A program made the translations under genes and the position numbers. 64,000 nt of DNA from Catenisphaera adipataccumulans. Lineage in GTDB: Bacteria > Bacillota_I > Bacilli_A > Erysipelotrichales > Erysipelotrichaceae. The stretch is taken from contig NZ_JACHHK010000009.1 in assembly GCF_014202755.1 (NCBI RefSeq), positions 1 through 64,000 on the forward strand, written 5' to 3'. The notes beneath the pieces were generated by a model. The model saw nothing but the letters and a program-made list of their open reading frames with translations, was not told where the DNA came from and did not search any database. Shown here piece after piece: positions 1 to 64,000 of this stretch. The stretch's first letter is position 1. Each line of letters opens with the position of its first letter.

Positions 1-67
1 ATTGCTTTGTTTTTTATTATGAATCTTATTGATATTGTTATCTTATTTTTCAGAATTTTGATTCGCA

Positions 68-93
68 CAAAAAAAGTGCGGAATTTCCGCACT
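68..93 (-). terminator. Rho-independent terminator of the tmk-HAD operon
   Basis: Inverted repeat AGTGCGG / CCGCACT (75-93). On the minus strand it is followed by a run of seven T. The stop codon of the HAD gene lies in its first arm, so transcription ends immediately after that gene. The first 67 bases beyond it are AT-rich and show no gene. Confidence 0.85.
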
Positions 94-730
94 ATAGTAA
101 CTCTTCTATTTTCAGCCACACATCCATCAGATCATCTGCGATCGCATCGGCTGCGCTTTGATCGATGGGAAAGCGCTCTTCCCGCTTGGCGATCACATAC
201 GCACCTGCAGCCTTGGCTGCCTGAATGCCGACTTGTGAATCCTCAATGATGATCGTCTGTTCCGGAGTCGTATGCAAAGCCTGCATCGCCGTACGATAGA
301 TTAAAGGATCGGGCTTGCTGCGGGGAAGATCGGCTCCCGAAAGCGTGTAGTCGATCCATGGTGTGATGCCGGTTTGTTCCATCATCGCATCAATTTCTAC
401 CTGTTCCGAAGCGGATGCGATACCCACGGTCAGGCCGCGTGCTTTTAAATGTTTCAATAAATAATGCACATGCGGATTCTTTAAGTCATCGTAATCATTT
501 TCGCCTTCGATCGGGAACATCGCTTTGACCGTTTCAGGTTCGATGTCCGTATCCCATAGATCGGCCAATGTACACCAAAATAAGTCCATGGACATTCCGC
601 AGGTTTTCTTCAGCTCATCGATCGGCGCGTGCTGATGGTGTTCGCGAAAAAAATCCACCAGACGTACGAGATAAAAGACTTCGGAATCCACCAGGACGCC
701 GTCCATATCAAACAAAACGGTATTGATCAT
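92..730 (-). CDS. HAD-superfamily phosphatase / beta-phosphoglucomutase-like hydrolase
   Basis: A 212-residue haloacid-dehalogenase-type hydrolase. The N-terminus carries the nucleophile motif DMDGVLVDS (about residues 8-16). A helical cap follows, then motif II (a Ser near residue 105 in GIASAS), the conserved lysine in SKPDP (about 139-143) and the acidic motif IIEDSQVGIQAA (about 160-171). This order matches subclass I enzymes such as beta-phosphoglucomutase or phosphoglycolate-type phosphatases, which dephosphorylate or isomerise small sugar phosphates in the cytosol. The substrate cannot be read from the sequence. The start is set by GGAGG seven bases upstream, and the ATGA overlaps the stop of the SNF2 gene, so it is translationally coupled and last in the operon. 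Confidence 0.9.
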   Translation of the reverse strand: MINTVLFDMDGVLVDSEVFYLVRLVDFFREHHQHAPIDELKKTCGMSMDLFWCTLADLWDTDIEPETVKAMFPIEGENDYDDLKNPHVHYLLKHLKARGLTVGIASASEQVEIDAMMEQTGITPWIDYTLSGADLPRSKPDPLIYRTAMQALHTTPEQTIIIEDSQVGIQAAKAAGAYVIAKREERFPIDQSAADAIADDLMDVWLKIEELL

Positions 731-3700
731 TCTGTATCCTCCATTGTAAAGAGCGCTTGTAATTCCTCGGCGCTCATCTGTGCGATGGTGCCGGAAGCAT
801 TATCGATGAGCGAATCGCCCAAGGATTTCTTGCGCTTCTGCATTTCGTTGATTTTCTCCTCGATGGAATTCTTCATCAACAACTGATAGACGATCACATT
901 CTTGGTCTGACCGATGCGGTACGCGCGGTCGGTCGCCTGATTCTGAGCGCTGATGTTCCACCATGGATCAAAGTGAATGACTGCCTGCGCTTTGGTCAGG
1001 TTCAGACCTGTACCGCCGGCTTTCAGTGAAATCAAGAATACATCGCTGTCATCGTTCTGAAACGCTTCAACTTCCGCTTTTCGTTCTTCTTTGGTCGTCT
1101 TACCGGTCAGGATGTGATAACGGATGCCGTCTTTTTGAAACGCCGGGATCAGCCAGTCAAAGACTTTTGTAAAACCGGAAAACAACAGGACTTTCTTTTG
1201 ATTTTCCTTCAAGGTCTTGACCAAGTCAATGCACATGGTCAATTTTGTGCTTGGCGTTTTGATCTGATCGTAGACCATGCGCGGTTCGCAGCACAATTGG
1301 CGCAGCCGCGTCATCATTGCCAGGATCGTGACCGAATCGACATGATCCATCTGCAGTTCTTCCCGCAGCTGCTTGGACGCCTGTGTCAGATTCGCTAAAT
1401 AAAGTTTCTTTTCCTCCGCACTGAAATCCAGCCATAGATCGCGTTCGACTTTATCCGGAAGATCGGTCAGCACTTCCTTCTTGGTGCGCCGCAGAATAAA
1501 CGGTGCACTCAGTCGGCGCAGCCGTTCCTGCTGCTTTTCGTCGTGTTCCTGCTGGATCGGTTTTAAATAATTTCTTGTAAATGTGCGCAGTGAAAATAAA
1601 TAACCGGGCATGAGGAAATCAAAAATGCTCCAGAGCTCGCTTAGACTGTTTTCGATCGGTGTACCGGTCAGCGCAAGACGATGGCTGCAGTCGATCGATT
1701 TCACGGCCGCCGCATTTTTGGTCCGTGGATTCTTGATATACTGTGCTTCATCCAGGATCACGTAATTAAATGTTTTGGCTTGGTAAAGTTCGGCATCCCG
1801 CCGCAGATAATCATAGGTCGTAATATACAGCTCATGGGATTCCTCCATGCGGGCCTGCCGCTCTGCCTGTGTCCCGGTCACACATACATGATCCAGATCG
1901 ATCTCAAATTTTCGGATTTCCGATGCCCAGTTGAACATCAGCGAGCTCGGGCAGACAATCAGCGATGGTTCCTGCCGGCTGACAAAGTTTTCCAGCAGAC
2001 ATAAGACCTGCAGCGTTTTGCCCAATCCCATATCATCCGCCAAAATACCGTTGACGTTCCTATCATATAAAGCCTTCAGCCAGCGGACACCGTCTTTCTG
2101 ATAATCCCGCAGCAACTTCTGATATTTTTCCGGCAGCTCGAATGTTTCCTGACGCGCCTTTGCCAGACGCTGTACATAAGTCTGCACCGAACCGTCCTGA
2201 CGGATATCCGGCCGGTCCTGCAGATGGAAAGACTGATACGCCGGTTTTGTGATGGTCGTTTTTTTCAGTTCTGATCGGTTGATATTCAGTTCATCCGACA
2301 GTTCATCCAGTTCCTGCAGCGCCGGTGAATCCAGATAAATGATTTCGCCATTTTTCAGACGATAGAAGGTTTTCTTCTTTCGATAAGCCTGTAAAATAGC
2401 AGAAAGCTCGGCTGGATCCACGTCACTGTCCAGCTGGATCTTCAATAAATCATTCTGCATATAAGCGGAAACATGCACCGTCAGCGAACGGGCTTGTTTC
2501 AAATTCTTCAGTGTCTCTGACACATAGACATCGGCTTCCTTCTGGATCATCGGAATACCTTCATCTAAAAATTCGAATAACCGTCCGGAACGCGTTTTGA
2601 AGACTGCAGTCTGCTGCTCCACTTGATCCGCATAATGTTCGATGATCGCGGTGATCAATGAAACCGGATACCCCGCCGGCTCTGCCCAAAACTTTTTCTC
2701 CCGGCCGTTTTCTTCGTATGTGCCCCAGACCAAAATGCGGCTGTCTTCCATATCGCTGAATACCTTGATGTTACTGATCGTTGCCGCAAACGTCTGCAGA
2801 TCTGTATCACTATGAAGCTCTAAATGATCCCGATTCGGAAGCAGCACATCCTGGTAAAAACGTTTGAACGCATTGCGTTCGATTTCCAGACCATCCTGTG
2901 CCAGCAGCTGATACAGCTGATAGACCTGGCCGTTCTCATCCCACTGCAGACGGATCAAATCCTTGTCATTGCGATATAAATAATTCTGTCCTTGGCAGAA
3001 CTGGCCTTCCAGGCATTCTTTCATGATGACCGAATCGTTTGATGCCTGCAGTTCCAGCGGCAACTTTTCGGTCTGTGTCGGAATGCGGCCGATCAAATGT
3101 TCATCATCTAGTTCTTCCTGCAGCGTGCAGAATGCATCCAGCGCCGCCGGTCCCAAATGAAACGAGCTGCGTGCATCGGCCGAAACATACATGCACATAA
3201 ATAAGTACATCTTCCGGCTTTGTTCATCGAGCCGGCTGACATTGAGCGTTAATGTCTTTTTGGTTCCCAAAGGAATTGTTTGTCCTTCATTGAACTGACG
3301 TGCCAGACGGCCGTTGTCTTTGACGACATACAGACGGTCGGTGCCGATGCGGGTGCGGCAGTATGTTCCCTGCCGTTCCCACTGCAGAACAATGGGCTGT
3401 TCTTTCATATGATTGATCAGCTGTTCTGCTTTTTGTTTCTGCAGCGATTCTGCCAGATCCATCGCCTGCTTGGTCGCATTGCTCAGAATTTCCTTTCGGT
3501 GTGCCTGTTCCCGCAGTGTCCGCCATTGCTTGTAGTAGGATTGAAAATCAATGGTCTGCGGCAGATCATTCCAGTCGATGTTCATCGCATTAAGAATGCT
3601 GATGAACTGCACCAGCAGCCGGACCTCCCGATAGGAATTGATATATTCACTCTCCGCTTCGATCACTACGCCGTATTCGTTGATCAATAAAAAAAACTCA

Positions 3701-3876
3701 CAGGCTTTTTGAGATCGATTGCGATAATGGATCGAAACCGCAAACGCATTGATATCACGAATGCGTTCTTTGCGCAGCGTGATCGTTTCGATGCGTTCTG
3801 CCACATCCTCTGTATATTCGCTCAGCCACCGGATTTCCTGGTCTGAAACACCCAATCCGTCTGTACTGATTTTCAT
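727..3876 (-). CDS. SNF2-family DNA-dependent ATPase/helicase
   Basis: A 1049-residue bacterial SNF2/Rad54-type protein. The first ~580 residues are a long, poorly conserved region typical of the bacterial SNF2-associated N-terminal domain. The ATPase core starts near residue 610 with the Walker A motif DDMGLGKT (~616-623). The Walker B box is DEAQ (~709) and motif III is LTGTPIENS. The second RecA lobe contains SLKAGGTGLNLT and the arginine-finger motif TDRAYRIGQ (~980). Such proteins translocate on duplex DNA and remodel protein-DNA complexes; the physiological role in Firmicutes is poorly known. No SWIM zinc motif was obvious. It overlaps rsmI by ATGA (3873-3876) and the HAD gene by ATGA, so it is inside the operon. 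Confidence 0.93.
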   Translation of the reverse strand: MKISTDGLGVSDQEIRWLSEYTEDVAERIETITLRKERIRDINAFAVSIHYRNRSQKACEFFLLINEYGVVIEAESEYINSYREVRLLVQFISILNAMNIDWNDLPQTIDFQSYYKQWRTLREQAHRKEILSNATKQAMDLAESLQKQKAEQLINHMKEQPIVLQWERQGTYCRTRIGTDRLYVVKDNGRLARQFNEGQTIPLGTKKTLTLNVSRLDEQSRKMYLFMCMYVSADARSSFHLGPAALDAFCTLQEELDDEHLIGRIPTQTEKLPLELQASNDSVIMKECLEGQFCQGQNYLYRNDKDLIRLQWDENGQVYQLYQLLAQDGLEIERNAFKRFYQDVLLPNRDHLELHSDTDLQTFAATISNIKVFSDMEDSRILVWGTYEENGREKKFWAEPAGYPVSLITAIIEHYADQVEQQTAVFKTRSGRLFEFLDEGIPMIQKEADVYVSETLKNLKQARSLTVHVSAYMQNDLLKIQLDSDVDPAELSAILQAYRKKKTFYRLKNGEIIYLDSPALQELDELSDELNINRSELKKTTITKPAYQSFHLQDRPDIRQDGSVQTYVQRLAKARQETFELPEKYQKLLRDYQKDGVRWLKALYDRNVNGILADDMGLGKTLQVLCLLENFVSRQEPSLIVCPSSLMFNWASEIRKFEIDLDHVCVTGTQAERQARMEESHELYITTYDYLRRDAELYQAKTFNYVILDEAQYIKNPRTKNAAAVKSIDCSHRLALTGTPIENSLSELWSIFDFLMPGYLFSLRTFTRNYLKPIQQEHDEKQQERLRRLSAPFILRRTKKEVLTDLPDKVERDLWLDFSAEEKKLYLANLTQASKQLREELQMDHVDSVTILAMMTRLRQLCCEPRMVYDQIKTPSTKLTMCIDLVKTLKENQKKVLLFSGFTKVFDWLIPAFQKDGIRYHILTGKTTKEERKAEVEAFQNDDSDVFLISLKAGGTGLNLTKAQAVIHFDPWWNISAQNQATDRAYRIGQTKNVIVYQLLMKNSIEEKINEMQKRKKSLGDSLIDNASGTIAQMSAEELQALFTMEDTE

Positions 3877-4715
3877 TTTCGTTTCAACACCTCTTGATAC
3901 AATACGTTTTTCGAATAGCCGTATCGTTCGGCTACTTGTTTGACGGCTGCTTTCATGCGCATCGTTTCCTGCAGACAGCGGACCTCTTCGACCATCTGCT
4001 CCACATCCGGTGCCTGTTTTTCATGACTGCCGTCTGCCACGATCACCATTTCGCCCTTCAGTCCCTCTGATGCAGCGATTATTTCTGATACGCTGCCGCG
4101 CAGATATTCTTCATGCATCTTGGTCAATTCCCGGGCCAGGCAGATCTGCCGGTCTCCCAGGACTTCCAATAAATCGACCAATGTATCATGGATGCGGTGC
4201 GGGGCTTCATAGAAAATCATCGTGTAGGGGAAAGCGGCCAATGTTTCTAACTCTTTTCGACGTTTGGATGATTTATGATCCAGAAAGCCATAAAACAAAT
4301 AATGGCGAGCAGACAAGCCGCTGGCCACTAATGCATTCAACGCTGCATTGGCACCGGACACCGAAACGACCGGATAACCGGCATCCAGCACCGCACGGAC
4401 CAATCCCTGGCCCGGATCCGAAATCAATGGATACCCGGCATCCGAAACGACCGCGATGGTCTGACCATCTTTTAATTTACTGATGATCTTCGGAATGCTG
4501 GTGTCCTGATTATGTTCGTAATGAGAGAACAACGGTTTATGAATATCATATGCGTTGAGCAGTTTCTGCGTATTGCGCGTATCTTCCGCCGCGATCGCAT
4601 CTGCCTGCCGCAGCACATCCAACGCCCGCGGGGTCATCTCCTGCAAATTGCCGATCGGTGTCGGCACCAGATACAAGATCGGCCCTTCGTTCTCAAAGCT
4701 CTTCTGTCGATCCAT
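3873..4715 (-). CDS. rsmI: 16S rRNA (cytidine1402-2'-O)-methyltransferase RsmI
   Basis: A tetrapyrrole-methylase-fold enzyme that 2'-O-methylates C1402 in the 16S rRNA P site using SAM. Family motifs are clear: LYLVPTPIGNLQEMTPRAL at the N-terminus, AEDTRNTQKLL, VSDAGYPLISDPG, and SGANAALNALVASGL. The reading frame is open further upstream, but the family start fits Met at 4715 (MDRQKSF...), giving 280 residues, the usual size. The start lies 23 bases inside the end of ricT. The C-terminal ~60 residues form the helical tail expected for RsmI. Downstream it overlaps the SNF2 gene by four bases. Confidence 0.95.
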   Translation of the reverse strand: MDRQKSFENEGPILYLVPTPIGNLQEMTPRALDVLRQADAIAAEDTRNTQKLLNAYDIHKPLFSHYEHNQDTSIPKIISKLKDGQTIAVVSDAGYPLISDPGQGLVRAVLDAGYPVVSVSGANAALNALVASGLSARHYLFYGFLDHKSSKRRKELETLAAFPYTMIFYEAPHRIHDTLVDLLEVLGDRQICLARELTKMHEEYLRGSVSEIIAASEGLKGEMVIVADGSHEKQAPDVEQMVEEVRCLQETMRMKAAVKQVAERYGYSKNVLYQEVLKRK

Positions 4716-5553
4716 CGCTGAAGTCCTTATCCGGCCATAATTCTTCAAAAGAAACAAATTTTGTCTCTTCTTTATTTTCAAGTTTTGCCTGCTTCTGCAG
4801 CACATTCATTGAAGTAATGCGGTAGCGCTTGCCGTCAAAGTTAATTTGAGAATTCAACTTCGGCAGGTCCTTGCGCATCCGGGTATATTCCTCGTTTTCA
4901 AAACGCAGACAGCACATCAATTTACCGCACTGACCGCTCAATTTCGAAATATTCAAAGCCAGCAGCTGGTTTTTTGCCATATTGATCGAGACCGTCTCGA
5001 AATCGCTCATGAACCGGGAACAGCACGTTTCCATGCCGCAGTTGCCCAGTCCGCCGATCATCTTCGCCTTATTGCGCGGGCCGATCTGACGCAGTTCGAT
5101 CCGGCAGTGCAGCTGCTGTGCCAGATCCTTCAGCAATTGTCGGAAATCGACACGCTGATCCGATACATACGTGAAAATGACCTTCGAACGATCCAGCGTG
5201 TACTCGCCGCTGATCAAATGCATATCCAAACCAAGATTTTCGATACAGCTGCGGCAGATCTTCATCGCCTTTTTAGCTCGGATCTTGTTTTCATTTTTCT
5301 GCACCAAGTCATATTCGGTCGCCAGACGGATGACCGGTTTTGTATCACCTTTGGCCTTCGCGGCATCAAAGTCGATGGTCGGCGCACAAACGGTGCCGAT
5401 TTCTTTGCCGCGTACGGTTTCCACGACCACATCCTGTCCTTTGTGATACTGTGTATTCGCACCAAAGGTATAAGCTTTCTGTGAACCTTCAAACTGAATG
5501 AACACAAAATATTTATATTTACGCGGGGTATTGTTCTTTTCTTCTTTTCTCAT
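4693..5553 (-). CDS. ricT: PSP1-domain protein RicT (YaaT)
   Basis: A 286-residue PSP1-domain protein. In Bacillus subtilis the RicA-RicF-RicT complex carries [4Fe-4S] clusters and is needed for RNase Y-dependent mRNA maturation and for phosphorelay control. Cysteine motifs typical of RicT are present: CRSC, GNCGMETCC and SGQCGKLMCCLRF in the centre of the protein. The holB-ricT-rsmI order is the conserved Firmicutes arrangement, which supports the call. The start overlaps the holB stop by ATGA. RicA and RicF homologues are not in the window. The C-terminal tail ends in an acidic, non-conserved stretch. Confidence 0.93.
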   Translation of the reverse strand: MRKEEKNNTPRKYKYFVFIQFEGSQKAYTFGANTQYHKGQDVVVETVRGKEIGTVCAPTIDFDAAKAKGDTKPVIRLATEYDLVQKNENKIRAKKAMKICRSCIENLGLDMHLISGEYTLDRSKVIFTYVSDQRVDFRQLLKDLAQQLHCRIELRQIGPRNKAKMIGGLGNCGMETCCSRFMSDFETVSINMAKNQLLALNISKLSGQCGKLMCCLRFENEEYTRMRKDLPKLNSQINFDGKRYRITSMNVLQKQAKLENKEETKFVSFEELWPDKDFSDGSTEEL

Positions 5554-6533
5554 GAAATCACGACCTTTCGTATCCGGTCATACAGCCGGTCCAAAAACAG
5601 GGCCAGATCGACCGGGCTGCGCAGTACATCAAATGATTCCACGAGAATTTCGTGGACTTTGATTTTTTGATCAAAGCGCAGCTTTTCATTTTTCTTCACT
5701 AAATAATCCAGCTGACGCATCCACAAACGTACAAATTCTTTTTCCGTCAGCTTGCCTTTTGCCGGAAAGATCCGCGTCTGCATATCAAAGACGCCCGCCA
5801 TGGAATCCCAATGATCCATATAGTTTTTGGCTGCTTCTTTCAAGATGCGATACTCATTTTCCCCGACCAGCGCCTCAGCTTGCTCCTGCGAATAACCGCT
5901 TTGTGCCAAGATCTCGGCATCTTCCGCATCCATGACTTGTTCCAGATTTCTGCGGATCTGCCGGACCGATGCCGGACGAAACGGGAGCCATTGGCAGCGG
6001 GACTGGATCGTCGGCAGCACGTTGGCCTTTTCATCCGCGATCAGAATACCGATAATGCCCGGCTGCGGTTCTTCCAAAAACTTCAGCAGGCTGTTGGCCG
6101 CATCCGGCGTAGCCTGATCGAAATCTTCCAAAATATATAGACGATGTGCGGAAACGCCCGTTTCTTCAAAAAACCGCTGCAGGGCAGCGATATCTTTTTT
6201 CTTGATCCGCTCCTGCTTGATTTGTTTCGGTTTTTTCTCCGGATGAAATGGATCTCTTTGTTCTTTCACTGTCCCAATGGCATGGTGCCAATAGAAGTCC
6301 AGCGAATCTTCAGCAGCGATCCGTTTACATGCATCGCATTCCTGACACGCAAAGCCGTCTTCATCCGGGTGTTCACAGAAAAAGCTCTGCGCAAACAATA
6401 AAGCCGCTTCCGTTTTATTGGCTCCTTTCGGCCCCGCAAACAAAAACGCATGGGCCGTCCGTTTGTTTTTCAGAACATTGGACAATGTCCGATATACGAC
6501 GGGCTGCTCCGTCTGCCATTCTTTTTTATTCAT
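5550..6533 (-). CDS. holB: DNA polymerase III subunit delta' (HolB)
   Basis: The clamp-loader delta' subunit, which works with tau/gamma (DnaX) and delta to load the DnaN clamp. An AAA+ fold is visible, with a degenerate P-loop GPKGANKTEAA, as expected for the non-hydrolysing delta' subunit. A four-cysteine zinc module (a Cys in the segment after the P-loop, then CQECDACKR) and LEEPQPGIIGILIADEKANVLPTIQSRCQ follow; the last contains the SRC arginine-finger motif. The true start is Met at 6533 (MNKKEWQ), giving 327 residues. It overlaps the tmk stop by eight bases. The upstream part of the open frame is out-of-frame tmk sequence. Confidence 0.94.
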   Translation of the reverse strand: MNKKEWQTEQPVVYRTLSNVLKNKRTAHAFLFAGPKGANKTEAALLFAQSFFCEHPDEDGFACQECDACKRIAAEDSLDFYWHHAIGTVKEQRDPFHPEKKPKQIKQERIKKKDIAALQRFFEETGVSAHRLYILEDFDQATPDAANSLLKFLEEPQPGIIGILIADEKANVLPTIQSRCQWLPFRPASVRQIRRNLEQVMDAEDAEILAQSGYSQEQAEALVGENEYRILKEAAKNYMDHWDSMAGVFDMQTRIFPAKGKLTEKEFVRLWMRQLDYLVKKNEKLRFDQKIKVHEILVESFDVLRSPVDLALFLDRLYDRIRKVVIS

Positions 6534-7158
6534 ACGGCTCCACGACCTTCCGGACCACCTGCATCGCAGCTTTGATGACCGTTTCCTGATCCGGTTCGGC
6601 ATCGATCACGGTGATCCGTTCCGGATACCTGCGGATCAGTTCCTCATAGCCTTGTCTGACTTTTTGATGGAACGCGCTGTTCTCCAGATCCAGGCGGTTT
6701 TTATCCCCCCGAAGGTCCATGCGCTTCTGTCCGGTTTCTGTGCTGACCGACAGAAAAATTGTCGCATCCGGCATACAGTCATCGATCGCAAAACGATTGA
6801 TCGCATAGACTGCATCGATACCGATCGCACGCGCAAAGCCTTGGTAAGCCAGACTGGAATCGATGAACCGGTCGCAGAGCACGATCTTGCCTTCGGCCAA
6901 GGCCGGCAGGATTACTTCGACCAAGTGCTGGCGGCGGCTGGCTGCATAAAGCAGAGCCTCACAGCGCGGGTCCATATCGGTGTTATCCGGATCCAGCAGC
7001 AAGTCACGGATGGCTTCCGCAATGCGGCTGCCGCCGGGTTCCCGGGTATAAAGTACGTCGCGTCCGGCCTGTTTAAGCTGTGCTTCCACCCCTTTGCATA
7101 CGGTGGTCTTGCCGGCGCCGTCGTTTCCTTCAAATGTGATAAAAACTCCTTTTTTCAT
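6526..7158 (-). CDS. tmk: Thymidylate kinase
   Basis: A 210-residue dTMP kinase making dTDP for DNA synthesis. It has P-loop FEGNDGAGKTT (residues 8-18), the DR(F/Y) motif in CDRFIDSSLAYQG (~95-107) and an arginine-containing lid near KRMDLRGDKNR. The start has a clear AGGAG eight bases upstream. First gene of the tmk-holB-ricT-rsmI-SNF2-HAD operon; tmk-holB-ricT-rsmI is a standard Firmicutes gene order. Confidence 0.96.
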   Translation of the reverse strand: MKKGVFITFEGNDGAGKTTVCKGVEAQLKQAGRDVLYTREPGGSRIAEAIRDLLLDPDNTDMDPRCEALLYAASRRQHLVEVILPALAEGKIVLCDRFIDSSLAYQGFARAIGIDAVYAINRFAIDDCMPDATIFLSVSTETGQKRMDLRGDKNRLDLENSAFHQKVRQGYEELIRRYPERITVIDAEPDQETVIKAAMQVVRKVVEPYE

Positions 7159-7176
7159 TTTTTCTCCTATTTGTTT

Positions 7177-7185
7177 ATTATAACA
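7177..7185 (-). promoter_or_regulatory. Extended -10 promoter of the tmk operon
   Basis: On the minus strand the sequence TGT-TATAAT lies about 20 bases before the tmk start, a consensus -10 hexamer preceded by TGn. No good -35 hexamer is present. It would drive the whole six-gene operon. Confidence 0.6.
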
Positions 7186-7229
7186 GCTTCATGATTTGAG
7201 TTCTACTTTCATATAAAATCACATACTAT

Positions 7230-7257
7230 TTTACTTTAAAAGGAAATAGATTATAAT
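7230..7257 (+). promoter_or_regulatory. Promoter of the glycine-riboswitch / symporter operon
   Basis: TTTACT (7230-7235) and TATAAT (7252-7257) with a 16-base spacer place the transcript start near 7264, just upstream of the first aptamer-like fold. It is divergent from the tmk promoter. Confidence 0.65.
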
Positions 7258-7282
7258 AGGATGCGTAAAAAGTTCGTATGAT

Positions 7283-7423
7283 GATAACGAAAGAACACCT
7301 AGTGTACCGAAGAATTAACGATTTCAGGTTCCCATATCGTTATCGGACGAGCCTTTGGAGAGATCTGTAAAGACGCCGAAGGGGTAACGCTCTCAGGCAA
7401 AAGGACAAAGGAGAGAATAAAAC
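7283..7423 (+). promoter_or_regulatory. Glycine riboswitch (one canonical aptamer plus a degenerate upstream aptamer)
   Basis: Bases 7357-7405 contain the glycine-aptamer core in order: GGAGAG, a small hairpin, GCCGAAGGGG, CTCTCAGGCAAAAGGAC. The closing helix pairs CCTTTG (7352-7357) with CAAAGG (7406-7411), and that second strand is also the ribosome-binding site of the first symporter gene. Upstream, 7283-7344 keeps the outline of another aptamer (perfect GATAACGA/TCGTTATC helix, ACCGAAG, TTTCAGG) but has lost the GGAGAG and AAAGGAC consensus. Glycine riboswitches upstream of Na+/alanine-type symporters are known in several lineages. The geometry suggests translation is shut off when glycine is bound. 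Confidence 0.9.
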
Positions 7424-8782
7424 ATGGTTTCTTTTTTTTCGAAAGTGGATTCGCTCGTATGGGGCGCGCCGCTTATCTTACTGCTGCTCGGAACCGGAAT
7501 TTACTTTACGTTCCGTCTGCACGGTCTTCAATTCAGCCGTTTAAAACTGGCTTTTTCTTTGATTTTACATCCCAAAAATGACACACAGGACGGCGATGTA
7601 TCCAGTTTCCAGGCATTGTGCACCGCCTTGTCTTCGACCATCGGCACCGGCAATATCGTCGGGGTCGCTACCGCGATCGCTGCCGGCGGACCGGGCGCCT
7701 TGTTCTGGATGTGGATCAGTGCCTTCTTTGGCATGGCGACAAAATTCAGCGAAGGTCTGCTGGCCATCAAATACCGCACCAAAGATGAAAACGGACAAGT
7801 GGCCGGCGGTCCGATGTACTATCTTCAAAATGGTCTTCACAATACCGTATTAGCGAAAATGTTTGCGGTCTTCGGCGTCGGTGTAGCACTGTTCGGCATC
7901 GGTACCTTTACGCAGGTCAGCTCGATTTCTGACGCTTTGACATTAAGTTTTAATGTCCCGACGTGGGTTTCTGCGATCGTACTGACCGCTTTGGTTGCGT
8001 TCATTACTTTAGGCGGGATCCGCCGCATCGCCCATGTAGCAGAAAAAATCATTCCGTTCATGTGCGTATTCTATATCGGTGGCGTGCTGCTGATCGTGCT
8101 GACGCATTTAAGCATGATCCCGTCGGTCATTGCGTTGGTGATCAAAACCGCTTTCGTGCCGCAGGCAGCTGTCGGCGGCGGTCTGGGCATTGCGGTGCAG
8201 AAAGGCATCAGCCGCGGTATTTTCTCCAATGAGAGCGGTCTGGGCAGTGCGCCGATCGCGGCCGCTGCTGCTAAGACTGATTCTTGTGTGGAACAAGGAT
8301 TGATCTCCATGACCGGTACCTTTATCGATACGATCGTGGTTTGTACCATGACGGGTTTGGCCATTTTGATCACCCAGGCGAATTTGACAGGTCTGGAAGG
8401 CGCCGCGATGACGACCTATGCGTTTGAAAATGGTTTGTTTATCCCAATGGTCGGCCGTTATATCGTCAATATTGGCTTGGTTTTGTTTGCGTTCACGACC
8501 ATCATTGGCTGGAATTACTATGGAGAACGCTGCATGTATTATTTAGCCGGCATGAAGGCAGTCAAGGTGTATAAGATCGTATTCTTGGTTTTGATTGCGA
8601 TCGGACCATTCATGTCTTTGGAGTTTGTCTTTATCTTGGCTGATATCGTCAATGGTCTGATGGCGATTCCGAATTTAATTGGTTTGATCGGTCTGCGCAA
8701 AGATATCATTACCGAAACGGAAGCTTACTTTATGGCCGATGAAACAGAAACCGTCGGCGAATTGGCGGAAGAGTCCGTATAA
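7424..8782 (+). CDS. Sodium:alanine/glycine symporter (AgcS family), copy 1
   Basis: A 452-residue polytopic membrane protein of the alanine-or-glycine:cation symporter family, importing small neutral amino acids with Na+. The family signature regions are intact: STIGTGNIVGVATAIAAGG (near residue 70), GGPMYYLQNGL, and FSNESGLGSAPIAAAAAK (near residue 270). About eleven hydrophobic segments can be counted. The first gene after a glycine riboswitch, which points to glycine (and/or alanine) as substrate. Its AGGAG is part of the riboswitch P1 helix. A close paralogue of identical length follows 15 bases downstream. Confidence 0.95.
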   Translation: MVSFFSKVDSLVWGAPLILLLLGTGIYFTFRLHGLQFSRLKLAFSLILHPKNDTQDGDVSSFQALCTALSSTIGTGNIVGVATAIAAGGPGALFWMWISAFFGMATKFSEGLLAIKYRTKDENGQVAGGPMYYLQNGLHNTVLAKMFAVFGVGVALFGIGTFTQVSSISDALTLSFNVPTWVSAIVLTALVAFITLGGIRRIAHVAEKIIPFMCVFYIGGVLLIVLTHLSMIPSVIALVIKTAFVPQAAVGGGLGIAVQKGISRGIFSNESGLGSAPIAAAAAKTDSCVEQGLISMTGTFIDTIVVCTMTGLAILITQANLTGLEGAAMTTYAFENGLFIPMVGRYIVNIGLVLFAFTTIIGWNYYGERCMYYLAGMKAVKVYKIVFLVLIAIGPFMSLEFVFILADIVNGLMAIPNLIGLIGLRKDIITETEAYFMADETETVGELAEESV

Positions 8783-8797
8783 AAAAGGAGGGACGGC

Positions 8798-10156
8798 ATG
8801 GCGGAACTGTTCAATCGGGTGGATTCCCTGGTCTGGGGAGCGCCTTTGATCATTTTATTGCTTGGGACTGGTGTGTATTTTACGTTCCGGCTGAAAGGTC
8901 TGCAGTTCCGGCAGCTGAAACTTGCCTTTTCACTGATTTTTCGATCGGATAAAAATCAAGGCGAAGGCGATGTTTCCAGTTTCCAGGCTTTGTGCACGGC
9001 TTTATCTTCGACCATCGGCACGGGCAACATCGTCGGCGTCGCCACAGCGATCGCAGCCGGCGGACCGGGCGCCTTGTTCTGGATGTGGGTCAGCGCGTTC
9101 TTTGGCATGGCCACGAAATACAGTGAAGGTGTCTTAGCTATTAAATATCGGGTGAAGGACGAGAACGGCGATATGGCCGGCGGCCCGATGTACTATATTC
9201 AAAACGGTCTGCATAATAAAGTACTGGCCAAGATCTTTGCGGTCTTTGGGGTCAGTGGCGCTTTGTGGGGCAGCGGTACGTTCACACAGGTAAAGTCCAT
9301 TTCCGATGCGCTGACACTAAGTTTTAACGTGCCGGTGATCGTGACCGCAGTAATCCTGACGATCATTGTGGCATTTATCATCATCGGCGGGATCCGGCGG
9401 ATCGCCAAGGTGGCTGAAAAGCTGATTCCTTTTATGTGCATTTTATATATCGGCGGTGTGCTGATCATTCTGGGCACACATTTATCCGTGCTGCCGTCGG
9501 TCCTGGTCTTAATTGTGCGCAATGCGTTCATGCCGCAGGCAGCATTGGGCGGCGGTTTAGGCATTGCGATGCAGAAAGGCATCAGCCGCGGTATTTTCTC
9601 CAATGAGAGCGGTTTAGGAAGTGCGCCGATCGCGGCCGCAGCTGCCAAGACCGATTCCTGTGTGGAACAAGGACTGATCTCCATGACCGGTACCTTTATT
9701 GATACGATCATTGTTTGTACCATGACGGGACTGGCCATTGTCATCACGCAGGCCAATCTGACCGGCTTGGAAGGCGCGGCCATGACGACTTATGCGTTTG
9801 AACAGGGCCTGCCGATCGCGTTGATCGGCCGTTATATTGTCAACATCGGTCTGATCTTCTTTGCGTTTACGACGATCATCGGCTGGAATTACTACGGCGA
9901 ACGATGCATGTATTATTTAGGCGGACTGAACAGTGTACGCATTTATCGTATGATCTTTATCGCAATGGTGGCCGTCGGGCCGTTTATTTCTCTGGATTTG
10001 ATTTTTATCATTGCGGATATTGTCAATGGCTTGATGGCGATCCCGAATTTGATCGGTCTGATCGGTCTGCGCAAGGATATTCTGACAGAAACGAATGCCT
10101 ATTTTTCCAAGGATGTATCTGACCTGTCCGGAGCACTGCAGGAAGAAACTGTTTAG
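8798..10156 (+). CDS. Sodium:alanine/glycine symporter (AgcS family), copy 2
   Basis: A tandem paralogue of the preceding symporter, also exactly 452 residues and collinear throughout. It has the same motifs (STIGTGNIVGVATAI, GGPMYYIQNGL, FSNESGLGSAPIAAAAAK). Differences cluster in loops and outer membrane segments, for example ALWGSGTFTQVKSIS where copy 1 has ALFGIGTFTQVSSIS. AAAGGAGGG precedes the start. It shares the riboswitch-controlled transcript with copy 1 but has its own ribosome-binding site outside the aptamer, so direct Shine-Dalgarno sequestration should affect only copy 1. Probably arose by local duplication. A terminator follows at once. Confidence 0.95.
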   Translation: MAELFNRVDSLVWGAPLIILLLGTGVYFTFRLKGLQFRQLKLAFSLIFRSDKNQGEGDVSSFQALCTALSSTIGTGNIVGVATAIAAGGPGALFWMWVSAFFGMATKYSEGVLAIKYRVKDENGDMAGGPMYYIQNGLHNKVLAKIFAVFGVSGALWGSGTFTQVKSISDALTLSFNVPVIVTAVILTIIVAFIIIGGIRRIAKVAEKLIPFMCILYIGGVLIILGTHLSVLPSVLVLIVRNAFMPQAALGGGLGIAMQKGISRGIFSNESGLGSAPIAAAAAKTDSCVEQGLISMTGTFIDTIIVCTMTGLAIVITQANLTGLEGAAMTTYAFEQGLPIALIGRYIVNIGLIFFAFTTIIGWNYYGERCMYYLGGLNSVRIYRMIFIAMVAVGPFISLDLIFIIADIVNGLMAIPNLIGLIGLRKDILTETNAYFSKDVSDLSGALQEETV

Positions 10157-10177
10157 CAGGGAAACCTGCTTTTTTTG
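10155..10177 (+). terminator. Terminator of the symporter operon
   Basis: AGCAGG / CCTGCT with a GAAA loop followed by seven T. The stem begins within the stop codon of the second symporter gene. Confidence 0.85.
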
Positions 10178-10182
10178 TAAAA

Positions 10183-10203
10183 GAAAAACCGGATCGCTCC
10201 GGT
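10183..10203 (-). terminator. Terminator of the glutaredoxin-like gene
   Basis: ACCGGA / TCCGGT hairpin (10188-10203) followed on the minus strand by a short T-run. It directly abuts the end of the glutaredoxin-like gene and faces the symporter terminator. Confidence 0.75.
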
Positions 10204-10445
10204 CATGCGTTTTGTGGATGCGCCTGCAGCCAGGCGATGATATCGCTGCTTTCATAGAGCGGGCGGTCATCAATGAACAAGCATGGCACCTGATCAATGC
10301 CGCCGTCTTTCAGCAGACGGTCGTAGTCGGTCCTGCTTTGATGGATGTCATGATATTCAATATCCGTACGGCCGGATTGATTGATTTCATCCATGACCAG
10401 GCCGCAGAACGGACAGCCTTTAAAGTAATAAAGTTCTAGTTTCAT
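10203..10445 (-). CDS. Glutaredoxin-like thiol-disulfide protein
   Basis: An 80-residue glutaredoxin/thioredoxin-fold protein. The redox motif CPFC is at residues 11-14 (YFKGCPFC), and a cis-proline motif VPCLFID occurs near residue 54. The C-terminal helix SSDIIAWLQAHP resembles the glutaredoxin glutathione-S-transferase-like end. It probably reduces a protein disulfide; the partner is unknown. The start chosen (10445) has GAGGTG seven bases upstream; the longer open frame to 10496 lacks a ribosome-binding site. Single gene with its own terminator, divergent from the NifU-like/GGGtGRT operon. Confidence 0.85.
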   Translation of the reverse strand: MKLELYYFKGCPFCGLVMDEINQSGRTDIEYHDIHQSRTDYDRLLKDGGIDQVPCLFIDDRPLYESSDIIAWLQAHPQNA

Positions 10446-10506
10446 CGTATCACCTCGTGTATATCTTATCGGGAACCAAGAAAAGAATCGACTCAAATGC
10501 CCATGC

Positions 10507-10522
10507 GTTAGCTAGTGCTAAC
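10507..10522. promoter_or_regulatory. Palindromic candidate operator (GTTAGC-N4-GCTAAC)
   Basis: A perfect 6+6 inverted repeat with a four-base centre sits 10 bases upstream of the -35 box of the following operon and between two divergent genes. The position suits a transcription-factor site; the regulator is unknown. Confidence 0.5.
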
Positions 10523-10531
10523 CAAAACACA

Positions 10532-10560
10532 TTGACACAAATTTTCTGGTTTTATAGACT
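10532..10560 (+). promoter_or_regulatory. Promoter of the NifU-like/GGGtGRT operon
   Basis: TTGACA (10532-10537), a 17-base spacer, and TAGACT (10555-10560). A second TATAAT (10614-10619) is nearer the gene but lacks a good -35. Confidence 0.65.
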
Positions 10561-10664
10561 TTAAGTGGGTAAGAACGCGTTTTCAGCTATTACAACATTT
10601 GGTATCAACTTTTTATAATCAAAAGTGATATATGAGTAGAATTCATCAATGAAAGGAGAACAGT

Positions 10665-11357
10665 ATGAAATACTCAAAAGAAGTAGAAAACATGTGCAAA
10701 GTCACATGTGGTGCACATCATGGCTGCGCACCGATTCCTGAAGAAGGAAAATGGGTGTATTCAAAACAAATTTCGGATATTTCCGGATACAGCCACGGTG
10801 TCGGATGGTGTGCTCCGCAGCAGGGTGCCTGCAAATTGTCTTTGAATGTTAAAGAGGGAATCATTCAGGAAGCATTGATCGAAACATTGGGATGCTCCGG
10901 TATGACTCACTCGGCCGCAATGGCTTCGGAAGCATTGGTAGGAAGAACGTTGTTGGAAGCATTGAACACAGACTTGGTCTGCGATGCGATCAACACCGCA
11001 ATGCGTGAATTGTTCCTGCAGATTGCTTACGGCCGTACTCAGTCGGCATTCTCTGAAGACGGTTTGGTTATCGGTGCCGGTCTGGAAGACTTAGGCAAAG
11101 GTACCCGTTCTCAGCTTGGTACAGTTTATTCTACCTTAGATAAAGGTCCTCGTTATTTGGAATTGGCAGAAGGTTATATCCTGAAGCTGGCTCTGGATGA
11201 CAATGATGAAATCATCGGCTACAAATATGTTAATTTAGGCAAATTTATGGATGCGGTCAAAGCAGGTAAAGATGCCAATGAAGCATTAGAGGGTGCAACC
11301 GGACAGTACGGACGTTACGACGATGCTGCGAAGTATATTGACCCTCGTGAGGAATAA
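10665..11357 (+). CDS. NifU/IscU-like iron-sulfur scaffold-type protein, partner of GGGtGRT protein
   Basis: A 230-residue cysteine-rich cytosolic protein. The central part (residues ~45-120, KLSLNVKEGIIQEALIETLGCSGMTHSAA...) resembles the NifU N-terminal/IscU scaffold fold. Cysteines occur at about residues 11, 15, 21, 49, 56, 77 and 106. The N-terminal set MCKVTCGAHHGC could bind metal or a cluster. Proteins of this kind are found next to GGGtGRT proteins, as here, and no function is established for the pair. Strong GGAG ribosome-binding site eight bases upstream. Codon choice (many optimal codons) suggests good expression. The scaffold role is inferred from fold resemblance only. Confidence 0.75.
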   Translation: MKYSKEVENMCKVTCGAHHGCAPIPEEGKWVYSKQISDISGYSHGVGWCAPQQGACKLSLNVKEGIIQEALIETLGCSGMTHSAAMASEALVGRTLLEALNTDLVCDAINTAMRELFLQIAYGRTQSAFSEDGLVIGAGLEDLGKGTRSQLGTVYSTLDKGPRYLELAEGYILKLALDDNDEIIGYKYVNLGKFMDAVKAGKDANEALEGATGQYGRYDDAAKYIDPREE

Positions 11358-11372
11358 TAGGAGGAAGAAAAC

Positions 11373-12374
11373 ATGTCATTATTTGAAGGTTACGAAAGAC
11401 GAATCGATAAAATCAATGAGGTATTAAAGTCTTATGGCATTTCTTCCATTGAAGAAGCAAAAGAAGTCGTAGACGCAACCGGTGTTGATGTTTATAACAT
11501 CGTAAAAGGCATTCAGCCGATTTGCTTCGAAAACGCATGCTGGGCATATATTGTCGGAGCTGCGATTGCTGTGAAGAAAGGCGATAAACAAGCTGCTGAT
11601 ATCGCAAAATCTCTGGGTGAAGGACTGCAGTCTTTCTGTATTCCGGGATCTGTTGCTGATCAGCGTAAAGTAGGCCTGGGCCACGGAAACCTGGCATCCA
11701 TGCTGCTGACAAATGAAACACGCTGCTTTGCATTCTTGGCCGGTCACGAAAGTTTCGCGGCTGCTGAAGGTGCGATCGGTATTGCGAACAACGCCAACAA
11801 AGTCCGTGAGGTTCCTTTGAAAGTCATCCTGAACGGTTTAGGAAAGGATGCCGCAAAGATCATCTCCCGTGTCAACGGCTTTACTTATGTAGAAACAGAA
11901 TATAATTACCATACTGGTGAACTGAAAGAATTGTCGAGAACACCGTACTCGGACGGTCCGCGTGCTAAAGTAGCCTGCTACGGTGCCGATGATGTTCGTG
12001 AAGGTGTTGCCATCATGCATCATGAAGACGTAGACGTTTCCATTACCGGAAACTCCACGAACCCGACTCGTTTCCAGCATCCGGTTGCTGGTATTTATAA
12101 GAAAGAATGCAACGAAAAAGGTAAGAAATACTTCTCTGTTGCTTCCGGCGGTGGTACGGGACGTACATTGCACCCAGATAACATGGCTGCCGGTCCGGCT
12201 TCCTATGGTATGACGGATACAATGGGACGTATGCATTCCGATGCACAGTTCGCTGGTTCTTCTTCCGTTCCGGCTCACGTAGAAATGATGGGCTTGATCG
12301 GTATGGGCAACAACCCGATGGTCGGTGCTTCTGTAGCCGTATCGGTTGCATTGTCTGAAGCTTTAAATAAGTAA
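11373..12374 (+). CDS. GGGtGRT family protein (unknown function)
   Basis: A 333-residue protein carrying the literal family signature GGGTGRT at residues 259-265, in ASGGGTGRTLHPDN. Other conserved-looking blocks are GIQPICFENACWAY (~47-59), KVGLGHGNLASMLL (~99-112), LAGHESFAAAEGAIG and a Met/Gly-rich C-terminus (GMGNNPMVGAS). Six cysteines lie at 51, 56, 89, 118, 202 and 246. The glycine-rich blocks could bind a nucleotide or phosphate, but this is a guess. It follows the NifU-like gene by 15 bases with AGGAGG, forming a two-gene operon. No transmembrane segment or signal peptide. Family assignment is firm; function is unknown. Confidence 0.85.
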   Translation: MSLFEGYERRIDKINEVLKSYGISSIEEAKEVVDATGVDVYNIVKGIQPICFENACWAYIVGAAIAVKKGDKQAADIAKSLGEGLQSFCIPGSVADQRKVGLGHGNLASMLLTNETRCFAFLAGHESFAAAEGAIGIANNANKVREVPLKVILNGLGKDAAKIISRVNGFTYVETEYNYHTGELKELSRTPYSDGPRAKVACYGADDVREGVAIMHHEDVDVSITGNSTNPTRFQHPVAGIYKKECNEKGKKYFSVASGGGTGRTLHPDNMAAGPASYGMTDTMGRMHSDAQFAGSSSVPAHVEMMGLIGMGNNPMVGASVAVSVALSEALNK

Positions 12375-12381
12375 AAAGGTT

Positions 12382-12456
12382 CATTGAAACAGACCGGATG
12401 TACATCCTTATAGCATTTTCGCAAATTCATATATCACATAACTGTCTGTTTCGATG
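12382..12456 (+). other. Long stem-loop in the 3' region of the GGGtGRT operon
   Basis: CATTGAAACAGAC (12382-12394) pairs with GTCTGTTTCGATG (12444-12456): 13 base pairs including one G-U. A nested perfect palindrome GGATGTACATCC (12396-12407) lies inside. A separate terminator follows. This may be a structured 3' UTR, a processing site or a leader for the deformylase-like gene; it matches no RNA family I recognise. Confidence 0.45.
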
Positions 12457-12461
12457 TGACC

Positions 12462-12489
12462 GGGCGTGCCTGAGCACGCCCTTTTCTTT
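12462..12489 (+). terminator. Terminator/attenuator between GGGtGRT operon and deformylase-like gene
   Basis: GGGCGTGC / GCACGCCC with a CTGA loop followed by TTTTCTTT. It ends just before the ribosome-binding site of the downstream gene (12491-12495), so it could act as an attenuator as well as the operon terminator. Confidence 0.85.
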
Positions 12490-12500
12490 CGGAGGTAAAT

Positions 12501-12905
12501 ATGATCCTGCCTATTATTCACGATGAGGTTTTTTTAAAACAGCCTTCCCAGCCGAGTCATAACACCGTCACAGCTGCCAATCTGCTGGATACATTGAAAG
12601 CGAATCGGCAGACCTGCATCGGCATGGCCGCCAATATGATCGGCCGGCACGAAAACATCATCGCCTTTCTGGACGGTGATACATACAAAGTTATGTACAA
12701 TCCGCAGATCCTCAAAAAATCCGGTCTCTATACGACGGAAGAAGGATGTCTGTCTTTGACAGGGATGCGAAAGACCAAACGTGCCAAACACATTAAAGTC
12801 AAATACGAGGACAGCGAAGGTCAGACGTATATCAAATCCTATCACGGTCTGACTGCACAGATCATTCAGCACGAAATTGATCATTGCCGCGGGATCCTCA
12901 TATAA
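12501..12905 (+). CDS. Peptide deformylase-like metalloprotein, catalytic Gln replaced
   Basis: A 134-residue short member of the peptide deformylase family. The metal ligands are present: Cys83 in EEGCLS and the HExxH motif at 124-128 (QHEIDH). Motif 1, normally GxGLAAxQ, reads CIGMAANM (39-46), so the oxyanion-stabilising glutamine (Gln50 in E. coli) is Met46. This suggests altered or weak deformylase activity, or another amidohydrolase substrate. GGAGG lies seven bases upstream of the ATG. It sits alone after a terminator and converges with the LysR gene through a shared terminator. Confidence 0.8.
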   Translation: MILPIIHDEVFLKQPSQPSHNTVTAANLLDTLKANRQTCIGMAANMIGRHENIIAFLDGDTYKVMYNPQILKKSGLYTTEEGCLSLTGMRKTKRAKHIKVKYEDSEGQTYIKSYHGLTAQIIQHEIDHCRGILI

Positions 12906-12907
12906 AA

Positions 12908-12930
12908 AAGACGGCTTACTGGCCGTCTTC
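12908..12930. terminator. Bidirectional terminator between deformylase-like and LysR genes
   Basis: AAGACGGC / GCCGTCTT hairpin (12909-12928). A-rich sequence lies on the left, giving a T-run for the minus strand; the lysR stop codon is inside the loop. The right-hand U-tract is weak. Confidence 0.65.
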
Positions 12931-13827
12931 ATTGATATGCTTCAATAAAGCTTCTTTATATATTTTACCGTAACGGGAAAGAATGGCATCTTTCAAAGTG
13001 ATCATGCCGATGGTCATTTCTTCTTCCTCGCGCAGTGGTTTGGCAATGATTTGTTCGCCGTTCAGGTCCGGATCGATGACGCCGGAGCTAATGGTATATC
13101 CATCCAGACCGATGGCCAGATTGAACAACGTCGCCCGGTCGCGGACTCGGATCCGCTTTTTTCGGTCGATCGTACTGAACAGTTCTTCACTGTAATAGAA
13201 TGAATTATGTGTGCCTTGTTCAAAAGATAAATACGGATACGGTTCCAGATCAGCGAGCGTCAGTTCTTTTCGATCGGCTAATGGATGGCTGGAACTAATA
13301 AATACATGCGGTTTGGCCGTATACAATGCTTCAAACTTCAAACCGGCATTCTTGATGATTTTCTGCAGGACTTTCCGATTCGTGTCACACAAATACAAGA
13401 TGCCGATCTCACTTTTCAGATGACGGACATCTTCAATGATTTCATACGTCTGTTCTTCACGCAGCGTAAAGTCATAAGCCGTCTGATCAAAGGCTTTAAT
13501 GACATCAACAAAGGCATTGACCGCAAAGGAATAGTGCTGACAGGATACCGCAAAGATCGGATTCTGCGGCTGTTCATTTTTATATTTTGTCTCCAATAAA
13601 TTGACTTGTTCCAGCACCTGCCGGGCGTAGCCGAGGAACTCGGTCCCCTCATTGGTACAGATCACACCTTTGTTTGTACGGTAGAAGATGGTGATCTCCA
13701 TTTCTTTTTCTAATTCTTTGATGGCACTGGTCAAACTGGGCTGTGAGATATACAAAGATTCGGCTGCACTGCTGATGGTCCCCTTTTCTGCGACCGCAAC
13801 GACGTATCGTAATTGTTGAAGTGTCAT
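12916..13827 (-). CDS. LysR-family transcriptional regulator
   Basis: 303 residues. The N-terminal winged helix-turn-helix is clear (TLQQLRYVVAVAEKGTISSAAESLYISQPSLTSAIKELE, about residues 2-40). The rest is a LysR periplasmic-binding-like effector domain (about 90-295, with SSSHPLADRKELTLADLEPYPYLSF). The start is preceded by AGGAGG. It diverges from the ABC-F gene, the typical position for a regulator of its neighbour, but the ABC-F leader has its own attenuator-like control, so the target is uncertain. The effector cannot be predicted. Confidence 0.93.
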   Translation of the reverse strand: MTLQQLRYVVAVAEKGTISSAAESLYISQPSLTSAIKELEKEMEITIFYRTNKGVICTNEGTEFLGYARQVLEQVNLLETKYKNEQPQNPIFAVSCQHYSFAVNAFVDVIKAFDQTAYDFTLREEQTYEIIEDVRHLKSEIGILYLCDTNRKVLQKIIKNAGLKFEALYTAKPHVFISSSHPLADRKELTLADLEPYPYLSFEQGTHNSFYYSEELFSTIDRKKRIRVRDRATLFNLAIGLDGYTISSGVIDPDLNGEQIIAKPLREEEEMTIGMITLKDAILSRYGKIYKEALLKHINEDGQ

Positions 13828-13895
13828 AGACTCCTCCTATCTTAACGTAATTATATATAGTATCCTAACAATTTTATCTTAAATTTTCCTTAAAG

Positions 13896-13924
13896 TTGAC
13901 AATACATATGGTTTTGTCTATCTT
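13896..13924 (+). promoter_or_regulatory. Promoter of the ABC-F gene
   Basis: Consensus TTGACA (13896-13901), a 17-base spacer and TATCTT (13919-13924). The transcript would start near 13931, directly at the ribosome-binding site of the three-codon leader ORF. Confidence 0.8.
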
Positions 13925-13932
13925 AATAAGCA

Positions 13933-14002
13933 GAAAGGTCGTGAGAACATGAGAAGATAAAAATACGTTTCGTCTTTACATTCAGAAGGAGGTATTTTTA
14001 TC
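13933..14002 (+). promoter_or_regulatory. Attenuator-like leader of the ABC-F gene: Met-Arg-Arg leader ORF and sequestering hairpin
   Basis: GAAAGG (13933-13938) precedes a mini-ORF ATG-AGA-AGA-TAA (13949-13960) encoding Met-Arg-Arg. The 11-base arm GATAAAAATAC (13956-13966), which includes the leader stop, pairs perfectly with GTATTTTTATC (13992-14002) touching the ABC-F start codon. The Shine-Dalgarno sequence AAGGAGG sits at the base of the hairpin loop. Short leader peptides with ribosome-stall-controlled hairpins are known for erm and several antibiotic-resistance ABC-F genes. Here a ribosome held on the Arg codons would cover the first arm and free the start site. This regulatory reading is inference. 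Confidence 0.65.
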
Positions 14003-15508
14003 ATGCTTATTTGTTCTCAATTATCCGCGTCCTTAGCCAATGGGCGCACCCTTTTCCCTGCCGTTACATTATCTGTCAATGATCATGACCGCATTGGTTT
14101 GATCGCCGAAGAAGGCGACGGCAAATCTACATTTCTGAAATTGATCGCACACCAGCCGGCTCCCTACGTGACTATTTCCGGTACGGTATACAACATCGGC
14201 AAAGCTGGTTATCTGCCGCAGCAGCTGCCGCTCATATGGAAAGACACCTTTCCGATGGACTTCCTGCTGAAGGAACATCCTGAAGATGAAATTCCATGGG
14301 AAGCATACAATCGGCTGTCGGAACTGGATCCCTTAAAAACAGATGTGAATTTTCTTTATGAAGAACGGCCGATCTCTACTTTGTCCGGCGGTGAAAAAGT
14401 CCGTCTGCAGCTTTTAAAGCTGTCCATGTCGGCTTATGATTATTTTTGTCTGGATGAACCGACCAACGATTTAGACCTGGAAACATTGGAATGGCTGGAA
14501 CAATGGATCCTCAGCCGCAGTGAACCGGTGCTTTTTGTTTCGCATGATGTGACCTTCCTGGAACATACTGCCACACGTCTGGTTCATTTTGAACAGCGCA
14601 ACAAGAAAACCAAACCTGTGGTCACTGTATTCAACGGTCCTTATGATGATTATATTCATCAACGAATGCAGAATCGCCAAAAAGAAATCCAAGTCAGCGA
14701 AAGCGAAAAACGGCAATATATGGCGCAGAAACAACGCATCAACAATATCTATAATCAGGTGCAGAGCGACCTGCGTTCGGTTTCCCGTCAGGCACCGAAT
14801 GTCGCAAAAAATCTGAAAGATAAAATGCGGTCTGTCAAGGCGACAAAACAGCGCATCGAGGATCAGAGCTATCATCATGTCGATTCACTGGAAGAAGAAA
14901 TCAATATCGTTTGGGAAGGCACACCGCTGGCTGCCCAGCGTATCGTACTGGATTTCCATGAACCGCTGAAGATCGAGACCCGGACATTGATCGAACAAGT
15001 CGACCTGACGGTCAAAGGCCGGGACAAGATCGTGATCACCGGCCAGAACGGAGCTGGTAAAACATATCTGCTTAAAACATTCTATCAGCGGCTGCAGAAG
15101 GATCCTGGCATTCTTCTGGGTTACATGCCGCAGAATTATACCGATTTCTTCGAACCTGACGATACGCCGGTTTCTTTTCTGCATCGGGTCACCAAACAAA
15201 CCGATGTCCAGACCATGCTCGGAAGCTTAAAATTTCTGCCGGAGGAAATGACGCAGCAGCTGTCGGATTGTTCATATGGACAGCAGGCAAAAGTTTATTT
15301 GGCCTATTTAACGTTAAACGGATGTAATGTTATAATAATGGACGAACCCAGCCGGAATTTATCGCCGCTTTCGCTGCCGGTGCTGATCCGCTGGATGGAA
15401 GAATATCCCGGATGTCTGATATGTGTCAGTCACGATCGGGCGCTGATCCGCGCGGCGTTTACCGCACATTATCGCATTCAGAATAAACGATGGGAGGAAT
15501 GTTCATGA
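14003..15508 (+). CDS. ABC-F family ATPase (ribosome-associated, possible antibiotic resistance type)
   Basis: 501 residues with two ABC domains and no membrane segments, the ABC-F layout of translation factors that act at the ribosomal E site. Domain 1 has a Walker A-like EEGDGKST, signature LSGGEKVRLQL and Walker B CLDEPTNDLD. A basic, helical linker follows (about residues 210-300, rich in K/R/Q). Domain 2 has Walker A GQNGAGKT, but the signature is degenerate (SDCSYGQQAK) and the D-loop region reads DEPSRNLSP instead of the usual DEPTNHLD. The attenuator-like leader suggests an inducible, antibiotic-protective member rather than housekeeping EttA/YdiF types. Overlaps yggS by ATGA. Confidence 0.88.
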   Translation: MLICSQLSASLANGRTLFPAVTLSVNDHDRIGLIAEEGDGKSTFLKLIAHQPAPYVTISGTVYNIGKAGYLPQQLPLIWKDTFPMDFLLKEHPEDEIPWEAYNRLSELDPLKTDVNFLYEERPISTLSGGEKVRLQLLKLSMSAYDYFCLDEPTNDLDLETLEWLEQWILSRSEPVLFVSHDVTFLEHTATRLVHFEQRNKKTKPVVTVFNGPYDDYIHQRMQNRQKEIQVSESEKRQYMAQKQRINNIYNQVQSDLRSVSRQAPNVAKNLKDKMRSVKATKQRIEDQSYHHVDSLEEEINIVWEGTPLAAQRIVLDFHEPLKIETRTLIEQVDLTVKGRDKIVITGQNGAGKTYLLKTFYQRLQKDPGILLGYMPQNYTDFFEPDDTPVSFLHRVTKQTDVQTMLGSLKFLPEEMTQQLSDCSYGQQAKVYLAYLTLNGCNVIIMDEPSRNLSPLSLPVLIRWMEEYPGCLICVSHDRALIRAAFTAHYRIQNKRWEECS

Positions 15509-16125
15509 ATACCGCATTGATCCAGGAAATCAAAGAGAAACATGTCGATCTGGTTGCCGTCACGAAAAAACATACCAAGGAAGAAGTCGATGAACTGGCA
15601 TCCCTTGGACTGCATGTATTTGGTGAAAACCGGGTCCAGGAATTTTTAACGAAATATGATCCGCAGTACAGCTGGCACATTATCGGTCACTTACAGACCA
15701 ACAAGGTCAAATATATTGTCGGCAAGGTCGACCGGATCGACAGTGTCGATTCCGTCAAACTGGCCAAAGAAATCAATAAACAGGCTGCTAAAAAGGGCAT
15801 CGTACAGGAAGTACTGGCTGAGCTGAAGGTTTCAAAGACCGATGAAAACAAGACCGGTTACCCATTCGAGGATGCCGAAGCCTTTCTTGCCGATCTGCAG
15901 CAGTTTGACAATATTAAGGTGAAAGGCTTGATGTGCATCGCGACAAATACGGATGATCAAAGCGTGGTGGCCGGTGAGTTCGATGAAATGAAAGCATTAT
16001 TCGATCGCATGAAAAAAGTGTATCCGGAGATGGATACCTTATCGATGGGCATGAGTCATGATTGGCGGCTGGCACTGGAGCACGGCGCCACACAAGTGCG
16101 TATCGGCACTGCATTATTTGAGTAA
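15505..16125 (+). CDS. YggS-family pyridoxal-phosphate homeostasis protein
   Basis: 206 residues, single alanine-racemase-like N-terminal barrel binding PLP. Family motifs: LVAVTKKH (PLP lysine near residue 16), FGENRVQEFL, WHIIGHLQTNK, LMCIAT, and SMGMSHDWRLALEHGATQVRIGTALFE at the C-terminus. These proteins buffer free PLP and have no known enzymatic turnover. The start at 15505 is fixed by GGGAGG seven bases upstream; ATGA overlaps the ABC-F stop, so the two are co-translated. In other Firmicutes the gene is usually near the division cluster (ylmE), so this linkage is unusual. Confidence 0.95.
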   Translation: MNTALIQEIKEKHVDLVAVTKKHTKEEVDELASLGLHVFGENRVQEFLTKYDPQYSWHIIGHLQTNKVKYIVGKVDRIDSVDSVKLAKEINKQAAKKGIVQEVLAELKVSKTDENKTGYPFEDAEAFLADLQQFDNIKVKGLMCIATNTDDQSVVAGEFDEMKALFDRMKKVYPEMDTLSMGMSHDWRLALEHGATQVRIGTALFE

Positions 16126-16126
16126 A

Positions 16127-16154
16127 TGAAAACCGGGATCTCCCGGTTTTTTTC
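16127..16154. terminator. Bidirectional terminator between yggS and the CNNM gene
   Basis: AACCGGGA / TCCCGGTT (16131-16148) with seven T on the plus strand and A-rich sequence on the other side. Confidence 0.85.
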
Positions 16155-17426
16155 TTATTCAGATGTTTGATGAAAATCTTTCGGCAGTGTGATGCGCACG
16201 GCCTCGATGCGTTTTTTGTTCAAATTGATGACCTTGATCTTGATGCCGTTGTCCAGCACGATCTGTTCATTCAGCTTCGGCAGCCGGCCTAGTTTATCGA
16301 TGACCAGACCGCCGATGGAGTCAAATTCTTCACTGTCCAGATCCAGACCGATCGCGTCGTTCAGATCATGCAGACTGATATACCCTTTAACATCATAGAC
16401 CCGCTCTGTGACTTGTTTAATGTTGGCGGCTTCCCAGTCATCGTACTCATCCTGCACTTCACCGACGATCTCTTCGATGATATCTTCCAAGGTGATGATC
16501 CCGGCCAATTCACCATACTCATCCAGCACGATGGCCATGTTGTTGGTGGACTTTTTCATTTCCAGCAGCAAGTCGGAGATCGGCTTGTTTTCAAAGGTAA
16601 AAAACGGTTTTCGCAGCAAATTGTAGATATTGAAATGTTCCAGGTCATCATATAACAATAAGTCTTTCATATTGACCATACCAATAACATTGTCGATAGA
16701 ATCTTTATAGATCGGTATACGGGTAAAACGCTCTTTTCGAAATACTTCCAGCAGATCTTCATACGAAGAAGTATCCTCTGCCATGATGACATGTACCCGC
16801 GGGACCATGACTTCCTTGGCTTTGGCATCGCCGAAATCAAACACGTTGTTGATCATTTCCTTTTCATCCTGCTCAATGACGCCTTCTTCATGGGACACAT
16901 CGACAATGGTCCGCAGCTCACTTTCAGTTAAAGACGGACCGTTTTCTGATACATCAACGCCTAAGATGCGCAGGAAGATCGAACTGAACACATTGACAAA
17001 CGCAATGATCGGCGTCAGTACGACCATCAGTACGCGGACGATCTTCGCATAGTGCAGCGCCATGGAATCCGCTCGTTTGGTTGCCATGGTCTTCGGGGTG
17101 ATCTCTCCAAAAATCAAGATCAGCAGCGTGATGATGAAGGTCGCAATGCCGACGGCTGCGCCTCCGAATGAATAGGCGATCACGGTTGCCATACTGGAAG
17201 CCAGTGTATTCACAAAGTTATTGCCGATCAAAATGGCACTGAGCATTTTGTCCTGTTTTTCTAAAATACGCAGAACGACAGCCGCGTTTTTATTGCCTTC
17301 ATCGGCCAATGTCCGCATGCGGATGCGGCTGCAGGAAACCAGTGCAGTTTCCGCGGAAGAAAAGAATCCTGAAAACAGCAGCAGTACAATTAAGGTTAGG
17401 ATCCGTATCCCATTTTCTGATTCCAT
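16155..17426 (-). CDS. CNNM/CorC-type transporter-associated membrane protein (hemolysin-like)
   Basis: 423 residues. An N-terminal DUF21/CNNM membrane domain (about 1-190, three to four hydrophobic segments beginning ILTLIVLLLFSGFFSSAETAL) is followed by two CBS domains (~200-320, VPRVHVIMAEDTSS... and DLLLEMKKSTNNMAIVLDEYGELAGIITLEDIIEEIVGEVQDEYD). A C-terminal transporter-associated domain ends the protein. Related proteins take part in Mg2+ homeostasis. The start at 17426 has AGGAG upstream; the open frame extends further without a ribosome site. It begins five bases after the lipid kinase stop, so it is the last gene of the mutS-side operon. Confidence 0.93.
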   Translation of the reverse strand: MESENGIRILTLIVLLLFSGFFSSAETALVSCSRIRMRTLADEGNKNAAVVLRILEKQDKMLSAILIGNNFVNTLASSMATVIAYSFGGAAVGIATFIITLLILIFGEITPKTMATKRADSMALHYAKIVRVLMVVLTPIIAFVNVFSSIFLRILGVDVSENGPSLTESELRTIVDVSHEEGVIEQDEKEMINNVFDFGDAKAKEVMVPRVHVIMAEDTSSYEDLLEVFRKERFTRIPIYKDSIDNVIGMVNMKDLLLYDDLEHFNIYNLLRKPFFTFENKPISDLLLEMKKSTNNMAIVLDEYGELAGIITLEDIIEEIVGEVQDEYDDWEAANIKQVTERVYDVKGYISLHDLNDAIGLDLDSEEFDSIGGLVIDKLGRLPKLNEQIVLDNGIKIKVINLNKKRIEAVRITLPKDFHQTSE

Positions 17427-17431
17427 AGTTT

Positions 17432-18340
17432 TTATTCTCCTACATTCGGCAGCCACAAATGGATCGCATGGCTTTTTAGCTCAATGGTCGGGTTTTTAAA
17501 CGCCCGCACTTCACCGTCCAGGTTGCCGTAAATGGTTTCATTGTTTGTATCCATATGAATAATGTGTGCCTGTTTGATCGTAACACGATCGGTATGGGAA
17601 ATGTGTTCACCTTTTTCATAGGCTTTCGCAAAATAGACAATATCACGTTTCTTCAGTCCGCTGATCAAGCAGACATCGATCACACCATCATTGATCATCG
17701 CGTCCGGACACGGCTGATAGCCGCCGCCGTAATACTTGCCGTTGCAGAACACCACAAAATCATAGATAGCTGCCGGCATTCGCTGGTCATCGATCTGCAT
17801 GCGGTATTCCTGTCCGAGCGGTCTGCGTAATGTCTGAAGCATGCCGGTATAATATGGGATAATGCCCTGGACCGGCAATCTGCTTTTCATATGATTAGCA
17901 TATTGTGCCACATATACATCAAAACCGAAGGAAACCGTATTGATCGCATATTCGCCGTTGACGCTCATCACATCACAGTCCATGGCAATCGGATTTTTAT
18001 AGTTGGCTAAATTCAGAAAATCCGCCGTGGTCCACGGCCGGAATGTTTTCACAAAGTCATTGGCGGTCCCGAGCGGCAGCACAGAAACATGGACTTCGCT
18101 GCGCGCATCGATCAGACCGTTGATCGTTTCATGAAGCAAGCCGTCACCGCCGCAGACATACAAATGCACCGGTTCGTTTTCAAACAACGCATATTTCTTC
18201 GCGATGTATTCTGCATGCTTCGGCGCTTTGGTTTTTTCAATAATGACCTGTCTGCCTTTGAAGTTTTTCTTGATTTCCTCCATCAACGCATAAAGTTTTT
18301 TTGCGTCTGTGTGAGGATTGATTAAAAATACTTCTTTCAT
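17432..18340 (-). CDS. Diacylglycerol/lipid kinase family protein (DagK-like)
   Basis: 302 residues. The catalytic fold of the DAGK/YegS family is seen: VCGGDGLLHETINGL (nucleotide-binding GGDG loop near residue 80), LPLGTANDFVK, and YGGGYQPCPDAMINDGVIDV. Such enzymes phosphorylate diacylglycerol to recycle lipid released during lipoteichoic-acid synthesis. The GGDGT threonine is Leu here. Two starts are possible: 18349 (ATGA overlap with miaA) or 18340, which has AAGGA eight bases upstream and is preferred. Sits between miaA and the CNNM gene. Confidence 0.9.
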   Translation of the reverse strand: MKEVFLINPHTDAKKLYALMEEIKKNFKGRQVIIEKTKAPKHAEYIAKKYALFENEPVHLYVCGGDGLLHETINGLIDARSEVHVSVLPLGTANDFVKTFRPWTTADFLNLANYKNPIAMDCDVMSVNGEYAINTVSFGFDVYVAQYANHMKSRLPVQGIIPYYTGMLQTLRRPLGQEYRMQIDDQRMPAAIYDFVVFCNGKYYGGGYQPCPDAMINDGVIDVCLISGLKKRDIVYFAKAYEKGEHISHTDRVTIKQAHIIHMDTNNETIYGNLDGEVRAFKNPTIELKSHAIHLWLPNVGE

Positions 18341-18345
18341 ATCGC

Positions 18346-19251
18346 TCATCCTTCCCTTTCATATAACCACGCTTTGATGTCTTTTTCAATCTGCGGATCC
18401 CCAGTTTCATACCAGCGTACATCCATCTGGTGACGGAACCAGGTATACTGCCGTTTGGCATATTGGCGGGAATGCACCTTGATGGCCTCCTTTACTTCAT
18501 CCAAGTCAGCGGTCCCTTCAAAGTACGGCTGGAATTCTTTATAACCAATGGCTTGAAAACTGTTGTATTTCCATGTGGCGGGTTCAGAAAACAAGGCTGT
18601 CGCTTCCTGTACCAGTCCTTGATCAAACATGGCTTCCACACGCCGGTCGATCCGGTCATACAGCACCTCCCGATCGACATCCAGCCCCAACAGGAAGGCA
18701 TCAAACAACATGCGGTGCTGTTGGTGTTGTTCCCTTTCCGATTTACTCATACCGGTATGCGCGATCTGCAAAGCCCGGAGGATGCGTTTGCGGTTGTGCG
18801 GATGGATCTTTTCCGCCGAGCGCGGATCGACCTTCACCAGCCGGTCATACAACGTCTTTTCATCCAGAGCTTCCAGTTCTTTTTGATACGCTTCATCGAT
18901 TTCTTCCTCTTCAAACGTATAATCATATAATGCGGCTTTGATGTACAAACCCGTTCCGCCGCAAAGAATCGGTACTTTTCCTTGGGCGACGATTTCACGT
19001 TCTGCCTGCCGGCATTTTTCCTGAAAGATCTTAACGTTATAAGGTTCATCGTAATTTTGGATATCCACCAGATAATGCGGTATGCCCTGTTTTTCTTCTT
19101 CGGTGACTTTTGCCGTACCAATATCCATCTTTTTATACACCTGCATACTGTCGCCGGATATGACGGCCCCGTTCAGGCGCTTTGCCAGCTGCACTGAAAG
19201 ACTGGTCTTGCCGATGCCGGTCGGCCCGACGATCACAATGATCTTATCCAC
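18346..19251 (-). CDS. miaA: tRNA dimethylallyltransferase MiaA
   Basis: 301 residues. It transfers a dimethylallyl group to A37 of tRNAs reading UNN codons. Motifs: P-loop IVGPTGIGKTSLSV at the start, SGDSMQVYKKMDIGTAK (catalytic Asp/Thr region), VDIQNYDEPYNV and GGTGLYIKAALYDY. An ATG exists at 19281, but GTG at 19251 has AAAGGA eight bases upstream and matches the family start (GTG-Asp-Lys-Ile-Ile-Val), so GTG is preferred. It overlaps the end of mutL by eight bases. mutS-mutL-miaA is a common gene order. Confidence 0.95.
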   Translation of the reverse strand: MDKIIVIVGPTGIGKTSLSVQLAKRLNGAVISGDSMQVYKKMDIGTAKVTEEEKQGIPHYLVDIQNYDEPYNVKIFQEKCRQAEREIVAQGKVPILCGGTGLYIKAALYDYTFEEEEIDEAYQKELEALDEKTLYDRLVKVDPRSAEKIHPHNRKRILRALQIAHTGMSKSEREQHQQHRMLFDAFLLGLDVDREVLYDRIDRRVEAMFDQGLVQEATALFSEPATWKYNSFQAIGYKEFQPYFEGTADLDEVKEAIKVHSRQYAKRQYTWFRHQMDVRWYETGDPQIEKDIKAWLYEREG

Positions 19252-21025
19252 GTTCAAATTCCTTTCGTAAATCTTCATCACTTAATGTGATCACGGTCGG
19301 CCGGCCGTGCGGACAATGATACGGCTGTTTACAATGCCGCAGATCCTCAATGACTTTTTCCATCTCTGGTTTGGATAAAGGCCGGTTAAATCGGATGGAA
19401 CTGTGACAAGCCATCGTTGCGATCACTTTTTTGCGCAGTGATTTCATATTCACATTCTGCTCTTTGACAAAAGTATCCAGAAGATCCTGCAGAAACGGGA
19501 TCGCATCTACTTCATTGAACCAATTTGGCACTTCACGCAGGATCAGCTGATCGTCGCCGAACGCCTCAAAATGCAGACCAAAGAATTCCGTTTTTTCGTT
19601 GATTTCTTTTACCTGTGCGGTGATCGTATCCGGTACATCGATCTGGATCGGCACCAACAGCGGCTGTGTCTGCATCACCGGATGGTCCAGCTGTTCCAGC
19701 AGCTGTTCATAATGATAACGTTCCTGGGCCGCGTGCTGATCGATGATGACCAAGCCTTTTTCATCCGAACACAAAATATATGAATCATGCAGCTGGGCCA
19801 ATACCGTCAAGTGATTGAAAAACTCCGGACCGCGGTTTGTTTCTTCCGGTATGTCTGACTGGATCGGTTCCTGCTCTTCCTGAACAATTGGATCGGGAGC
19901 TGTCGGAATCGACTGGTAATTTTCAAATCCTTTATGGATCTCTGCGCTGCGGTCCTGCCGTTTCGGAACCGGATATGTATACGTCATTTCCGGCTGCTGA
20001 TAGACGGGCTGTTTTTTGATTTGTTTGATTTCCACTGTTTTTAACTGGGCGGATAGTGTTTCCTTGATGGTTTCCCGGATCAATTCCGTCAGCTGGGACT
20101 GTTTCGACAGCCGGACTTCCCACTTATTCGGATGCACATTGACATCCACCAGCTGTGTATCCGTCGTGATCTGCAGCACGCAGATCGGATAGCGCTGTTT
20201 CGGGAGAAAATCACTGTACGCGTCTAAGATCGCGTGCTGGATGGGATTGCTGCGGATCAAGCGGGTATTTAATGTCACAAATAAGAAATACTTCGTTGCC
20301 CGGTTGATTTTTGGCTGTACTGCATAGCCTTTGATGGTGAATTCATCTTTTTGTTTTTCAAACGGAATGGCGTTCATCGCGACTTCCCGGCCGTACATCT
20401 GAAATAGGATTTCTTGAATGTTGCCGTTGCCGGAAGTCTGAAAAATGACCCGGTCATTGTGTGAAAGCGTAAATCGGATTTCTGGGTGACTTAACGCTAG
20501 CTTATTGACCAAATCCGCAATAATGGAGAATTCGTAAGTCGGACTCTTTAGATGTTTGAACCGGGCCGGTGTTTTGACAAACAGCCCCGATACATCGATG
20601 CACGTTCCTTTCGGACAGGAAATTTCTTCCTTGGTTTTCTTTTCCCCATAATCATAGACAATATGTGTGCCGGTCGTTCCGTCGTTGGTTTTCATATCGA
20701 CATGGGCAACCGAAGCGATGCTTGGGATCGCCTCACCGCGGAAGCCCATGGTCTGGATATTAAATAAATCAGCTTCATCGGCGATTTTACTCGTGGCATG
20801 ACGGCAGAATGAAAGATCGGCATCTTCCGGACTCATTCCGATGCCGTCATCCGTGATCATGATACGCTCGATCCCGCCTTGCCAGACTTCAATATCAATA
20901 ACTTGTGCTTGAGCATCGATACTGTTTTCCACACACTCTTTAACAATGTTGGCAGGACGGTCGACTACTTCGCCGGCCGCGATCATATTGGTTAATTGTT
21001 CGCTTAATACATGAATATGTGCCAT
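19244..21025 (-). CDS. mutL: DNA mismatch repair protein MutL
   Basis: 593 residues. The N-terminal GHKL ATPase is intact: IAAGEVVDRPANIVKE, SIDAQAQVIDIEV, ITDDGIGM, RHATSKI and GFRGEAIPSIASV. A variable linker (~330-400) leads to the C-terminal dimerisation domain. That domain carries DQHAAQERYHYEQ, an endonuclease motif of DQHA(X)2E(X)4E type, ACHSSIRFNRPLS and the terminal CPHGRPTVI (zinc-site motifs). It is therefore the nicking MutL type used by bacteria lacking MutH. Ten bases follow the mutS stop. Confidence 0.97.
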   Translation of the reverse strand: MAHIHVLSEQLTNMIAAGEVVDRPANIVKECVENSIDAQAQVIDIEVWQGGIERIMITDDGIGMSPEDADLSFCRHATSKIADEADLFNIQTMGFRGEAIPSIASVAHVDMKTNDGTTGTHIVYDYGEKKTKEEISCPKGTCIDVSGLFVKTPARFKHLKSPTYEFSIIADLVNKLALSHPEIRFTLSHNDRVIFQTSGNGNIQEILFQMYGREVAMNAIPFEKQKDEFTIKGYAVQPKINRATKYFLFVTLNTRLIRSNPIQHAILDAYSDFLPKQRYPICVLQITTDTQLVDVNVHPNKWEVRLSKQSQLTELIRETIKETLSAQLKTVEIKQIKKQPVYQQPEMTYTYPVPKRQDRSAEIHKGFENYQSIPTAPDPIVQEEQEPIQSDIPEETNRGPEFFNHLTVLAQLHDSYILCSDEKGLVIIDQHAAQERYHYEQLLEQLDHPVMQTQPLLVPIQIDVPDTITAQVKEINEKTEFFGLHFEAFGDDQLILREVPNWFNEVDAIPFLQDLLDTFVKEQNVNMKSLRKKVIATMACHSSIRFNRPLSKPEMEKVIEDLRHCKQPYHCPHGRPTVITLSDEDLRKEFERG

Positions 21026-21034
21026 AATGCTCCT

Positions 21035-23554
21035 TTATTCAATGGATTTCGATAACTTTTTCAGTTCATATAAACAATCCAGCGCTTCACGCGGGCTCAT
21101 CGCATCGACGTCCATGTTCTGCAGACGTTCGACAAGTTCGGATTTCTCCGGCTGAACGGTATCCATCACAAATAGATTCGGCTGATAGCCATTGTTCCGT
21201 TCCATGCCTTCGTACTCTTTCAGCAGTTCGCCGGCACGATCCAGCACGGCCTGCGGCAGGTGCGCCAGACGGGCCACGTTGATCCCATAGGATTTATCGG
21301 CTTTGCCGCTGATCACACGATATTGAAATTCGATGTGCTGTTTTTTCTCTTTGACATCCACGTGTACATTTTTGATGGTTTTCCGCTCTTCTTCCAGATC
21401 GGTCAATTCGTGATAATGCGTCGAAAATAACGTCTTGGCCCGGATCGCACTGTCAATATACTCGATCATCGCCCGTGCCAGAGCCATCCCATCGTATGTG
21501 GCCGTGCCGCGGCCGATCTCATCAAAAAGGATCAATGAGTTTTCTGTCGCATAGCGCAGCGCAATATTGGCCTCCATCATTTCGACCATGAATGTCGACT
21601 TGCCGGTCAGAATGTCATCGCTGGCACCAATGCGGGTGAAGATCCGGTCAAAAATCGGCAGCACAGCTTGTTTCGCCGGAATAAAACTGCCCATCTGTGC
21701 CATAACCACCAACAAGGCATTCTGACGCATATAGGTGGATTTACCGCCCATATTCGGACCGGTGATGATTTCAATGTGATTGTCTTCATCCATCTGCCAG
21801 GAATTGGAGACATATTTCTGACTTTTCATATGATCATCCAAAATTGGATGTTTCCCTTCAATGATGGATACTGATCGTTCTTCATGAAACTGCGGGCAGA
21901 TATAGCCTTTTTCTGCGGCCAGATCGGCCAAAGCCGTCAGCACATCCACGGTTGCCAACGCGCGGGCACAGGCGTGCAGATCATAAAGGCGGGCCTTGAT
22001 CTTCATCAACAGTTCATGGAACAGCTCTTGTTCCAAGCGCACACGCTCTTCCTGGGCGTGCAGAATTTGTTCCTCTTTTTCTTTCAGTTCCTGGGTGATA
22101 AAACGCGTGGCATTTGCTAATGTTTGTTTCGGATGATAACCGTACTCATCTTTGATTTGATCCAGACTGCCGTTGCGCACTTCGATGTAGTAGCCGAAAA
22201 CCCGGTTATAGCCGATCTTCAGAGCTTTGATGCCGGTACGTTCTCGTTCTTTGGCTTCAATTTCCAGGATGTAATCTTTGCCTTTTTTAGCGATCTGACG
22301 GGCTTCATCCAGCTCTGCGCTGTATCCATCCGTAAAGACACCGCCGTCCTTTAAAGTCAGCGGCGGATCCTCGACGATCGCCCCTTGAATTTCTTCATAC
22401 AAATCGTAACATGTCGGCACGTCCTGCAGTTCCGGATACGATGTCAGAGCAGCGGCCAGTTCCAAAATTGGTTTGGCATGTTCCAACGAAGCCGTCAGCT
22501 GCAGAATATCGCGCGGGCCGGCATTGCCGTAGGAGATCCGGCTCGCTAATCGTTCCATATCATAGATATAAATCAAATGGTCTTTGAGGTTTTCCCGCAG
22601 CATAAAATCATCTTTCAGGATCTGCACCGCGGCCTGACGTTTCGCAATGGCAGAGGCGTCGATCAGCGGCATTTCGATCCAGTTTTTCAGCATGCGCGAA
22701 CCCATGGCACTCTTGCAGCGGTCCATAAATGACCACAGGCTCATGCCGCGGGAGCCGGAAACCAGATCCAGGTGCTGTTTGGTTTCATAGTCCATGATCA
22801 GGATCCGTTCTTTATCCATACTTTCCATCGGTATAAAATGATCGATGTGCTGTTTCTGAGTTTCTTTCAAATAACCCATCAATTGTGCCAGTGCCTGTTC
22901 CAGCGTCTCTTTGGCATCCAATGGCAGCAGTTTCCGGTCGGCTTCCTCCAATTTGGTTTTCTTCTGGCGCGAGACCATGATCGTTTCGTTTTCTTTCAAA
23001 GCGTTCAGCCAATTTTTATCAAAGCTCATCGGAATGACGACTTCGCTGACATGCTGGTCGAGCAGCGCCCGCTGCAAAGCGACCAGTGAATGTTCCACAG
23101 TTTGATATTTGAGCTCCCCTGTGCTCAATTCACAATAAAGCACACAAATCTCATAGCCGCTGACCATGACTGAGGCCAGATAATTGCTGGATTTGGCATC
23201 CAGAGCTTCATCCATATAGGTTCCCGGCGTAATGACTTTGATGATGCCGCGGTCCACGAGGCCTTTGGCTTCTTTTGGATCTTCAAGTTGTTCGCAGATT
23301 GCTACTTTATATCCTTTTTTAATTAATCGCTGAATATAATTTCCGGCTGCATGATGCGGGATCCCGCACATCGGAACTTTTTCGTTGTTGCCGGCTGCCT
23401 TAGCCGTCAGCACCAGGTCCAGTTCCCGGCTGGCAGTTTCTGCATCGTCCAGAAACATTTCGTAAAAATCGCCGACCCGATAGAATAATATTTTATCTGG
23501 ATTTGCTTCTTTTACTTTTATATAATGTTCGATCATTGGTGTATATTTTTTCAT
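21035..23554 (-). CDS. mutS: DNA mismatch repair protein MutS
   Basis: 839 residues, normal size. The mismatch-recognition domain has the Phe-x-Glu motif in FYRVGDFYEMF (residues ~24-34). The ATPase has Walker A TGPNMGGKSTYMRQ (~600), FMVEMMEAN and Walker B LILFDEIGRGTATYDG, with STHYHELTDLE at the H-loop. It starts a five-gene operon (mutS, mutL, miaA, lipid kinase, CNNM). A consensus -10 sits only six bases before the ATG, so the mRNA is predicted to be leaderless or nearly so. The start matches the family N-terminus (KYTPMIEHY). Confidence 0.97.
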   Translation of the reverse strand: MKKYTPMIEHYIKVKEANPDKILFYRVGDFYEMFLDDAETASRELDLVLTAKAAGNNEKVPMCGIPHHAAGNYIQRLIKKGYKVAICEQLEDPKEAKGLVDRGIIKVITPGTYMDEALDAKSSNYLASVMVSGYEICVLYCELSTGELKYQTVEHSLVALQRALLDQHVSEVVIPMSFDKNWLNALKENETIMVSRQKKTKLEEADRKLLPLDAKETLEQALAQLMGYLKETQKQHIDHFIPMESMDKERILIMDYETKQHLDLVSGSRGMSLWSFMDRCKSAMGSRMLKNWIEMPLIDASAIAKRQAAVQILKDDFMLRENLKDHLIYIYDMERLASRISYGNAGPRDILQLTASLEHAKPILELAAALTSYPELQDVPTCYDLYEEIQGAIVEDPPLTLKDGGVFTDGYSAELDEARQIAKKGKDYILEIEAKERERTGIKALKIGYNRVFGYYIEVRNGSLDQIKDEYGYHPKQTLANATRFITQELKEKEEQILHAQEERVRLEQELFHELLMKIKARLYDLHACARALATVDVLTALADLAAEKGYICPQFHEERSVSIIEGKHPILDDHMKSQKYVSNSWQMDEDNHIEIITGPNMGGKSTYMRQNALLVVMAQMGSFIPAKQAVLPIFDRIFTRIGASDDILTGKSTFMVEMMEANIALRYATENSLILFDEIGRGTATYDGMALARAMIEYIDSAIRAKTLFSTHYHELTDLEEERKTIKNVHVDVKEKKQHIEFQYRVISGKADKSYGINVARLAHLPQAVLDRAGELLKEYEGMERNNGYQPNLFVMDTVQPEKSELVERLQNMDVDAMSPREALDCLYELKKLSKSIE

Positions 23555-23560
23555 GTTCCT

Positions 23561-23569
23561 ATTATAGCA
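23561..23569 (-). promoter_or_regulatory. Extended -10 promoter of mutS (predicted leaderless)
   Basis: On the minus strand TGC-TATAAT ends six bases before the mutS ATG, placing the transcription start on or next to the A of the start codon. Confidence 0.6.
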
Positions 23570-23592
23570 AATTTTCTGATTGACGGTGAATA

Positions 23593-23601
23593 TGGTATAC
23601 T
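23593..23601 (+). promoter_or_regulatory. Extended -10 promoter of rodA
   Basis: TGG-TATACT at 23593-23601 with no convincing -35; the transcript start is near 23608, followed by AAGGGGG before the rodA GTG. Confidence 0.6.
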
Positions 23602-23628
23602 ATATGCAAATTGTAAGGGGGTCCCGGA

Positions 23629-24864
23629 GTGAAACGGACAGTAGTTTTTCGTAATAATACGTTTCAAGTGGATGTCGGCCTGCTGGTGATTTTATTGATT
23701 TTAATGTTCACGAGTTGTTTTGCGCTGTACAACGCATTCAATTTAATTAGTGAAGGCAGCGGTCCTACCTACTTGTTTCGTCAGATTTTATGGTACATCA
23801 TCGGTTTTACCGTTATGTTCCTGCTGACGTCCATGTCCAATGAGGTCATTTTTAAATATGTAAAAAAGGCATATACAATTTTAATGTACTGCCTGCTTTA
23901 TTTATTGGGCTCCAGCATCTTGAATCGTGTGACCGGTCATACGCTGCCGTTCGCACCTTCGATCAATGGTGCCGTTTCCTGGCTGAGCATTCCGCTGTTA
24001 GGAAGTTTTCAGCCCAGTGAGTTCATGAAGATCGTATTGATCGTGCTGGTCTCCAAAGCTATTCGGGATCATCAGGATGCTCACCCACATCCTAGCGGTG
24101 CTGATGATCTGCAGCTGTTATTGAAAATCCTGCGGATCACTTTGCCTTCATTGATTTTGATCTTCCTGCAGCCGGATACCGGTGTCTGCATCATCATCGT
24201 CTTTACGATTTTGGTGCTGTTGATCTGTTCCGGCATCCGAAAACAATATATCGTCGTTTTGCTTTCGGTCATTGTTGCCGCGGTTGTACTTTTCTTCTAT
24301 TTGTTTTTATTCCATGAAGATTTCATTGCGCAGTTTATTTCCGCTTACCGTCTGCAGCGGATCGAAGCCTGGCTGAACCCGGATGAATATATTTTAGGCA
24401 GTTCAAATCAGCTGTATACTGCTTTGCTTTCATTGGGCAGCGCCGGCCTGACGGGATACGGTCTGCAGGCGAATGTCATTGCGATCCCGGAAGCGCATAC
24501 GGACTTTATCTTTGCGGCGATCGGACAGTGTTTTGGCTTGATCGGCACGACCGCAATTGTTCTGCTGTGCATGGGATTGGACTTGTATTTATGCATGATG
24601 GCATATCGGATGAAAGATCGTATGGATCGATTTATTGTCATTGGTGTAGTGGCCATGTTGTTCTATCAGCAGATCCAAAACCTGGGTATGATCGTCGGTA
24701 TCTTTCCGATCACCGGTATCACCTTACCGCTGATTTCGTACGGCGGCAGCAGTATCTTGTCTTATTTTATTTCATTTGCGATCATCATGAACCTCAGTCC
24801 GGAGAGTCATAAAAAAGCGATCCGTATCTTGGCGGACCGCCCAAAGAAAGCGAAAAAAGCTTAA
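23629..24864 (+). CDS. rodA: RodA/FtsW-type peptidoglycan polymerase (SEDS family)
   Basis: 411 residues with about ten membrane segments. SEDS signature pieces are present: PFAPSINGAVSWL (extracellular loop), LQPDTGVCIIIV with the essential Asp, and the C-terminal VGIFPITGITLPLISYGGSSIL. These enzymes polymerise lipid II with a class B PBP in elongation (RodA) or division (FtsW). RodA is favoured because it is monocistronic, outside a dcw cluster, and RodA-like in the ITGITLPLISYGG block, but FtsW is not excluded. The start is GTG at 23629 with AAGGGGG seven bases upstream. Its stop overlaps that of nadK tail-to-tail (TTAA at 24861-24864). Confidence 0.93.
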   Translation: MKRTVVFRNNTFQVDVGLLVILLILMFTSCFALYNAFNLISEGSGPTYLFRQILWYIIGFTVMFLLTSMSNEVIFKYVKKAYTILMYCLLYLLGSSILNRVTGHTLPFAPSINGAVSWLSIPLLGSFQPSEFMKIVLIVLVSKAIRDHQDAHPHPSGADDLQLLLKILRITLPSLILIFLQPDTGVCIIIVFTILVLLICSGIRKQYIVVLLSVIVAAVVLFFYLFLFHEDFIAQFISAYRLQRIEAWLNPDEYILGSSNQLYTALLSLGSAGLTGYGLQANVIAIPEAHTDFIFAAIGQCFGLIGTTAIVLLCMGLDLYLCMMAYRMKDRMDRFIVIGVVAMLFYQQIQNLGMIVGIFPITGITLPLISYGGSSILSYFISFAIIMNLSPESHKKAIRILADRPKKAKKA

Positions 24865-25634
24865 TATAAATTTTTCAGACGTTTTAAATAAGAATAAGTG
24901 CGGTATCGAACGAACCGTACTTTTTTTTCGGATGTTTTCATATGAATTTCGTTCACATCATTTAAGCCGATATGCAGGTGATCGTAACAAGCTTCAGCGT
25001 TGTGCAGCGAAACACTTCGGATGACAACTTCCCGATCGGATTTCATGATATACGGATTTAAAAGTGTATGATGGATCTTATGTGAAATCGGCATGATCTC
25101 GCACAGCTGCAGGACCTGCAGACCGGAATCAACGACTGCACCTTTCAGGGCGCGGTTCACGGCTGTCGATCCTGCCTGCGTGCTCAGACAAATACCGGAG
25201 CCGGTCGTTCTTTCAAAGAACTCCCCATCAATATAGATATCAAGATATAAGGTTTTTTCCAGACTTTCGATACGGATTTCATTCAGGGCGTAGTCTTTAA
25301 ACTCTTTTTCCGGAATGTCAAATTCTAGTAAAGGTGATTCTTCAATATAGGGTTTTTGATTCACAATATCATCTAAGAATAATTCCAGCTCATCCTGCGT
25401 ATAGTCTGTAAAAAAGCCCAACGTTCCCGTATGGATCCCTACAAACATGATCTTATCCAAACAATCGATGTACTTATGAATGGCCCGCAGCAGCGTGCCG
25501 TCACCGCCGATCGACAGAATGATCTCCGGATCATCCGGCCGATATTCCCATCCTGCTTTCAAACATTCTTTTTTTAAATAATCCCCTACTCGCTTTGAAT
25601 TGACATCACCGCGCAGCTGAAACGAAAACCTCAT
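24861..25634 (-). CDS. nadK: NAD kinase
   Basis: 257 residues. Phosphorylates NAD to NADP. Motif GGDGTLLRAIHKY lies near residue 44, NE is present in ALNEIRIES, and the glycine-rich block reads GSGICLSTQAGSTAVNRALKGAVV. The short form resembles Bacillus PpnKA. Starts at 25640 or 25634 are both possible (AAGGA upstream); MRFSFQLRG at 25634 looks like the family start. Divergent from the CYTH gene, as in the Bacillus yjbK-yjbN region, where CYTH and NadK genes are also linked. Confidence 0.95.
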   Translation of the reverse strand: MRFSFQLRGDVNSKRVGDYLKKECLKAGWEYRPDDPEIILSIGGDGTLLRAIHKYIDCLDKIMFVGIHTGTLGFFTDYTQDELELFLDDIVNQKPYIEESPLLEFDIPEKEFKDYALNEIRIESLEKTLYLDIYIDGEFFERTTGSGICLSTQAGSTAVNRALKGAVVDSGLQVLQLCEIMPISHKIHHTLLNPYIMKSDREVVIRSVSLHNAEACYDHLHIGLNDVNEIHMKTSEKKVRFVRYRTYSYLKRLKNLY

Positions 25635-25662
25635 AAACATCACTTTCCTTTTTGATGTTCTC

Positions 25663-25671
25663 ATTGTACCA
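25663..25671 (-). promoter_or_regulatory. Extended -10 promoter of nadK
   Basis: Minus-strand TGG-TACAAT about 20 bases upstream of the nadK start codon region; no -35 hexamer recognised. Confidence 0.55.
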
Positions 25672-25691
25672 TAAAGAACGAGGTGAAGAAT

Positions 25692-26246
25692 ATGCCAAAA
25701 CCAATTGAACGCGAATTAAAAATTTTAGTACAGCCTGATCAATATGAAAAAATAATCCATTCATATGATTTTACCAAACCATGGCAGCAGACGAATACAT
25801 ATTATGATACCAAAAATGGTTATATTCATTCATTAGGCGGTGCAATGCGTATCCGAACGATCAATGACCGTCATATTTTTACCCTGAAGATCCGCACGGA
25901 TTCTATTACGCATATTGAATTGGAAAAAGATATCGAAGCTCATACGATTGATGAGATCCATGATCCAGAGATCCTTCATTGGCTGCAGGAATATCATATT
26001 CCAATTTCAGAAATGAACGTAATTACATCTTTTACGACAAAACGACAGACCTATACAACGGAATTCGCCGAAATTAGCGCGGATCATACGGTTTTTCCCG
26101 ATCATAGTGATTATGAAATTGAATATGAATATCGGAAAGAACACGATGGGATCTCCGTTTTTAATCAGATGTTACAGAAAGTCGGACTGACTTATACAAA
26201 AAACTGCCCCAGCAAGATTGCCAGGGCTTTGCATTATAATTTATGA
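25692..26246 (+). CDS. CYTH-domain triphosphate-tunnel protein (YjbK-like)
   Basis: 184 residues. The N-terminal motif IERELKILV matches the E-x-E-x-K signature of the CYTH fold except that the usual third residue is altered. The barrel strands with alternating charged residues (AMRIRTIN, FTLKIRTDS, HIELEKDIE, YEIEYEYRKEHD) fit a triphosphate tunnel metalloenzyme. Such proteins hydrolyse inorganic triphosphate or similar substrates; the substrate is not predictable. ATG at 25692 with GAGGTG six bases upstream is chosen over an in-frame GTG at 25683. The 3' end overlaps the convergent coiled-coil gene by 13 bases. Confidence 0.88.
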   Translation: MPKPIERELKILVQPDQYEKIIHSYDFTKPWQQTNTYYDTKNGYIHSLGGAMRIRTINDRHIFTLKIRTDSITHIELEKDIEAHTIDEIHDPEILHWLQEYHIPISEMNVITSFTTKRQTYTTEFAEISADHTVFPDHSDYEIEYEYRKEHDGISVFNQMLQKVGLTYTKNCPSKIARALHYNL

Positions 26247-26824
26247 GTGAGCCGGTAGAAGAAAGATTTTGAATTATATTCTTCTTTCTGTCTTTTTAAT
26301 TCATTTAATTCAGATTCCAAAGATTCCATTTGACCGGATTTTTCTTCCAGATCTTTTTTTTCATTCTCTAATTTTTCTTTCTCATCCTTCAGAGTCTGAT
26401 TTTCAGATTCTAATTCAGATATCCGATCATCTTTTTGTTGGTTCTCTAATAAAAATGTTTGTTTACTCTTTTCCAGCTCTAGAGATAATCTTTCTTTATA
26501 TAATTCTTCGATTTTATCCATTGATTTTTGTTTCTCTTCCAGAACGGCTTTGAGCTTTTCGTTTTCATACCGCAATTCGGTTTCTACAGGAGAAACTTCG
26601 TGTTTTTCTTTTCTAAAATACTTAGAAAGTTTCTCTACGCCCTCTGCCTTGATCGTGATCCGCCGCGTCTTAGGATTCTTGTATTTATATCCAGCATCCG
26701 GATAATTCTTCACCAATTTCGCAACAGCTTTATCGACTGTGTTTCTGGACTTCGAAAACATTTCGCATATTTCAGCGATTTCCATATCATAATAGACTTC
26801 AACCGGTTGATTTGAATCCTGCAT
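26234..26824 (-). CDS. Helix-turn-helix / coiled-coil protein with C-terminal amphipathic tail (RocS-like architecture)
   Basis: 196 residues from ATG 26824 (GAGGGTG six bases upstream; an in-frame GTG lies at 26833). Residues ~8-65 form a winged-helix-like DNA-binding domain: EIAEICEMFSKSRNTVDKAVAKL, then a basic KNPKTRRITIKAEG. Residues ~75-180 are an almost uninterrupted E/K/L-rich coiled coil. The last residues SKSFFYRLTHKL could form a short amphipathic or membrane-touching helix. This three-part design matches the DUF536-type proteins and the pneumococcal chromosome-segregation factor RocS; RacA of Bacillus is an alternative analogue. The gene faces away from a 700-bp AT-rich block full of TCATATGA palindromes, a plausible binding site. 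Function is inferred, not shown. Confidence 0.75.
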   Translation of the reverse strand: MQDSNQPVEVYYDMEIAEICEMFSKSRNTVDKAVAKLVKNYPDAGYKYKNPKTRRITIKAEGVEKLSKYFRKEKHEVSPVETELRYENEKLKAVLEEKQKSMDKIEELYKERLSLELEKSKQTFLLENQQKDDRISELESENQTLKDEKEKLENEKKDLEEKSGQMESLESELNELKRQKEEYNSKSFFYRLTHKL

Positions 26825-26833
26825 CCTTTTCAC

Positions 26834-27528
26834 CCTCTAATCATGCATCCGTTTGTTCAGATTTAAATCCTATGAACAGTCATACCCTAATTTTCTGTTC
26901 ATATTCTATTCCGATTTCTAGCGTGCATGTTAATCTTACCATCATATGAAAATGGAATCAATAAAATTTCTGATTTTTTTCAATCATATGAATATATTTT
27001 TTCAATATACTCGATGATTTTGGATTCATATGAAATATAAATATCAATTTCTTCCTATTCATATGAATATTTATCTTATTTTTTAATCATATTTCTTTCA
27101 TGTGATTGTTCACATTATAGAAATAGCATGATTTTTTATTAAATTTTCCGTTCATATTGACATTATTCATGAGAATATGATGTTCATATATTTTTACAAA
27201 TGTCTATTTATAGATAAATTTTTCATGATTTGATGATTCATATAATTATTGGAAAATTTCCCTCATTCTAGTCAATATATTCAATAACTATTTACTCTTT
27301 ATTAGTGATTTCACTTTGTTTGCATTTTTTTAACTATTACAATCTATTTATACTAAGTTTTATCTTCAATATAATTTTACTGTGATTTAACTTATACGTA
27401 CAAGTACGAATGAAATTCGTTATTTCTGCATTAAATATAAAAATCATATGAAGAGAATACTCGAGATCCTTTTCATATGATCATGTAAAATCCTTCTGAT
27501 TATTCATATATTTATCATGTGAAACGTC
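26834..27528. repeat. AT-rich non-coding block with phased TCATATGA palindromes
   Basis: About 695 bases without a credible gene, far richer in A+T than its surroundings. Perfect TCATATGA occurs at 26942, 26984, 27026, 27059, 27444 and 27473. The first three are 42 bases apart and the next 33. Near-matches (TCATAT at 27087, TCATGTGA at 27098 and 27514, TTCATATTGA at 27151, TCATATA at 27184, 27238 and 27503) fill the gaps. The spacing of about four helical turns suggests a protein-binding array. It lies between the coiled-coil gene and recR, 13 kb from oriC. Confidence 0.7.
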
Positions 27529-28113
27529 CTATTTACGTCCCTGAAAGGCTCTGAGCAGGGTTAAACTGTCTGTATAATCTAAATGTCCGCCAATCGGAAT
27601 ACCATATGCCAATCGTGTGATTTTTACTTTATCTTTCAGAAGCTTTTCGATATATAAGGCGGTTGTTTCGCCATCCATCGTTGGATCCGTCGCCAGGATC
27701 ACTTCTTGTGTTTCCTCATTGATCCGATCCAATAAGGATTGGATATTCAGCTGATCGGGAAGAATGCCTTTTTTCATGTTTATGGTTCCATTTAAGACAT
27801 GGTACACGCCATTGTATTCCTGCATTGATTCAATGGCTGCAATATCTTTCGGACTTTCTACAACACAGATCATATTCCGATTCCGATCAGGATCCGCACA
27901 AATTGAACATTTTTCTCCGCTGCTCAGATTTCCACAAATCTTACAACGCTGTATTCCTGTTTTCATATGATTCATTGCATCCAGAAAGTCGTTTAACGTT
28001 TCCGGGTCCCAATCCAGCATCGTATAGGCATAACGCTCTGCTGTCTTCGCACCAACACCAGGAAGCTTCTGAAAGGCCTGAATCAAGTCATTAAATTTTT
28101 TTGGATAATTCAT
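27529..28113 (-). CDS. recR: Recombination mediator protein RecR
   Basis: 194 residues. RecR works with RecF/RecO to load RecA at gaps. It has the helix-hairpin-helix LPGVGAKTAERYAY, the zinc finger CKICGNLSSGEKCSIC, and the TOPRIM segment (VVESPKDIAAIES to ILATDPTMDGETTALYIEK). It follows dnaX by three bases, the conserved dnaX-recR pair; the YbaB nucleoid protein usually encoded between them is missing here. Confidence 0.97.
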   Translation of the reverse strand: MNYPKKFNDLIQAFQKLPGVGAKTAERYAYTMLDWDPETLNDFLDAMNHMKTGIQRCKICGNLSSGEKCSICADPDRNRNMICVVESPKDIAAIESMQEYNGVYHVLNGTINMKKGILPDQLNIQSLLDRINEETQEVILATDPTMDGETTALYIEKLLKDKVKITRLAYGIPIGGHLDYTDSLTLLRAFQGRK

Positions 28114-28116
28114 AGA

Positions 28117-29871
28117 TCAATCTTCCTCCACTTTCAGATTCGGAAATATCTTCTTTAATTCATTCTCTTCTGTATTTTCCGGCTTCTTTTCCTCTTCCAT
28201 AGGAACAGTCACATCAACCGGGGAAGGGAGGGTCCCTTCTTTCATCCTTTTCACAAAATCTTTTGTGACACGTTGTTTCTGATTCATATCAATCGCGAAG
28301 ATCTTTTTCGGCTTGCCAATTAATTTCTTCATAAAAGGTGCATAGGATTCTTTTTCCTCCGTCAGATTGATTTCGTTGGCTTCCATCTCTGTATTCACAC
28401 AAATCAGCAGATAATGATCAGATGCTGCGAATATCGATGAGGTATTAAGTGAACCAGCATACTTTCCATAATCTGGATCGGTCTGATAAAGGATACGATC
28501 TTCATATTTGTATTCATCTTCTTTTCTGATTTTCTTATCCGATCCTACTAACAGCTGCAGGATGTATTCATCGTCAAATATGATTTTATGATTCGGAATT
28601 TCTGACTGTTTCAATGTTTCACGTGAAACATCAGATTCTGCTTTACTGTCCTTTTTCGCTATTTTATTGGCTTTTTTGGCCTTTTTCTCAATTATTTCTG
28701 ACTTATCAGATGTTGATTCATGTGACTTTGAAGCTGTATTCGCATGGTTTGAATATCTGATTTCAGATTTTTCTGCTGCTTTCTCATGTTCATATGATTG
28801 AGAAATCAACTTTAATAACGCAGTTTCCAGGTAATCCAGCACATTCGATGCATACGGATATTTATTGTATGTATCCATTAGTTCATCCAACAAACGAATG
28901 CGGAAGGGAAGAGGGGAAGCCGCCATATATTTCTGCACCACTGATTTTGAACGTTCGCCGACCAATGTCGAATTCGGAGAATAATCCAAAATAATACTTT
29001 CCTTTAATAGTGATATAAAATCTGACGTGAGTCGTTTCATATCCATCCCACGCTCATAAGCATCCTGCAGATTTCGGATCACATCCTCTACATCCTGCTG
29101 GTACAACTTTTCAAATAAAGAACCAATATCTTCTTTTGTCAGGATACCGTAGATTTGACGAACATCATCCACATGGATCTTGTTTTCACAATATGCACGG
29201 CATTGATCCAAAATGGATAATGCGTCGCGCATGCCGCCGTCGCTCAAAAGGGCAATCAAAGAAACCGCTTCGTCTTCGATGGCAATTTTCTCTTGTTCAC
29301 AAATCACATGAATACGATATTCGATATCTTTTTGACTGACCTTCGTAAAATCAAATCGCTGGCAGCGGGAAATGATGGTCGGCAGTACTTTGTTTGGTTC
29401 CGTCGTCGCAAAAACAAAGACGACATGTTCCGGCGGTTCTTCGATGGTCTTCAGCAGAGCATTCAAAGCGCTCGCTGTCATCATATGAACCTCATCAATA
29501 ATATAAACTTTGTATTTTCCTTCCATCGGTGCATATTTCACACGATCGATCAGATTACGGACTTCGTCGACACCGTTATTTGATGCGGCATCGATCTCAA
29601 TGATATCCGGATGACTGCCGTTCAAGGCCATCCGACAATTTTCACAATGACCGCAGGGGCGATCGTTGTTTTCGGATGTACAGTTTAATGTACGGGCGAA
29701 AATCTTCGCAATGGATGTTTTTCCCGTACCGCGCGGGCCGCAGAATAAATACGCATGGGCAATTCGATTCTGTACCACTGCATTTTTCAATGTCTGCACG
29801 ATATGCCGCTGGCCTACAACTTCATCAAATGTAGCCGGTCGATATTTACGATATAACGCTTGATACGCCAT
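28117..29871 (-). CDS. dnaX: DNA polymerase III subunit gamma/tau
   Basis: 584 residues, the clamp-loader ATPase. Walker A GPRGTGKTSIAK (~residues 46-57), zinc module (Cys in TLNCTSENNDRPCGHCENC), Walker B VYIIDEVHMM, and sensor/arginine-finger PTIISRCQRFDF. Domains I-III end near 360. A K/S-rich, low-complexity linker (~375-420) leads to a divergent C-terminal tau domain. Runs of AAA/AAG lysine codons occur in the linker, where frameshifting to a short gamma form happens in some bacteria, but no canonical slippery heptamer in frame was confirmed. A perfect parS site lies inside the linker-coding region. Confidence 0.96.
   Translation of the reverse strand: MAYQALYRKYRPATFDEVVGQRHIVQTLKNAVVQNRIAHAYLFCGPRGTGKTSIAKIFARTLNCTSENNDRPCGHCENCRMALNGSHPDIIEIDAASNNGVDEVRNLIDRVKYAPMEGKYKVYIIDEVHMMTASALNALLKTIEEPPEHVVFVFATTEPNKVLPTIISRCQRFDFTKVSQKDIEYRIHVICEQEKIAIEDEAVSLIALLSDGGMRDALSILDQCRAYCENKIHVDDVRQIYGILTKEDIGSLFEKLYQQDVEDVIRNLQDAYERGMDMKRLTSDFISLLKESIILDYSPNSTLVGERSKSVVQKYMAASPLPFRIRLLDELMDTYNKYPYASNVLDYLETALLKLISQSYEHEKAAEKSEIRYSNHANTASKSHESTSDKSEIIEKKAKKANKIAKKDSKAESDVSRETLKQSEIPNHKIIFDDEYILQLLVGSDKKIRKEDEYKYEDRILYQTDPDYGKYAGSLNTSSIFAASDHYLLICVNTEMEANEINLTEEKESYAPFMKKLIGKPKKIFAIDMNQKQRVTKDFVKRMKEGTLPSPVDVTVPMEEEKKPENTEENELKKIFPNLKVEED
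28615..28630. other. parS centromere-like site (ParB binding), perfect consensus
   Basis: TGTTTCACGTGAAACA, identical to the 16-base palindromic parS consensus of Firmicutes. It lies within dnaX about 12-14 kb from oriC. The cognate parA/parB genes are at the right end of the window. Confidence 0.95.
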
Positions 29872-29896
29872 AAGACACCTGCTTTCTCGTGAGACT

Positions 29897-29905
29897 ATTA
29901 TAACA
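29897..29905 (-). promoter_or_regulatory. Extended -10 promoter of dnaX-recR
   Basis: Minus-strand TGT-TATAAT about 26 bases before the dnaX ATG, which is itself preceded by AGGTG. Confidence 0.6.
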
Positions 29906-29918
29906 TGTTCTTTGCATA

Positions 29919-29957
29919 CAAAAAGAAACGGTCACGATTTCTTTTGTTTCCGTTTCT
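29919..29957 (-). terminator. Probable terminator of tadA
   Basis: AGAAACGG / CCGTTTCT arms (29924-29931 and 29950-29957) around the tadA stop, with a short T-run downstream on the minus strand. The loop is 18 bases, so the call is moderate. Confidence 0.5.
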
Positions 29958-30393
29958 CTTTGAAAAATTCCTTCAGGAGATCACTGCATTCCTCCTGGCA
30001 GATGCCGCTGCTGACTTCTGGATAGTGATTAAATCCTTTGACCTTTAACAAGTCCGTACAAGATCCCATACATCCGCCTTTCGGATCATAGGCGCCGAAT
30101 ATCACCCGACGGATCCGTGATTGAATGATTGCTCCGGTGCACATCGGACAAGGCTCCAAAGTCACATATAAATCACAATTCTCCAGCCGCCATGTCCCCA
30201 ATTTCCGACACGCTTTTTGAATGGCTAAAATTTCGGCATGGGCCGTGCTTAACTGTTTGATCTCGCGTTGATTATATGCCCGGGATATGATTTTCCCATC
30301 GTGAACGATAATGCAGCCAATCGGAACTTCATCTTTTTCTGCTGCTTTTTTGGCCTGTTTGATGGCTTGTTTCATCCATTGTTCATCTGTCAT
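29932..30393 (-). CDS. tadA: tRNA-specific adenosine deaminase TadA
   Basis: 153 residues. Deaminates A34 to inosine in tRNA-Arg(ACG). Zinc-deaminase motifs HAEILAIQKA (His ligand and catalytic Glu) and PCPMCTGAIIQSR are intact, and GCMGSCTDLLKVKGFNHYPEV matches TadA rather than generic cytidine deaminases. The chosen ATG (30393) begins MTDEQWMKQAI, as in the family. A TATAAT ends six bases upstream, so the mRNA may be leaderless; the alternative ATG at 30411 would lie upstream of that -10. Divergent from the SRP RNA gene. Confidence 0.94.
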   Translation of the reverse strand: MTDEQWMKQAIKQAKKAAEKDEVPIGCIIVHDGKIISRAYNQREIKQLSTAHAEILAIQKACRKLGTWRLENCDLYVTLEPCPMCTGAIIQSRIRRVIFGAYDPKGGCMGSCTDLLKVKGFNHYPEVSSGICQEECSDLLKEFFKEKRKQKKS

Positions 30394-30414
30394 ATTTGTA
30401 TTATACCCCATACC

Positions 30415-30443
30415 TTTACAAATTCTTTATTTCTTGATAAAAT
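30415..30443 (+). promoter_or_regulatory. Promoter of the SRP RNA gene
   Basis: TTTACA (30415-30420), a 17-base spacer and TAAAAT (30438-30443). It predicts the RNA start near 30450. Confidence 0.75.
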
Positions 30444-30449
30444 GATTGC

Positions 30450-30535
30450 GCTACTACAATGACATCTTGTGAATCAGGTCAGGATGGGAACATAGCAGCC
30501 TTAAGCAGGCGCTGTCATGTGTAGTAGTTCTTTTT
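30450..30535 (+). ncRNA. ffs: Signal recognition particle RNA (4.5S-type, small bacterial)
   Basis: The conserved Ffh-binding domain is readable: CAGGTCAGG, GGGAACA, AGCAGCCTTAAGCAG, with the GGAA-type tetraloop replaced by a related purine loop. The ends pair (GCTACTACAATGACA with TGTCATGTGTAGTAG), giving a single hairpin of ~85 bases. A T-run follows directly. It guides Ffh in co-translational membrane targeting. The small size lacks an Alu domain, unlike Bacillus scRNA. Confidence 0.93.
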
Positions 30536-30545
30536 TTTGCTTATG

Positions 30546-30580
30546 AAAAAGCTTGATCATATGATCAAGCCTTTCTTTTT
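30546..30580. terminator. Bidirectional terminator between SRP RNA and trpB2
   Basis: Perfect palindrome GCTTGATCAT/ATGATCAAGC (30551-30570), with A-run on the left and T-run on the right. Confidence 0.8.
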
Positions 30581-31950
30581 TATCGATTGATTTTCGGTAA
30601 CTTTTTAAAGCTTTCTTCCAGCTCTTCATCGGTTGGAATGTAGTCTTTCATCGTACCGTCGTTATAAGCCTCATAGGCCGTCATATCAAAATAACCCGTT
30701 CCCGTTAAACCGAATACGATGGTCTTCGCTTCACCGGTCTCTTTGCATTTGAGTGCTTCATCAATTGCTGCGCGGATCGCGTGACTGCTTTCCGGTGCCG
30801 GCAGGATGCCTTCAATACGCGCAAATTGTTCCGCTGCCGCAAAGACAGATGTCTGTTCTTCCGACACAGCTTCCATGTATCCGTCATGATACAGCTGCGA
30901 TAGGATCGGACTCATACCATGGTAGCGCAGACCGCCCGCATGGTTCGGAGAAGGAATGAAATCATAACCCAGCGTATACATCTTTGCCAGCGGTGTGACC
31001 ATGCCCGTATCGCAGAAGTCATAAGCAAATTTACCGCGGGTAAAGCTCGGGCAGGAAGCCAGTTCGACCGCAATGATCCGGTAATCTTTTTCGCCGCGTA
31101 ATTTCTCACCCATAAAAGGTGCGATCAATCCGCCCAAGTTAGAGCCGCCGCCGGCACAGCCGATGATAATATCCGGTTCAATGCCATATTTCTTCAATGC
31201 CGTCTGGGTTTCCAATCCGATCACAGACTGATGCAGAACGACCTGATTCAGTACGCTGCCCAGTACATAACGATAACCTTCATGCGTTGTCGCATCTTCA
31301 ACGGCTTCAGAAATTGCACAGCCTAAGCTGCCGGTCGTACCTGGATGTTCCGCATTGATCTTTCGGCCAACTTCTGTATTCATCGATGGGGAAGGGGTGA
31401 CCGTCGCACCATAGGTCCGCATCACTTCACGACGGAATGGTTTTTGTTCATAGGAAACTTTTACCATATAGACACGGCAGTCCAAATGGAAATAGGCACA
31501 TGCCATTGATAAAGCAGTTCCCCATTGACCTGCACCAGTCTCTGTCGTGACGCCTTTCAGCCCTTGCTTCTTTGCATAATATGCCTGTGCAATGGAAGAA
31601 TTCAGCTTGTGGCTGCCGCTGGTGTTGTTGCCTTCAAACTTATAATAAATCTTTGCCGGTGTATCCAGCGCTTTTTCCAGATGGTATGCCCGACACAGCG
31701 GAGAAGGACGGTAGGTCTTATAATATTCCTGGATTTCTTCAGGAATATCAAAGAACGGCGTATCATTGTCTAATTCCTGACGGATCAGATCGTCACAAAA
31801 TACCGGCCGCAGATCTTCAAACTGCATGACTTCGCCCGTACCTGGATTTAATAACGGCGCCGGTTTATTTTTCATATCCGCACGGACGTTGTACCACTGT
31901 TTCGGAATTTCATCTTCTGATAAATAAATTTTGTTTGGAATTTTTTTCAT
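30580..31950 (-). CDS. TrpB2-type tryptophan synthase beta-like PLP enzyme
   Basis: 456 residues. Fold type II PLP enzyme of the TrpB2 class. The PLP lysine motif is EGNNTSGSHKLNSS (~residue 105); TETGAGQWGTALS carries the catalytic Glu; GCAGGGSNLGG binds the phosphate. The N-terminal PKQWYNVRADM is typical of TrpB2. No trpA or other trp genes are nearby, so it may condense indole (or another nucleophile) with serine or phosphoserine as a stand-alone salvage enzyme. The start at 31950 (MKKIPNKIYLSEDEIPKQ) is chosen by family alignment; a weak GGAG/GAGAGA lies upstream. Confidence 0.93.
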   Translation of the reverse strand: MKKIPNKIYLSEDEIPKQWYNVRADMKNKPAPLLNPGTGEVMQFEDLRPVFCDDLIRQELDNDTPFFDIPEEIQEYYKTYRPSPLCRAYHLEKALDTPAKIYYKFEGNNTSGSHKLNSSIAQAYYAKKQGLKGVTTETGAGQWGTALSMACAYFHLDCRVYMVKVSYEQKPFRREVMRTYGATVTPSPSMNTEVGRKINAEHPGTTGSLGCAISEAVEDATTHEGYRYVLGSVLNQVVLHQSVIGLETQTALKKYGIEPDIIIGCAGGGSNLGGLIAPFMGEKLRGEKDYRIIAVELASCPSFTRGKFAYDFCDTGMVTPLAKMYTLGYDFIPSPNHAGGLRYHGMSPILSQLYHDGYMEAVSEEQTSVFAAAEQFARIEGILPAPESSHAIRAAIDEALKCKETGEAKTIVFGLTGTGYFDMTAYEAYNDGTMKDYIPTDEELEESFKKLPKINR

Positions 31951-32036
31951 TAAAAAAATCTCTCTTTCTCCTTCAATGAAAACATGATTTTCAATAAATG
32001 TCAAAGTTTTCAGAAACAAAAAAGACTGATTTTACA

Positions 32037-33326
32037 TCAGTCTTTCGGTACTAATTTTTCTGTTCCGCCCATATACGGCTGCAGCGGCTTTGGAATCAAA
32101 ACGGTGCCGTCTTCCTGCAAGTTATTTTCCAGGAATGCGATCAACATCCGCGGCGGAGCAACACATGTATTGTTCAACGTATGGGCAAAATACTTCTTAC
32201 CGTCTTTGCCTTTGACACGGATCCGTAAACGGCGTGCCTGGGCATCGGTCAAATTCGAACAGCTGCCGACTTCAAAGTATTTCTTCTGACGCGGCGACCA
32301 AGCTTCCACATCGACCGATTTGGATTTCAGATCAGCCAGATCTCCGGAGCAGCATTCAAGCGTACGAACCGGAATATCCAGCGAGCGGAAGAATTCTACC
32401 GTATTCATATACAGCTTCTTAAACCATGCTTTGCTTTCTTCCGGTTTACAAACCACGATCATTTCCTGTTTTTCAAACTGATGGATCCGGTAGACACCGC
32501 GTTCTTCAATGCCGTGTGCACCTTTTTCCTTACGGAAACACGGTGAATAGGATGTCAATGTGTACGGCAGTTTTTCTTCATCCAAGATCGTATCGATAAA
32601 TTTACCAATCATGGAATGTTCGCTGGTTCCGATCAAATAAAGATCTTCACCTTCGATCTTATACATCATGCCATCCATTTCTTCAAAAGACATCACACCG
32701 TCAACGACTGCGCTGCGGATCATGAACGGCGGGACCACATACGTAAAACCTTTGTTGATCATGAAATCACGTGCATAACTTAAGATCGATGAATGCAGAC
32801 GGGCGATGTCTCCCATTAAATAATAGAAACCATTGCCGGCCACACGTCTGGCACTGTCCAGATCGATACCGTCAAATTTTTCCATAATTTCTGTATGATA
32901 AGGAATTTCAAAATCCGGAACAGCGGGTTCACCGAAGCGTTCCAATTCGACATTCTCGCTGTCATCCTTACCGATCGGAACCGTATCCTCGATCATGTTC
33001 GGGATCATCATCATCTTTTTATGAACAGATTCCCGCAAGGCATTTTCTTTTGTTTCCAAAGCTTCCAGTTCATCGGCCATCTCTGTCACGCGATTTTTGA
33101 TTTCCTGGGCTTCTTCTTTTTTGCCCTGACCAATCAGCATACCAATTTTCTTGGATATCTTTTTCCGCTGTGCACGCAGATCATCTGCATGCTGCTGGGT
33201 CTGACGAAGATCCTTATCTTCTTTTAAAACTTCATTGACCAAGTGAACTTTTGAATCCTGGAATTTTTTCTTCATGTTTTCTTTGACTAAATCCGGATTC
33301 TCACGCACAAATTTGATGTCTAACAT
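32037..33326 (-). CDS. serS: Seryl-tRNA synthetase
   Basis: 429 residues from ATG 33326. An N-terminal two-helix coiled-coil arm (about 25-110) that grips the tRNA-Ser long variable arm precedes the class II core. Motif 2 is FRKEKGAHGIEERGVYRIHQFEKQE. Motif 3 reads NNTCVAPPRMLIAFLENN instead of the usual bacterial GSGLAVGRTLVAILEN, although the key Arg is kept. The block SVDVEAWSPRQKKYFEVGSCSNLTDAQARRL also looks like archaeal-type SerRS. It may therefore be a laterally acquired form (inference from memory of the families). A T-box leader precedes it. Confidence 0.95.
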   Translation of the reverse strand: MLDIKFVRENPDLVKENMKKKFQDSKVHLVNEVLKEDKDLRQTQQHADDLRAQRKKISKKIGMLIGQGKKEEAQEIKNRVTEMADELEALETKENALRESVHKKMMMIPNMIEDTVPIGKDDSENVELERFGEPAVPDFEIPYHTEIMEKFDGIDLDSARRVAGNGFYYLMGDIARLHSSILSYARDFMINKGFTYVVPPFMIRSAVVDGVMSFEEMDGMMYKIEGEDLYLIGTSEHSMIGKFIDTILDEEKLPYTLTSYSPCFRKEKGAHGIEERGVYRIHQFEKQEMIVVCKPEESKAWFKKLYMNTVEFFRSLDIPVRTLECCSGDLADLKSKSVDVEAWSPRQKKYFEVGSCSNLTDAQARRLRIRVKGKDGKKYFAHTLNNTCVAPPRMLIAFLENNLQEDGTVLIPKPLQPYMGGTEKLVPKD

Positions 33327-33334
33327 TTCTTTTC

Positions 33335-33615
33335 CTCCAATAAAAAAGACTTCGCTCCACAAAGGGACGATGTCTCGCGTTGCCACCCTTTTTATCTTTC
33401 ATAAAAAGATCACTCTGCATGATAACGGTCTGTACCGGAATGAACTACTCTTTTCATCCATTCGTTCCAAGGGGCTTTTCATTCATTTCGCTTTCGATAT
33501 TTGCACCAGCCATATCGTCTCTGAAAAAGCCGAAATCAACTACTTTTCCTTATCAACACTTTCTTTATTTATATCATTCTTTCCAGCAGAATTCAAGAAT
33601 CGGATTTTCATATGA
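33335..33615 (-). promoter_or_regulatory. T-box riboswitch leader of serS
   Basis: On the minus strand the T-box core AGGGTGGCAACGCGAG (33374-33390 region) is followed by CGTCCCTTT and a terminator helix (AGACATCG...CGAAGTCT) with a T-run at about 33341-33375. Upstream, Stem I features are visible: an AGAGA bulge, the GGCTGGTG distal-loop sequence (33504-33511) and the Stem III motif CCGTTATC (33421-33428). Uncharged tRNA-Ser would stabilise the antiterminator and switch serS on. The specifier codon could not be assigned with confidence by eye. Confidence 0.93.
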
Positions 33616-33619
33616 GTGA

Positions 33620-33648
33620 AATAAAAATCCCGCTAAAACGGCGGGATC
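33620..33648 (-). terminator. Terminator of gyrA / end of the yaaA-recF-gyrB-gyrA operon
   Basis: ATCCCGC / GCGGGAT stem (33627-33647) followed on the minus strand by a T-rich stretch. Confidence 0.8.
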
Positions 33649-33653
33649 TTTGC

Positions 33654-36131
33654 TTATCTATATTCTTGTTCTTCTTCCGGTTCTTGTTCCTCTTCCTGAT
33701 GATCAACCAATGTCAGACGGGTCACTTTCGCATTTTCTGTCAAATTGATCAGCCGGACGCCCTGCGTATTGCGTCCATAGATTCCAATGGAATCGATCGG
33801 GATCCGGATCATGATACCGCTGCTTGATACGATCATCGCATCTTGTTCCGGATTGACTGCTTTGGCGACCATTAGATTTCCGGTCTTTTCCGTGATGTTC
33901 ATGGTGCTTACACCTTTCTTACCACGCGAAGTCAGACGATAATCATCAATCTGGCTGCGCTTGCCGTAGCCGTTCTCAGAAATAGAAAGCAGCGTATCGC
34001 CTTCATGACTGACGGCACAGCCGACCACATGATCACTGCCGACATCCATACCGCGGACACCGGCTGCGGTTCGTCCCATCATCCGAATATCGGTTTCTTT
34101 AAAGCGGACAGCTTTGCCGTTGGAAGCCGCAATAATGACTTCTTCCTGACCAGTCGTCGGTTTCACGAAGAACAATAGATCATTTTCCCGTAAATCAATG
34201 GCAATCTTACCATTCTTATTGATATGACGGAATTCATCGACCGACGTCCGCTTGACGATACCGTTTTTGGTCACAAACAGCAATGTCTTGAAATCTGAAT
34301 CCTGCGGAATCGAAAGCAGCGTCGTAACGTTTTCCTCCTTATTCAAGGAAATCAAATTGACGACCGGAATACCTTTCGATGTACGGGATGCATTCGGCAC
34401 ATTATATCCCTTGATCCGGAATACACGGCCCTTGTCGGTAAATAAAAGCAAAATATCATGCGTATTCATCGACAGCATCGTATCAATGGCATCGTCTTCA
34501 TTCAGCGTCAACGACTTAATGCCGCGGCCGCCGCGATTCTGGGTCCGATAGGTATCAACTGGTGTCCGTTTGATATAGCCGGACATCGTCAGCATCACGA
34601 TGACATCTTCCTTCGGAATAAGATCTTCATCATCCATATCTACATAAGCATCGGTGATTTCCGTACGACGTTCATCGCCGTATTTTTCATTGATTTCTGT
34701 TAAATCATCGCGGATGATCTTCAGGACACGGTCATGATTTGCCAAAATATCCTTGTAGTCGGCAATCTTCAGCAGCAGTTCCTGATATTCGCGCTCGATC
34801 TTATCGCGTTCCAATCCGGATAAACGGCGCAGCTGCATTGCCAGGATAGCTTTGGCCTGGATCGTATCAAAACCAAATTTTTCACATAACTCAGCATTCA
34901 AACCGGCTTCATCTTTATGGGAACTGCGGATGGTCTGGATCACTTCATCCAGCCGATCCAGCGCAATGCGGAATCCTTCTAATATATGCGCACGATCTTG
35001 TGCTTTCTTCAATTCAAATTTAGTCTTGCGGACAATGACTTCCACCTGGAAATCAATATAGTCGTTAATAATGTCTTTTAACGGCAGCTGACGCGGCCGG
35101 CCGTTTTCCAGTGCCAGCATATTGATGCCGAAACTGGACTGCAGCGGCGTCAGGCGGAACAATTGATTTAAGATCACATCTTCCTGAGCATCCTTGCGCA
35201 GTTCCATGACGATCCGAATTCCTTCCCGGTTACTTTCATCATTCAGATAGGTCACACCGTTGATTTCTTTGTTTCGGATCAATTCGGCCATTTTTTCAAT
35301 TAATTTTGATTTATTGACCGCATAGGGAATTTCATAGAAAATGATCTGTTTTTTGCCATTGCTTAATTCATTCACATGATATTTGGAACGCACCATGATC
35401 GAACCGCGGCCTGTTTCATATGCTTTGCGGATCCCTTTGCGTCCCAAAATGATACCGCCGGTCGGAAAATCCGGTCCTTTGATATAGTTCATCAATTCCG
35501 GCACCGTAATATCCGGATTGTCCATCACTGCAAAAATTGCCTGAATGGTCTCACCCAGATTATGCGGCGGAATATTGGTTGCCATACCTACCGCAATACC
35601 GACGGATCCATTGATCAATAAATTTGGGATCCGGCTTGGCAGCACAGTTGGTTCGGTTTCCTCTCCATCATAGTTTTCGACGAAATCCACGGTATCCTTA
35701 TTAATATCCCGCAGCATTTCTGTCGCAATTTTAGACATACGAGCCTCGGTATATCGCATCGCGGCTGCTTCATCGCCGTCCAGTGATCCAAAGTTGCCGT
35801 GGCCGTCGACCAGCGGATACCGGTAAGCGAAATCCTGCGCCATACGAACCATCGCATCATACACAGCGACATCGCCGTGCGGGTGATATTTACCTATGAC
35901 TTCACCGACGATACGGGCACTTTTTTTATGTGCAACATTGGACGTAATGCCCAATTGATTCATTGCATGTAAAATACGACGATGGACCGGTTTCAGTCCA
36001 TCACGAACGTCCGGCAAGGCACGTTGTACGATGACCGACATAGAATAATCCAGAAAGTCTTCACGGATTTCTTTGGAGATCTCCACTTCTTCTATACGAT
36101 CATGTTCATTGTTTCGATTTTCATCTTCCAT
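33654..36131 (-). CDS. gyrA: DNA gyrase subunit A
   Basis: 825 residues. Type IIA topoisomerase subunit that breaks and rejoins DNA. The catalytic tyrosine is in [11 protein letters not shown] (~residue 126). The quinolone-determining region reads [19 protein letters not shown]: the residue at the Ser83 position is Val-Ala-Val (GDVAVYD rather than GDSAVYE), which may lower quinolone sensitivity. Six beta-pinwheel repeats follow; the GyrA box appears as [11 protein letters not shown]. The tail is acidic ([11 protein letters not shown]). Follows gyrB by 12 bases with AGGAGG. Confidence 0.97.
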
Positions 36132-36143
36132 GGCAGCCTCCTA

Positions 36144-38111
36144 TTAAAAATCCAAGTTCGCATATACTGCATTTTTCTGTATAAACTCACGCCGCGGTCC
36201 GACTTCTTCGCCCATGAGCAAATCAAAAGTCGAATCGGCATATTCTGCGTCTTCGATCGTTACGCGTTTTAAGATCCGGTTTGCCGGGTCCATGGTTGTT
36301 TCCCACAGCTGTTCGGCATCCATCTCACCTAAGCCTTTGTATCGCTGAACTTTATAGCCATCTTTTAATTCAGCACGGATCTCATCCATTTCCTGCTCTT
36401 TATAGGCGTACAGGATCTTTTTACCTTTCTGCACCTTATAAAGCGGCGGCTGTGCGATATAAACATAACCGCCTTCGATGACAGGTTTCATATACCGATA
36501 TAAGAACGTCAGCATCAAGGTGGCAATGTGCGCACCGTCGACATCGGCATCGGTCATGATGACAATTTTGTGATAACGCAGTTTGGACACATCCACCTCA
36601 TCTTTGATGCCGCATCCAAAAGCAGTGATCATACTGCGGATCTCTGCATTATCAAAGATCTTATGTTCACGGGCTTTTTCGACGTTGATGATCTTGCCGC
36701 GCAGCGGCAGGATCGCCTGCGTACGGGCATCGCGGCCTTGTTTCGCCGAACCGCCGGCGGAGTTCCCCTCGACAATATAAATTTCACATTCACTGGCATC
36801 TTTGCTGGAACAGTCCGTTAATTTACCTGGCAGTGAAGAAATGCCGTCCAGCGCCGATTTCCGGCGGGTCAGCTCACGGGCTTTTTTCGCAGCGACACGT
36901 GCCTTGGAAGCAACGAGCGCTTTATCAATGATAGCTTTGGCTGAATTTGGGTTTTCCAAGAAATACCGCTGCAGCTGTTTGCCGACAATACCGGAAACGA
37001 TCTTACGGACTTCACTGTTGCCTAATTTTGTTTTCGTCTGACCTTCGTACTGCGGGTTTGGATGCTTGATGGAAATGATGGCCACCAAACCTTCCTTGAC
37101 GTCATCTTGAGAAAGCGATTCATCTTTCTTCAGCAAGTTGTTTTTCTTGGCATATGCGTTGATTTCACGCGTCAGCGCCAGACGGAAACCATCTTCATGA
37201 TAGCCGCCTTCCTGCGTGTGAATATTGTTGCAGAACGAATAGATATTTGACTGATAACTGTCGTTATATTGTAAAGCAACCTCTGCCAGAATACCGTCGA
37301 CCAGACCTTCACAATAGATAACGTCATCTTCGATCATCCCTTTGTTCCGGTTCAAATATTTTACATATTCAATGATACCGCCGGCATAACGATATTCATT
37401 ATGCACTGGCTGATCGCCGCGTTCATCCGTCAGCGTCAGGCAGATGCCTTTGTTTAAGAATGCCAGCTGACGTAAACGGGTATTCAAAGTTTCAAAATCA
37501 TATTCGGTCGTTTCTTTAAAAATGGTCGGATCTGCCTTAAAACGCACATACGTTCCCGTTTCTTTGGTTTTACCGATCACTTTCAGCGGCTGGACCGTAT
37601 GACCGCCGTTTTCAAAACGGATGTAGTAGATCTTGCCGTTCTGATAAACCGTGACTTCCAGCCATTCGCTCAAAGCGTTGACGACACTGGCGCCGACACC
37701 ATGCAGACCGCCAGAAACTTTATAAGCACCGCCGCCGAATTTACCGCCGGCATGTAAAACGGTCATAATGGTTTCTACGGCACTGACACCGGTTTTTTCA
37801 TGAATGCCGGTCGGCATACCGCGGCCATTATCCCGAACGGCAATGATATTACCTTTTTCGATGGTCACATCAATTTCATCCGCAAATCCAGCCAATGCCT
37901 CATCAATACCATTATCGACAATTTCCCAGACCAGATGATGAAGACCGCGGGCACTGGTCGAACCGATGTACATGCCCGGACGCAGCCGAACGGCTTCCAA
38001 TCCTTCCAGCACCTGAATATCGTTCGCTGTATAGGAATGATCCACGCTGGTTGCTTCATTTTCCAGCTCATCGTATTCCAATATTTCTTGCTGCAATTCT
38101 TCCTGACTCAT
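36144..38111 (-). CDS. gyrB: DNA gyrase subunit B
   Basis: 655 residues. GHKL ATPase ([39 protein letters not shown]), transducer domain with [11 protein letters not shown], and the TOPRIM domain ([29 protein letters not shown], and DADVDGAHI binding Mg2+). The C-terminus [16 protein letters not shown] is the gyrase-type ending. ATGA overlap with recF indicates coupling; AAAGGAGGT precedes the start. Confidence 0.98.
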
Positions 38112-39205
38112 ACATGTACCTCCTTTAACGATCCATGTTCTACTTCATATGTATGCACATGCCGCCCCGCAAACCATGCGGGATCGACTGGCTCGGTCGT
38201 CGTAATAAAAATCTGCATCTCAGACGGCAGACATTCGGCCAGCTGCCGTTTGCGATGATCATCCAGTTCACTGAACACGTCATCCAGCAGCAGGATCGGA
38301 TATTCACCTGTCTGTTCATGGATGATTTCGGCCAATCCCAGCTTCAGCGCCAAAAGACAGCTGCGTTTCTGGCCTTGACTGGCCGTCTCCTGCAGCGGTT
38401 CTCCATTCAGTAAAAATAAAAAATCATCTTTATGAACACCATACTGTGTCTGCCGGTACCGACAGTCTTTTTCATATGATTGTTCATATATTTTTTTCAG
38501 CTCTGATTCCGGATCTTTTATCTCTTTTACGAAAGTCCGATACTTTGCATCAAAGATTTCTTCCCGGTCAGAGAAAAACGGATAGATTTCATGAACTTTC
38601 TGCATCCAACGTTCAATAAAGGCAGCCCGTTGTTTCATGATGATCACTTCATCCTTGATCATGGGTTCCGTGAATGTCTCGATCAGCAGACGATCCGGCG
38701 GATCCTGCTTCAGTGCCGCATTGCGGCGATGCAGAAGATTTTGATAATGCGACATCGTCATCGTGTAAGTCTTAGAAAGTTTGATCAATTCCATATCGAC
38801 AAAATGACGGCGGTATCGTGGAGATTGATTGAAAAGCATTAAATCGTCGGGGCAAAATAAAACCGCATTGACTATTCCCACAAAATCTGAATACTTGTGA
38901 ATCGGATTTTGAAAATAATACAAATGCTTCTTTTGATCGACAGCTGCAACCCGGATCTGACAGGAACGGCCGCGGGTCTCCACATCGGCCTGAATGGACA
39001 TCGTTTCCTGTCCTTGCCGGATCAGACGCTTAAATTGATGGGTTCGAAAAGAACGTAAATGGCTCAGATAATAGATGGATTCAATCAAATTGGTCTTTCC
39101 CTGGGCATTTTTTCCATACAAACAATGAATACTGTTGGACTCAAATTGCTGTAAAAAAAATTCGTAATTTCGGAAATTTACCAATTTCAATTCCTTAATA
39201 TTCAT
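38108..39205 (-). CDS. recF: DNA replication and repair protein RecF
   Basis: 365 residues. SMC-like ATPase that recognises gaps at stalled forks and helps RecOR load RecA. Walker [20 protein letters not shown] (~30-48), signature [17 protein letters not shown] and Walker [13 protein letters not shown] are intact. It overlaps yaaA by four bases and gyrB by four, a tight dnaN-side operon. Confidence 0.97.
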
Positions 39206-39405
39206 TCAAGATCGATCCTCAATCCTTCTGTTTCTACGATATCTCCCGGATGAAGCTTCCGGCCGCGGCGATCTTCTTTTTCCCCGTTGACGGTCACTTC
39301 GTTTTCCCTCAGATAAAATTTTGCTTCGCCGCCGCTGGAAACCAGATCACAGGTCTTAAGCAGCTGAGCAAGGGTAATATATTCATCTTTCACACGAAAT
39401 TTCAT
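39202..39405 (-). CDS. yaaA: S4-domain RNA-binding protein YaaA
   Basis: 67 residues. A small S4-like RNA-binding protein found between dnaN and recF across Firmicutes. The S4 core reads ITLAQLLKTCDLVSSGGEAKFYLRENEVTVNGEKEDRRGRKLHPGD. AAAGGAG lies upstream. The molecular role is not established; B. subtilis YaaA (RlbA) is ribosome-associated. It has its own extended -10 promoter and follows a terminator after dnaN on the opposite side of the spacer. Confidence 0.93.
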   Translation of the reverse strand: MKFRVKDEYITLAQLLKTCDLVSSGGEAKFYLRENEVTVNGEKEDRRGRKLHPGDIVETEGLRIDLE

Positions 39406-39426
39406 ATTTACTCCTTTTATGGTTAA

Positions 39427-39435
39427 ATAATACCA
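39427..39435 (-). promoter_or_regulatory. Extended -10 promoter of the yaaA-recF-gyrB-gyrA operon
   Basis: Minus-strand TGG-TATTAT about 20 bases upstream of the yaaA start, just downstream of the dnaN terminator. Confidence 0.6.
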
Positions 39436-39481
39436 TATTTGCGCTCTTTTTGCTAGTTATATAGGACCCCCTCAGAAAATT

Positions 39482-39504
39482 AAAAAAGGCCTGAAACAGG
39501 CCTT
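39482..39504 (-). terminator. Terminator of dnaA-dnaN
   Basis: AAGGCCTG / CAGGCCTT with a 3-base loop, followed on the minus strand by six T. It separates dnaN from the yaaA operon. Confidence 0.9.
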
Positions 39505-40624
39505 AATCGTGGCTACGCATCGGAACGATGATCATCAGCGTGGATGTATCATCCGGATTTGAGATCAATATTGGTCCCTGATTGGCACTGAACTGCAAGC
39601 GCACTTTTTCGCCGCCCAGAGCTTTCAGCGCATCGGTCACAAACGTACCGTTGCAGGAAAAACGCAGATCATCGCCATGATACACACAATCGGTCAGCAC
39701 TTCATCCGAATTACCAATTTCCGTTGATGCCGTTTTAATACGCGTGACCATTTCGGAACATTCCATTTTGATGACGTGGATCTTATCGGTACGGATAAAA
39801 GCCGTACGATCGATGACACCGGCTAATTCTTGTGTATCCACGCGCATCTCCGCAATAAACTGATTCGGAATGATGCGCTCAACGATCGGATAGTTACCGT
39901 CGATCAGACGCGACTGGAAGATCGTTTTATCAAAGATAAACTGGATCTTCTTCGTATCGGCATAGACATCCACCGCATCGATGGTTTCATCGATGGAACG
40001 CTGCACTTCGATCAGCGATTTTGTCGGGATCGTAATATTGAAATCCTGCGGTTCATTCAGTTCGATCTTCTTATACGCCAGGCGGAAAGAATCACTGCCG
40101 GAACAATATAAGGTCTTGCCTTTGGCATGGAAATTGACGCCTTTCAGTACCGGGCGCTGATCATCATTACCGCAGGCAAAAACTGTCTGATTGACAATGG
40201 CGGTCAGATCGTCACGATTCAAGACAAAATGGTTTTCCGGCCGTTCCAAATTGATTTCCGGATATTCCGACGCCTGGATGCCGTTGAGATTGAATTTACC
40301 ATTTGGACTGGAAATCTGAACCAAAGTATAATCGATCAATTCAACATCAATGAATTCACTGTCAAGCTTACGGACAATTTCGGATAAATATTTGGATTCA
40401 ATAACAATCGATCCCGTGGATTCGATTTCCAAATTATTCATTTCACCCTTATAAATCGTCGTCTGGATCGTAATATTGGAATCACTGCCGGTCAGCACAA
40501 TAGAATCTTTGCGTACATCCATCCAGATACCGGATAAAGCCGGTAACGGTGAAAATACACTGATGGCACGTGAAACCATATTGATTTTATTAAAGAAAAA
40601 GCGACGGTTAATGGAAAATTTCAT
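39503..40624 (-). CDS. dnaN: DNA polymerase III beta sliding clamp
   Basis: 373 residues. Three repeats of the clamp fold. Typical segments: MKFSINRRFFFNKINMVSRAIS at the N-terminus, ALSGIWMDVRKDSIVLTGSDSNITI, HAKGKTLYCSGSDSFRLAYKKIEL and the C-terminal LMIIVPMRSHD ending of the peptide-binding pocket. AAGGAGG lies upstream. Follows dnaA across the 138-base spacer that contains the unwinding element. Confidence 0.98.
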   Translation of the reverse strand: MKFSINRRFFFNKINMVSRAISVFSPLPALSGIWMDVRKDSIVLTGSDSNITIQTTIYKGEMNNLEIESTGSIVIESKYLSEIVRKLDSEFIDVELIDYTLVQISSPNGKFNLNGIQASEYPEINLERPENHFVLNRDDLTAIVNQTVFACGNDDQRPVLKGVNFHAKGKTLYCSGSDSFRLAYKKIELNEPQDFNITIPTKSLIEVQRSIDETIDAVDVYADTKKIQFIFDKTIFQSRLIDGNYPIVERIIPNQFIAEMRVDTQELAGVIDRTAFIRTDKIHVIKMECSEMVTRIKTASTEIGNSDEVLTDCVYHGDDLRFSCNGTFVTDALKALGGEKVRLQFSANQGPILISNPDDTSTLMIIVPMRSHD

Positions 40625-40762
40625 AAGTTCCTCCTTTTTTATTCTTTTTATTTAGTAATAACTATAACCTGTGGAAAATGTGGATACAACTCTTTTTTTT
40701 ATGGATAAATAGAGGCTTTCTGCCTATTTTCCGACTGCGGATTGTCTGGGAGATCCGGGGAA
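40625..40762. other. oriC: oriC part 2: DNA unwinding element, DnaA-trio and DnaA boxes (dnaA-dnaN spacer)
   Basis: Two head-to-tail DnaA boxes, TGTGGAAAA (40670-40678) and TGTGGATAC (40679-40687), and a weaker ATGGATAA (40701). Next to the first box come CC and five successive triplets TAG-TAA-TAA-CTA-TAA (40653-40667), the DnaA-trio arrangement that lets DnaA open the duplex. An A/T tract (40634-40652) completes a standard unwinding element. Known from Bacillus oriC; assignment by pattern. Confidence 0.8.
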
Positions 40763-42121
40763 TCATTCCAGCTGGCTGCGGATCTTTTCACAAGCCATTC
40801 GGAATGCTTCATCGGTCTCCATCAGCCGGCGGCCGCGTTCATAAGAACTTTTGATCGTCGAGTGATCCCGGTTGCCCAGTTCCTGGCCGATGGCTGTCCA
40901 CGATGAACCGAGGATCTCCCGGGTCAAGTAGACGATCATATGCCGGGCAGTTACCAGCTTACGGAGCCGGGATTTGCCTTCAATAGCAGCATAGGACAGG
41001 CCATAAAATTTGGATACTTCTTTTTTTATTTTATTTGGCGACAGGTGATCCGGTTTGGATTGAATGATTTCATCATCCAGGATCTTGCGCGCAAAATCGA
41101 TATCGATCACATCCGGATTTTCAATGGTCGCACTGAAGATCAATTTATTCAGGCTGCCTTCCAATTTACGTACGTCATCAGAAAACTTATGAGCAAGAAA
41201 ATCGATCACTTCATCCGTAACATCGTGACTTTCTTCATAGCCTTTTAGTTTCATCTGCAAAATAGCCCGTGCCGTATCGAATTCCGGTTTCTGGATATTG
41301 ACGATCAGTCCCTGCGCAAAACGGCTGACCAAACGAGACTGTAGGCCGCTGAGCTGATTGGGATGCATATCGCTGGTAATGACGATTTGTGCATTTTTGG
41401 CAATCAGTGCATTGTATACTTTAAAGAATACTTCCTGGGAACTGGACTGCGTCAGGTTCTGGATATCGTCGATCAGAAAATAGTCGTTGTCGATCAGCTG
41501 TGACTGCACCATCTCTACGGTATTGCCGTGCACACTTTTGGTTTTCATGGCATCTAATAATATGGAAACAAGATCGCCGCTGTAAGCATAGAATACTTTA
41601 ACTTCCGGCTTTTCTTTCTGTAAATAATTGCCGATCGCATGCAGAAGGTGCGTTTTTCCCAATCCGGAATTACCATATAACATGATCGGATTGTATAAGT
41701 GACGGGCCTGCGTACAGCACGACATACAGGCGGCATACGCTTCTTGATTGGATTTTCCTTCGACAAAACTTTCAAATGTATAATGAGGATCAAAATGACT
41801 TTGGATCATTTCGGATGTCCGCTGTTTAACGATTTCTTCGGGCATGAGTTTTTCCATATCATGATAATCGATAAAACGAATGGATACGGCGTCGCCCCAA
41901 ACCTTGCTTAATGTCGATTCAAACAATGTATGTGCTTCAGGCTGTGCAATGATGTTTTTGGTGATCATGGAACGATAGGCAACATAGGCTTCATTGTTTT
42001 CAATCTTGAACAAGGTCGTTTTTCGGACCCAGTCGTTGAAGGTATCTTCGCTGAAAAAATGCCGGGCATGAACGGCATCCAGAGTTTCCTGCCAAATTTG
42101 ATCATAAGAATTGACCGCCAT
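40763..42121 (-). CDS. dnaA: Chromosomal replication initiator DnaA
   Basis: 452 residues from ATG 42121 (AAAGGAGG just upstream). Domain I (WQETLDAVHARHFF...) is followed by a short domain II (~90-110). The AAA+ core has Walker A YGNSGLGKTHLLHA, Walker B YFLIDDIQNL and the initiator-specific region. Domain IV has the DnaA-box helix-turn-helix, ending LGNRDHSTI where most DnaA proteins have FGGRDHTTV. The first of the two threonines, a base-contacting residue in E. coli (Thr435), is Ser here. This may relate to the non-standard boxes upstream. Confidence 0.98.
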   Translation of the reverse strand: MAVNSYDQIWQETLDAVHARHFFSEDTFNDWVRKTTLFKIENNEAYVAYRSMITKNIIAQPEAHTLFESTLSKVWGDAVSIRFIDYHDMEKLMPEEIVKQRTSEMIQSHFDPHYTFESFVEGKSNQEAYAACMSCCTQARHLYNPIMLYGNSGLGKTHLLHAIGNYLQKEKPEVKVFYAYSGDLVSILLDAMKTKSVHGNTVEMVQSQLIDNDYFLIDDIQNLTQSSSQEVFFKVYNALIAKNAQIVITSDMHPNQLSGLQSRLVSRFAQGLIVNIQKPEFDTARAILQMKLKGYEESHDVTDEVIDFLAHKFSDDVRKLEGSLNKLIFSATIENPDVIDIDFARKILDDEIIQSKPDHLSPNKIKKEVSKFYGLSYAAIEGKSRLRKLVTARHMIVYLTREILGSSWTAIGQELGNRDHSTIKSSYERGRRLMETDEAFRMACEKIRSQLE

Positions 42122-42144
42122 GAATCCTCCTTTTCGCATTCAAT

Positions 42145-42150
42145 ATTATA
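42145..42150 (-). promoter_or_regulatory. dnaA promoter (-10)
   Basis: Minus-strand TATAAT, about 24 bases before the dnaA start. The -35 position coincides with a TGGGGAAAA box (42168-42176), so DnaA binding there could repress its own gene. Confidence 0.6.
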
Positions 42151-42159
42151 CACGAAAAC

Positions 42160-42455
42160 GAAAACAATGGGGAAAAAGAAGAGTTTTCCCCATTTTGTGG
42201 AAAACAATAGTGTGGAAAATTTTATCCACGATCAATAAAATGGGGAAAAAGTGGAAAACTTTTGGGGATAACTTTTATAAATGGGGAAAACTTATCCATT
42301 ATTATTCGATATTTATCGTAGATCTTACGTTTTCCACATTTTCCCTTCATATAAAATCGTAACCGTTTTCATAGGATTTTTATGGGGAAAACGAGGGGAT
42401 TTCTTTGCGTATCGGTGGTTTCGTTGTAAAATGAGATCGGGTTATCCCCGCAAAT
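42160..42455. other. oriC: oriC part 1: DnaA-box cluster upstream of dnaA
   Basis: At least twelve DnaA-box-like nonamers in under 300 bases. They are TGTGGAAAA at 42196 and 42211, TTATCCACG at 42222, AGTGGAAAA at 42250, TGGGGATAA at 42263, TTATCCATT at 42292, TTTTCCACA at 42330 and TTATCCCCG at 42442. The variant TGGGGAAAA (TTTTCCCCA on the other strand) occurs at 42168, 42184 (inverted), 42241, 42282 and 42383. No gene lies in the block. With the dnaA-dnaN spacer it forms a bipartite origin. Confidence 0.85.
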
Positions 42456-42491
42456 TTTTTTTCTGTCAAAATTTATGAGGAGGATAGGAAT

Positions 42492-43724
42492 ATGGGAAAC
42501 TATCGTTTTGTGAAGGATATGAATCAAGAAGAATATGATGGTTTTGTGAAAAATCATCAATATTGTAATCTTCTGCAAAGCTATAACTGGGCAAAAGTAA
42601 AAAAGAACTGGGATCATTTATATACAGGTGTTTACAATTCTTCCGGCCGGCTGGTCGGCACGGGACTGGTGCTGATCAAGCAGCTGCCGATGCATTTAAC
42701 AATGTTTTATTTGCCGCGCGGACCGATCATGGATTATTTAAATGAAGATCTGATGGTCTTTTATTTCAATGAACTGAAGAAAATTGCCAAGCAGCATCAT
42801 TGTGTGATGATCAAATTGGATCCGGCCATTCATGTCAACGATTATAAATCGTCGGAATACAATGAAAATCGTTATCCGAGCACGGAACGATATATGGAAA
42901 TCTTTAAAAAGATCGGTGCGGTGCATTATGGTTTTACGACCTATATTGAAGAGACAGCACAGGCGCGCTATATATCGAATGTCTATTATCAGGAAGATAT
43001 CGAAGCCAACCTGCCGAAACATACCAAGCGTCTGATCAAAGACGCCGACCGGCGCAATGTACAGATCGTGCACGGCGGTCCAGAATTCCTTGATGATTTT
43101 AGCCGTCTGGTCGCCATGACCGAAGATCGGAAGCATGTTGCCTTACGGGATGAAGATTATTTCCGTTTATTAATGGATACGTACGGCGATGATGCGGTTA
43201 TCTTTCTAGCTAAATGCAACGTATACGATTTATACCATAAAGCACTGGACCGTCAGCAGCAGTTAGAAAAAGACATTGCCGACAATCCGGCAAACGCAAA
43301 AAAGAAACTGCGCCGGCTGCAGGATCAGCTGCGTTCCACGGAAAAAGAAATCAAAGAATTTAAACCGATGTTAGAGGAACTGGGAAATGAAAACAAGGAA
43401 ATCGCTATTGCCGGTATCTTAAGCATTCAATACGGCAATACATGTGAAATGCTTTATGCGGGCATGGATCAGCGGTTCAAGAAGTTCATGCCGCAGTATA
43501 AGGAATATATTGAGAACTTCAAGTGGGCCTTTGACCGTGGCTGCAAGTATGCGGATATGGGCGGCGTCGAAGGAACACTGGATGACGGATTGACGAAGTT
43601 CAAGGATAATTTTAATCCGACGATCAATGAGTTCATCGGTGAATTTGATATTCCGGTCAATAAATTATTGTATCCAGCTGCGAAAAAGGCGTATCAGAAG
43701 ATGAAAGCCAGCTCAAAAAAATAA
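42492..43724 (+). CDS. FemXAB-family peptidoglycan bridge aminoacyltransferase
   Basis: 410 residues. Two GNAT-like domains as in FemX/MurM: LLQSYNWAKVKKNWDHLYTGVY near the N-terminus, FYLPRGPIMDY, and KFMPQYKEYIENFKWAFDRGCKYADMGGVEGTLDDGLTKFKDNFNP in domain 2. A charged coiled coil (about residues 250-300) forms the seryl-tRNA-synthetase-like arm. These enzymes add amino acids from aminoacyl-tRNA to the lysine side chain of lipid II, so the peptidoglycan is expected to have interpeptide bridges. The gene sits between oriC and rpmH. AGGAGG precedes the start. Confidence 0.94.
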   Translation: MGNYRFVKDMNQEEYDGFVKNHQYCNLLQSYNWAKVKKNWDHLYTGVYNSSGRLVGTGLVLIKQLPMHLTMFYLPRGPIMDYLNEDLMVFYFNELKKIAKQHHCVMIKLDPAIHVNDYKSSEYNENRYPSTERYMEIFKKIGAVHYGFTTYIEETAQARYISNVYYQEDIEANLPKHTKRLIKDADRRNVQIVHGGPEFLDDFSRLVAMTEDRKHVALRDEDYFRLLMDTYGDDAVIFLAKCNVYDLYHKALDRQQQLEKDIADNPANAKKKLRRLQDQLRSTEKEIKEFKPMLEELGNENKEIAIAGILSIQYGNTCEMLYAGMDQRFKKFMPQYKEYIENFKWAFDRGCKYADMGGVEGTLDDGLTKFKDNFNPTINEFIGEFDIPVNKLLYPAAKKAYQKMKASSKK

Positions 43725-43764
43725 GCAATAATTCATTGAAATTCTATAAAATAGAAAGTTAAAG

Positions 43765-43802
43765 AATATACCCATGAGTAAAAATGAACGCATGGGTATA
43801 TT
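43765..43802. terminator. Hairpin after femX (terminator-like)
   Basis: AATATACCCATG / CATGGGTATATT, 12-base perfect arms with a 14-base loop, 40 bases after the femX stop. The following U-tract is weak. The rest of the gap to the rpmH promoter (43803-44096) is AT-rich; I see no gene, only one TGTGAATAA box-like sequence at 44044. Confidence 0.6.
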
Positions 43803-44096
43803 TATATTGTTCACTATTTTATCCTAGGAAAATTTTTTCACTGATTTTCTTCAGATTTAAATCGATCACGGTTTTTAGAAGCAGGATCAAAATTTTTAGA
43901 TATCTTAGTGTACCGTCTGCATTTTGATGAACAAATCGTAACGAGAAATGCAGATATATTGAATAAAAGGAATGTTTTTTGGACGAAAAATTCCGTAAAA
44001 TCAATAAATCGACGATAATTACTTTATGTAAAAAAATGCAGGCTGTGAATAATTTACGATTCTTTTTATTAAGGGATAGAATAATTGAAATTGTCA

Positions 44097-44126
44097 TTGA
44101 CATTTGTGTTCCTTTATGTTTACAAT
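44097..44126 (+). promoter_or_regulatory. rpmH promoter
   Basis: Consensus TTGACA (44097-44102) and TACAAT (44121-44126), spacer 18 bases, upstream of rpmH-rnpA-yidC-jag. Confidence 0.8.
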
Positions 44127-44168
44127 AGATAAGCAATCTTATTTGAAAACAGACTGAGGGGTGTGAAA

Positions 44169-44303
44169 ATGAAACGAACATATCAGCCAAGTAAGAGAAA
44201 ACACCAGAAAACTCACGGTTTCCGTGCTCGTATGTCGACTGTCGGAGGTCGCAACGTTCTTTCCAGAAGAAGAGCGAAAGGTAGAAAGGTATTATCCGCA
44301 TAG
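44169..44303 (+). CDS. rpmH: 50S ribosomal protein L34
   Basis: 44 residues, starting [22 protein letters not shown] and ending [11 protein letters not shown]: the highly basic L34. It is too short for many gene finders. GAGGGGTG precedes the start. A small terminator-like hairpin separates it from rnpA, so L34 can be made in excess over the RNase P protein. Confidence 0.98.
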
Positions 44304-44329
44304 AAATCACCTTTATGGTGATTTTTTTG
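44304..44329 (+). terminator. Terminator/attenuator between rpmH and rnpA
   Basis: AATCACC / GGTGATT with a short TTTAT loop and seven T. Partial read-through would give rnpA-yidC-jag expression. Confidence 0.8.
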
Positions 44330-44348
44330 TCGAGGTGAAAGAAAGCAC

Positions 44349-44693
44349 ATGAAAAAAGCATATCGAGTATGTAAAAATTATGAATTTTCTTCCATCATTC
44401 GACACCATCAATTTGTGAAATCTTCTTCGTTTGTGTGTTATTTTTTAACCCGGAAAGAGGAACATGCACGTGTCGGGATCAGTGTAGGAAAAAAGATCGG
44501 AAAAGCGGTCTGCCGCAATCAAGTCAAGCGGCAGGTACGTTCGATGATCGATGAGGTATTTGATTTTGAAGAACCTTTTGATTTGATCATCATCGTCCGG
44601 CCTGTATATTTGAAAAAATCCTATGCAGAGAACCGCAGCGAATTGAAGAAGACGATCGCACGGATCCATCAAAAGACAAGAGGTAATGTATGA
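44349..44693 (+). CDS. rnpA: Ribonuclease P protein component
   Basis: 114 residues, basic. Signature KIGKAVCRNQVKRQVRSMIDE (RNR-type motif, R-N-x-x-K-R) and N-terminal KKAYRVCKNYEFSSIIRH. It assists the RNase P RNA in maturing tRNA 5' ends. GAGGTG upstream; ATGA overlap with yidC. Confidence 0.97.
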   Translation: MKKAYRVCKNYEFSSIIRHHQFVKSSSFVCYFLTRKEEHARVGISVGKKIGKAVCRNQVKRQVRSMIDEVFDFEEPFDLIIIVRPVYLKKSYAENRSELKKTIARIHQKTRGNV

Positions 44694-45694
44694 GACATTT
44701 TTTTCAGAAAAACGCAAAAATCTTATTCGTTTGTTTCTTGATTCTTTTCACGTGTACGGCATGTTCCAGTCCGAGAGCAAAAGACGGCAGAACGAAGGTC
44801 GATCAGATCATTGCCAGTGAAACGGTTCAAATCAAGAAGAGTGAAGTCAATACAACCGAAATCAGCAATCAGAAACTGAAAAAGAAGTATGCGAAGCTGG
44901 ATGACAATGATATGATCACGATTCAGCCAACTTCATTCAGTGAGGCATTTGACAATGGTTGGTTCGAAGGACTGATCGTCTGGCCGCTGGCCCAGCTGAT
45001 CAATAAAGTTTCTGCCAGTACCGATGCCGGTATCGGAATTCTTGTGGTCACGGTCCTGATCCAGCTGTTGGTTTTCGCCCTGACCGGTAAATCACAAATG
45101 GCCAGTCAGCGTATGCAGGAAATTCAGCCGGAGCTCCAGGCCATTCAAAATAAATACCGCGGCCGGACCGATGAAGCTTCACAGATGAAGATGTATCGTG
45201 AGACACAGGCGCTGTACCAAAAATATGATATCCATCCATTTGGTACGATATTGATCACTTTTATCCAGCTGCCGATCATGATGGGAATGTACTATGCGAC
45301 CATTCGATCTTATAACGTGTTGGTCGGTTCTTTCATGGGCGTCAACTTATCGACGACACCGATGGAAGGAATTCAATCATTAAATGTCGCTATCATCGCT
45401 ATTTATGTTTTGATGGTCGTTGCACAGTTGGTTTCATTCCGGCTGCCGACTTGGCTGAAAAAACGCCAGGAAGAGAAGGATCATGTCAAGAAGCATGAAT
45501 ATCGTCAGGAAAACAAAGAAAACAACATGCAGTCGAGCATGAATATGTACATGTATACGATGACGATCATGTTTGCGTTTATCTACCTGAACTGGCCGAC
45601 CGCCATGTCCTTTTATTGGTGCGTAACGTCGTTGTTCCGTATCATTCAGAATATTATTTTGCATCATGCGATGAATAAAGTGAAGACCGCGTAG
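44690..45694 (+). CDS. yidC: Membrane protein insertase YidC (Oxa1 family, lipoprotein)
   Basis: 334 residues. A lipoprotein signal peptide ends at a lipobox (FTCTAC, Cys about residue 25). The insertase core has about five membrane segments (WPLAQLINKVSA, VVTVLIQLLVFALTG, ITFIQLPIMMGMYYA, VAIIAIYVLMVVAQLVSF, YTMTIMFAFIYLNWPTAMSFYW). The conserved positively charged groove residue is within the first core segment region. The tail between the last segments is long and charged (KKRQEEKDHVKKHEYRQENKENN). Follows rnpA by ATGA overlap. Confidence 0.97.
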   Translation: MRHFFQKNAKILFVCFLILFTCTACSSPRAKDGRTKVDQIIASETVQIKKSEVNTTEISNQKLKKKYAKLDDNDMITIQPTSFSEAFDNGWFEGLIVWPLAQLINKVSASTDAGIGILVVTVLIQLLVFALTGKSQMASQRMQEIQPELQAIQNKYRGRTDEASQMKMYRETQALYQKYDIHPFGTILITFIQLPIMMGMYYATIRSYNVLVGSFMGVNLSTTPMEGIQSLNVAIIAIYVLMVVAQLVSFRLPTWLKKRQEEKDHVKKHEYRQENKENNMQSSMNMYMYTMTIMFAFIYLNWPTAMSFYWCVTSLFRIIQNIILHHAMNKVKTA

Positions 45695-45705
45695 CAGGAG
45701 GCAAT

Positions 45706-46335
45706 ATGGAATTTGAAAAATATACCGGGAAAACCTTAGAAGAAGCAGTGCAGGCTGCTGCGGAAGCCAAAGGTGTACAGCCGGACGAAATTCATTATGA
45801 AATCACCGAAGAAAAAGCCGGCTTTTTAGGCATCGGCAAAACGGTGGAAATTTCTGCTTACTGTGAAAAAGATGTCCAGAAATTTATTGTTGATTATATT
45901 CAGCAGTACTTTGACAATGCTGAATTGGATGGGACCGTCAGCTTGAAAGATGATAATGGGTTCTACCGTGTCAGCGTCAATGTTTCAAACAATGCGGTAT
46001 TAATTGGAAAAGGCGGACGTACGCTGCAGTTCTTCAACCGTTTGGTCAAGGCAGCAGCCAGTGCGCAGTTCAAGAAGCGTGTTGGTGTGCTGATCGATGT
46101 CAATGGCTATAAAAAAGACCGCTATAAAAAACTGTGCCGGTTAGCTGTTCTGCAGGCACGGGATGTCCAGCGTACGAAGATCGACGCATCGTTGGATCCG
46201 ATGCCGGCCGATGAGCGCAAAGCCATCCATAATGCTTTGGCCGATATGAATCATATTACGACCAAATCGGAAGGCGAAGGCGACCGCCGTCACATTAATA
46301 TTTTATATACACCTTCTAAAGAGGTTGACAAATAA
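45706..46335 (+). CDS. jag: Jag/KhpB RNA-binding protein
   Basis: 209 residues. A Jag-N domain (YTGKTLEEAVQAAAEAKGVQPDEIHYEITEEKAGFLGIGK) is followed by a KH domain (VSNNAVLIGKGGRTLQFFNRLVK, GxxG loop) and an R3H domain (DPMPADERKAIHNALAD...RRHINI). It pairs with KhpA elsewhere and affects mRNA and cell-wall gene control. AGGAGG precedes the start; 11 bases after yidC, as in most Firmicutes. Confidence 0.96.
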   Translation: MEFEKYTGKTLEEAVQAAAEAKGVQPDEIHYEITEEKAGFLGIGKTVEISAYCEKDVQKFIVDYIQQYFDNAELDGTVSLKDDNGFYRVSVNVSNNAVLIGKGGRTLQFFNRLVKAAASAQFKKRVGVLIDVNGYKKDRYKKLCRLAVLQARDVQRTKIDASLDPMPADERKAIHNALADMNHITTKSEGEGDRRHINILYTPSKEVDK

Positions 46336-46358
46336 CGGGGAAACTCGTTATTTTTTTC
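46331..46358 (+). terminator. Terminator between jag and pth
   Basis: AATAACG / CGTTATT stem with a GGGAAACT loop and a T-run, overlapping the jag stop codon. Confidence 0.75.
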
Positions 46359-46370
46359 GAGGTGAAACCA

Positions 46371-46931
46371 ATGAAAGTAATCGTAGGCTTGGGAAATCCG
46401 GGCTTGAAATACCGGGATACAAGGCATAATACCGGATTTATGGTGATGGACCGGCTGGCTGAATTGTGTCATGTGTCTTTTGAACAGGAAAAATTTGAAG
46501 CCTATTTTGTGAAAACAAAAATAGAGGGTGAAGATGTCATCTTGATGAAACCGACTACTTATATGAACAACAGCGGATTTGCGGTCCGTCAAGTCTTGGA
46601 CTTCTATAAACTGTCACCTGATCATTTATTGGTGATCTATGATGATATTGATTTAAGTGTCGGACGCATCCGGCTGCGCCAAAAAGGCAGTGCAGGCGGC
46701 CACAACGGCATCAAAAGCATTATTTCTTGTATTTTTACGGAACAATTCGATCGGATCCGTGTCGGCATCGGCCGAGATCCGCGGGTCCGCATCGTAGATT
46801 GGGTATTATCCCGTTTTCGTCCGGAAGAAAAAGAACCATTTGCGCAGGCAGTGGATCTAGCGGCTCAGGCAGCTTACTATTCTATTACCCATTCCTTTGT
46901 GCAGACGATGAATGAATACAACGGCAGGTGA
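46371..46931 (+). CDS. pth: Peptidyl-tRNA hydrolase
   Basis: 186 residues. Recycles peptidyl-tRNAs dropped from ribosomes. GLGNPGLKYRDTRHNTGFMVMD includes the catalytic His (~20); MKPTTYMNNSG, YDDIDL and RLRQKGSAGGHNGIKSI follow. ATG 46371 is preferred over in-frame GTG 46362 because GAGGTG overlaps the latter and lies six bases before the ATG. pth-mfd is a conserved pair. Confidence 0.97.
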   Translation: MKVIVGLGNPGLKYRDTRHNTGFMVMDRLAELCHVSFEQEKFEAYFVKTKIEGEDVILMKPTTYMNNSGFAVRQVLDFYKLSPDHLLVIYDDIDLSVGRIRLRQKGSAGGHNGIKSIISCIFTEQFDRIRVGIGRDPRVRIVDWVLSRFRPEEKEPFAQAVDLAAQAAYYSITHSFVQTMNEYNGR

Positions 46932-46935
46932 TACT

Positions 46936-49900
46936 TTGAATCCAGTGATTTATGAATCGTTGAAAGACAATGAGGCCGTCTGCGAAATCGAAACACAGGG
47001 TTCCCGTCTGGGCAACTTATATCCCATGGAAGAAGCACTGCTGCTGGCAGCGGCTTTCCAAGATCATCCGCAGACCTATATTGTCGTGAAAAAAAATCGT
47101 TATGAAGCGCAGCAATTATTCCAGCGGCTGGAGCCGCTGACGGAAGATGTGCTGCTTTTTGTCGTGGAAGAAAGCCTGCGCGTGCAGTCCATCGCGGCCA
47201 GTCCGGAAGACCGGATCGCAGCAGTCGATGCATTATCACAATGCATCCGGGATCCAAGACCGCGTATTCTGATCTGCAATACGGCTGCTTTTGTGCGCTT
47301 TCTGCCGGATCGTGATTTATTTGCTTCTTTATGTTTTGATTTCCATGTGGATATGGACTGTGACATGGAGCAGCTGAAGATGCAGCTGAATCAAGCCGGC
47401 TATGTGCGGATCAATTATGTGGATCGTCCAGGAACTTTCGCGGCCCGCGGCGGCATTGTCGATATCTATGCGGCAGATTATGAACATCCGATCCGGATCG
47501 AATTTTTTGATACCGTGATCGAATCCATCCGCTTTTTTGATGAAAATACCCAGCGTACGATCAAAGAAACAGAAAATGTGCAGATCGGACCTGCCGGAGA
47601 TATTTTATTTACGGCTGAGCAGAAAAAAATCATCAAGGAAAAAGTACACGAACGTCTGCAGAAAGAAATTGTCAATATGGATCAATGGGACGCCGATGTG
47701 CTCAGCGATCATGTGGAAGCCGATCTATACGATATAGAAAACGATGCCGGGGATCCGCGTCTGTATGTTTATTATTCGTATGTAACAACGGCACAGCTGA
47801 CCGATTATATTCACGGAACCGTGATTTATAGTTCTGAGGAATCGGTACAGAATGCTTATAAACATGTCAATGAAGAAAATGTTACCTTTCTTCAGGAATC
47901 AGTGCAGGATCATGTCCTGCTGCCAAAATATACCATGTTTCATTCCTTGCCGGCCGCCGATCTGAATTTCCATGAATTTCTGGACTATGAACATCCACTG
48001 TTATCGGATATTTATCCGATCGAAAAGGCCAATCAATCCATGGAACAGATCTTAGAACAGGAAACCAGTGAACAAGTTTATTTTGCGGTGGAAACGGAGA
48101 ACCAGAAAAAAATTGAGCCATATCTGAACGAAGTTCCGTTTGTCTATAGGTTCATCGATGCACAGTTCTATGAAGGATTTCGTTACCGGAATTATGCAGT
48201 TTATACCGAGAAAGAATTATGGACCAGGAAGACGACATTCAAACGGTATAAAAAATCGTTCCGGGAAGGCAAAATGCTTGAGGCGGTCACGGATCTGCAG
48301 AAAGGGGACTATGTCGTACATGAACAATATGGAATTGGTCAGTACCTAGGCATCGTTACCCGCCGTATCAATAATCAGCCCATCGATTATCTGCATATTT
48401 TATATCGAAACGGCGATGATTTATATGTTCCGCTGTCCCAGTTTCAGTTGGTCCGTAAATATATTTCAAAAGAAGGAACTGGTGTACATTTAAGTAAATT
48501 GGGATCGGATCAGTGGAAAAAAAGCAAAGAAAAGGTCAATCAAAAAGTCGAAGAAATTGCTGCCCGTCTGGTCGATTTGTATGCGCTGCGCAGCGAAAAT
48601 ATTGGTTATGCGTATGGACCGGATGACGCCTTGCAGAAGGAATTCGAAGATGCTTTTGAATATGAACTGACACCGGATCAAGAACAGGCAACGGCAGAAA
48701 TCAAGGCAGAAATGGAAAAGCCAAAACCGATGGATCATTTATTATGCGGCGATGTTGGCTTCGGCAAGACCGAGGTTGCCATGCGCTGTGCTTTTAAAGT
48801 CATCGAAAACGGCAAACAGGTAGCATTCCTATGCCCGACGACGATCTTATCGATGCAGCATTATCAGACCGTCAGCGAGCGTTTTAAAGAAACAGGCTGT
48901 AATATTGCGTTGGTCAATCGGTTTGTCAAGCCGGCAGAAGTCAAACAGATCCAAAAAGATCTGAAAGAGGGAAAGATCGATATGATCATCGGTACGCATA
49001 AATTATTAAACAAAGATTTCCAATACAAAGATCTTGGTTTTCTGATCGTTGACGAAGAACAGCGCTTCGGGGTCGAGCACAAAGAACGTATCAAGGAACT
49101 GAACCAAAGTATCGATGTTTTATCACTGAGTGCTACGCCGATCCCGCGGACGCTGCAGATGTCGCTGATCGGTGTACGAACGATTTCGCAGCTGAATACA
49201 CCGCCGGCACAGCGTCATCCTATTCAAACTTATATCATCGAAAAACGCGGCAACGTGATCCGGGATATCATCGAACGGGAACTGGCACGAGGCGGTCAGG
49301 TCTTCTATCTATATAACCATATTTCCAATATTCATGCGGTCGCTAAAAATCTGCAGGAAGCCTTTCCGGATGTGAAAGTAGCCGTGGCACACGGGCAGAT
49401 GGAACGGGATGACATTGAACAAACGATGCTGGAATTTCAGGAACAAAAGTATCAAATTCTGGTCTGCACGACTATCATCGAAACCGGGCTGGATATGGCC
49501 AACGCAAATACGATCATCATCGAAGATGCGGATCGTTTTGGATTAAGCCAGCTTTATCAGATCCGCGGCCGGGTCGGCCGCCGGGAACGAATCGGTTATT
49601 GTTACTTAATGATTCAGCCGCATAAAGAATTGACAGAACAGGCAAATAAGCGTATAAAATCTATCAAAGAATTTACACAGCTTGGTTCCGGTTATAAAAT
49701 TGCGATGCGCGATTTGACCATCCGCGGTGCCGGGGATTTACTTGGTCCGCAGCAGGCTGGTTTTATCGATCAGGTCGGGCTGGATCTATATCTGGAAATG
49801 TTAGGGAATGCGATCGCACGACGACGCGGTGAAACAGTTGAAGAGAAGAAACCAGAAAAAACAGCACAGGTGACCATGAACGGTTATATCCCAAAGACAT

Positions 49901-50316
49901 TTACCGACAGTGACGGAGACAAATTGACTTTGTATCAGGATATCCGCAAACTGGAAGATGAAAAACAGCTGCAGCAGTATGAAAAACGTATCAACGATTT
50001 ATACGGCCGGATCCCGCCGCAAGTACAGAAATTATTTGAACGCCGGCGCATTGATTTGTTTGCGAACCGACCGGATATTGAAGCGGTCAAAGAAACCAAT
50101 CATACGATCACGATCATCATGGATCCCGTATGGAGCGCGAAATGCAACGGAGTTGCTTTGTTTGAAGCCATGAACAAGATCAGCCGTAAAATTCAGCTGA
50201 CTTTAAAAGACGGCCGGATCCGCTTGTATTGGACCAATCAAAAAGGCAGCTACGATCTATTGATGAAAGTGATTCAGGAAATGAACACCAATAAGGAGAT
50301 ATATGAGACTCGATAA
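46936..50316 (+). CDS. mfd: Transcription-repair coupling factor Mfd
   Basis: About 1126 residues. UvrB-like N-terminal module, RNA polymerase-interaction domain near 470-540 (KGDYVVHEQYGIGQYLGI), RecG-like translocase with Walker A LLCGDVGFGKTEVAMR, DEEQRFGVEHKERIK (DEEQ box), LSATPIPRTLQMSL and QIRGRVGRRERIGY, then a C-terminal D7 domain. It removes stalled RNA polymerase and recruits UvrA. A TTG at 46936 with AGGTGA upstream matches the family N-terminus; an ATG at 46912 inside pth is the alternative. Confidence 0.97.
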   Translation: MNPVIYESLKDNEAVCEIETQGSRLGNLYPMEEALLLAAAFQDHPQTYIVVKKNRYEAQQLFQRLEPLTEDVLLFVVEESLRVQSIAASPEDRIAAVDALSQCIRDPRPRILICNTAAFVRFLPDRDLFASLCFDFHVDMDCDMEQLKMQLNQAGYVRINYVDRPGTFAARGGIVDIYAADYEHPIRIEFFDTVIESIRFFDENTQRTIKETENVQIGPAGDILFTAEQKKIIKEKVHERLQKEIVNMDQWDADVLSDHVEADLYDIENDAGDPRLYVYYSYVTTAQLTDYIHGTVIYSSEESVQNAYKHVNEENVTFLQESVQDHVLLPKYTMFHSLPAADLNFHEFLDYEHPLLSDIYPIEKANQSMEQILEQETSEQVYFAVETENQKKIEPYLNEVPFVYRFIDAQFYEGFRYRNYAVYTEKELWTRKTTFKRYKKSFREGKMLEAVTDLQKGDYVVHEQYGIGQYLGIVTRRINNQPIDYLHILYRNGDDLYVPLSQFQLVRKYISKEGTGVHLSKLGSDQWKKSKEKVNQKVEEIAARLVDLYALRSENIGYAYGPDDALQKEFEDAFEYELTPDQEQATAEIKAEMEKPKPMDHLLCGDVGFGKTEVAMRCAFKVIENGKQVAFLCPTTILSMQHYQTVSERFKETGCNIALVNRFVKPAEVKQIQKDLKEGKIDMIIGTHKLLNKDFQYKDLGFLIVDEEQRFGVEHKERIKELNQSIDVLSLSATPIPRTLQMSLIGVRTISQLNTPPAQRHPIQTYIIEKRGNVIRDIIERELARGGQVFYLYNHISNIHAVAKNLQEAFPDVKVAVAHGQMERDDIEQTMLEFQEQKYQILVCTTIIETGLDMANANTIIIEDADRFGLSQLYQIRGRVGRRERIGYCYLMIQPHKELTEQANKRIKSIKEFTQLGSGYKIAMRDLTIRGAGDLLGPQQAGFIDQVGLDLYLEMLGNAIARRRGETVEEKKPEKTAQVTMNGYIPKTFTDSDGDKLTLYQDIRKLEDEKQLQQYEKRINDLYGRIPPQVQKLFERRRIDLFANRPDIEAVKETNHTITIIMDPVWSAKCNGVALFEAMNKISRKIQLTLKDGRIRLYWTNQKGSYDLLMKVIQEMNTNKEIYETR

Positions 50317-50563
50317 ATATTTAAAAACAGCACGGATCTTAAAACGCCGCGAAGCCGCAAAGGAACTGGCTCTGCAGGGGCGTATCCAAGTCAACGGCCG
50401 GATCGCCAAGCCGAGCACCGAAGTGGAAATCGGCGATGTGATCCGGGTACAATTCGGATACCGGATCCTGGAAATTCGCGTGCTGGATATCCAAAAACAA
50501 GTATCCAAACAGAATGCACAGTTGTTGTTTGAGATCATTAAGGAGGAACGGACCGATGCTTGA
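50303..50563 (+). CDS. rqcP: S4-domain ribosome quality-control protein RqcP-like
   Basis: 86 residues. S4 RNA-binding motif MRLDKYLKTARILKRREAAKELALQGRIQVNGRIAKPSTEVEIGDVI. It matches Bacillus YabO/RqcP in size and in its position downstream of mfd. RqcP supports alanine tailing by RqcH on obstructed 50S subunits. Heat-shock Hsp15 is the Gram-negative relative. Overlaps the end of mfd by 14 bases. Confidence 0.9.
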   Translation: MRLDKYLKTARILKRREAAKELALQGRIQVNGRIAKPSTEVEIGDVIRVQFGYRILEIRVLDIQKQVSKQNAQLLFEIIKEERTDA

Positions 50564-50963
50564 TGTTGTCTGCGGGGCTTTGATCATAGACGGAAAAGTA
50601 CTGATCGCCAAACGCAGTCACGGGGCATCGATCGGGAAATTTGAGTTTCCCGGCGGTAAAGTGGAACCGGGAGAAACGCGTAAGGAAGCACTGATCCGTG
50701 AGATGAAAGAAGAATGTCAGATCGATATTGAACAAGTGGAATTTCTGCAGGAAAGCGTCGACGAAAACCAAAATGTTCATCTGACTTGCTTTACCTGCAC
50801 CGCGAAAGAAAAACCCACGAAACTTTTGGTCCACAGCGAATACATCTGGACAACACCGGATCATATTTACGATCATGATTTTTTTGAAACCGATCGCTCG
50901 TTAGTGGAGAAATTACAGGAGAGATGGTCATGTTTGAACGAACCAAAGAAACCAAAGTCTTAA
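50556..50963 (+). CDS. NUDIX hydrolase, MutT-like (deoxy)nucleoside triphosphate pyrophosphohydrolase
   Basis: 135 residues. The Nudix box GGKVEPGETRKEALIREMKEEC is nearly canonical (REmkEE) and binds Mg2+; the terminal Gly of the consensus is Gln. N-terminal VVCGALIIDGKVLIAKRSHG and C-terminal YIWTTPDHIYDHDFFETDRSLVEKL fit the MutT/CTP-pyrophosphohydrolase group that cleans oxidised nucleotides. Start at 50556 with AAGGAGG. Overlaps RqcP (8 bases) and the HD gene (34 bases). Confidence 0.9.
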   Translation: MLDVVCGALIIDGKVLIAKRSHGASIGKFEFPGGKVEPGETRKEALIREMKEECQIDIEQVEFLQESVDENQNVHLTCFTCTAKEKPTKLLVHSEYIWTTPDHIYDHDFFETDRSLVEKLQERWSCLNEPKKPKS

Positions 50964-52117
50964 GAGATCCGATCCACGGTTATATCCACATTCGGTATCG
51001 AGTTATCTGGAATTGTCTCAACAGCAGAGAATTTCAGCGTCTGCACCGGATCCATCAGCTGGGCGGTGATTTTCAGGTTTATCATGCAGCGGAACATTCT
51101 CGTTTCGGGCATAGTTTAGGGGTCTATGAGGTCTGCCGGCGGATGGTGACGGAAGTGGATTCCATTGCGGGGGCTTTGTCGGAAAGTGAAAAAATCGCCG
51201 TCATGGCCGCTGCGCTGCTCCACGATCTGGGGCACGGACCTTATTCGCATTTTTTTGAATCGATCCAGGATATTTCTCATGAAGAACGGACGATGCGGAT
51301 CATTGCCGATCCGGCCTCGGAAGTCCATCAGGCTCTGACGGCAGAAGATGAAAAACTGCCGCAGGAAGTGATCCGCATCTTGAAACATGAACACCAGCGT
51401 CCGATCTTAAATCAGATGATTTCTTCTCAGCTGGATGCGGACCGGATGGATTATCTGCTGCGGGATGCATATGAAACAGGAACCAGCTACGGCACTTTTG
51501 ATTTGGAGCGCGTGCTGCGGACACTGCGGATCTGCGATGATATGTTATGTGTGAAACAAAGCGGGATGCATTCGATCGAAGATTACATCATGGCGCGCTA
51601 TCACATGTATTGGCAGGTATATCTGCATCCGGATGCGAAATCTTATGAAATGCTTCTGGCGACATTTTTTAAACGTTATATGGAAATCAACGAGCCGATC
51701 GAGGTATTCGAGCCGCTGCGGCATCCGCTGTCCAATGAGGAATTCTTCCTGATGGATGAATGCCGGATGATGTATGGATTCCAATGTGCACTGAACAGCA
51801 AAGATGCGATCCTGCGTGATTTTGCCGATCGGATATTGAATCGTCGATTGTTTGCGTGGATCGAAAATCCAAATGAAGACCAGATCCGCCAGCTGGAAGA
51901 ACGTTTGAAAGATCGGCCGTACTATTTGATCGAAGAACCGGAACACAAGGGATCTTTCTTGCCGTATTCCGAGGAACGATCCAAAATTTGGATCCTGACC
52001 AATCGAAATGAATTAAAGCCGTTGTCCCAGTGCAGTGAGATCGTACGGGCGTTATTGAAAATGGAAGATGTGCCGGAAAAGCGGATTTTTTATCCGAAAG
52101 ATATTGCAATTCATTAA
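50930..52117 (+). CDS. HD-domain phosphohydrolase (YwfO-like)
   Basis: 395 residues. The HD metal site is seen as HAAEHSRFGHSLGVYEV (His), AAALLHDLGHGPYSH (His-Asp) and QLDADRMDYLLRDAYETG (Asp). The opening LRDPIHGYIHI is typical of the dNTP triphosphohydrolase-like group (SAMHD1/YwfO). Likely hydrolyses a nucleotide; the substrate is unknown. ATG 50930 chosen because GGAG lies at the right distance; ATG 50924 is too close to it. Confidence 0.92.
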   Translation: MFERTKETKVLRDPIHGYIHIRYRVIWNCLNSREFQRLHRIHQLGGDFQVYHAAEHSRFGHSLGVYEVCRRMVTEVDSIAGALSESEKIAVMAAALLHDLGHGPYSHFFESIQDISHEERTMRIIADPASEVHQALTAEDEKLPQEVIRILKHEHQRPILNQMISSQLDADRMDYLLRDAYETGTSYGTFDLERVLRTLRICDDMLCVKQSGMHSIEDYIMARYHMYWQVYLHPDAKSYEMLLATFFKRYMEINEPIEVFEPLRHPLSNEEFFLMDECRMMYGFQCALNSKDAILRDFADRILNRRLFAWIENPNEDQIRQLEERLKDRPYYLIEEPEHKGSFLPYSEERSKIWILTNRNELKPLSQCSEIVRALLKMEDVPEKRIFYPKDIAIH

Positions 52118-52140
52118 ATGTATGATATGATTCCTTCGCT

Positions 52141-52521
52141 ATGTGTTATGAAGTTCGTTTGAAAGATATGGTCGGCCAGGCGGAGATCTTCACAGGTCCG
52201 GCCGTTGTACGTGAAATTCCCAACGGCATTGAAATTCAGTTTGAACAGGACGGGCACAAACATGTTTGGAAGATCTATGAAAAAGGACTTTTGATCCGCA
52301 GCCAGGCGGAAGTGGATGTTCATCTGACTTTCCGGGAAAATGCGGTCACACAGGGCCATATTGATACAGAATACGGCCGGATGGATCTGCAGATCCGGAC
52401 GAAAAAATATCGAAAAAATGAAAACAGTATTGAAATTCAATATGAATTGATACAAAATGAGCAAAGACAATTCTTTCATTTTATCTTATACAAAAAGGAG
52501 AGTACCTATGGAATCCATTGA
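52141..52521 (+). CDS. DUF1934 (YwiB-like) beta-barrel protein
   Basis: 126 residues. A small all-beta protein; alternating hydrophobic/charged strands (IEIQFEQDGHKHVWKIYEKGLLIRSQ, VHLTFREN, GRMDLQIRTKKY, IEIQYEL) fit the DUF1934 calycin-like fold. Homologues lie just upstream of argS in many Firmicutes, as here, with a 14-base overlap. Function unknown. No good ribosome-binding site precedes the ATG. Confidence 0.85.
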   Translation: MCYEVRLKDMVGQAEIFTGPAVVREIPNGIEIQFEQDGHKHVWKIYEKGLLIRSQAEVDVHLTFRENAVTQGHIDTEYGRMDLQIRTKKYRKNENSIEIQYELIQNEQRQFFHFILYKKESTYGIH

Positions 52522-54148
52522 AATCGAATTGAAAAAAGCCATCCGGCAGGCGGTTCGGTCCGCATTTGATCTGGACTTGACGTTGGATCAGATCGTGATC
52601 GAAACGCCGAAACAGAAAAACCACGGAGACTTTTCCAGCAATGCGGCCATGCAGCTGACCCGTACGCTGCATCAGAACCCGCGTCAGATCGCGCAGGCGA
52701 TCGTCGATCATTTGGATCTGCAGGCCGCTGCCATCGAATCGGTCGAAATTGCCGGTCCGGGATTCCTGAACTTTACATTATCGAAAGACCGCTTTTCGAA
52801 AGTGATCAGCGACATTCTTGAACAGCAGGAAAATTACGGTCAGCAGCCGTCCAACGGCCAAAAGGTCGATTTGGAATATGTCAGTGCCAATCCGACCGGT
52901 TCGCTGCATTTGGGTCATGCGCGCGGTGCGGCCTGGGGCGACAGCTGTGCCCGGATCATGAAAAAAGCAGGCTACGATGTAACGCGGGAATATTATGTGA
53001 ATGATGCCGGCAATCAGATCACGAACCTGGCCTTGTCGCTGAATGCCCGCTATCGGGAAGCACACGGCATCGAGACCCCCATCGGCAAAGATGGATACTT
53101 GGGTCAGGATGTCAAGAAAAAAGGCTATGAGCTGGCAAAAGAATATCCAAATCAATACTTGGAACCGAATGAAGAAAACTTGAATTTCTTCCGGGATAAA
53201 GGTGTTGAATTCGAGCTGGATAAAATTAAAGTAGATTTAGATGCATTCCGGGTCCATTTCGATGTCTGGACCAGCGAACGGGCACTGCGTGATTCCGGTG
53301 CTGTAGAACGCTGTGTGCAGGTGTTAAAAGAAAAAGGATACACCTATGAGAAAGACGGCGCCTTGTGGTTCCGTTCAACGGATTTTGGCGATGACAAAGA
53401 CCGCGTGCTGCGGAAACAAGATGGTTCATTGACCTATCTGGTACCAGATATTGCGTGTCATGACCACAAATATGAACGGAACTTTGATGAAATCATCGAT
53501 TTCTTCGGTGCCGATCATCATGGCTATATCGCCCGTTTGAAAGCAACCATGCAGGCGCTGGGAAATGATCCGGACAAACTGCATGTCGATATTATTCAGA
53601 TGGTTCGCCTGGTCTCCGGAGGCGAAGAGATGAAAATGTCGAAACGTCTAGGCAATGCGACGACGATCCGCGAATTATGTGAAAGCGTCGGCGTAGATGC
53701 TGCCCGTTATTTCTTTGTATCGCGTGCACTGGATTCGCACTTGGATTTTGATGTCGAATTAGCAAAGAAACAAAGCAACGATAATCCAGTCTACTATGCA
53801 CAATATGCGCATGCACGCATGTGCTCGATCTTGAAACAGGCAGACGGCATTGATACAGCGGATACCTTTGACCGTCTGACGGATGAAAAAGAAATCGAGT
53901 TGATGAAAACGCTGCAGGAATTCAGCAAAGTCATTGTCGACAGCGCGAAGACGCGTCAGGTCCATAAGGTATGTCATTATATTCAAAACCTGGCTTCGAA
54001 ATTCCATAGTTTCTACAATGCCTGCAAGGTCATTGACCGGGCAGATCCGGAATTGAGCAGCCAGCGGCTGGCTTTGGTGAAAGCAACGAAAATTGTTTTG
54101 GCAAATGCGTTACATTTGATTGGTGTGGAAGCAATTGAATCCATGTAA
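52508..54148 (+). CDS. argS: Arginyl-tRNA synthetase
   Basis: 546 residues. Class I synthetase with the ArgRS N-terminal domain (tRNA D-loop binding), HIGH motif as ANPTGSLHLGHARGAAWGD (~130), KMSKR as MKMSKRLGNATTI and the DALR anticodon-binding C-terminus (YAQYAHARMCSILKQ...). Start at 52508 has AAAGGAG seven bases upstream. Confidence 0.97.
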   Translation: MESIEIELKKAIRQAVRSAFDLDLTLDQIVIETPKQKNHGDFSSNAAMQLTRTLHQNPRQIAQAIVDHLDLQAAAIESVEIAGPGFLNFTLSKDRFSKVISDILEQQENYGQQPSNGQKVDLEYVSANPTGSLHLGHARGAAWGDSCARIMKKAGYDVTREYYVNDAGNQITNLALSLNARYREAHGIETPIGKDGYLGQDVKKKGYELAKEYPNQYLEPNEENLNFFRDKGVEFELDKIKVDLDAFRVHFDVWTSERALRDSGAVERCVQVLKEKGYTYEKDGALWFRSTDFGDDKDRVLRKQDGSLTYLVPDIACHDHKYERNFDEIIDFFGADHHGYIARLKATMQALGNDPDKLHVDIIQMVRLVSGGEEMKMSKRLGNATTIRELCESVGVDAARYFFVSRALDSHLDFDVELAKKQSNDNPVYYAQYAHARMCSILKQADGIDTADTFDRLTDEKEIELMKTLQEFSKVIVDSAKTRQVHKVCHYIQNLASKFHSFYNACKVIDRADPELSSQRLALVKATKIVLANALHLIGVEAIESM

Positions 54149-54169
54149 TTATTTTGAAGGAGTAGAACT

Positions 54170-54451
54170 ATGAGCAGTAAATCAATGATCGATGCGGCCT
54201 ATGAAATTATGAGCCGCCAAAATAATAGTATGCCGTTCTTGGACTTATACAAAAAAGTCAGTGAAGAAATGGGATACAATGAGACTCAATTTGAGGATAA
54301 CATCGCACAATGTTACACCGATTTGTCATTGGACAGCCGGTTCTTGAACTTGGAAGGAAACAATTGGGATCTGAAAAAACGCCATACGTATTCGGAGAGC
54401 GTCATGGACACCGATGCGATCGCTATCGATGAGGATGAAGACGACGAATAG
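54170..54451 (+). CDS. rpoE: RNA polymerase delta subunit RpoE, short form
   Basis: 93 residues. The N-terminal HARE-HTH domain is present (MIDAAYEIMSRQNNSMPFLDLYKKVSEEMGYNETQFEDNIAQCYTDLSLDSRFLNLEGNNWDLKKRHTY). The acidic tail is only ~20 residues (DTDAIAIDEDEDDE), against ~80 in B. subtilis delta (173 residues). Delta helps RNA polymerase recycle and tunes initiating-NTP sensitivity; the tail is important for that. argS-rpoE linkage is usual. A terminator follows. Confidence 0.93.
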   Translation: MSSKSMIDAAYEIMSRQNNSMPFLDLYKKVSEEMGYNETQFEDNIAQCYTDLSLDSRFLNLEGNNWDLKKRHTYSESVMDTDAIAIDEDEDDE

Positions 54452-54474
54452 GTGTTTTTTCGGGCTAATAGAGG

Positions 54475-54503
54475 AAAAATCTGCTGATTTGCAGATTTTT
54501 TTT
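54475..54503 (+). terminator. Terminator of the argS-rpoE transcript
   Basis: AAATCTGC / GCAGATTT with a TGATTT loop and eight T. Confidence 0.9.
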
Positions 54504-54544
54504 CTATCGGTATGATAAACTATAAACATTGAAGGGAGAAAATT

Positions 54545-55375
54545 ATGCTGAAAAGTGTAACCTATGTCCTGAAAGAAAACTTATCCAATTTATACCGGAT
54601 CTATAGTATTTCCAAGTATGAATTGTTAGGGGATATGCGCGATTCGAAATTCGGCATCTTCTGGAATTTCGCTTCGCCGGCCATTCAGGTCTTTACGTAT
54701 TGGCTGGTCTTTGGTATTGCCTGGGGCCGGAATGCGGTAACGTACCGCGGCATTACGGTTTCCTATCTGCCGTGGCTGGTGGTTGGTTTTGCGTGCTGGT
54801 GGTATATCCGGCCTTGTATCACAGAAGGCTGCAGCGCGGTTTTTTCGAAGACCAACGTCATTACGAAGATGAAATTTCCGGTGTCGGTCTTACCGGCAAC
54901 CGTTTGTTTAAAAGAATTGTTCAATCACTGGATCATGATGATCATCACCATTGTGACATTGATGCTCTGCGGCTATTATCCCAATTGGAATTGGCTGTGG
55001 ATCCTTTATTATATGTTCTGCGCCTTTATGCTGGCGGAAGCCATCGGTCTGGTGCTGTCGGTATTGACGATGTTATGGCGGGATGTTAAGAAATTCATCA
55101 CTTCGATCATGCGGATGCTGATGTATTTTTCGCCGATCTTATGGACCTGCGAGTTTAAAAGCCATGTTCCGTTTCATTCTCTGCTGAATAAATTGGTCAA
55201 AGCCAATCCAGTCTATTATATTATCCAGGGATATCGTGATGCGGTATTCTACGGCCGCAGTGTGCTGAACCATCCAGTCATCACGCTGTATTTCTGGTGT
55301 CTGGTCTTGGTGATCTTCATTATTGGCTGTGCTTTGATGTATAAGTTCAAGAAGAAATTTATCGATATGATTTAG
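54545..55375 (+). CDS. tagG: Teichoic acid ABC exporter permease TagG
   Basis: 276 residues with six hydrophobic segments, ABC-2 type. Motifs common to polysaccharide/teichoic-acid permeases: LLGDMRDSKFGIFWNFASPAIQVFTYWLVFG and VLSVLTMLWRDVKKFITSIMRMLMYFSPILW. It exports undecaprenyl-linked wall teichoic acid with the adjacent ATPase. GGGAG upstream. First gene of a seven-gene block. Confidence 0.95.
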   Translation: MLKSVTYVLKENLSNLYRIYSISKYELLGDMRDSKFGIFWNFASPAIQVFTYWLVFGIAWGRNAVTYRGITVSYLPWLVVGFACWWYIRPCITEGCSAVFSKTNVITKMKFPVSVLPATVCLKELFNHWIMMIITIVTLMLCGYYPNWNWLWILYYMFCAFMLAEAIGLVLSVLTMLWRDVKKFITSIMRMLMYFSPILWTCEFKSHVPFHSLLNKLVKANPVYYIIQGYRDAVFYGRSVLNHPVITLYFWCLVLVIFIIGCALMYKFKKKFIDMI

Positions 55376-55383
55376 GAGGTCGT

Positions 55384-56205
55384 ATGGCAAAGAAAGTAGA
55401 TAGCGAATATGCGGTCATCTGTGATCATATCTCGAAGATTTATACCCTTCGAAATAAAGATAATCAGCACCGCACAGATAAAAAAGAATTCTATGCGCTG
55501 AAAGATGTTTCATTTAAGACGAAAAAAGGTGAGGTCGTCGGAATATTGGGAACCAACGGTTCGGGAAAATCGACGCTGTCTTTGCTGCTGTCGGGAATTT
55601 CCGAGATCAACGAAGGAACGATGCAGATCAACGGTGAACAGGCGTTGATTGCCATTCAGACCGGCCTGCAGATGCAGCTGACCGGTTTGGAAAATATCGA
55701 TGCCAAAGGGGCCCTGATGGGTCTGCGGAAAAAACGCATCGAAGAGATCACCAACGATGTCATTGATTTTGCGGAATTGGGCGATTTCCTGTATCAGCCG
55801 GTCAAAAAGTATTCCAGCGGTATGAAATCCCGTTTGGGATTTTCCATTTCACTGGCATTAAATCCGGATATTTTTATTGTCGATGAAGCACTGTCGGTCG
55901 GCGATAAAGGATTTGCGAAAAAATGTATGGATCGAATGATGAAACTTCGGGATGAAGAAGGCAAGACGATCTTTTTCATTTCGCATTCTCTGCCGCAGGT
56001 TCGTGAGTTCTGCCGGACAGGCATGTGGATCGAAGGCGGCCGTCTGATCGAAATCGATGATATCGACAAAGTCTGCGATGATTATGCAGAATATGTCGAT
56101 TTCATGAATGCGATGACGAAGAAACAGAAAAAAGAGTTTTTGGAAAAAAAGTTTGAAAAACGGTTAATTGAGCCTAAACCGAAGCACAGACTTTTTCATA
56201 GATGA
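55384..56205 (+). CDS. tagH: Teichoic acid ABC exporter ATPase TagH
   Basis: 273 residues. Walker A LGTNGSGKSTLS (~57-68), signature YSSGMKSRLGFSISLAL, Walker B IFIVDEALSVGD, switch His in FISHSLPQVREFC. It is shorter than B. subtilis TagH (which has a long SH3-like extracellular tail); only ~35 charged residues follow the ATPase. Nine bases after tagG with AGGAGG. Confidence 0.96.
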   Translation: MAKKVDSEYAVICDHISKIYTLRNKDNQHRTDKKEFYALKDVSFKTKKGEVVGILGTNGSGKSTLSLLLSGISEINEGTMQINGEQALIAIQTGLQMQLTGLENIDAKGALMGLRKKRIEEITNDVIDFAELGDFLYQPVKKYSSGMKSRLGFSISLALNPDIFIVDEALSVGDKGFAKKCMDRMMKLRDEEGKTIFFISHSLPQVREFCRTGMWIEGGRLIEIDDIDKVCDDYAEYVDFMNAMTKKQKKEFLEKKFEKRLIEPKPKHRLFHR

Positions 56206-56217
56206 GAGGTGTCAAGA

Positions 56218-56610
56218 ATGAAAACTGTAATTACGTATGGAACTTATGATTTATTTCACATCGGCCATCTGAACTTGTTAAAACGGGCAAAAGCACTGGG
56301 CGATTATTTGATCGTGGCCGTCAGTACGGATCGTTTCAACTGGGAAGAAAAACATAAGAAGTGTCAGATTCCCGATAAGGACCGGATGGCGATCGTTGAA
56401 GCCATTCGTTATGTTGACAAGGTCATTCCGGAAGACAGCTGGGATCAGAAGATCAAAGATGTGCAGAAATACAATGTAGATGTTTTTGTCATGGGTGATG
56501 ACTGGAAAGGCAAATTTGATTTCCTGAAAGATTATTGTGAAGTGGTTTATCTGCCGCGGACCGAGGGCATCAGTTCTACGCAGCTGAAAGAAGATCTGAA
56601 GAACAAGTAA
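56218..56610 (+). CDS. tagD: Glycerol-3-phosphate cytidylyltransferase TagD
   Basis: 130 residues. Makes CDP-glycerol from glycerol-3-phosphate and CTP, the donor used by the three transferases downstream. HIGH-type motif GTYDLFHIGHLNLLKRAK and RTEGISSTQL. ATG 56218 with GAGAGGTG upstream is preferred over a GTG at 56209. Confidence 0.97.
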   Translation: MKTVITYGTYDLFHIGHLNLLKRAKALGDYLIVAVSTDRFNWEEKHKKCQIPDKDRMAIVEAIRYVDKVIPEDSWDQKIKDVQKYNVDVFVMGDDWKGKFDFLKDYCEVVYLPRTEGISSTQLKEDLKNK

Positions 56611-56611
56611 T

Positions 56612-58828
56612 ATGAAACCGAAGATCAGTATTGTTATTCCGTATTCACAATATCCGAACTATTTAAAAGAATGTCTGACTTCACTGAATGAGAGCACTTA
56701 TCAGGATGAAGAAGTCCTTTTAGTAACGGATCATGTGACCGAGGAATTACCGGCTTTGCGGGAAGGAATCAAAGTTATTGACAGTCATGGCAGCGGTGTC
56801 GCTGCCGCACGTAATACCGGCATCGAGGCGGCATCCGGCGAATATATCTATTTTATGGATGCAGATGACTATGTATTGAATAACACATTGGAAAAACTTT
56901 GGCAGGCTGCTGACGGGCAGGATCTGGTCTATGGTATTGTCAATAATACCTGGAACAATAAAGCCAATTTTTTAGAGAAAAAAGCGAAAAAAGAAGAAGA
57001 ACAGGAAGACATCGAAGAAAAGGAAGAGCGCCGGCAGGAACGCATCGCACAATATCAGTCCACTCTGCCGGAAGATGCGAACCTGGAACAGGAAATGGCG
57101 ATTTATTTCCTGCTGCGGAACCGAAAAGGCATCCGCAATTTTACTGTCTTAGGCAATTTATACAAGAAATCGTTCTTGGATCGATACAATATCCGTTTTT
57201 GTGAAGATTTCCGTTATTACAGCAATATGACCTTCATGTGCCCGGTATTGGAACATGTTGAAAGTGCTGTACAGGTGCAGGATGCGATCTATGTCAAACG
57301 GAAACACAATGATCCGATCAATTATCCAGCTCTGCGCCAGGAGGATAGCGATGACCGGTTTGAAGAACGTCTGAAGGCCGTTGCCTATACGCGTACGTTA
57401 TTGAATCCGGAAGGCCATGTTCGTTATTTTCTGGATATGAAACTGATCCATTATTTTACGAACGTCATGACCAAGCGGATCCGCCGTTCGGAAGATGATA
57501 AATGGCGGAACGAGTATTTCAATATGTTGATTCCGTATGTGGAAGATACCCAGCCAGCTGTACTGGATGCATTGGGCCGTCAGAATACGCGTTTGGTCCG
57601 TGCCCTGCTGAAAGGGGATATCAACGGCGTTCAGAAAGCCATTCGCTGGAAGTTCGGGAAAAAGAAACTCAAAAGCATGCTCCATAACCGGAACACAGCG
57701 TATAAACTGGCCTATTATCACTCGTATCTGAAAAAAGATATCCAGCCGAAGGTCATTTTATTTGAAACCTTTATGGCCAAGAACTATTCGGACAGTCCAA
57801 AATATATTTTTGAATACATTGCGAAAAATTATCCGGAATATACTTGTGTCTGGGCAATCAATGACGGCTATAAGGTACCTTACGGTGCCAAGACCGTCCG
57901 TCGTTTTTCCTTCCAGTATGCTTATTATCTTGCGGTCGCAAAATACTTAGTATTTAATGTACGGCCGCCGCTGTGGTACCGCAAACGCGAAGGCCAGGTC
58001 TTCTTGGAAACCTGGCACGGCACGCCGCTGAAGCGTCTGGTGTTTGATCAGGCAGAAGTGACAAGTGCTTCTCCAAAATACAAGCAGCAGTTCTATAAAC
58101 AGCGCCAGGACTGGGATTTTTTGGTCAGTGCCAATCCGTTCAGCACCAAGACCTTCCGTTCATGTTTCATGTATGAGGGAAGGATGCTGGAATACGGATA
58201 TCCGCGCAACGATATTCTCTATGCGCCGAATAAGGAGGAAATTGCTGCAAGGATCCGAAAACAACTGAAGATCCCGGCAGATAAAAAGACCATCTTATAT
58301 GCACCGACCTGGCGGGATGATGAAGTCATTGCCAAAGGACAGTATGGTTTCGAATTGGCATTGAATCTGGAAACGATGCGCCGGGAACTGTCCGATGATT
58401 ATGTGATCCTGCTGCGGACGCATCATTATGTTGCCGAACACATTGATATTACAGGTTATGAAGATTTTGTATATAATGTCTGTGATTATGATGATATCAG
58501 TGAGCTGTATTTGATCAGCGACATCTGCATCACAGATTATTCCAGCGTCTTCTTTGATTATGCAAATTTAAAGCGGCCGATCTTGTTCTATGTCTATGAT
58601 TTTGATAAATACAAGAATCAGCTGCGCGGATTCTATATCGATATGGAGACCGAAGTGCCGGGACCGCTGTTGTATACGACCGAAGAAGTGGCTGACGCTG
58701 TCAAGCACATTGATGAAATCAATGAGCAGTATCACGACCGATATGAAGAATTCTATAATCGGTTCTGCTGTTATGATGACGGCCATGCCAGCGAGCATGT
58801 AGCCAAAGCGCTGTTAGGAAAAGAGTAA
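56612..58828 (+). CDS. Fused glycosyltransferase-2 / CDP-glycerol glycerophosphotransferase
   Basis: 738 residues. The first ~120 residues are a GT-A family 2 glycosyltransferase (SIVIPYSQYPNYLKECLTSL, AAARNTGIEAASGEYIYFMDADDY) extended by a helical region to ~370, including a charged insert (KKAKKEEEQEDIEEKEERRQER, shown in part). Residues ~380-738 are a TagB/TagF-type transferase: WHGTPLKRLVF (~470), YAPTWRDDE, LLRTHHYV and ITDYSSVFFDYANLKRP. It may add a sugar and glycerol-phosphate units to teichoic acid. AAGAAC is only a weak ribosome site; the gene starts one base after the tagD stop. Confidence 0.93.
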   Translation: MKPKISIVIPYSQYPNYLKECLTSLNESTYQDEEVLLVTDHVTEELPALREGIKVIDSHGSGVAAARNTGIEAASGEYIYFMDADDYVLNNTLEKLWQAADGQDLVYGIVNNTWNNKANFLEKKAKKEEEQEDIEEKEERRQERIAQYQSTLPEDANLEQEMAIYFLLRNRKGIRNFTVLGNLYKKSFLDRYNIRFCEDFRYYSNMTFMCPVLEHVESAVQVQDAIYVKRKHNDPINYPALRQEDSDDRFEERLKAVAYTRTLLNPEGHVRYFLDMKLIHYFTNVMTKRIRRSEDDKWRNEYFNMLIPYVEDTQPAVLDALGRQNTRLVRALLKGDINGVQKAIRWKFGKKKLKSMLHNRNTAYKLAYYHSYLKKDIQPKVILFETFMAKNYSDSPKYIFEYIAKNYPEYTCVWAINDGYKVPYGAKTVRRFSFQYAYYLAVAKYLVFNVRPPLWYRKREGQVFLETWHGTPLKRLVFDQAEVTSASPKYKQQFYKQRQDWDFLVSANPFSTKTFRSCFMYEGRMLEYGYPRNDILYAPNKEEIAARIRKQLKIPADKKTILYAPTWRDDEVIAKGQYGFELALNLETMRRELSDDYVILLRTHHYVAEHIDITGYEDFVYNVCDYDDISELYLISDICITDYSSVFFDYANLKRPILFYVYDFDKYKNQLRGFYIDMETEVPGPLLYTTEEVADAVKHIDEINEQYHDRYEEFYNRFCCYDDGHASEHVAKALLGKE

Positions 58829-58840
58829 GGAAGTAAAGCC

Positions 58841-60055
58841 ATGGAAAGTAAAAAGACTTGGAAACAGAATATGATACGGCATGCGAAACGAATGGCCATT
58901 CGTTGTTTTAAAGTCGTCTATAAGGTGATGCTCAAGTGCGTGAAGACCGATGATCATACTGTCATCTTTATTGCGTTCCATGGCCGCGGTTATACGTGCA
59001 ACCCGAAATATATTCATATCGAAATGCTTAAACAGCCGCGTTTTGATAACTACCATTTGGTTTGGGCGCTGAAAAACACCAAGACATCGATCGAACGCAG
59101 TCAGGTGATTCGGTACAATTCGTTGACGTATTTTTACTATATGTGCAAAGCCAAGTACTGGATCGTCAACTGCAAGCTGCCGGGCTATATTCAGAAAAAA
59201 CCGGATCAGGTTTATCTGCAGACCTGGCACGGCACACCGCTGAAGCGTCTGGCCTATGATATTGTGGAGACCGAAAATCAGACGTTCTACCGCAGCGGCA
59301 TGTCCCGAAAACAAATGACGGACACCTATGACAACGATGTAAAAAAATACAACTATATGATCGCGCCGAATCCGTTCAGTTTTGAAGTGTTCCAGACCGC
59401 GTTCCGCATCGAACCGGAGCGGCTGATCAAAACCGGTTATCCGCGGAACGATTTCCTGACCAATATCACAAAACAGGAAATCATTGACTTGAAACAAAAA
59501 TACAATATTCCAGGCTATAAAAAAGTCATTTTGTATGCGCCGACTTGGCGGGACAATTCCTATAACACCCGCGGCTATACATTCGAACTGAAAGCGGACT
59601 TCCGCAAATGGAAACAGGTGCTGGGCGATGAATACATCGTCATTTTCAAGCCGCATTATTTGATCATCAACCGATTTGAAAACGATCCGACTTTGCAGGA
59701 TTTCATCATCAACATCGATGCGAATGCCGATATTAATGATCTCTATGTCATCAGCGATGTGCTGGTCACCGATTATTCCAGCGTGTTCTTTGATTATGCG
59801 AACTTACGCAGGCCGATGTATTTCTACATGTTTGATTTAAAAGAATATGCCGATGAACTGCGCGGTTTCTATTTTGATATTTATGAAACCATGCCGGGAG
59901 ATATCATCGAAGACGAAGATACACTGCTGGCCGACATCAAAGCCGGTAAATACGATTATGACCGGCTGGATCGATTCAATAAACAGTTCAATGTATGGCA
60001 GGACGGCAAAGCCAGTGAACGTGTCATTGATATTGTCTTCGGAAAGGAAGACTGA
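58841..60055 (+). CDS. CDP-glycerol glycerophosphotransferase (TagB/TagF-type)
   Basis: 404 residues. Catalytic motifs WHGTPLKRLAYD (~130), YAPTWRDNSYN, VIFKPHYLI and VTDYSSVFFDYANLRRP. The N-terminus has a basic, amphipathic stretch (NMIRHAKRMAIRCFKVVYKVMLKC) that may dock to the membrane. It could be the primase (TagB role) or the polymerase (TagF role); the sequence alone does not decide. GGAAG upstream. Confidence 0.93.
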   Translation: MESKKTWKQNMIRHAKRMAIRCFKVVYKVMLKCVKTDDHTVIFIAFHGRGYTCNPKYIHIEMLKQPRFDNYHLVWALKNTKTSIERSQVIRYNSLTYFYYMCKAKYWIVNCKLPGYIQKKPDQVYLQTWHGTPLKRLAYDIVETENQTFYRSGMSRKQMTDTYDNDVKKYNYMIAPNPFSFEVFQTAFRIEPERLIKTGYPRNDFLTNITKQEIIDLKQKYNIPGYKKVILYAPTWRDNSYNTRGYTFELKADFRKWKQVLGDEYIVIFKPHYLIINRFENDPTLQDFIINIDANADINDLYVISDVLVTDYSSVFFDYANLRRPMYFYMFDLKEYADELRGFYFDIYETMPGDIIEDEDTLLADIKAGKYDYDRLDRFNKQFNVWQDGKASERVIDIVFGKED

Positions 60056-60057
60056 TC

Positions 60058-61155
60058 ATGGGACTGCAGAAGATCATCTTGTCGATCGCTTTACGGATCG
60101 TCGATCTGCTGACGTTCTATGTGCGGCCGCAGGAGGACCGGATCACTTTTGTCTCTTTGCAGGAAGAGAAGATGACCGGTGATTTTAAGCTGATTTATGA
60201 TCTGCTGAAGCAGGAACAGAAATATGATATTCATCAGAATTTGATCTTGATGAAGACCAACAGCCTGAAGGCACAATGGAACTATTTTCTGAATTGTCTG
60301 CATCAGCTGGTGGAATATAAGAAATCCAAACTGGTGATCCTCAACGACAACAATTTTGTGATCAGTACGTATAAACCGAAACATTGTAAAGTGCTGCAGA
60401 TCTGGCATGCATGCGGAGCGGTGAAAAAATTCGGTAACGAGATCAAACGCCGTTATCCGATCGCCAACTATGATTACGTGATCTGCAGTGCGCCCTATTG
60501 GAAAGCCGTATACAGCCGTTCGTTTGATGTACCGGAAGATCATGTCCTGGTGACGGGCATGCCGCGTACCGATCTTTTATACCGCACAAAAACGGATGAA
60601 TTTTATCGCAAATATCCACAGTGTGCCGGAAAGAAATTGTGCCTGTACGCGCCGACCTTCCGCGGCAACTTTGTCGATGGAATGAAGGTCAATTCGTTTG
60701 ATATTGCCAAAGTCCAGCAGGCTCTGCCGGACTGGATCATCTTGTATAAGTTTCATCCGCTGCTCGGCGATGTGCAGATCGACAGTCCGACCGCCATCAA
60801 TGTCAACAATGAAGATCTGTATCAGCTGATGCAGGTCAGCGACTGTATGATTTCCGATTACAGTTCTGTGATTTTTGATTATTCCCTGCTGGATAAGCCG
60901 TGGTTTGCGTATGTTTCCGATTTAGAAGAATACAAACAGACGATCGGTCTGAACGTCGATTTCACGGAATTTCCAGGAATGGTATGCAAAAATGAAGCGG
61001 AAATCATCGATGCGCTAAGTGATCTGAAGTCTTTTGATCCGCAGAAAAACCAACAGTTCCGTAAAAAATACATGTTCTTTACAGACGGCCAAAATACCCA
61101 GCGGGTCGTATTCTGCATCGATCAGATCATGCAGGAGAAAATGCCGTATGTATGA
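60058..61155 (+). CDS. CDP-glycerol glycerophosphotransferase family protein, WHACGA subtype
   Basis: 365 residues. Same family as the two preceding products, but the first active-site motif is WHACGAVKKFGNE (~120-132) rather than WHGTPLK. The rest is typical: YAPTFRGNFVDG, YKFHPLLG and ISDYSSVIFDYSLLDKP. The WHAxGA form is seen in TarL/TarF-like and capsule enzymes, so it may transfer a different alditol phosphate or act on a different acceptor. Starts two bases after the previous stop, with GGAAAGGA upstream. Confidence 0.92.
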   Translation: MGLQKIILSIALRIVDLLTFYVRPQEDRITFVSLQEEKMTGDFKLIYDLLKQEQKYDIHQNLILMKTNSLKAQWNYFLNCLHQLVEYKKSKLVILNDNNFVISTYKPKHCKVLQIWHACGAVKKFGNEIKRRYPIANYDYVICSAPYWKAVYSRSFDVPEDHVLVTGMPRTDLLYRTKTDEFYRKYPQCAGKKLCLYAPTFRGNFVDGMKVNSFDIAKVQQALPDWIILYKFHPLLGDVQIDSPTAINVNNEDLYQLMQVSDCMISDYSSVIFDYSLLDKPWFAYVSDLEEYKQTIGLNVDFTEFPGMVCKNEAEIIDALSDLKSFDPQKNQQFRKKYMFFTDGQNTQRVVFCIDQIMQEKMPYV

Positions 61156-61420
61156 GTTTGATGCGGTGATCAAGGGCGCGGACCGCGGCGGTGCTTATGT
61201 GATCTTCCCCTGGGATATCCGCCGGGAGTTCGGCAAAGGGCGCATCAAGGTGCATGCCGAATTTGAAGGCATTCCGTATGACGGCAGTATTGTCAATATG
61301 GGAGTAAAAAATGAAGACGGCACCATTTGTTATATTTTGGGGATCCGCAAAGCGATCCGGCAGACGCTTCATAAAGAGATCGGTGATCAAGTTCATGTAA
61401 AAGTAAAGATCAGGGAATGA
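61148..61420 (+). CDS. DUF1905 domain protein
   Basis: 90 residues. Small beta-rich domain: YEFDAVIKGADRGGAYVIFPWDIRREFGKGRIKVHAEFEGIPYDGSIVNMG and IRKAIRQTLHKEIGDQVHVKVKIRE, a good match to the DUF1905 pattern. Function unknown. AGGAG upstream; eight-base overlap with the last transferase gene, so it is co-transcribed with the teichoic-acid block, though a role there is not established. Confidence 0.88.
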   Translation: MYEFDAVIKGADRGGAYVIFPWDIRREFGKGRIKVHAEFEGIPYDGSIVNMGVKNEDGTICYILGIRKAIRQTLHKEIGDQVHVKVKIRE

Positions 61421-61436
61421 TTCCCTGATCTTTTTA
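61408..61436. terminator. Terminator of the teichoic-acid block
   Basis: GATCAGGGAA / TTCCCTGATC with a three-base TGA loop that is the DUF1905 stop codon, followed by five T. It may also stop relQ transcripts, although the U-run on that side is interrupted. Confidence 0.85.
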
Positions 61437-61458
61437 TAAAAAGGACCGCACTGCGATC

Positions 61459-62106
61459 CTATTCGATGACGGGCTGATTCTCGGTCCGTTTTAATTTTCC
61501 CATCTTTTCATCTAACTGTGCACAGAGATCGGCACAATCCAATAAATCCTGGCTGATTTCATCCAGACGGGACTGCGGCAGATCTTTTTTATAACGCAGT
61601 TTGTGTTCCAGGCTGGCCCACAGATCCATCGCAATGGTGCGGAACTGGACTTCAACTTTCATCCACTTCTTTTCATTTGCCAGGAAGATCGGCACTTCCA
61701 CGATCAAATGCAGGCTCCGATAGCCGTTTGGTTTCGGGTTTTTAATGTAGTCTTTGCGCTCGACCAGACGGATGTCGTCCTGTTTGAGCAAGGTGCCCGC
61801 AAGCATATAAATATCGTCACTGAACGAACTGATGACCCGGATCCCGGCGATGTCAAAGATATTATTTTCCAAGGATTCCAGTGTGAACGGCAGATTCCGC
61901 TTTTTTAATTTATGATAAATACTGGATTGTGATTTGATGCGGCATTCGATGGATTCGATCGGATTCCGGTCATAAAACAAAGAAAACTGATCATCAAGCA
62001 CTCTGAACTTGGTTTCTACTTCCCGCAGAGCGCAGCGATAATACGTCATTAATTGCCGATACGGCAGCGACTGCAGCTGATCGGCAATCTGATCATATTG
62101 GTCCAT
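61459..62106 (-). CDS. relQ: Small alarmone synthetase RelQ (GTP pyrophosphokinase)
   Basis: 215 residues, synthetase domain only, without hydrolase or TGS domains. Makes (p)ppGpp during cell-wall or other stress. Motifs RVISSFSDDIYML, KDYIKNPKPNGYRSLHL, KVEVQFRTIAMDLWASLEHKLRYKK. RelP is the alternative, but the FDIAGIRV...YRSLH series and C-terminal helices look RelQ-like. GGAGG upstream; divergent from rsmG. Confidence 0.93.
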   Translation of the reverse strand: MDQYDQIADQLQSLPYRQLMTYYRCALREVETKFRVLDDQFSLFYDRNPIESIECRIKSQSSIYHKLKKRNLPFTLESLENNIFDIAGIRVISSFSDDIYMLAGTLLKQDDIRLVERKDYIKNPKPNGYRSLHLIVEVPIFLANEKKWMKVEVQFRTIAMDLWASLEHKLRYKKDLPQSRLDEISQDLLDCADLCAQLDEKMGKLKRTENQPVIE

Positions 62107-62211
62107 GATTTATTCCTCCAAAGTGACTATAACACACTTTTAGCTTGAATAAAACGACATAATAAATGTCATATTTACGAATATGATAAAACCGTCGAAG
62201 AAGAAAGAGTA

Positions 62212-62220
62212 TGATATAAT
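62212..62220 (+). promoter_or_regulatory. Extended -10 promoter of rsmG (predicted leaderless)
   Basis: TGA-TATAAT ends seven bases before the rsmG ATG at 62228; the start codon would be at or one base after the first transcribed base. Confidence 0.6.
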
Positions 62221-62227
62221 GAAGCAT

Positions 62228-62908
62228 ATGAAAAAAGAAGCATTTATCCAAAAGTTAAATATCAACGAACGCCAGCAGGAGCAGTTCGAAATATATCAAC
62301 AGTTGTTATGTTCATGGAATCAGAAGATGAACTTGACTGCGATCACCGATGAAGAAGAAATCTGGGAAAAACATTTTTATGATTCGGTCATGCCGTTTGT
62401 CGATCTGCCGGCGGGCACCTTATGCGATGTTGGATCCGGTGCCGGTTTCCCGGGCATCCCGGCAGCGATCGTCTATCCGCAGCTGCAGGTCACGCTGCTT
62501 GAGCCGAACCATAAACGATGCCGTTTCTTGGAAGAAGTTAAAACACAATGCAGTGTACCGGTTGAAATCGTCTGTGCGCGGGCAGAAGATTTTGTCAAAG
62601 AGCGGCGGGAGAGCTTCGATTATGTGTCAGCGCGGGCCGTTGCCCGGATGACGCTGTTGATGGAGCTATGTGCGCCGCTGTTAAAAGTTGATGGATTGAT
62701 GATCGCTTTAAAAGGGCGAAATGGAAATATTGAATTGGATCAGGCTTCTCAGGCAATGAAGATCCTGGGAATGAAACTAGAACAGGAAAAGGCAGTCACG
62801 ATCGAGGATGCGGAACATTTGAATTTCTATTTCCGTAAAGTGAGATCAACGCCAAAAAAATATCCGCGGAACTACGGACAAATGAAGAAAAAACCGTTAG
62901 GAGAATAA
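62228..62908 (+). CDS. rsmG: 16S rRNA (guanine527-N7)-methyltransferase RsmG
   Basis: 226 residues. SAM motif CDVGSGAGFPGIPAAIVYP (~80); NLTAITDEEEIWEKHFYDS and SARAVARMTLLMELCAPLLK are family blocks. ATG 62228 chosen: the upstream in-frame ATGs fall inside or before the -10 box, and no ribosome-binding site is present. Loss of this enzyme gives low-level streptomycin resistance in other bacteria. rsmG-parA-parB is a conserved order. Confidence 0.96.
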   Translation: MKKEAFIQKLNINERQQEQFEIYQQLLCSWNQKMNLTAITDEEEIWEKHFYDSVMPFVDLPAGTLCDVGSGAGFPGIPAAIVYPQLQVTLLEPNHKRCRFLEEVKTQCSVPVEIVCARAEDFVKERRESFDYVSARAVARMTLLMELCAPLLKVDGLMIALKGRNGNIELDQASQAMKILGMKLEQEKAVTIEDAEHLNFYFRKVRSTPKKYPRNYGQMKKKPLGE

Positions 62909-62910
62909 AG

Positions 62911-63684
62911 ATGGGAAAAGTTATCGCAATTACGAATCAAAAAGGCGGCGTCGGCAAGACGACGACCGCGATCAATTTAAGCAGCTGCTTATCCTACAAA
63001 GGCAAAAAAGTACTGATCGTAGATTTTGATCCGCAGGCCAATGCGACCCACGGTCTGCTGCGGCTGGATGAGATCCATGGGGAAAATGTGTATTCCGTTA
63101 TTTTAGAAGAGCAGGATATTCGTCGTTCGATCGTACATAAAAAGCACCCGGACTTGGACATTCTGCCGTCCAATATCAGTTTGGCCGGTGCCGAACTGGT
63201 CATGGATAAAATTGATAACGGCAAGGAACGGCTGCTGAAAAATCAGCTGGATCAAGTAAAAGACGATTATGACTATATCATTATCGACTGTCCGCCGTCT
63301 TTGGGACTGCTGACCACCAATGCGCTGACCGCAGCGGACAGCGTGCTGATTCCGGTGCAGTGTGAGTATTATGCCCTGGAAGGTGTCACACAATTGTTTT
63401 TGACGATCCGGCTGGTGCAGAAAACGTATAAACCAGATTTGAAAATCGAAGGAATCTTATTGACAATGTTCGATGTTCGGACGAAATTAAGTGTAGAGGT
63501 ATCGCAGGAAGTACGGCAGAATTTCCGTAAACAAGTGTACCAGACTGCGATCCCGCGCAATGTCCGATTATCCGAGGCGCCCAGCCGCAGTCAGTCGATC
63601 TTCGAATATGACAATGCATGCATCGGTGCCAAGGCGTATCGTGCGTTGACCGAAGAGTTTCTGAAACGAAACGAAAGGGGATGA
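62911..63684 (+). CDS. parA: Chromosome partitioning ATPase ParA (Soj)
   Basis: 257 residues. Deviant Walker A KGGVGKTTTAINLS (residues 10-23), VDFDPQANATHGL and IIDCPPSLGLLTTNAL. It works with ParB on parS sites such as the one in dnaX. TAGGAG upstream; two bases after rsmG. Confidence 0.98.
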   Translation: MGKVIAITNQKGGVGKTTTAINLSSCLSYKGKKVLIVDFDPQANATHGLLRLDEIHGENVYSVILEEQDIRRSIVHKKHPDLDILPSNISLAGAELVMDKIDNGKERLLKNQLDQVKDDYDYIIIDCPPSLGLLTTNALTAADSVLIPVQCEYYALEGVTQLFLTIRLVQKTYKPDLKIEGILLTMFDVRTKLSVEVSQEVRQNFRKQVYQTAIPRNVRLSEAPSRSQSIFEYDNACIGAKAYRALTEEFLKRNERG

Positions 63685-63688
63685 AATC

Positions 63689-64000
63689 ATGGATGATGCC
63701 AAAGACAATTCCCGTTTAGGACGAGGATTGAATTCTATCTTTGGACAAGATGTCTCAAGAATGTTGGAAGATATTCAAAATGGCGAGGACCAGCGCGAAC
63801 AGCTGCAGATCCCGGTGGATGAGATCCGCCCGAACCCTTATCAGCCGCGTAAAGTTTTTGAACCGGAAGCATTGAAGGAATTGAGCGAATCGATCCGCCA
63901 GCACGGGGTATTCACACCGATCTTGGTCAAGAAATCGATTCAAGGGTATGAATTGGTAACCGGCGAACGCCGCCTTCGTGCGTCCAAGCAAGCCGGCAAG
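63689..64000 (+). CDS. parB: Chromosome partitioning protein ParB (Spo0J), 5' part
   Basis: The first 104 codons are in the window and the gene runs off the right edge. Start ATG 63689 (MDDAKDNSRLGRGLNSIFG). The CTP-binding ParB/Srx fold is visible: IPVDEIRPNPYQPRKVFEPEALKELSESIRQHGVFTPILVKK, and the GERRLRAS motif that contacts CTP phosphates. GAAAGGGG precedes; four bases after parA. Confidence 0.97.
   Translation, partial: MDDAKDNSRLGRGLNSIFGQDVSRMLEDIQNGEDQREQLQIPVDEIRPNPYQPRKVFEPEALKELSESIRQHGVFTPILVKKSIQGYELVTGERRLRASKQAGK

Follow-up and report, generated by a model that had tools for sequence, protein, structure and literature searches.

A helically phased palindrome array beside recR in a clade of the Erysipelotrichaceae: a candidate centromere-like site and its putative membrane tether

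In the pSK1 Par system, centromere-like repeats lie directly upstream of the gene for the protein itself. Par is a single, plasmid-borne protein with a winged helix-turn-helix (wHTH), a coiled coil and a MinD-like tail (PMC11500499, in extract). RocS of the Streptococcaceae, which has an N-terminal wHTH, a coiled coil and a short basic amphipathic C-terminal tail, works with ParB near parS and oriC (PMC11500499 and PMC13042908, both in extract). Its tail holds the membrane only after RocS has oligomerised, and its affinity for DNA corresponds to a KD of ~34 uM, with a 500-bp fragment used in the gel shift (PMC11500499, in extract). In Bacillus subtilis, RacA is a single protein that links the origin to the cell envelope through short ram sites that are dense near the origin (PMC6593407). 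In ParABS systems, origin-proximal palindromes mark the centromere. Here we describe a locus of Catenisphaera adipataccumulans that has features in common with each of these systems. The window analysed is the first 64,000 nucleotides of contig NZ_JACHHK010000009.1.

The array, its phasing and its distribution

The array lies in the spacer between recR and a gene for a 196-aa protein. The features of this region are as follows.

26234..26824, minus strand: gene for the 196-aa protein, a candidate site-binding membrane tether
26834..27528: AT-rich intergenic block (24% GC) between recR and the candidate tether gene, holding the TCATATGA array
26868..26875: variant site TCCTATGA/TCATAGGA, 74 bases (~7 turns) from site 1
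26942..26949: site 1, perfect TCATATGA
26984..26991: site 2, perfect, +42 from site 1
27026..27033: site 3, perfect, +42 from site 2
27059..27066: site 4, perfect, +33 from site 3
27098-27105: one-mismatch site TCATGTGA
27444..27451: site 5, perfect, +385 from site 4
27473..27480: site 6, perfect, +29 from site 5
27515..27522: variant (one-mismatch) site TCATGTGA, 42 bases from site 6

A preliminary description of this DNA had reported six perfect copies of the palindrome with steps of 42, 42 and 33 bases at the left end, several one-mismatch copies and no room for a gene. A motif search found the six copies at the same positions and with the same steps, the one-mismatch copies are those listed above, and no gene fits in the block. 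The rough estimate that far less than one copy would be expected is also borne out: the block's own first-order (dinucleotide) composition predicts 0.15 copies and the rate elsewhere in the genome predicts 0.017 (Poisson probability of at least six copies, ~3e-14). A scan of the block for promoters and terminators gave no excess over shuffled sequences.

The gene is present in 24 of the 273 genomes of the family Erysipelotrichaceae, in 11 of 60 genera, and the named carriers include Faecalicoccus, Holdemanella, Faecalitalea, Ileibacterium, Allobaculum, Absicoccus and Floccifex. A sample of 296 genomes from the class gave no copy outside the family, and the confirmed matches of a GTDB scan all fall within the carrier clade. 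The synteny tadA-dnaX(parS)-recR-block-gene-CYTH-ppnK-ftsW-mutS-mutL is kept wherever a contig covers the region, and in all such carriers the gene and the array occur together. Across 23 blocks there are 80 copies of TCATATGA against 2.24 expected, 74 of them in the 22 relatives. This palindrome ranks first of all 256 8-base palindromes, the runner-up having 8 copies, and the variant TCATAGGA is found 31 times across the family against 0.9 expected. In 26 family genomes without the gene there is no array behind recR, the place being taken by a short gap or another gene; dnaX in these genomes often retains parS. Conservation of the block among close relatives always goes with the gene, and genomes that lack one lack the other. 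In the recR tree all carriers group together in a single clade (95/87), which suggests that gene and array were gained, or kept, once and together. The record L053 falls within the carrier clade in this tree; its title, Erysipelothrix rhusiopathiae MAG, is probably wrong.

The array is weak in an Allobaculum-like subclade, and two of its members (L048 and L056) have no perfect site though the gene and its recognition helix are conserved. An altered motif in this subclade was considered and rejected: no other palindrome is enriched there and TCATATGA is again at the top (5 against 0.37). Two gene copies of this subclade, L059:10150-10647 and G146:C1:408455-409115, appear frame-shifted or interrupted; the neighbouring genes in L059 also look broken, so a sequencing error is possible. 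A plasmid or phage origin of the gene was likewise rejected, as tblastn against 72,556 plasmid and 50,697 phage records found no relative of the protein; a search of viral_contigs returned one 43-residue fragment as a match.

Neighbouring sites are ~31, 42, 53, 73, 84, 94-96, 104-106, 125, 136-137, 146-147 or 157-158 bases apart and the spacings differ between genomes. The best period in the range 8-16 bp is 10.50 (mean cosine 0.82 over 50 spacings), a value reached in 0 of 5000 random placements. Because genomes of the same clade are not independent, the test was repeated with one genome per subclade (n=36, Rayleigh p ~1e-11), and the distinct spacing values alone give p ~1e-6. Control words from these blocks show no phasing. 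The variant TCATAGGA is in phase with the perfect sites (mean cosine 0.90, n=18); this is an independent check, as the variant was not used to define the period. The 29-base step to site 6 is a poor fit to the rule. Spacings that fall on multiples of 10.5 bp place the sites on the same face of the DNA. The phasing at 42 bases noted earlier is one case of a general 10.5-bp rule that is visible only across genomes.

Sites around the origin and within coding sequence

The array is the peak of an origin-proximal cluster of TCATATGA of ~17 kb. The further features that bear on this are as follows.

21826..38479: origin-proximal cluster with 14 copies of TCATATGA within 16.7 kb, where the rate elsewhere in the genome predicts 0.4
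25761..25768: TCATATGA in the CYTH-domain gene, S-Y-D codons, held in 17/24 genomes
27529-28113, minus strand: recR
27963..27970: TCATATGA inside recR
28615..28630: parS TGTTTCACGTGAAACA inside dnaX, perfect, the only perfect copy in the assembly
28790..28797: TCATATGA in the variable linker of dnaX, S-Y-E codons, held in 12/23 genomes
29481..29488: TCATATGA in the conserved part of dnaX, VHMM codons, 11/23 genomes
40763..42139, minus strand: dnaA
62911..63684, plus strand: parA (soj), followed by parB past the end of the window (contig 63689-64567)

By search counts, there are 17 copies of TCATATGA in the window against 2.4 expected and 64 in the whole 2.0-Mb assembly, so that the 47 outside the window amount to ~1 per 41 kb in the rest of the genome. 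From 3.5 per kb in the array the density drops to 1.4 and 0.6 per kb across dnaX and farther out; control palindromes occur at roughly 0.02-0.06 per kb. The scattered copies noticed earlier in coding sequence and at a terminator are present, at slightly different positions: 24938 and 27963 (given as 24942 and 27965) and 30557 (given as 30551). The last of these, at 30557-30564, is directly 3' of trpB within a palindromic terminator-like stretch.

The genes of the origin region run leftwards in the order dnaA, dnaN, recF, gyrB, gyrA, serS, tadA, dnaX, recR. The sign of the GC skew switches at ~40-42 kb, near dnaA, which places oriC ~13-15 kb from the array. The sole perfect parS of the assembly lies inside dnaX at a distance of 1.1 kb from the array; nearly every carrier has it at the same place, as do many relatives in which the array is missing. 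A near-complete relative (G112, with a 3.15-Mb main contig of two) has 76 copies of TCATATGA, 12 of which lie between 7.3 and 29.5 kb of the contig, which starts at dnaA; the candidate tether gene is 14.8 kb from that start. The G112 cluster reaches 10 copies in a 20-kb stretch, and elsewhere, among the 71 places listed, no such stretch has more than 2. These figures bear on the earlier caution that genome-wide counts matter: the motif density is not equal elsewhere, and the G112 chromosome has a single cluster. Carriers and non-carriers do not differ clearly in their genome-wide totals, which makes the signal a local rather than a global one. Genome-wide enrichment was therefore rejected as a mark of the system, and only local clustering differs.

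Within dnaX and the CYTH gene the sites are at fixed columns in many genomes. The DnaX linker is hypervariable, with an S-Y-[ED] island precisely at the location of the site. In these two genes S-Y-[DE] is encoded as TCATATGA in 42 of 43 cases, in comparison with 9 of 35 in other genes (p 5e-12); TCA makes up 19% of serine codons. Shuffling synonymous codons gave 16.5 expected sites in dnaX and 7.1 in the CYTH gene, against 40 and 20 observed. On this sequence evidence, the coding sites in dnaX and the CYTH gene are under selection at the level of DNA. The S-Y-E and S-Y-D islands (28790-28797 and 25761-25768) look as if they are dictated by the DNA site and not by protein function.

The adjacent protein and alternative roles

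AlphaFold2 models give the 196-aa protein an N-terminal wHTH (~10-74), a long coiled coil (~79-185) and a C-terminal SKSFFYRLTHKL tail, with the elements E11-15, H16-23, H27-40, E47-50, E55-59 and H60-74 followed by a single helix, 79-195. The HTH residues KxRNTVDKAxAKL are nearly invariant, which would be in line with the unchanging site. In an alignment with 22 further homologues no part outside the wHTH is better conserved than the C-terminal tail (consensus EEYNSKSFFYRLTHKF). This tail, SKSFFYRLTHKF / NKGFFYRLTHKF, is similar to RocS KKGFFARLFGGK, and the consensus to the RocS membrane-targeting sequence AKEEVQATKKGFFARLFGGK (PMC13042908, in extract). It has a net charge of +3 and a moment of 0.40-0.57, in comparison with 0.20 for RocS on the same scale. 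By this resemblance the tail is a candidate membrane anchor. A variant site overlaps the ribosome-binding site of the gene in 13 of 23 genomes (10 by automatic count, and L039, L040 and L049 by eye), a position that suggests autoregulation.

No Pfam or NCBIfam family scores above its cut-off for the protein and there is no ParB-family match; the best Pfam match of the consensus wHTH, HTH_36, is below cut-off. HMMER searches of PDB, Pfam and NCBIfam gave no significant homology to RacA, RocS or Par. The top-probability PDB match of the wHTH is RacA bound to DNA (5i44_K, probability 0.97, TM 0.62), but it is weak (E 0.2). DUF536 (PF04394) was found neither in G000 nor in 20 relatives, the Lactococcus lactis control being positive. 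Spo0A_C has no match over the cut-off in the nine carriers tested (G000 and eight others), with one weak sub-threshold match in G041; there are several matches in three relatives without the gene. The carrier clade may have lost sporulation.

We consider it likely that the block is a chromosomal centromere-like (anchoring) site, and that the adjacent protein binds the phased array, tethers the origin and parS to the membrane and aids segregation. Other explanations have to be set against this. That the array is a chance or compositional artefact of an AT-rich spacer is practically untenable: the block is 76% A+T and the 8-mer itself is A+T-rich, but the excess over composition is 35-fold across 23 blocks, where no other 8-base palindrome comes close, the sites are helically phased, and the array is missing in relatives without the gene. 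The block could also be thought to control replication initiation or to be an accessory origin, as it is AT-rich and ~13-15 kb from dnaA. This is very improbable, since the GC skew changes sign near dnaA and not at the block, and since the array follows a clade-specific gene while relatives without that gene keep dnaX-recR without an array.

Short palindromes are often bound by wHTH regulators. The protein might then be an autoregulator, or a regulator of recR, dnaX or a neighbour, and the repeats repression sites with no role in chromosome handling; the array is directly upstream of the gene and the variant over the ribosome-binding site would fit. However, there are typically three to six perfect sites plus variants across 500-700 bases, dnaX and the CYTH gene keep further sites as far as several kb to either side, with parS in the middle, and a coiled coil of 100 residues with a conserved tail also goes beyond what an operator needs, so we regard a purely regulatory role as unlikely. 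A protein that bridges sites of the origin region as a local nucleoid-associated protein, or helps to load SMC, without membrane attachment would agree with sites spread over 10-17 kb around parS and with helical phasing, which fits a bridged or wrapped filament. It would leave aside the tail, a part better conserved than any other outside the wHTH and similar to a membrane-targeting sequence, and we think such a role quite unlikely. The preliminary description had thought it plausible that the neighbouring protein binds a site with a centromere-like, silencing or segregation function. Neither equal motif density elsewhere nor a lack of conservation in close relatives, which that description had named as counter-evidence, was found. 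The centromere or segregation part of that proposal is supported, with a single origin-proximal cluster beside parS that is conserved with the gene; silencing is not favoured because motif totals are not raised in carriers and the sites form that one cluster.

Comparison with known systems and a proposed mechanism

We propose that the protein works like RocS and RacA but belongs to neither. It shares with RocS the order of wHTH, coiled coil and short basic, predicted amphipathic tail; parS lies 1.1 kb from the array here, and parA and parB are present. In contrast with RocS, it has no DUF536, which RocS needs, and no detectable overall sequence relation to it; its gene is beside a defined DNA array, while the extracts of the RocS papers cited above report no specific site; and the genome of the window keeps ParA, which the pneumococcus does not have. 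As DUF536 is absent, the protein was not filed as RocS or Par. Like RacA, it has a coiled coil and short sites dense near the origin, and its wHTH may be MerR-like, to judge by the weak best PDB match. The RacA site is GC-rich (PMC5859096), however, and the site here, though also origin-proximal, is AT-rich; RacA anchors through DivIVA in sporulation, whereas an amphipathic tail is predicted here. With an AT-rich site and no Spo0A match over the cut-off in nine carriers, the protein was not filed as RacA either.

The domain order and the single-protein design also recall pSK1 Par, and here too the repeats, a possible centromere and operator, are upstream of the gene, with a variant over its ribosome-binding site in 13 of 23 genomes. 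The gene described here, in contrast, is chromosomal, clade-wide and without DUF536. With ParABS the locus shares origin-proximal palindromes, and parS is within the same cluster as the array. TCATATGA is not parS, however, which is single and separate, and the protein is no ParB.

In the proposed mechanism, dimers of the wHTH/coiled-coil protein would bind the TCATATGA palindromes cooperatively, all on one face of the helix, and the coiled coils and amphipathic C-terminal tails of many dimers would thus project together. This multivalency would allow weak MinD/RocS-like tails to hold the origin/parS region at the membrane, and a region held in this way would aid chromosome segregation beside ParABS. 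The scattered sites in dnaX, the CYTH gene and other flanking genes would widen the bound domain to ~10-17 kb. A one-face array of many dimers would thereby supply the multivalency that a RocS-like tail needs. The array, its phasing, its exclusive occurrence with the gene, the DNA-level selection on coding sites, the nearby parS and the predicted wHTH and coiled coil are read from the sequence. Binding of the protein to these sites, its contact with the membrane and its role in segregation are what we infer from the locus as a whole. The motif or system is not named in the literature found, among open-licence papers. Whether this is a previously undescribed chromosomal centromere system, in which a clade-specific non-NTPase protein with no detectable sequence relation to RocS, RacA or Par reads a phased TCATATGA array and fixes parS and the origin to the membrane, the clade itself having no detectable Spo0A, is in our judgement evenly balanced.

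If true, the system would amount to a tether of the RocS type with a defined DNA address, and it would touch on the question of how single proteins such as RocS, RacA and pSK1 Par, which have no motor of their own, can move or hold DNA. The module consists of a protein and a compact predicted site beside parS, and the same-face geometry itself suggests a multivalent mechanism. Additionally, dnaX and the CYTH gene offer a case in which selection for a DNA site overrides protein sequence. The module is present in genera of the human gut, for example Holdemanella, Faecalitalea and Faecalicoccus.
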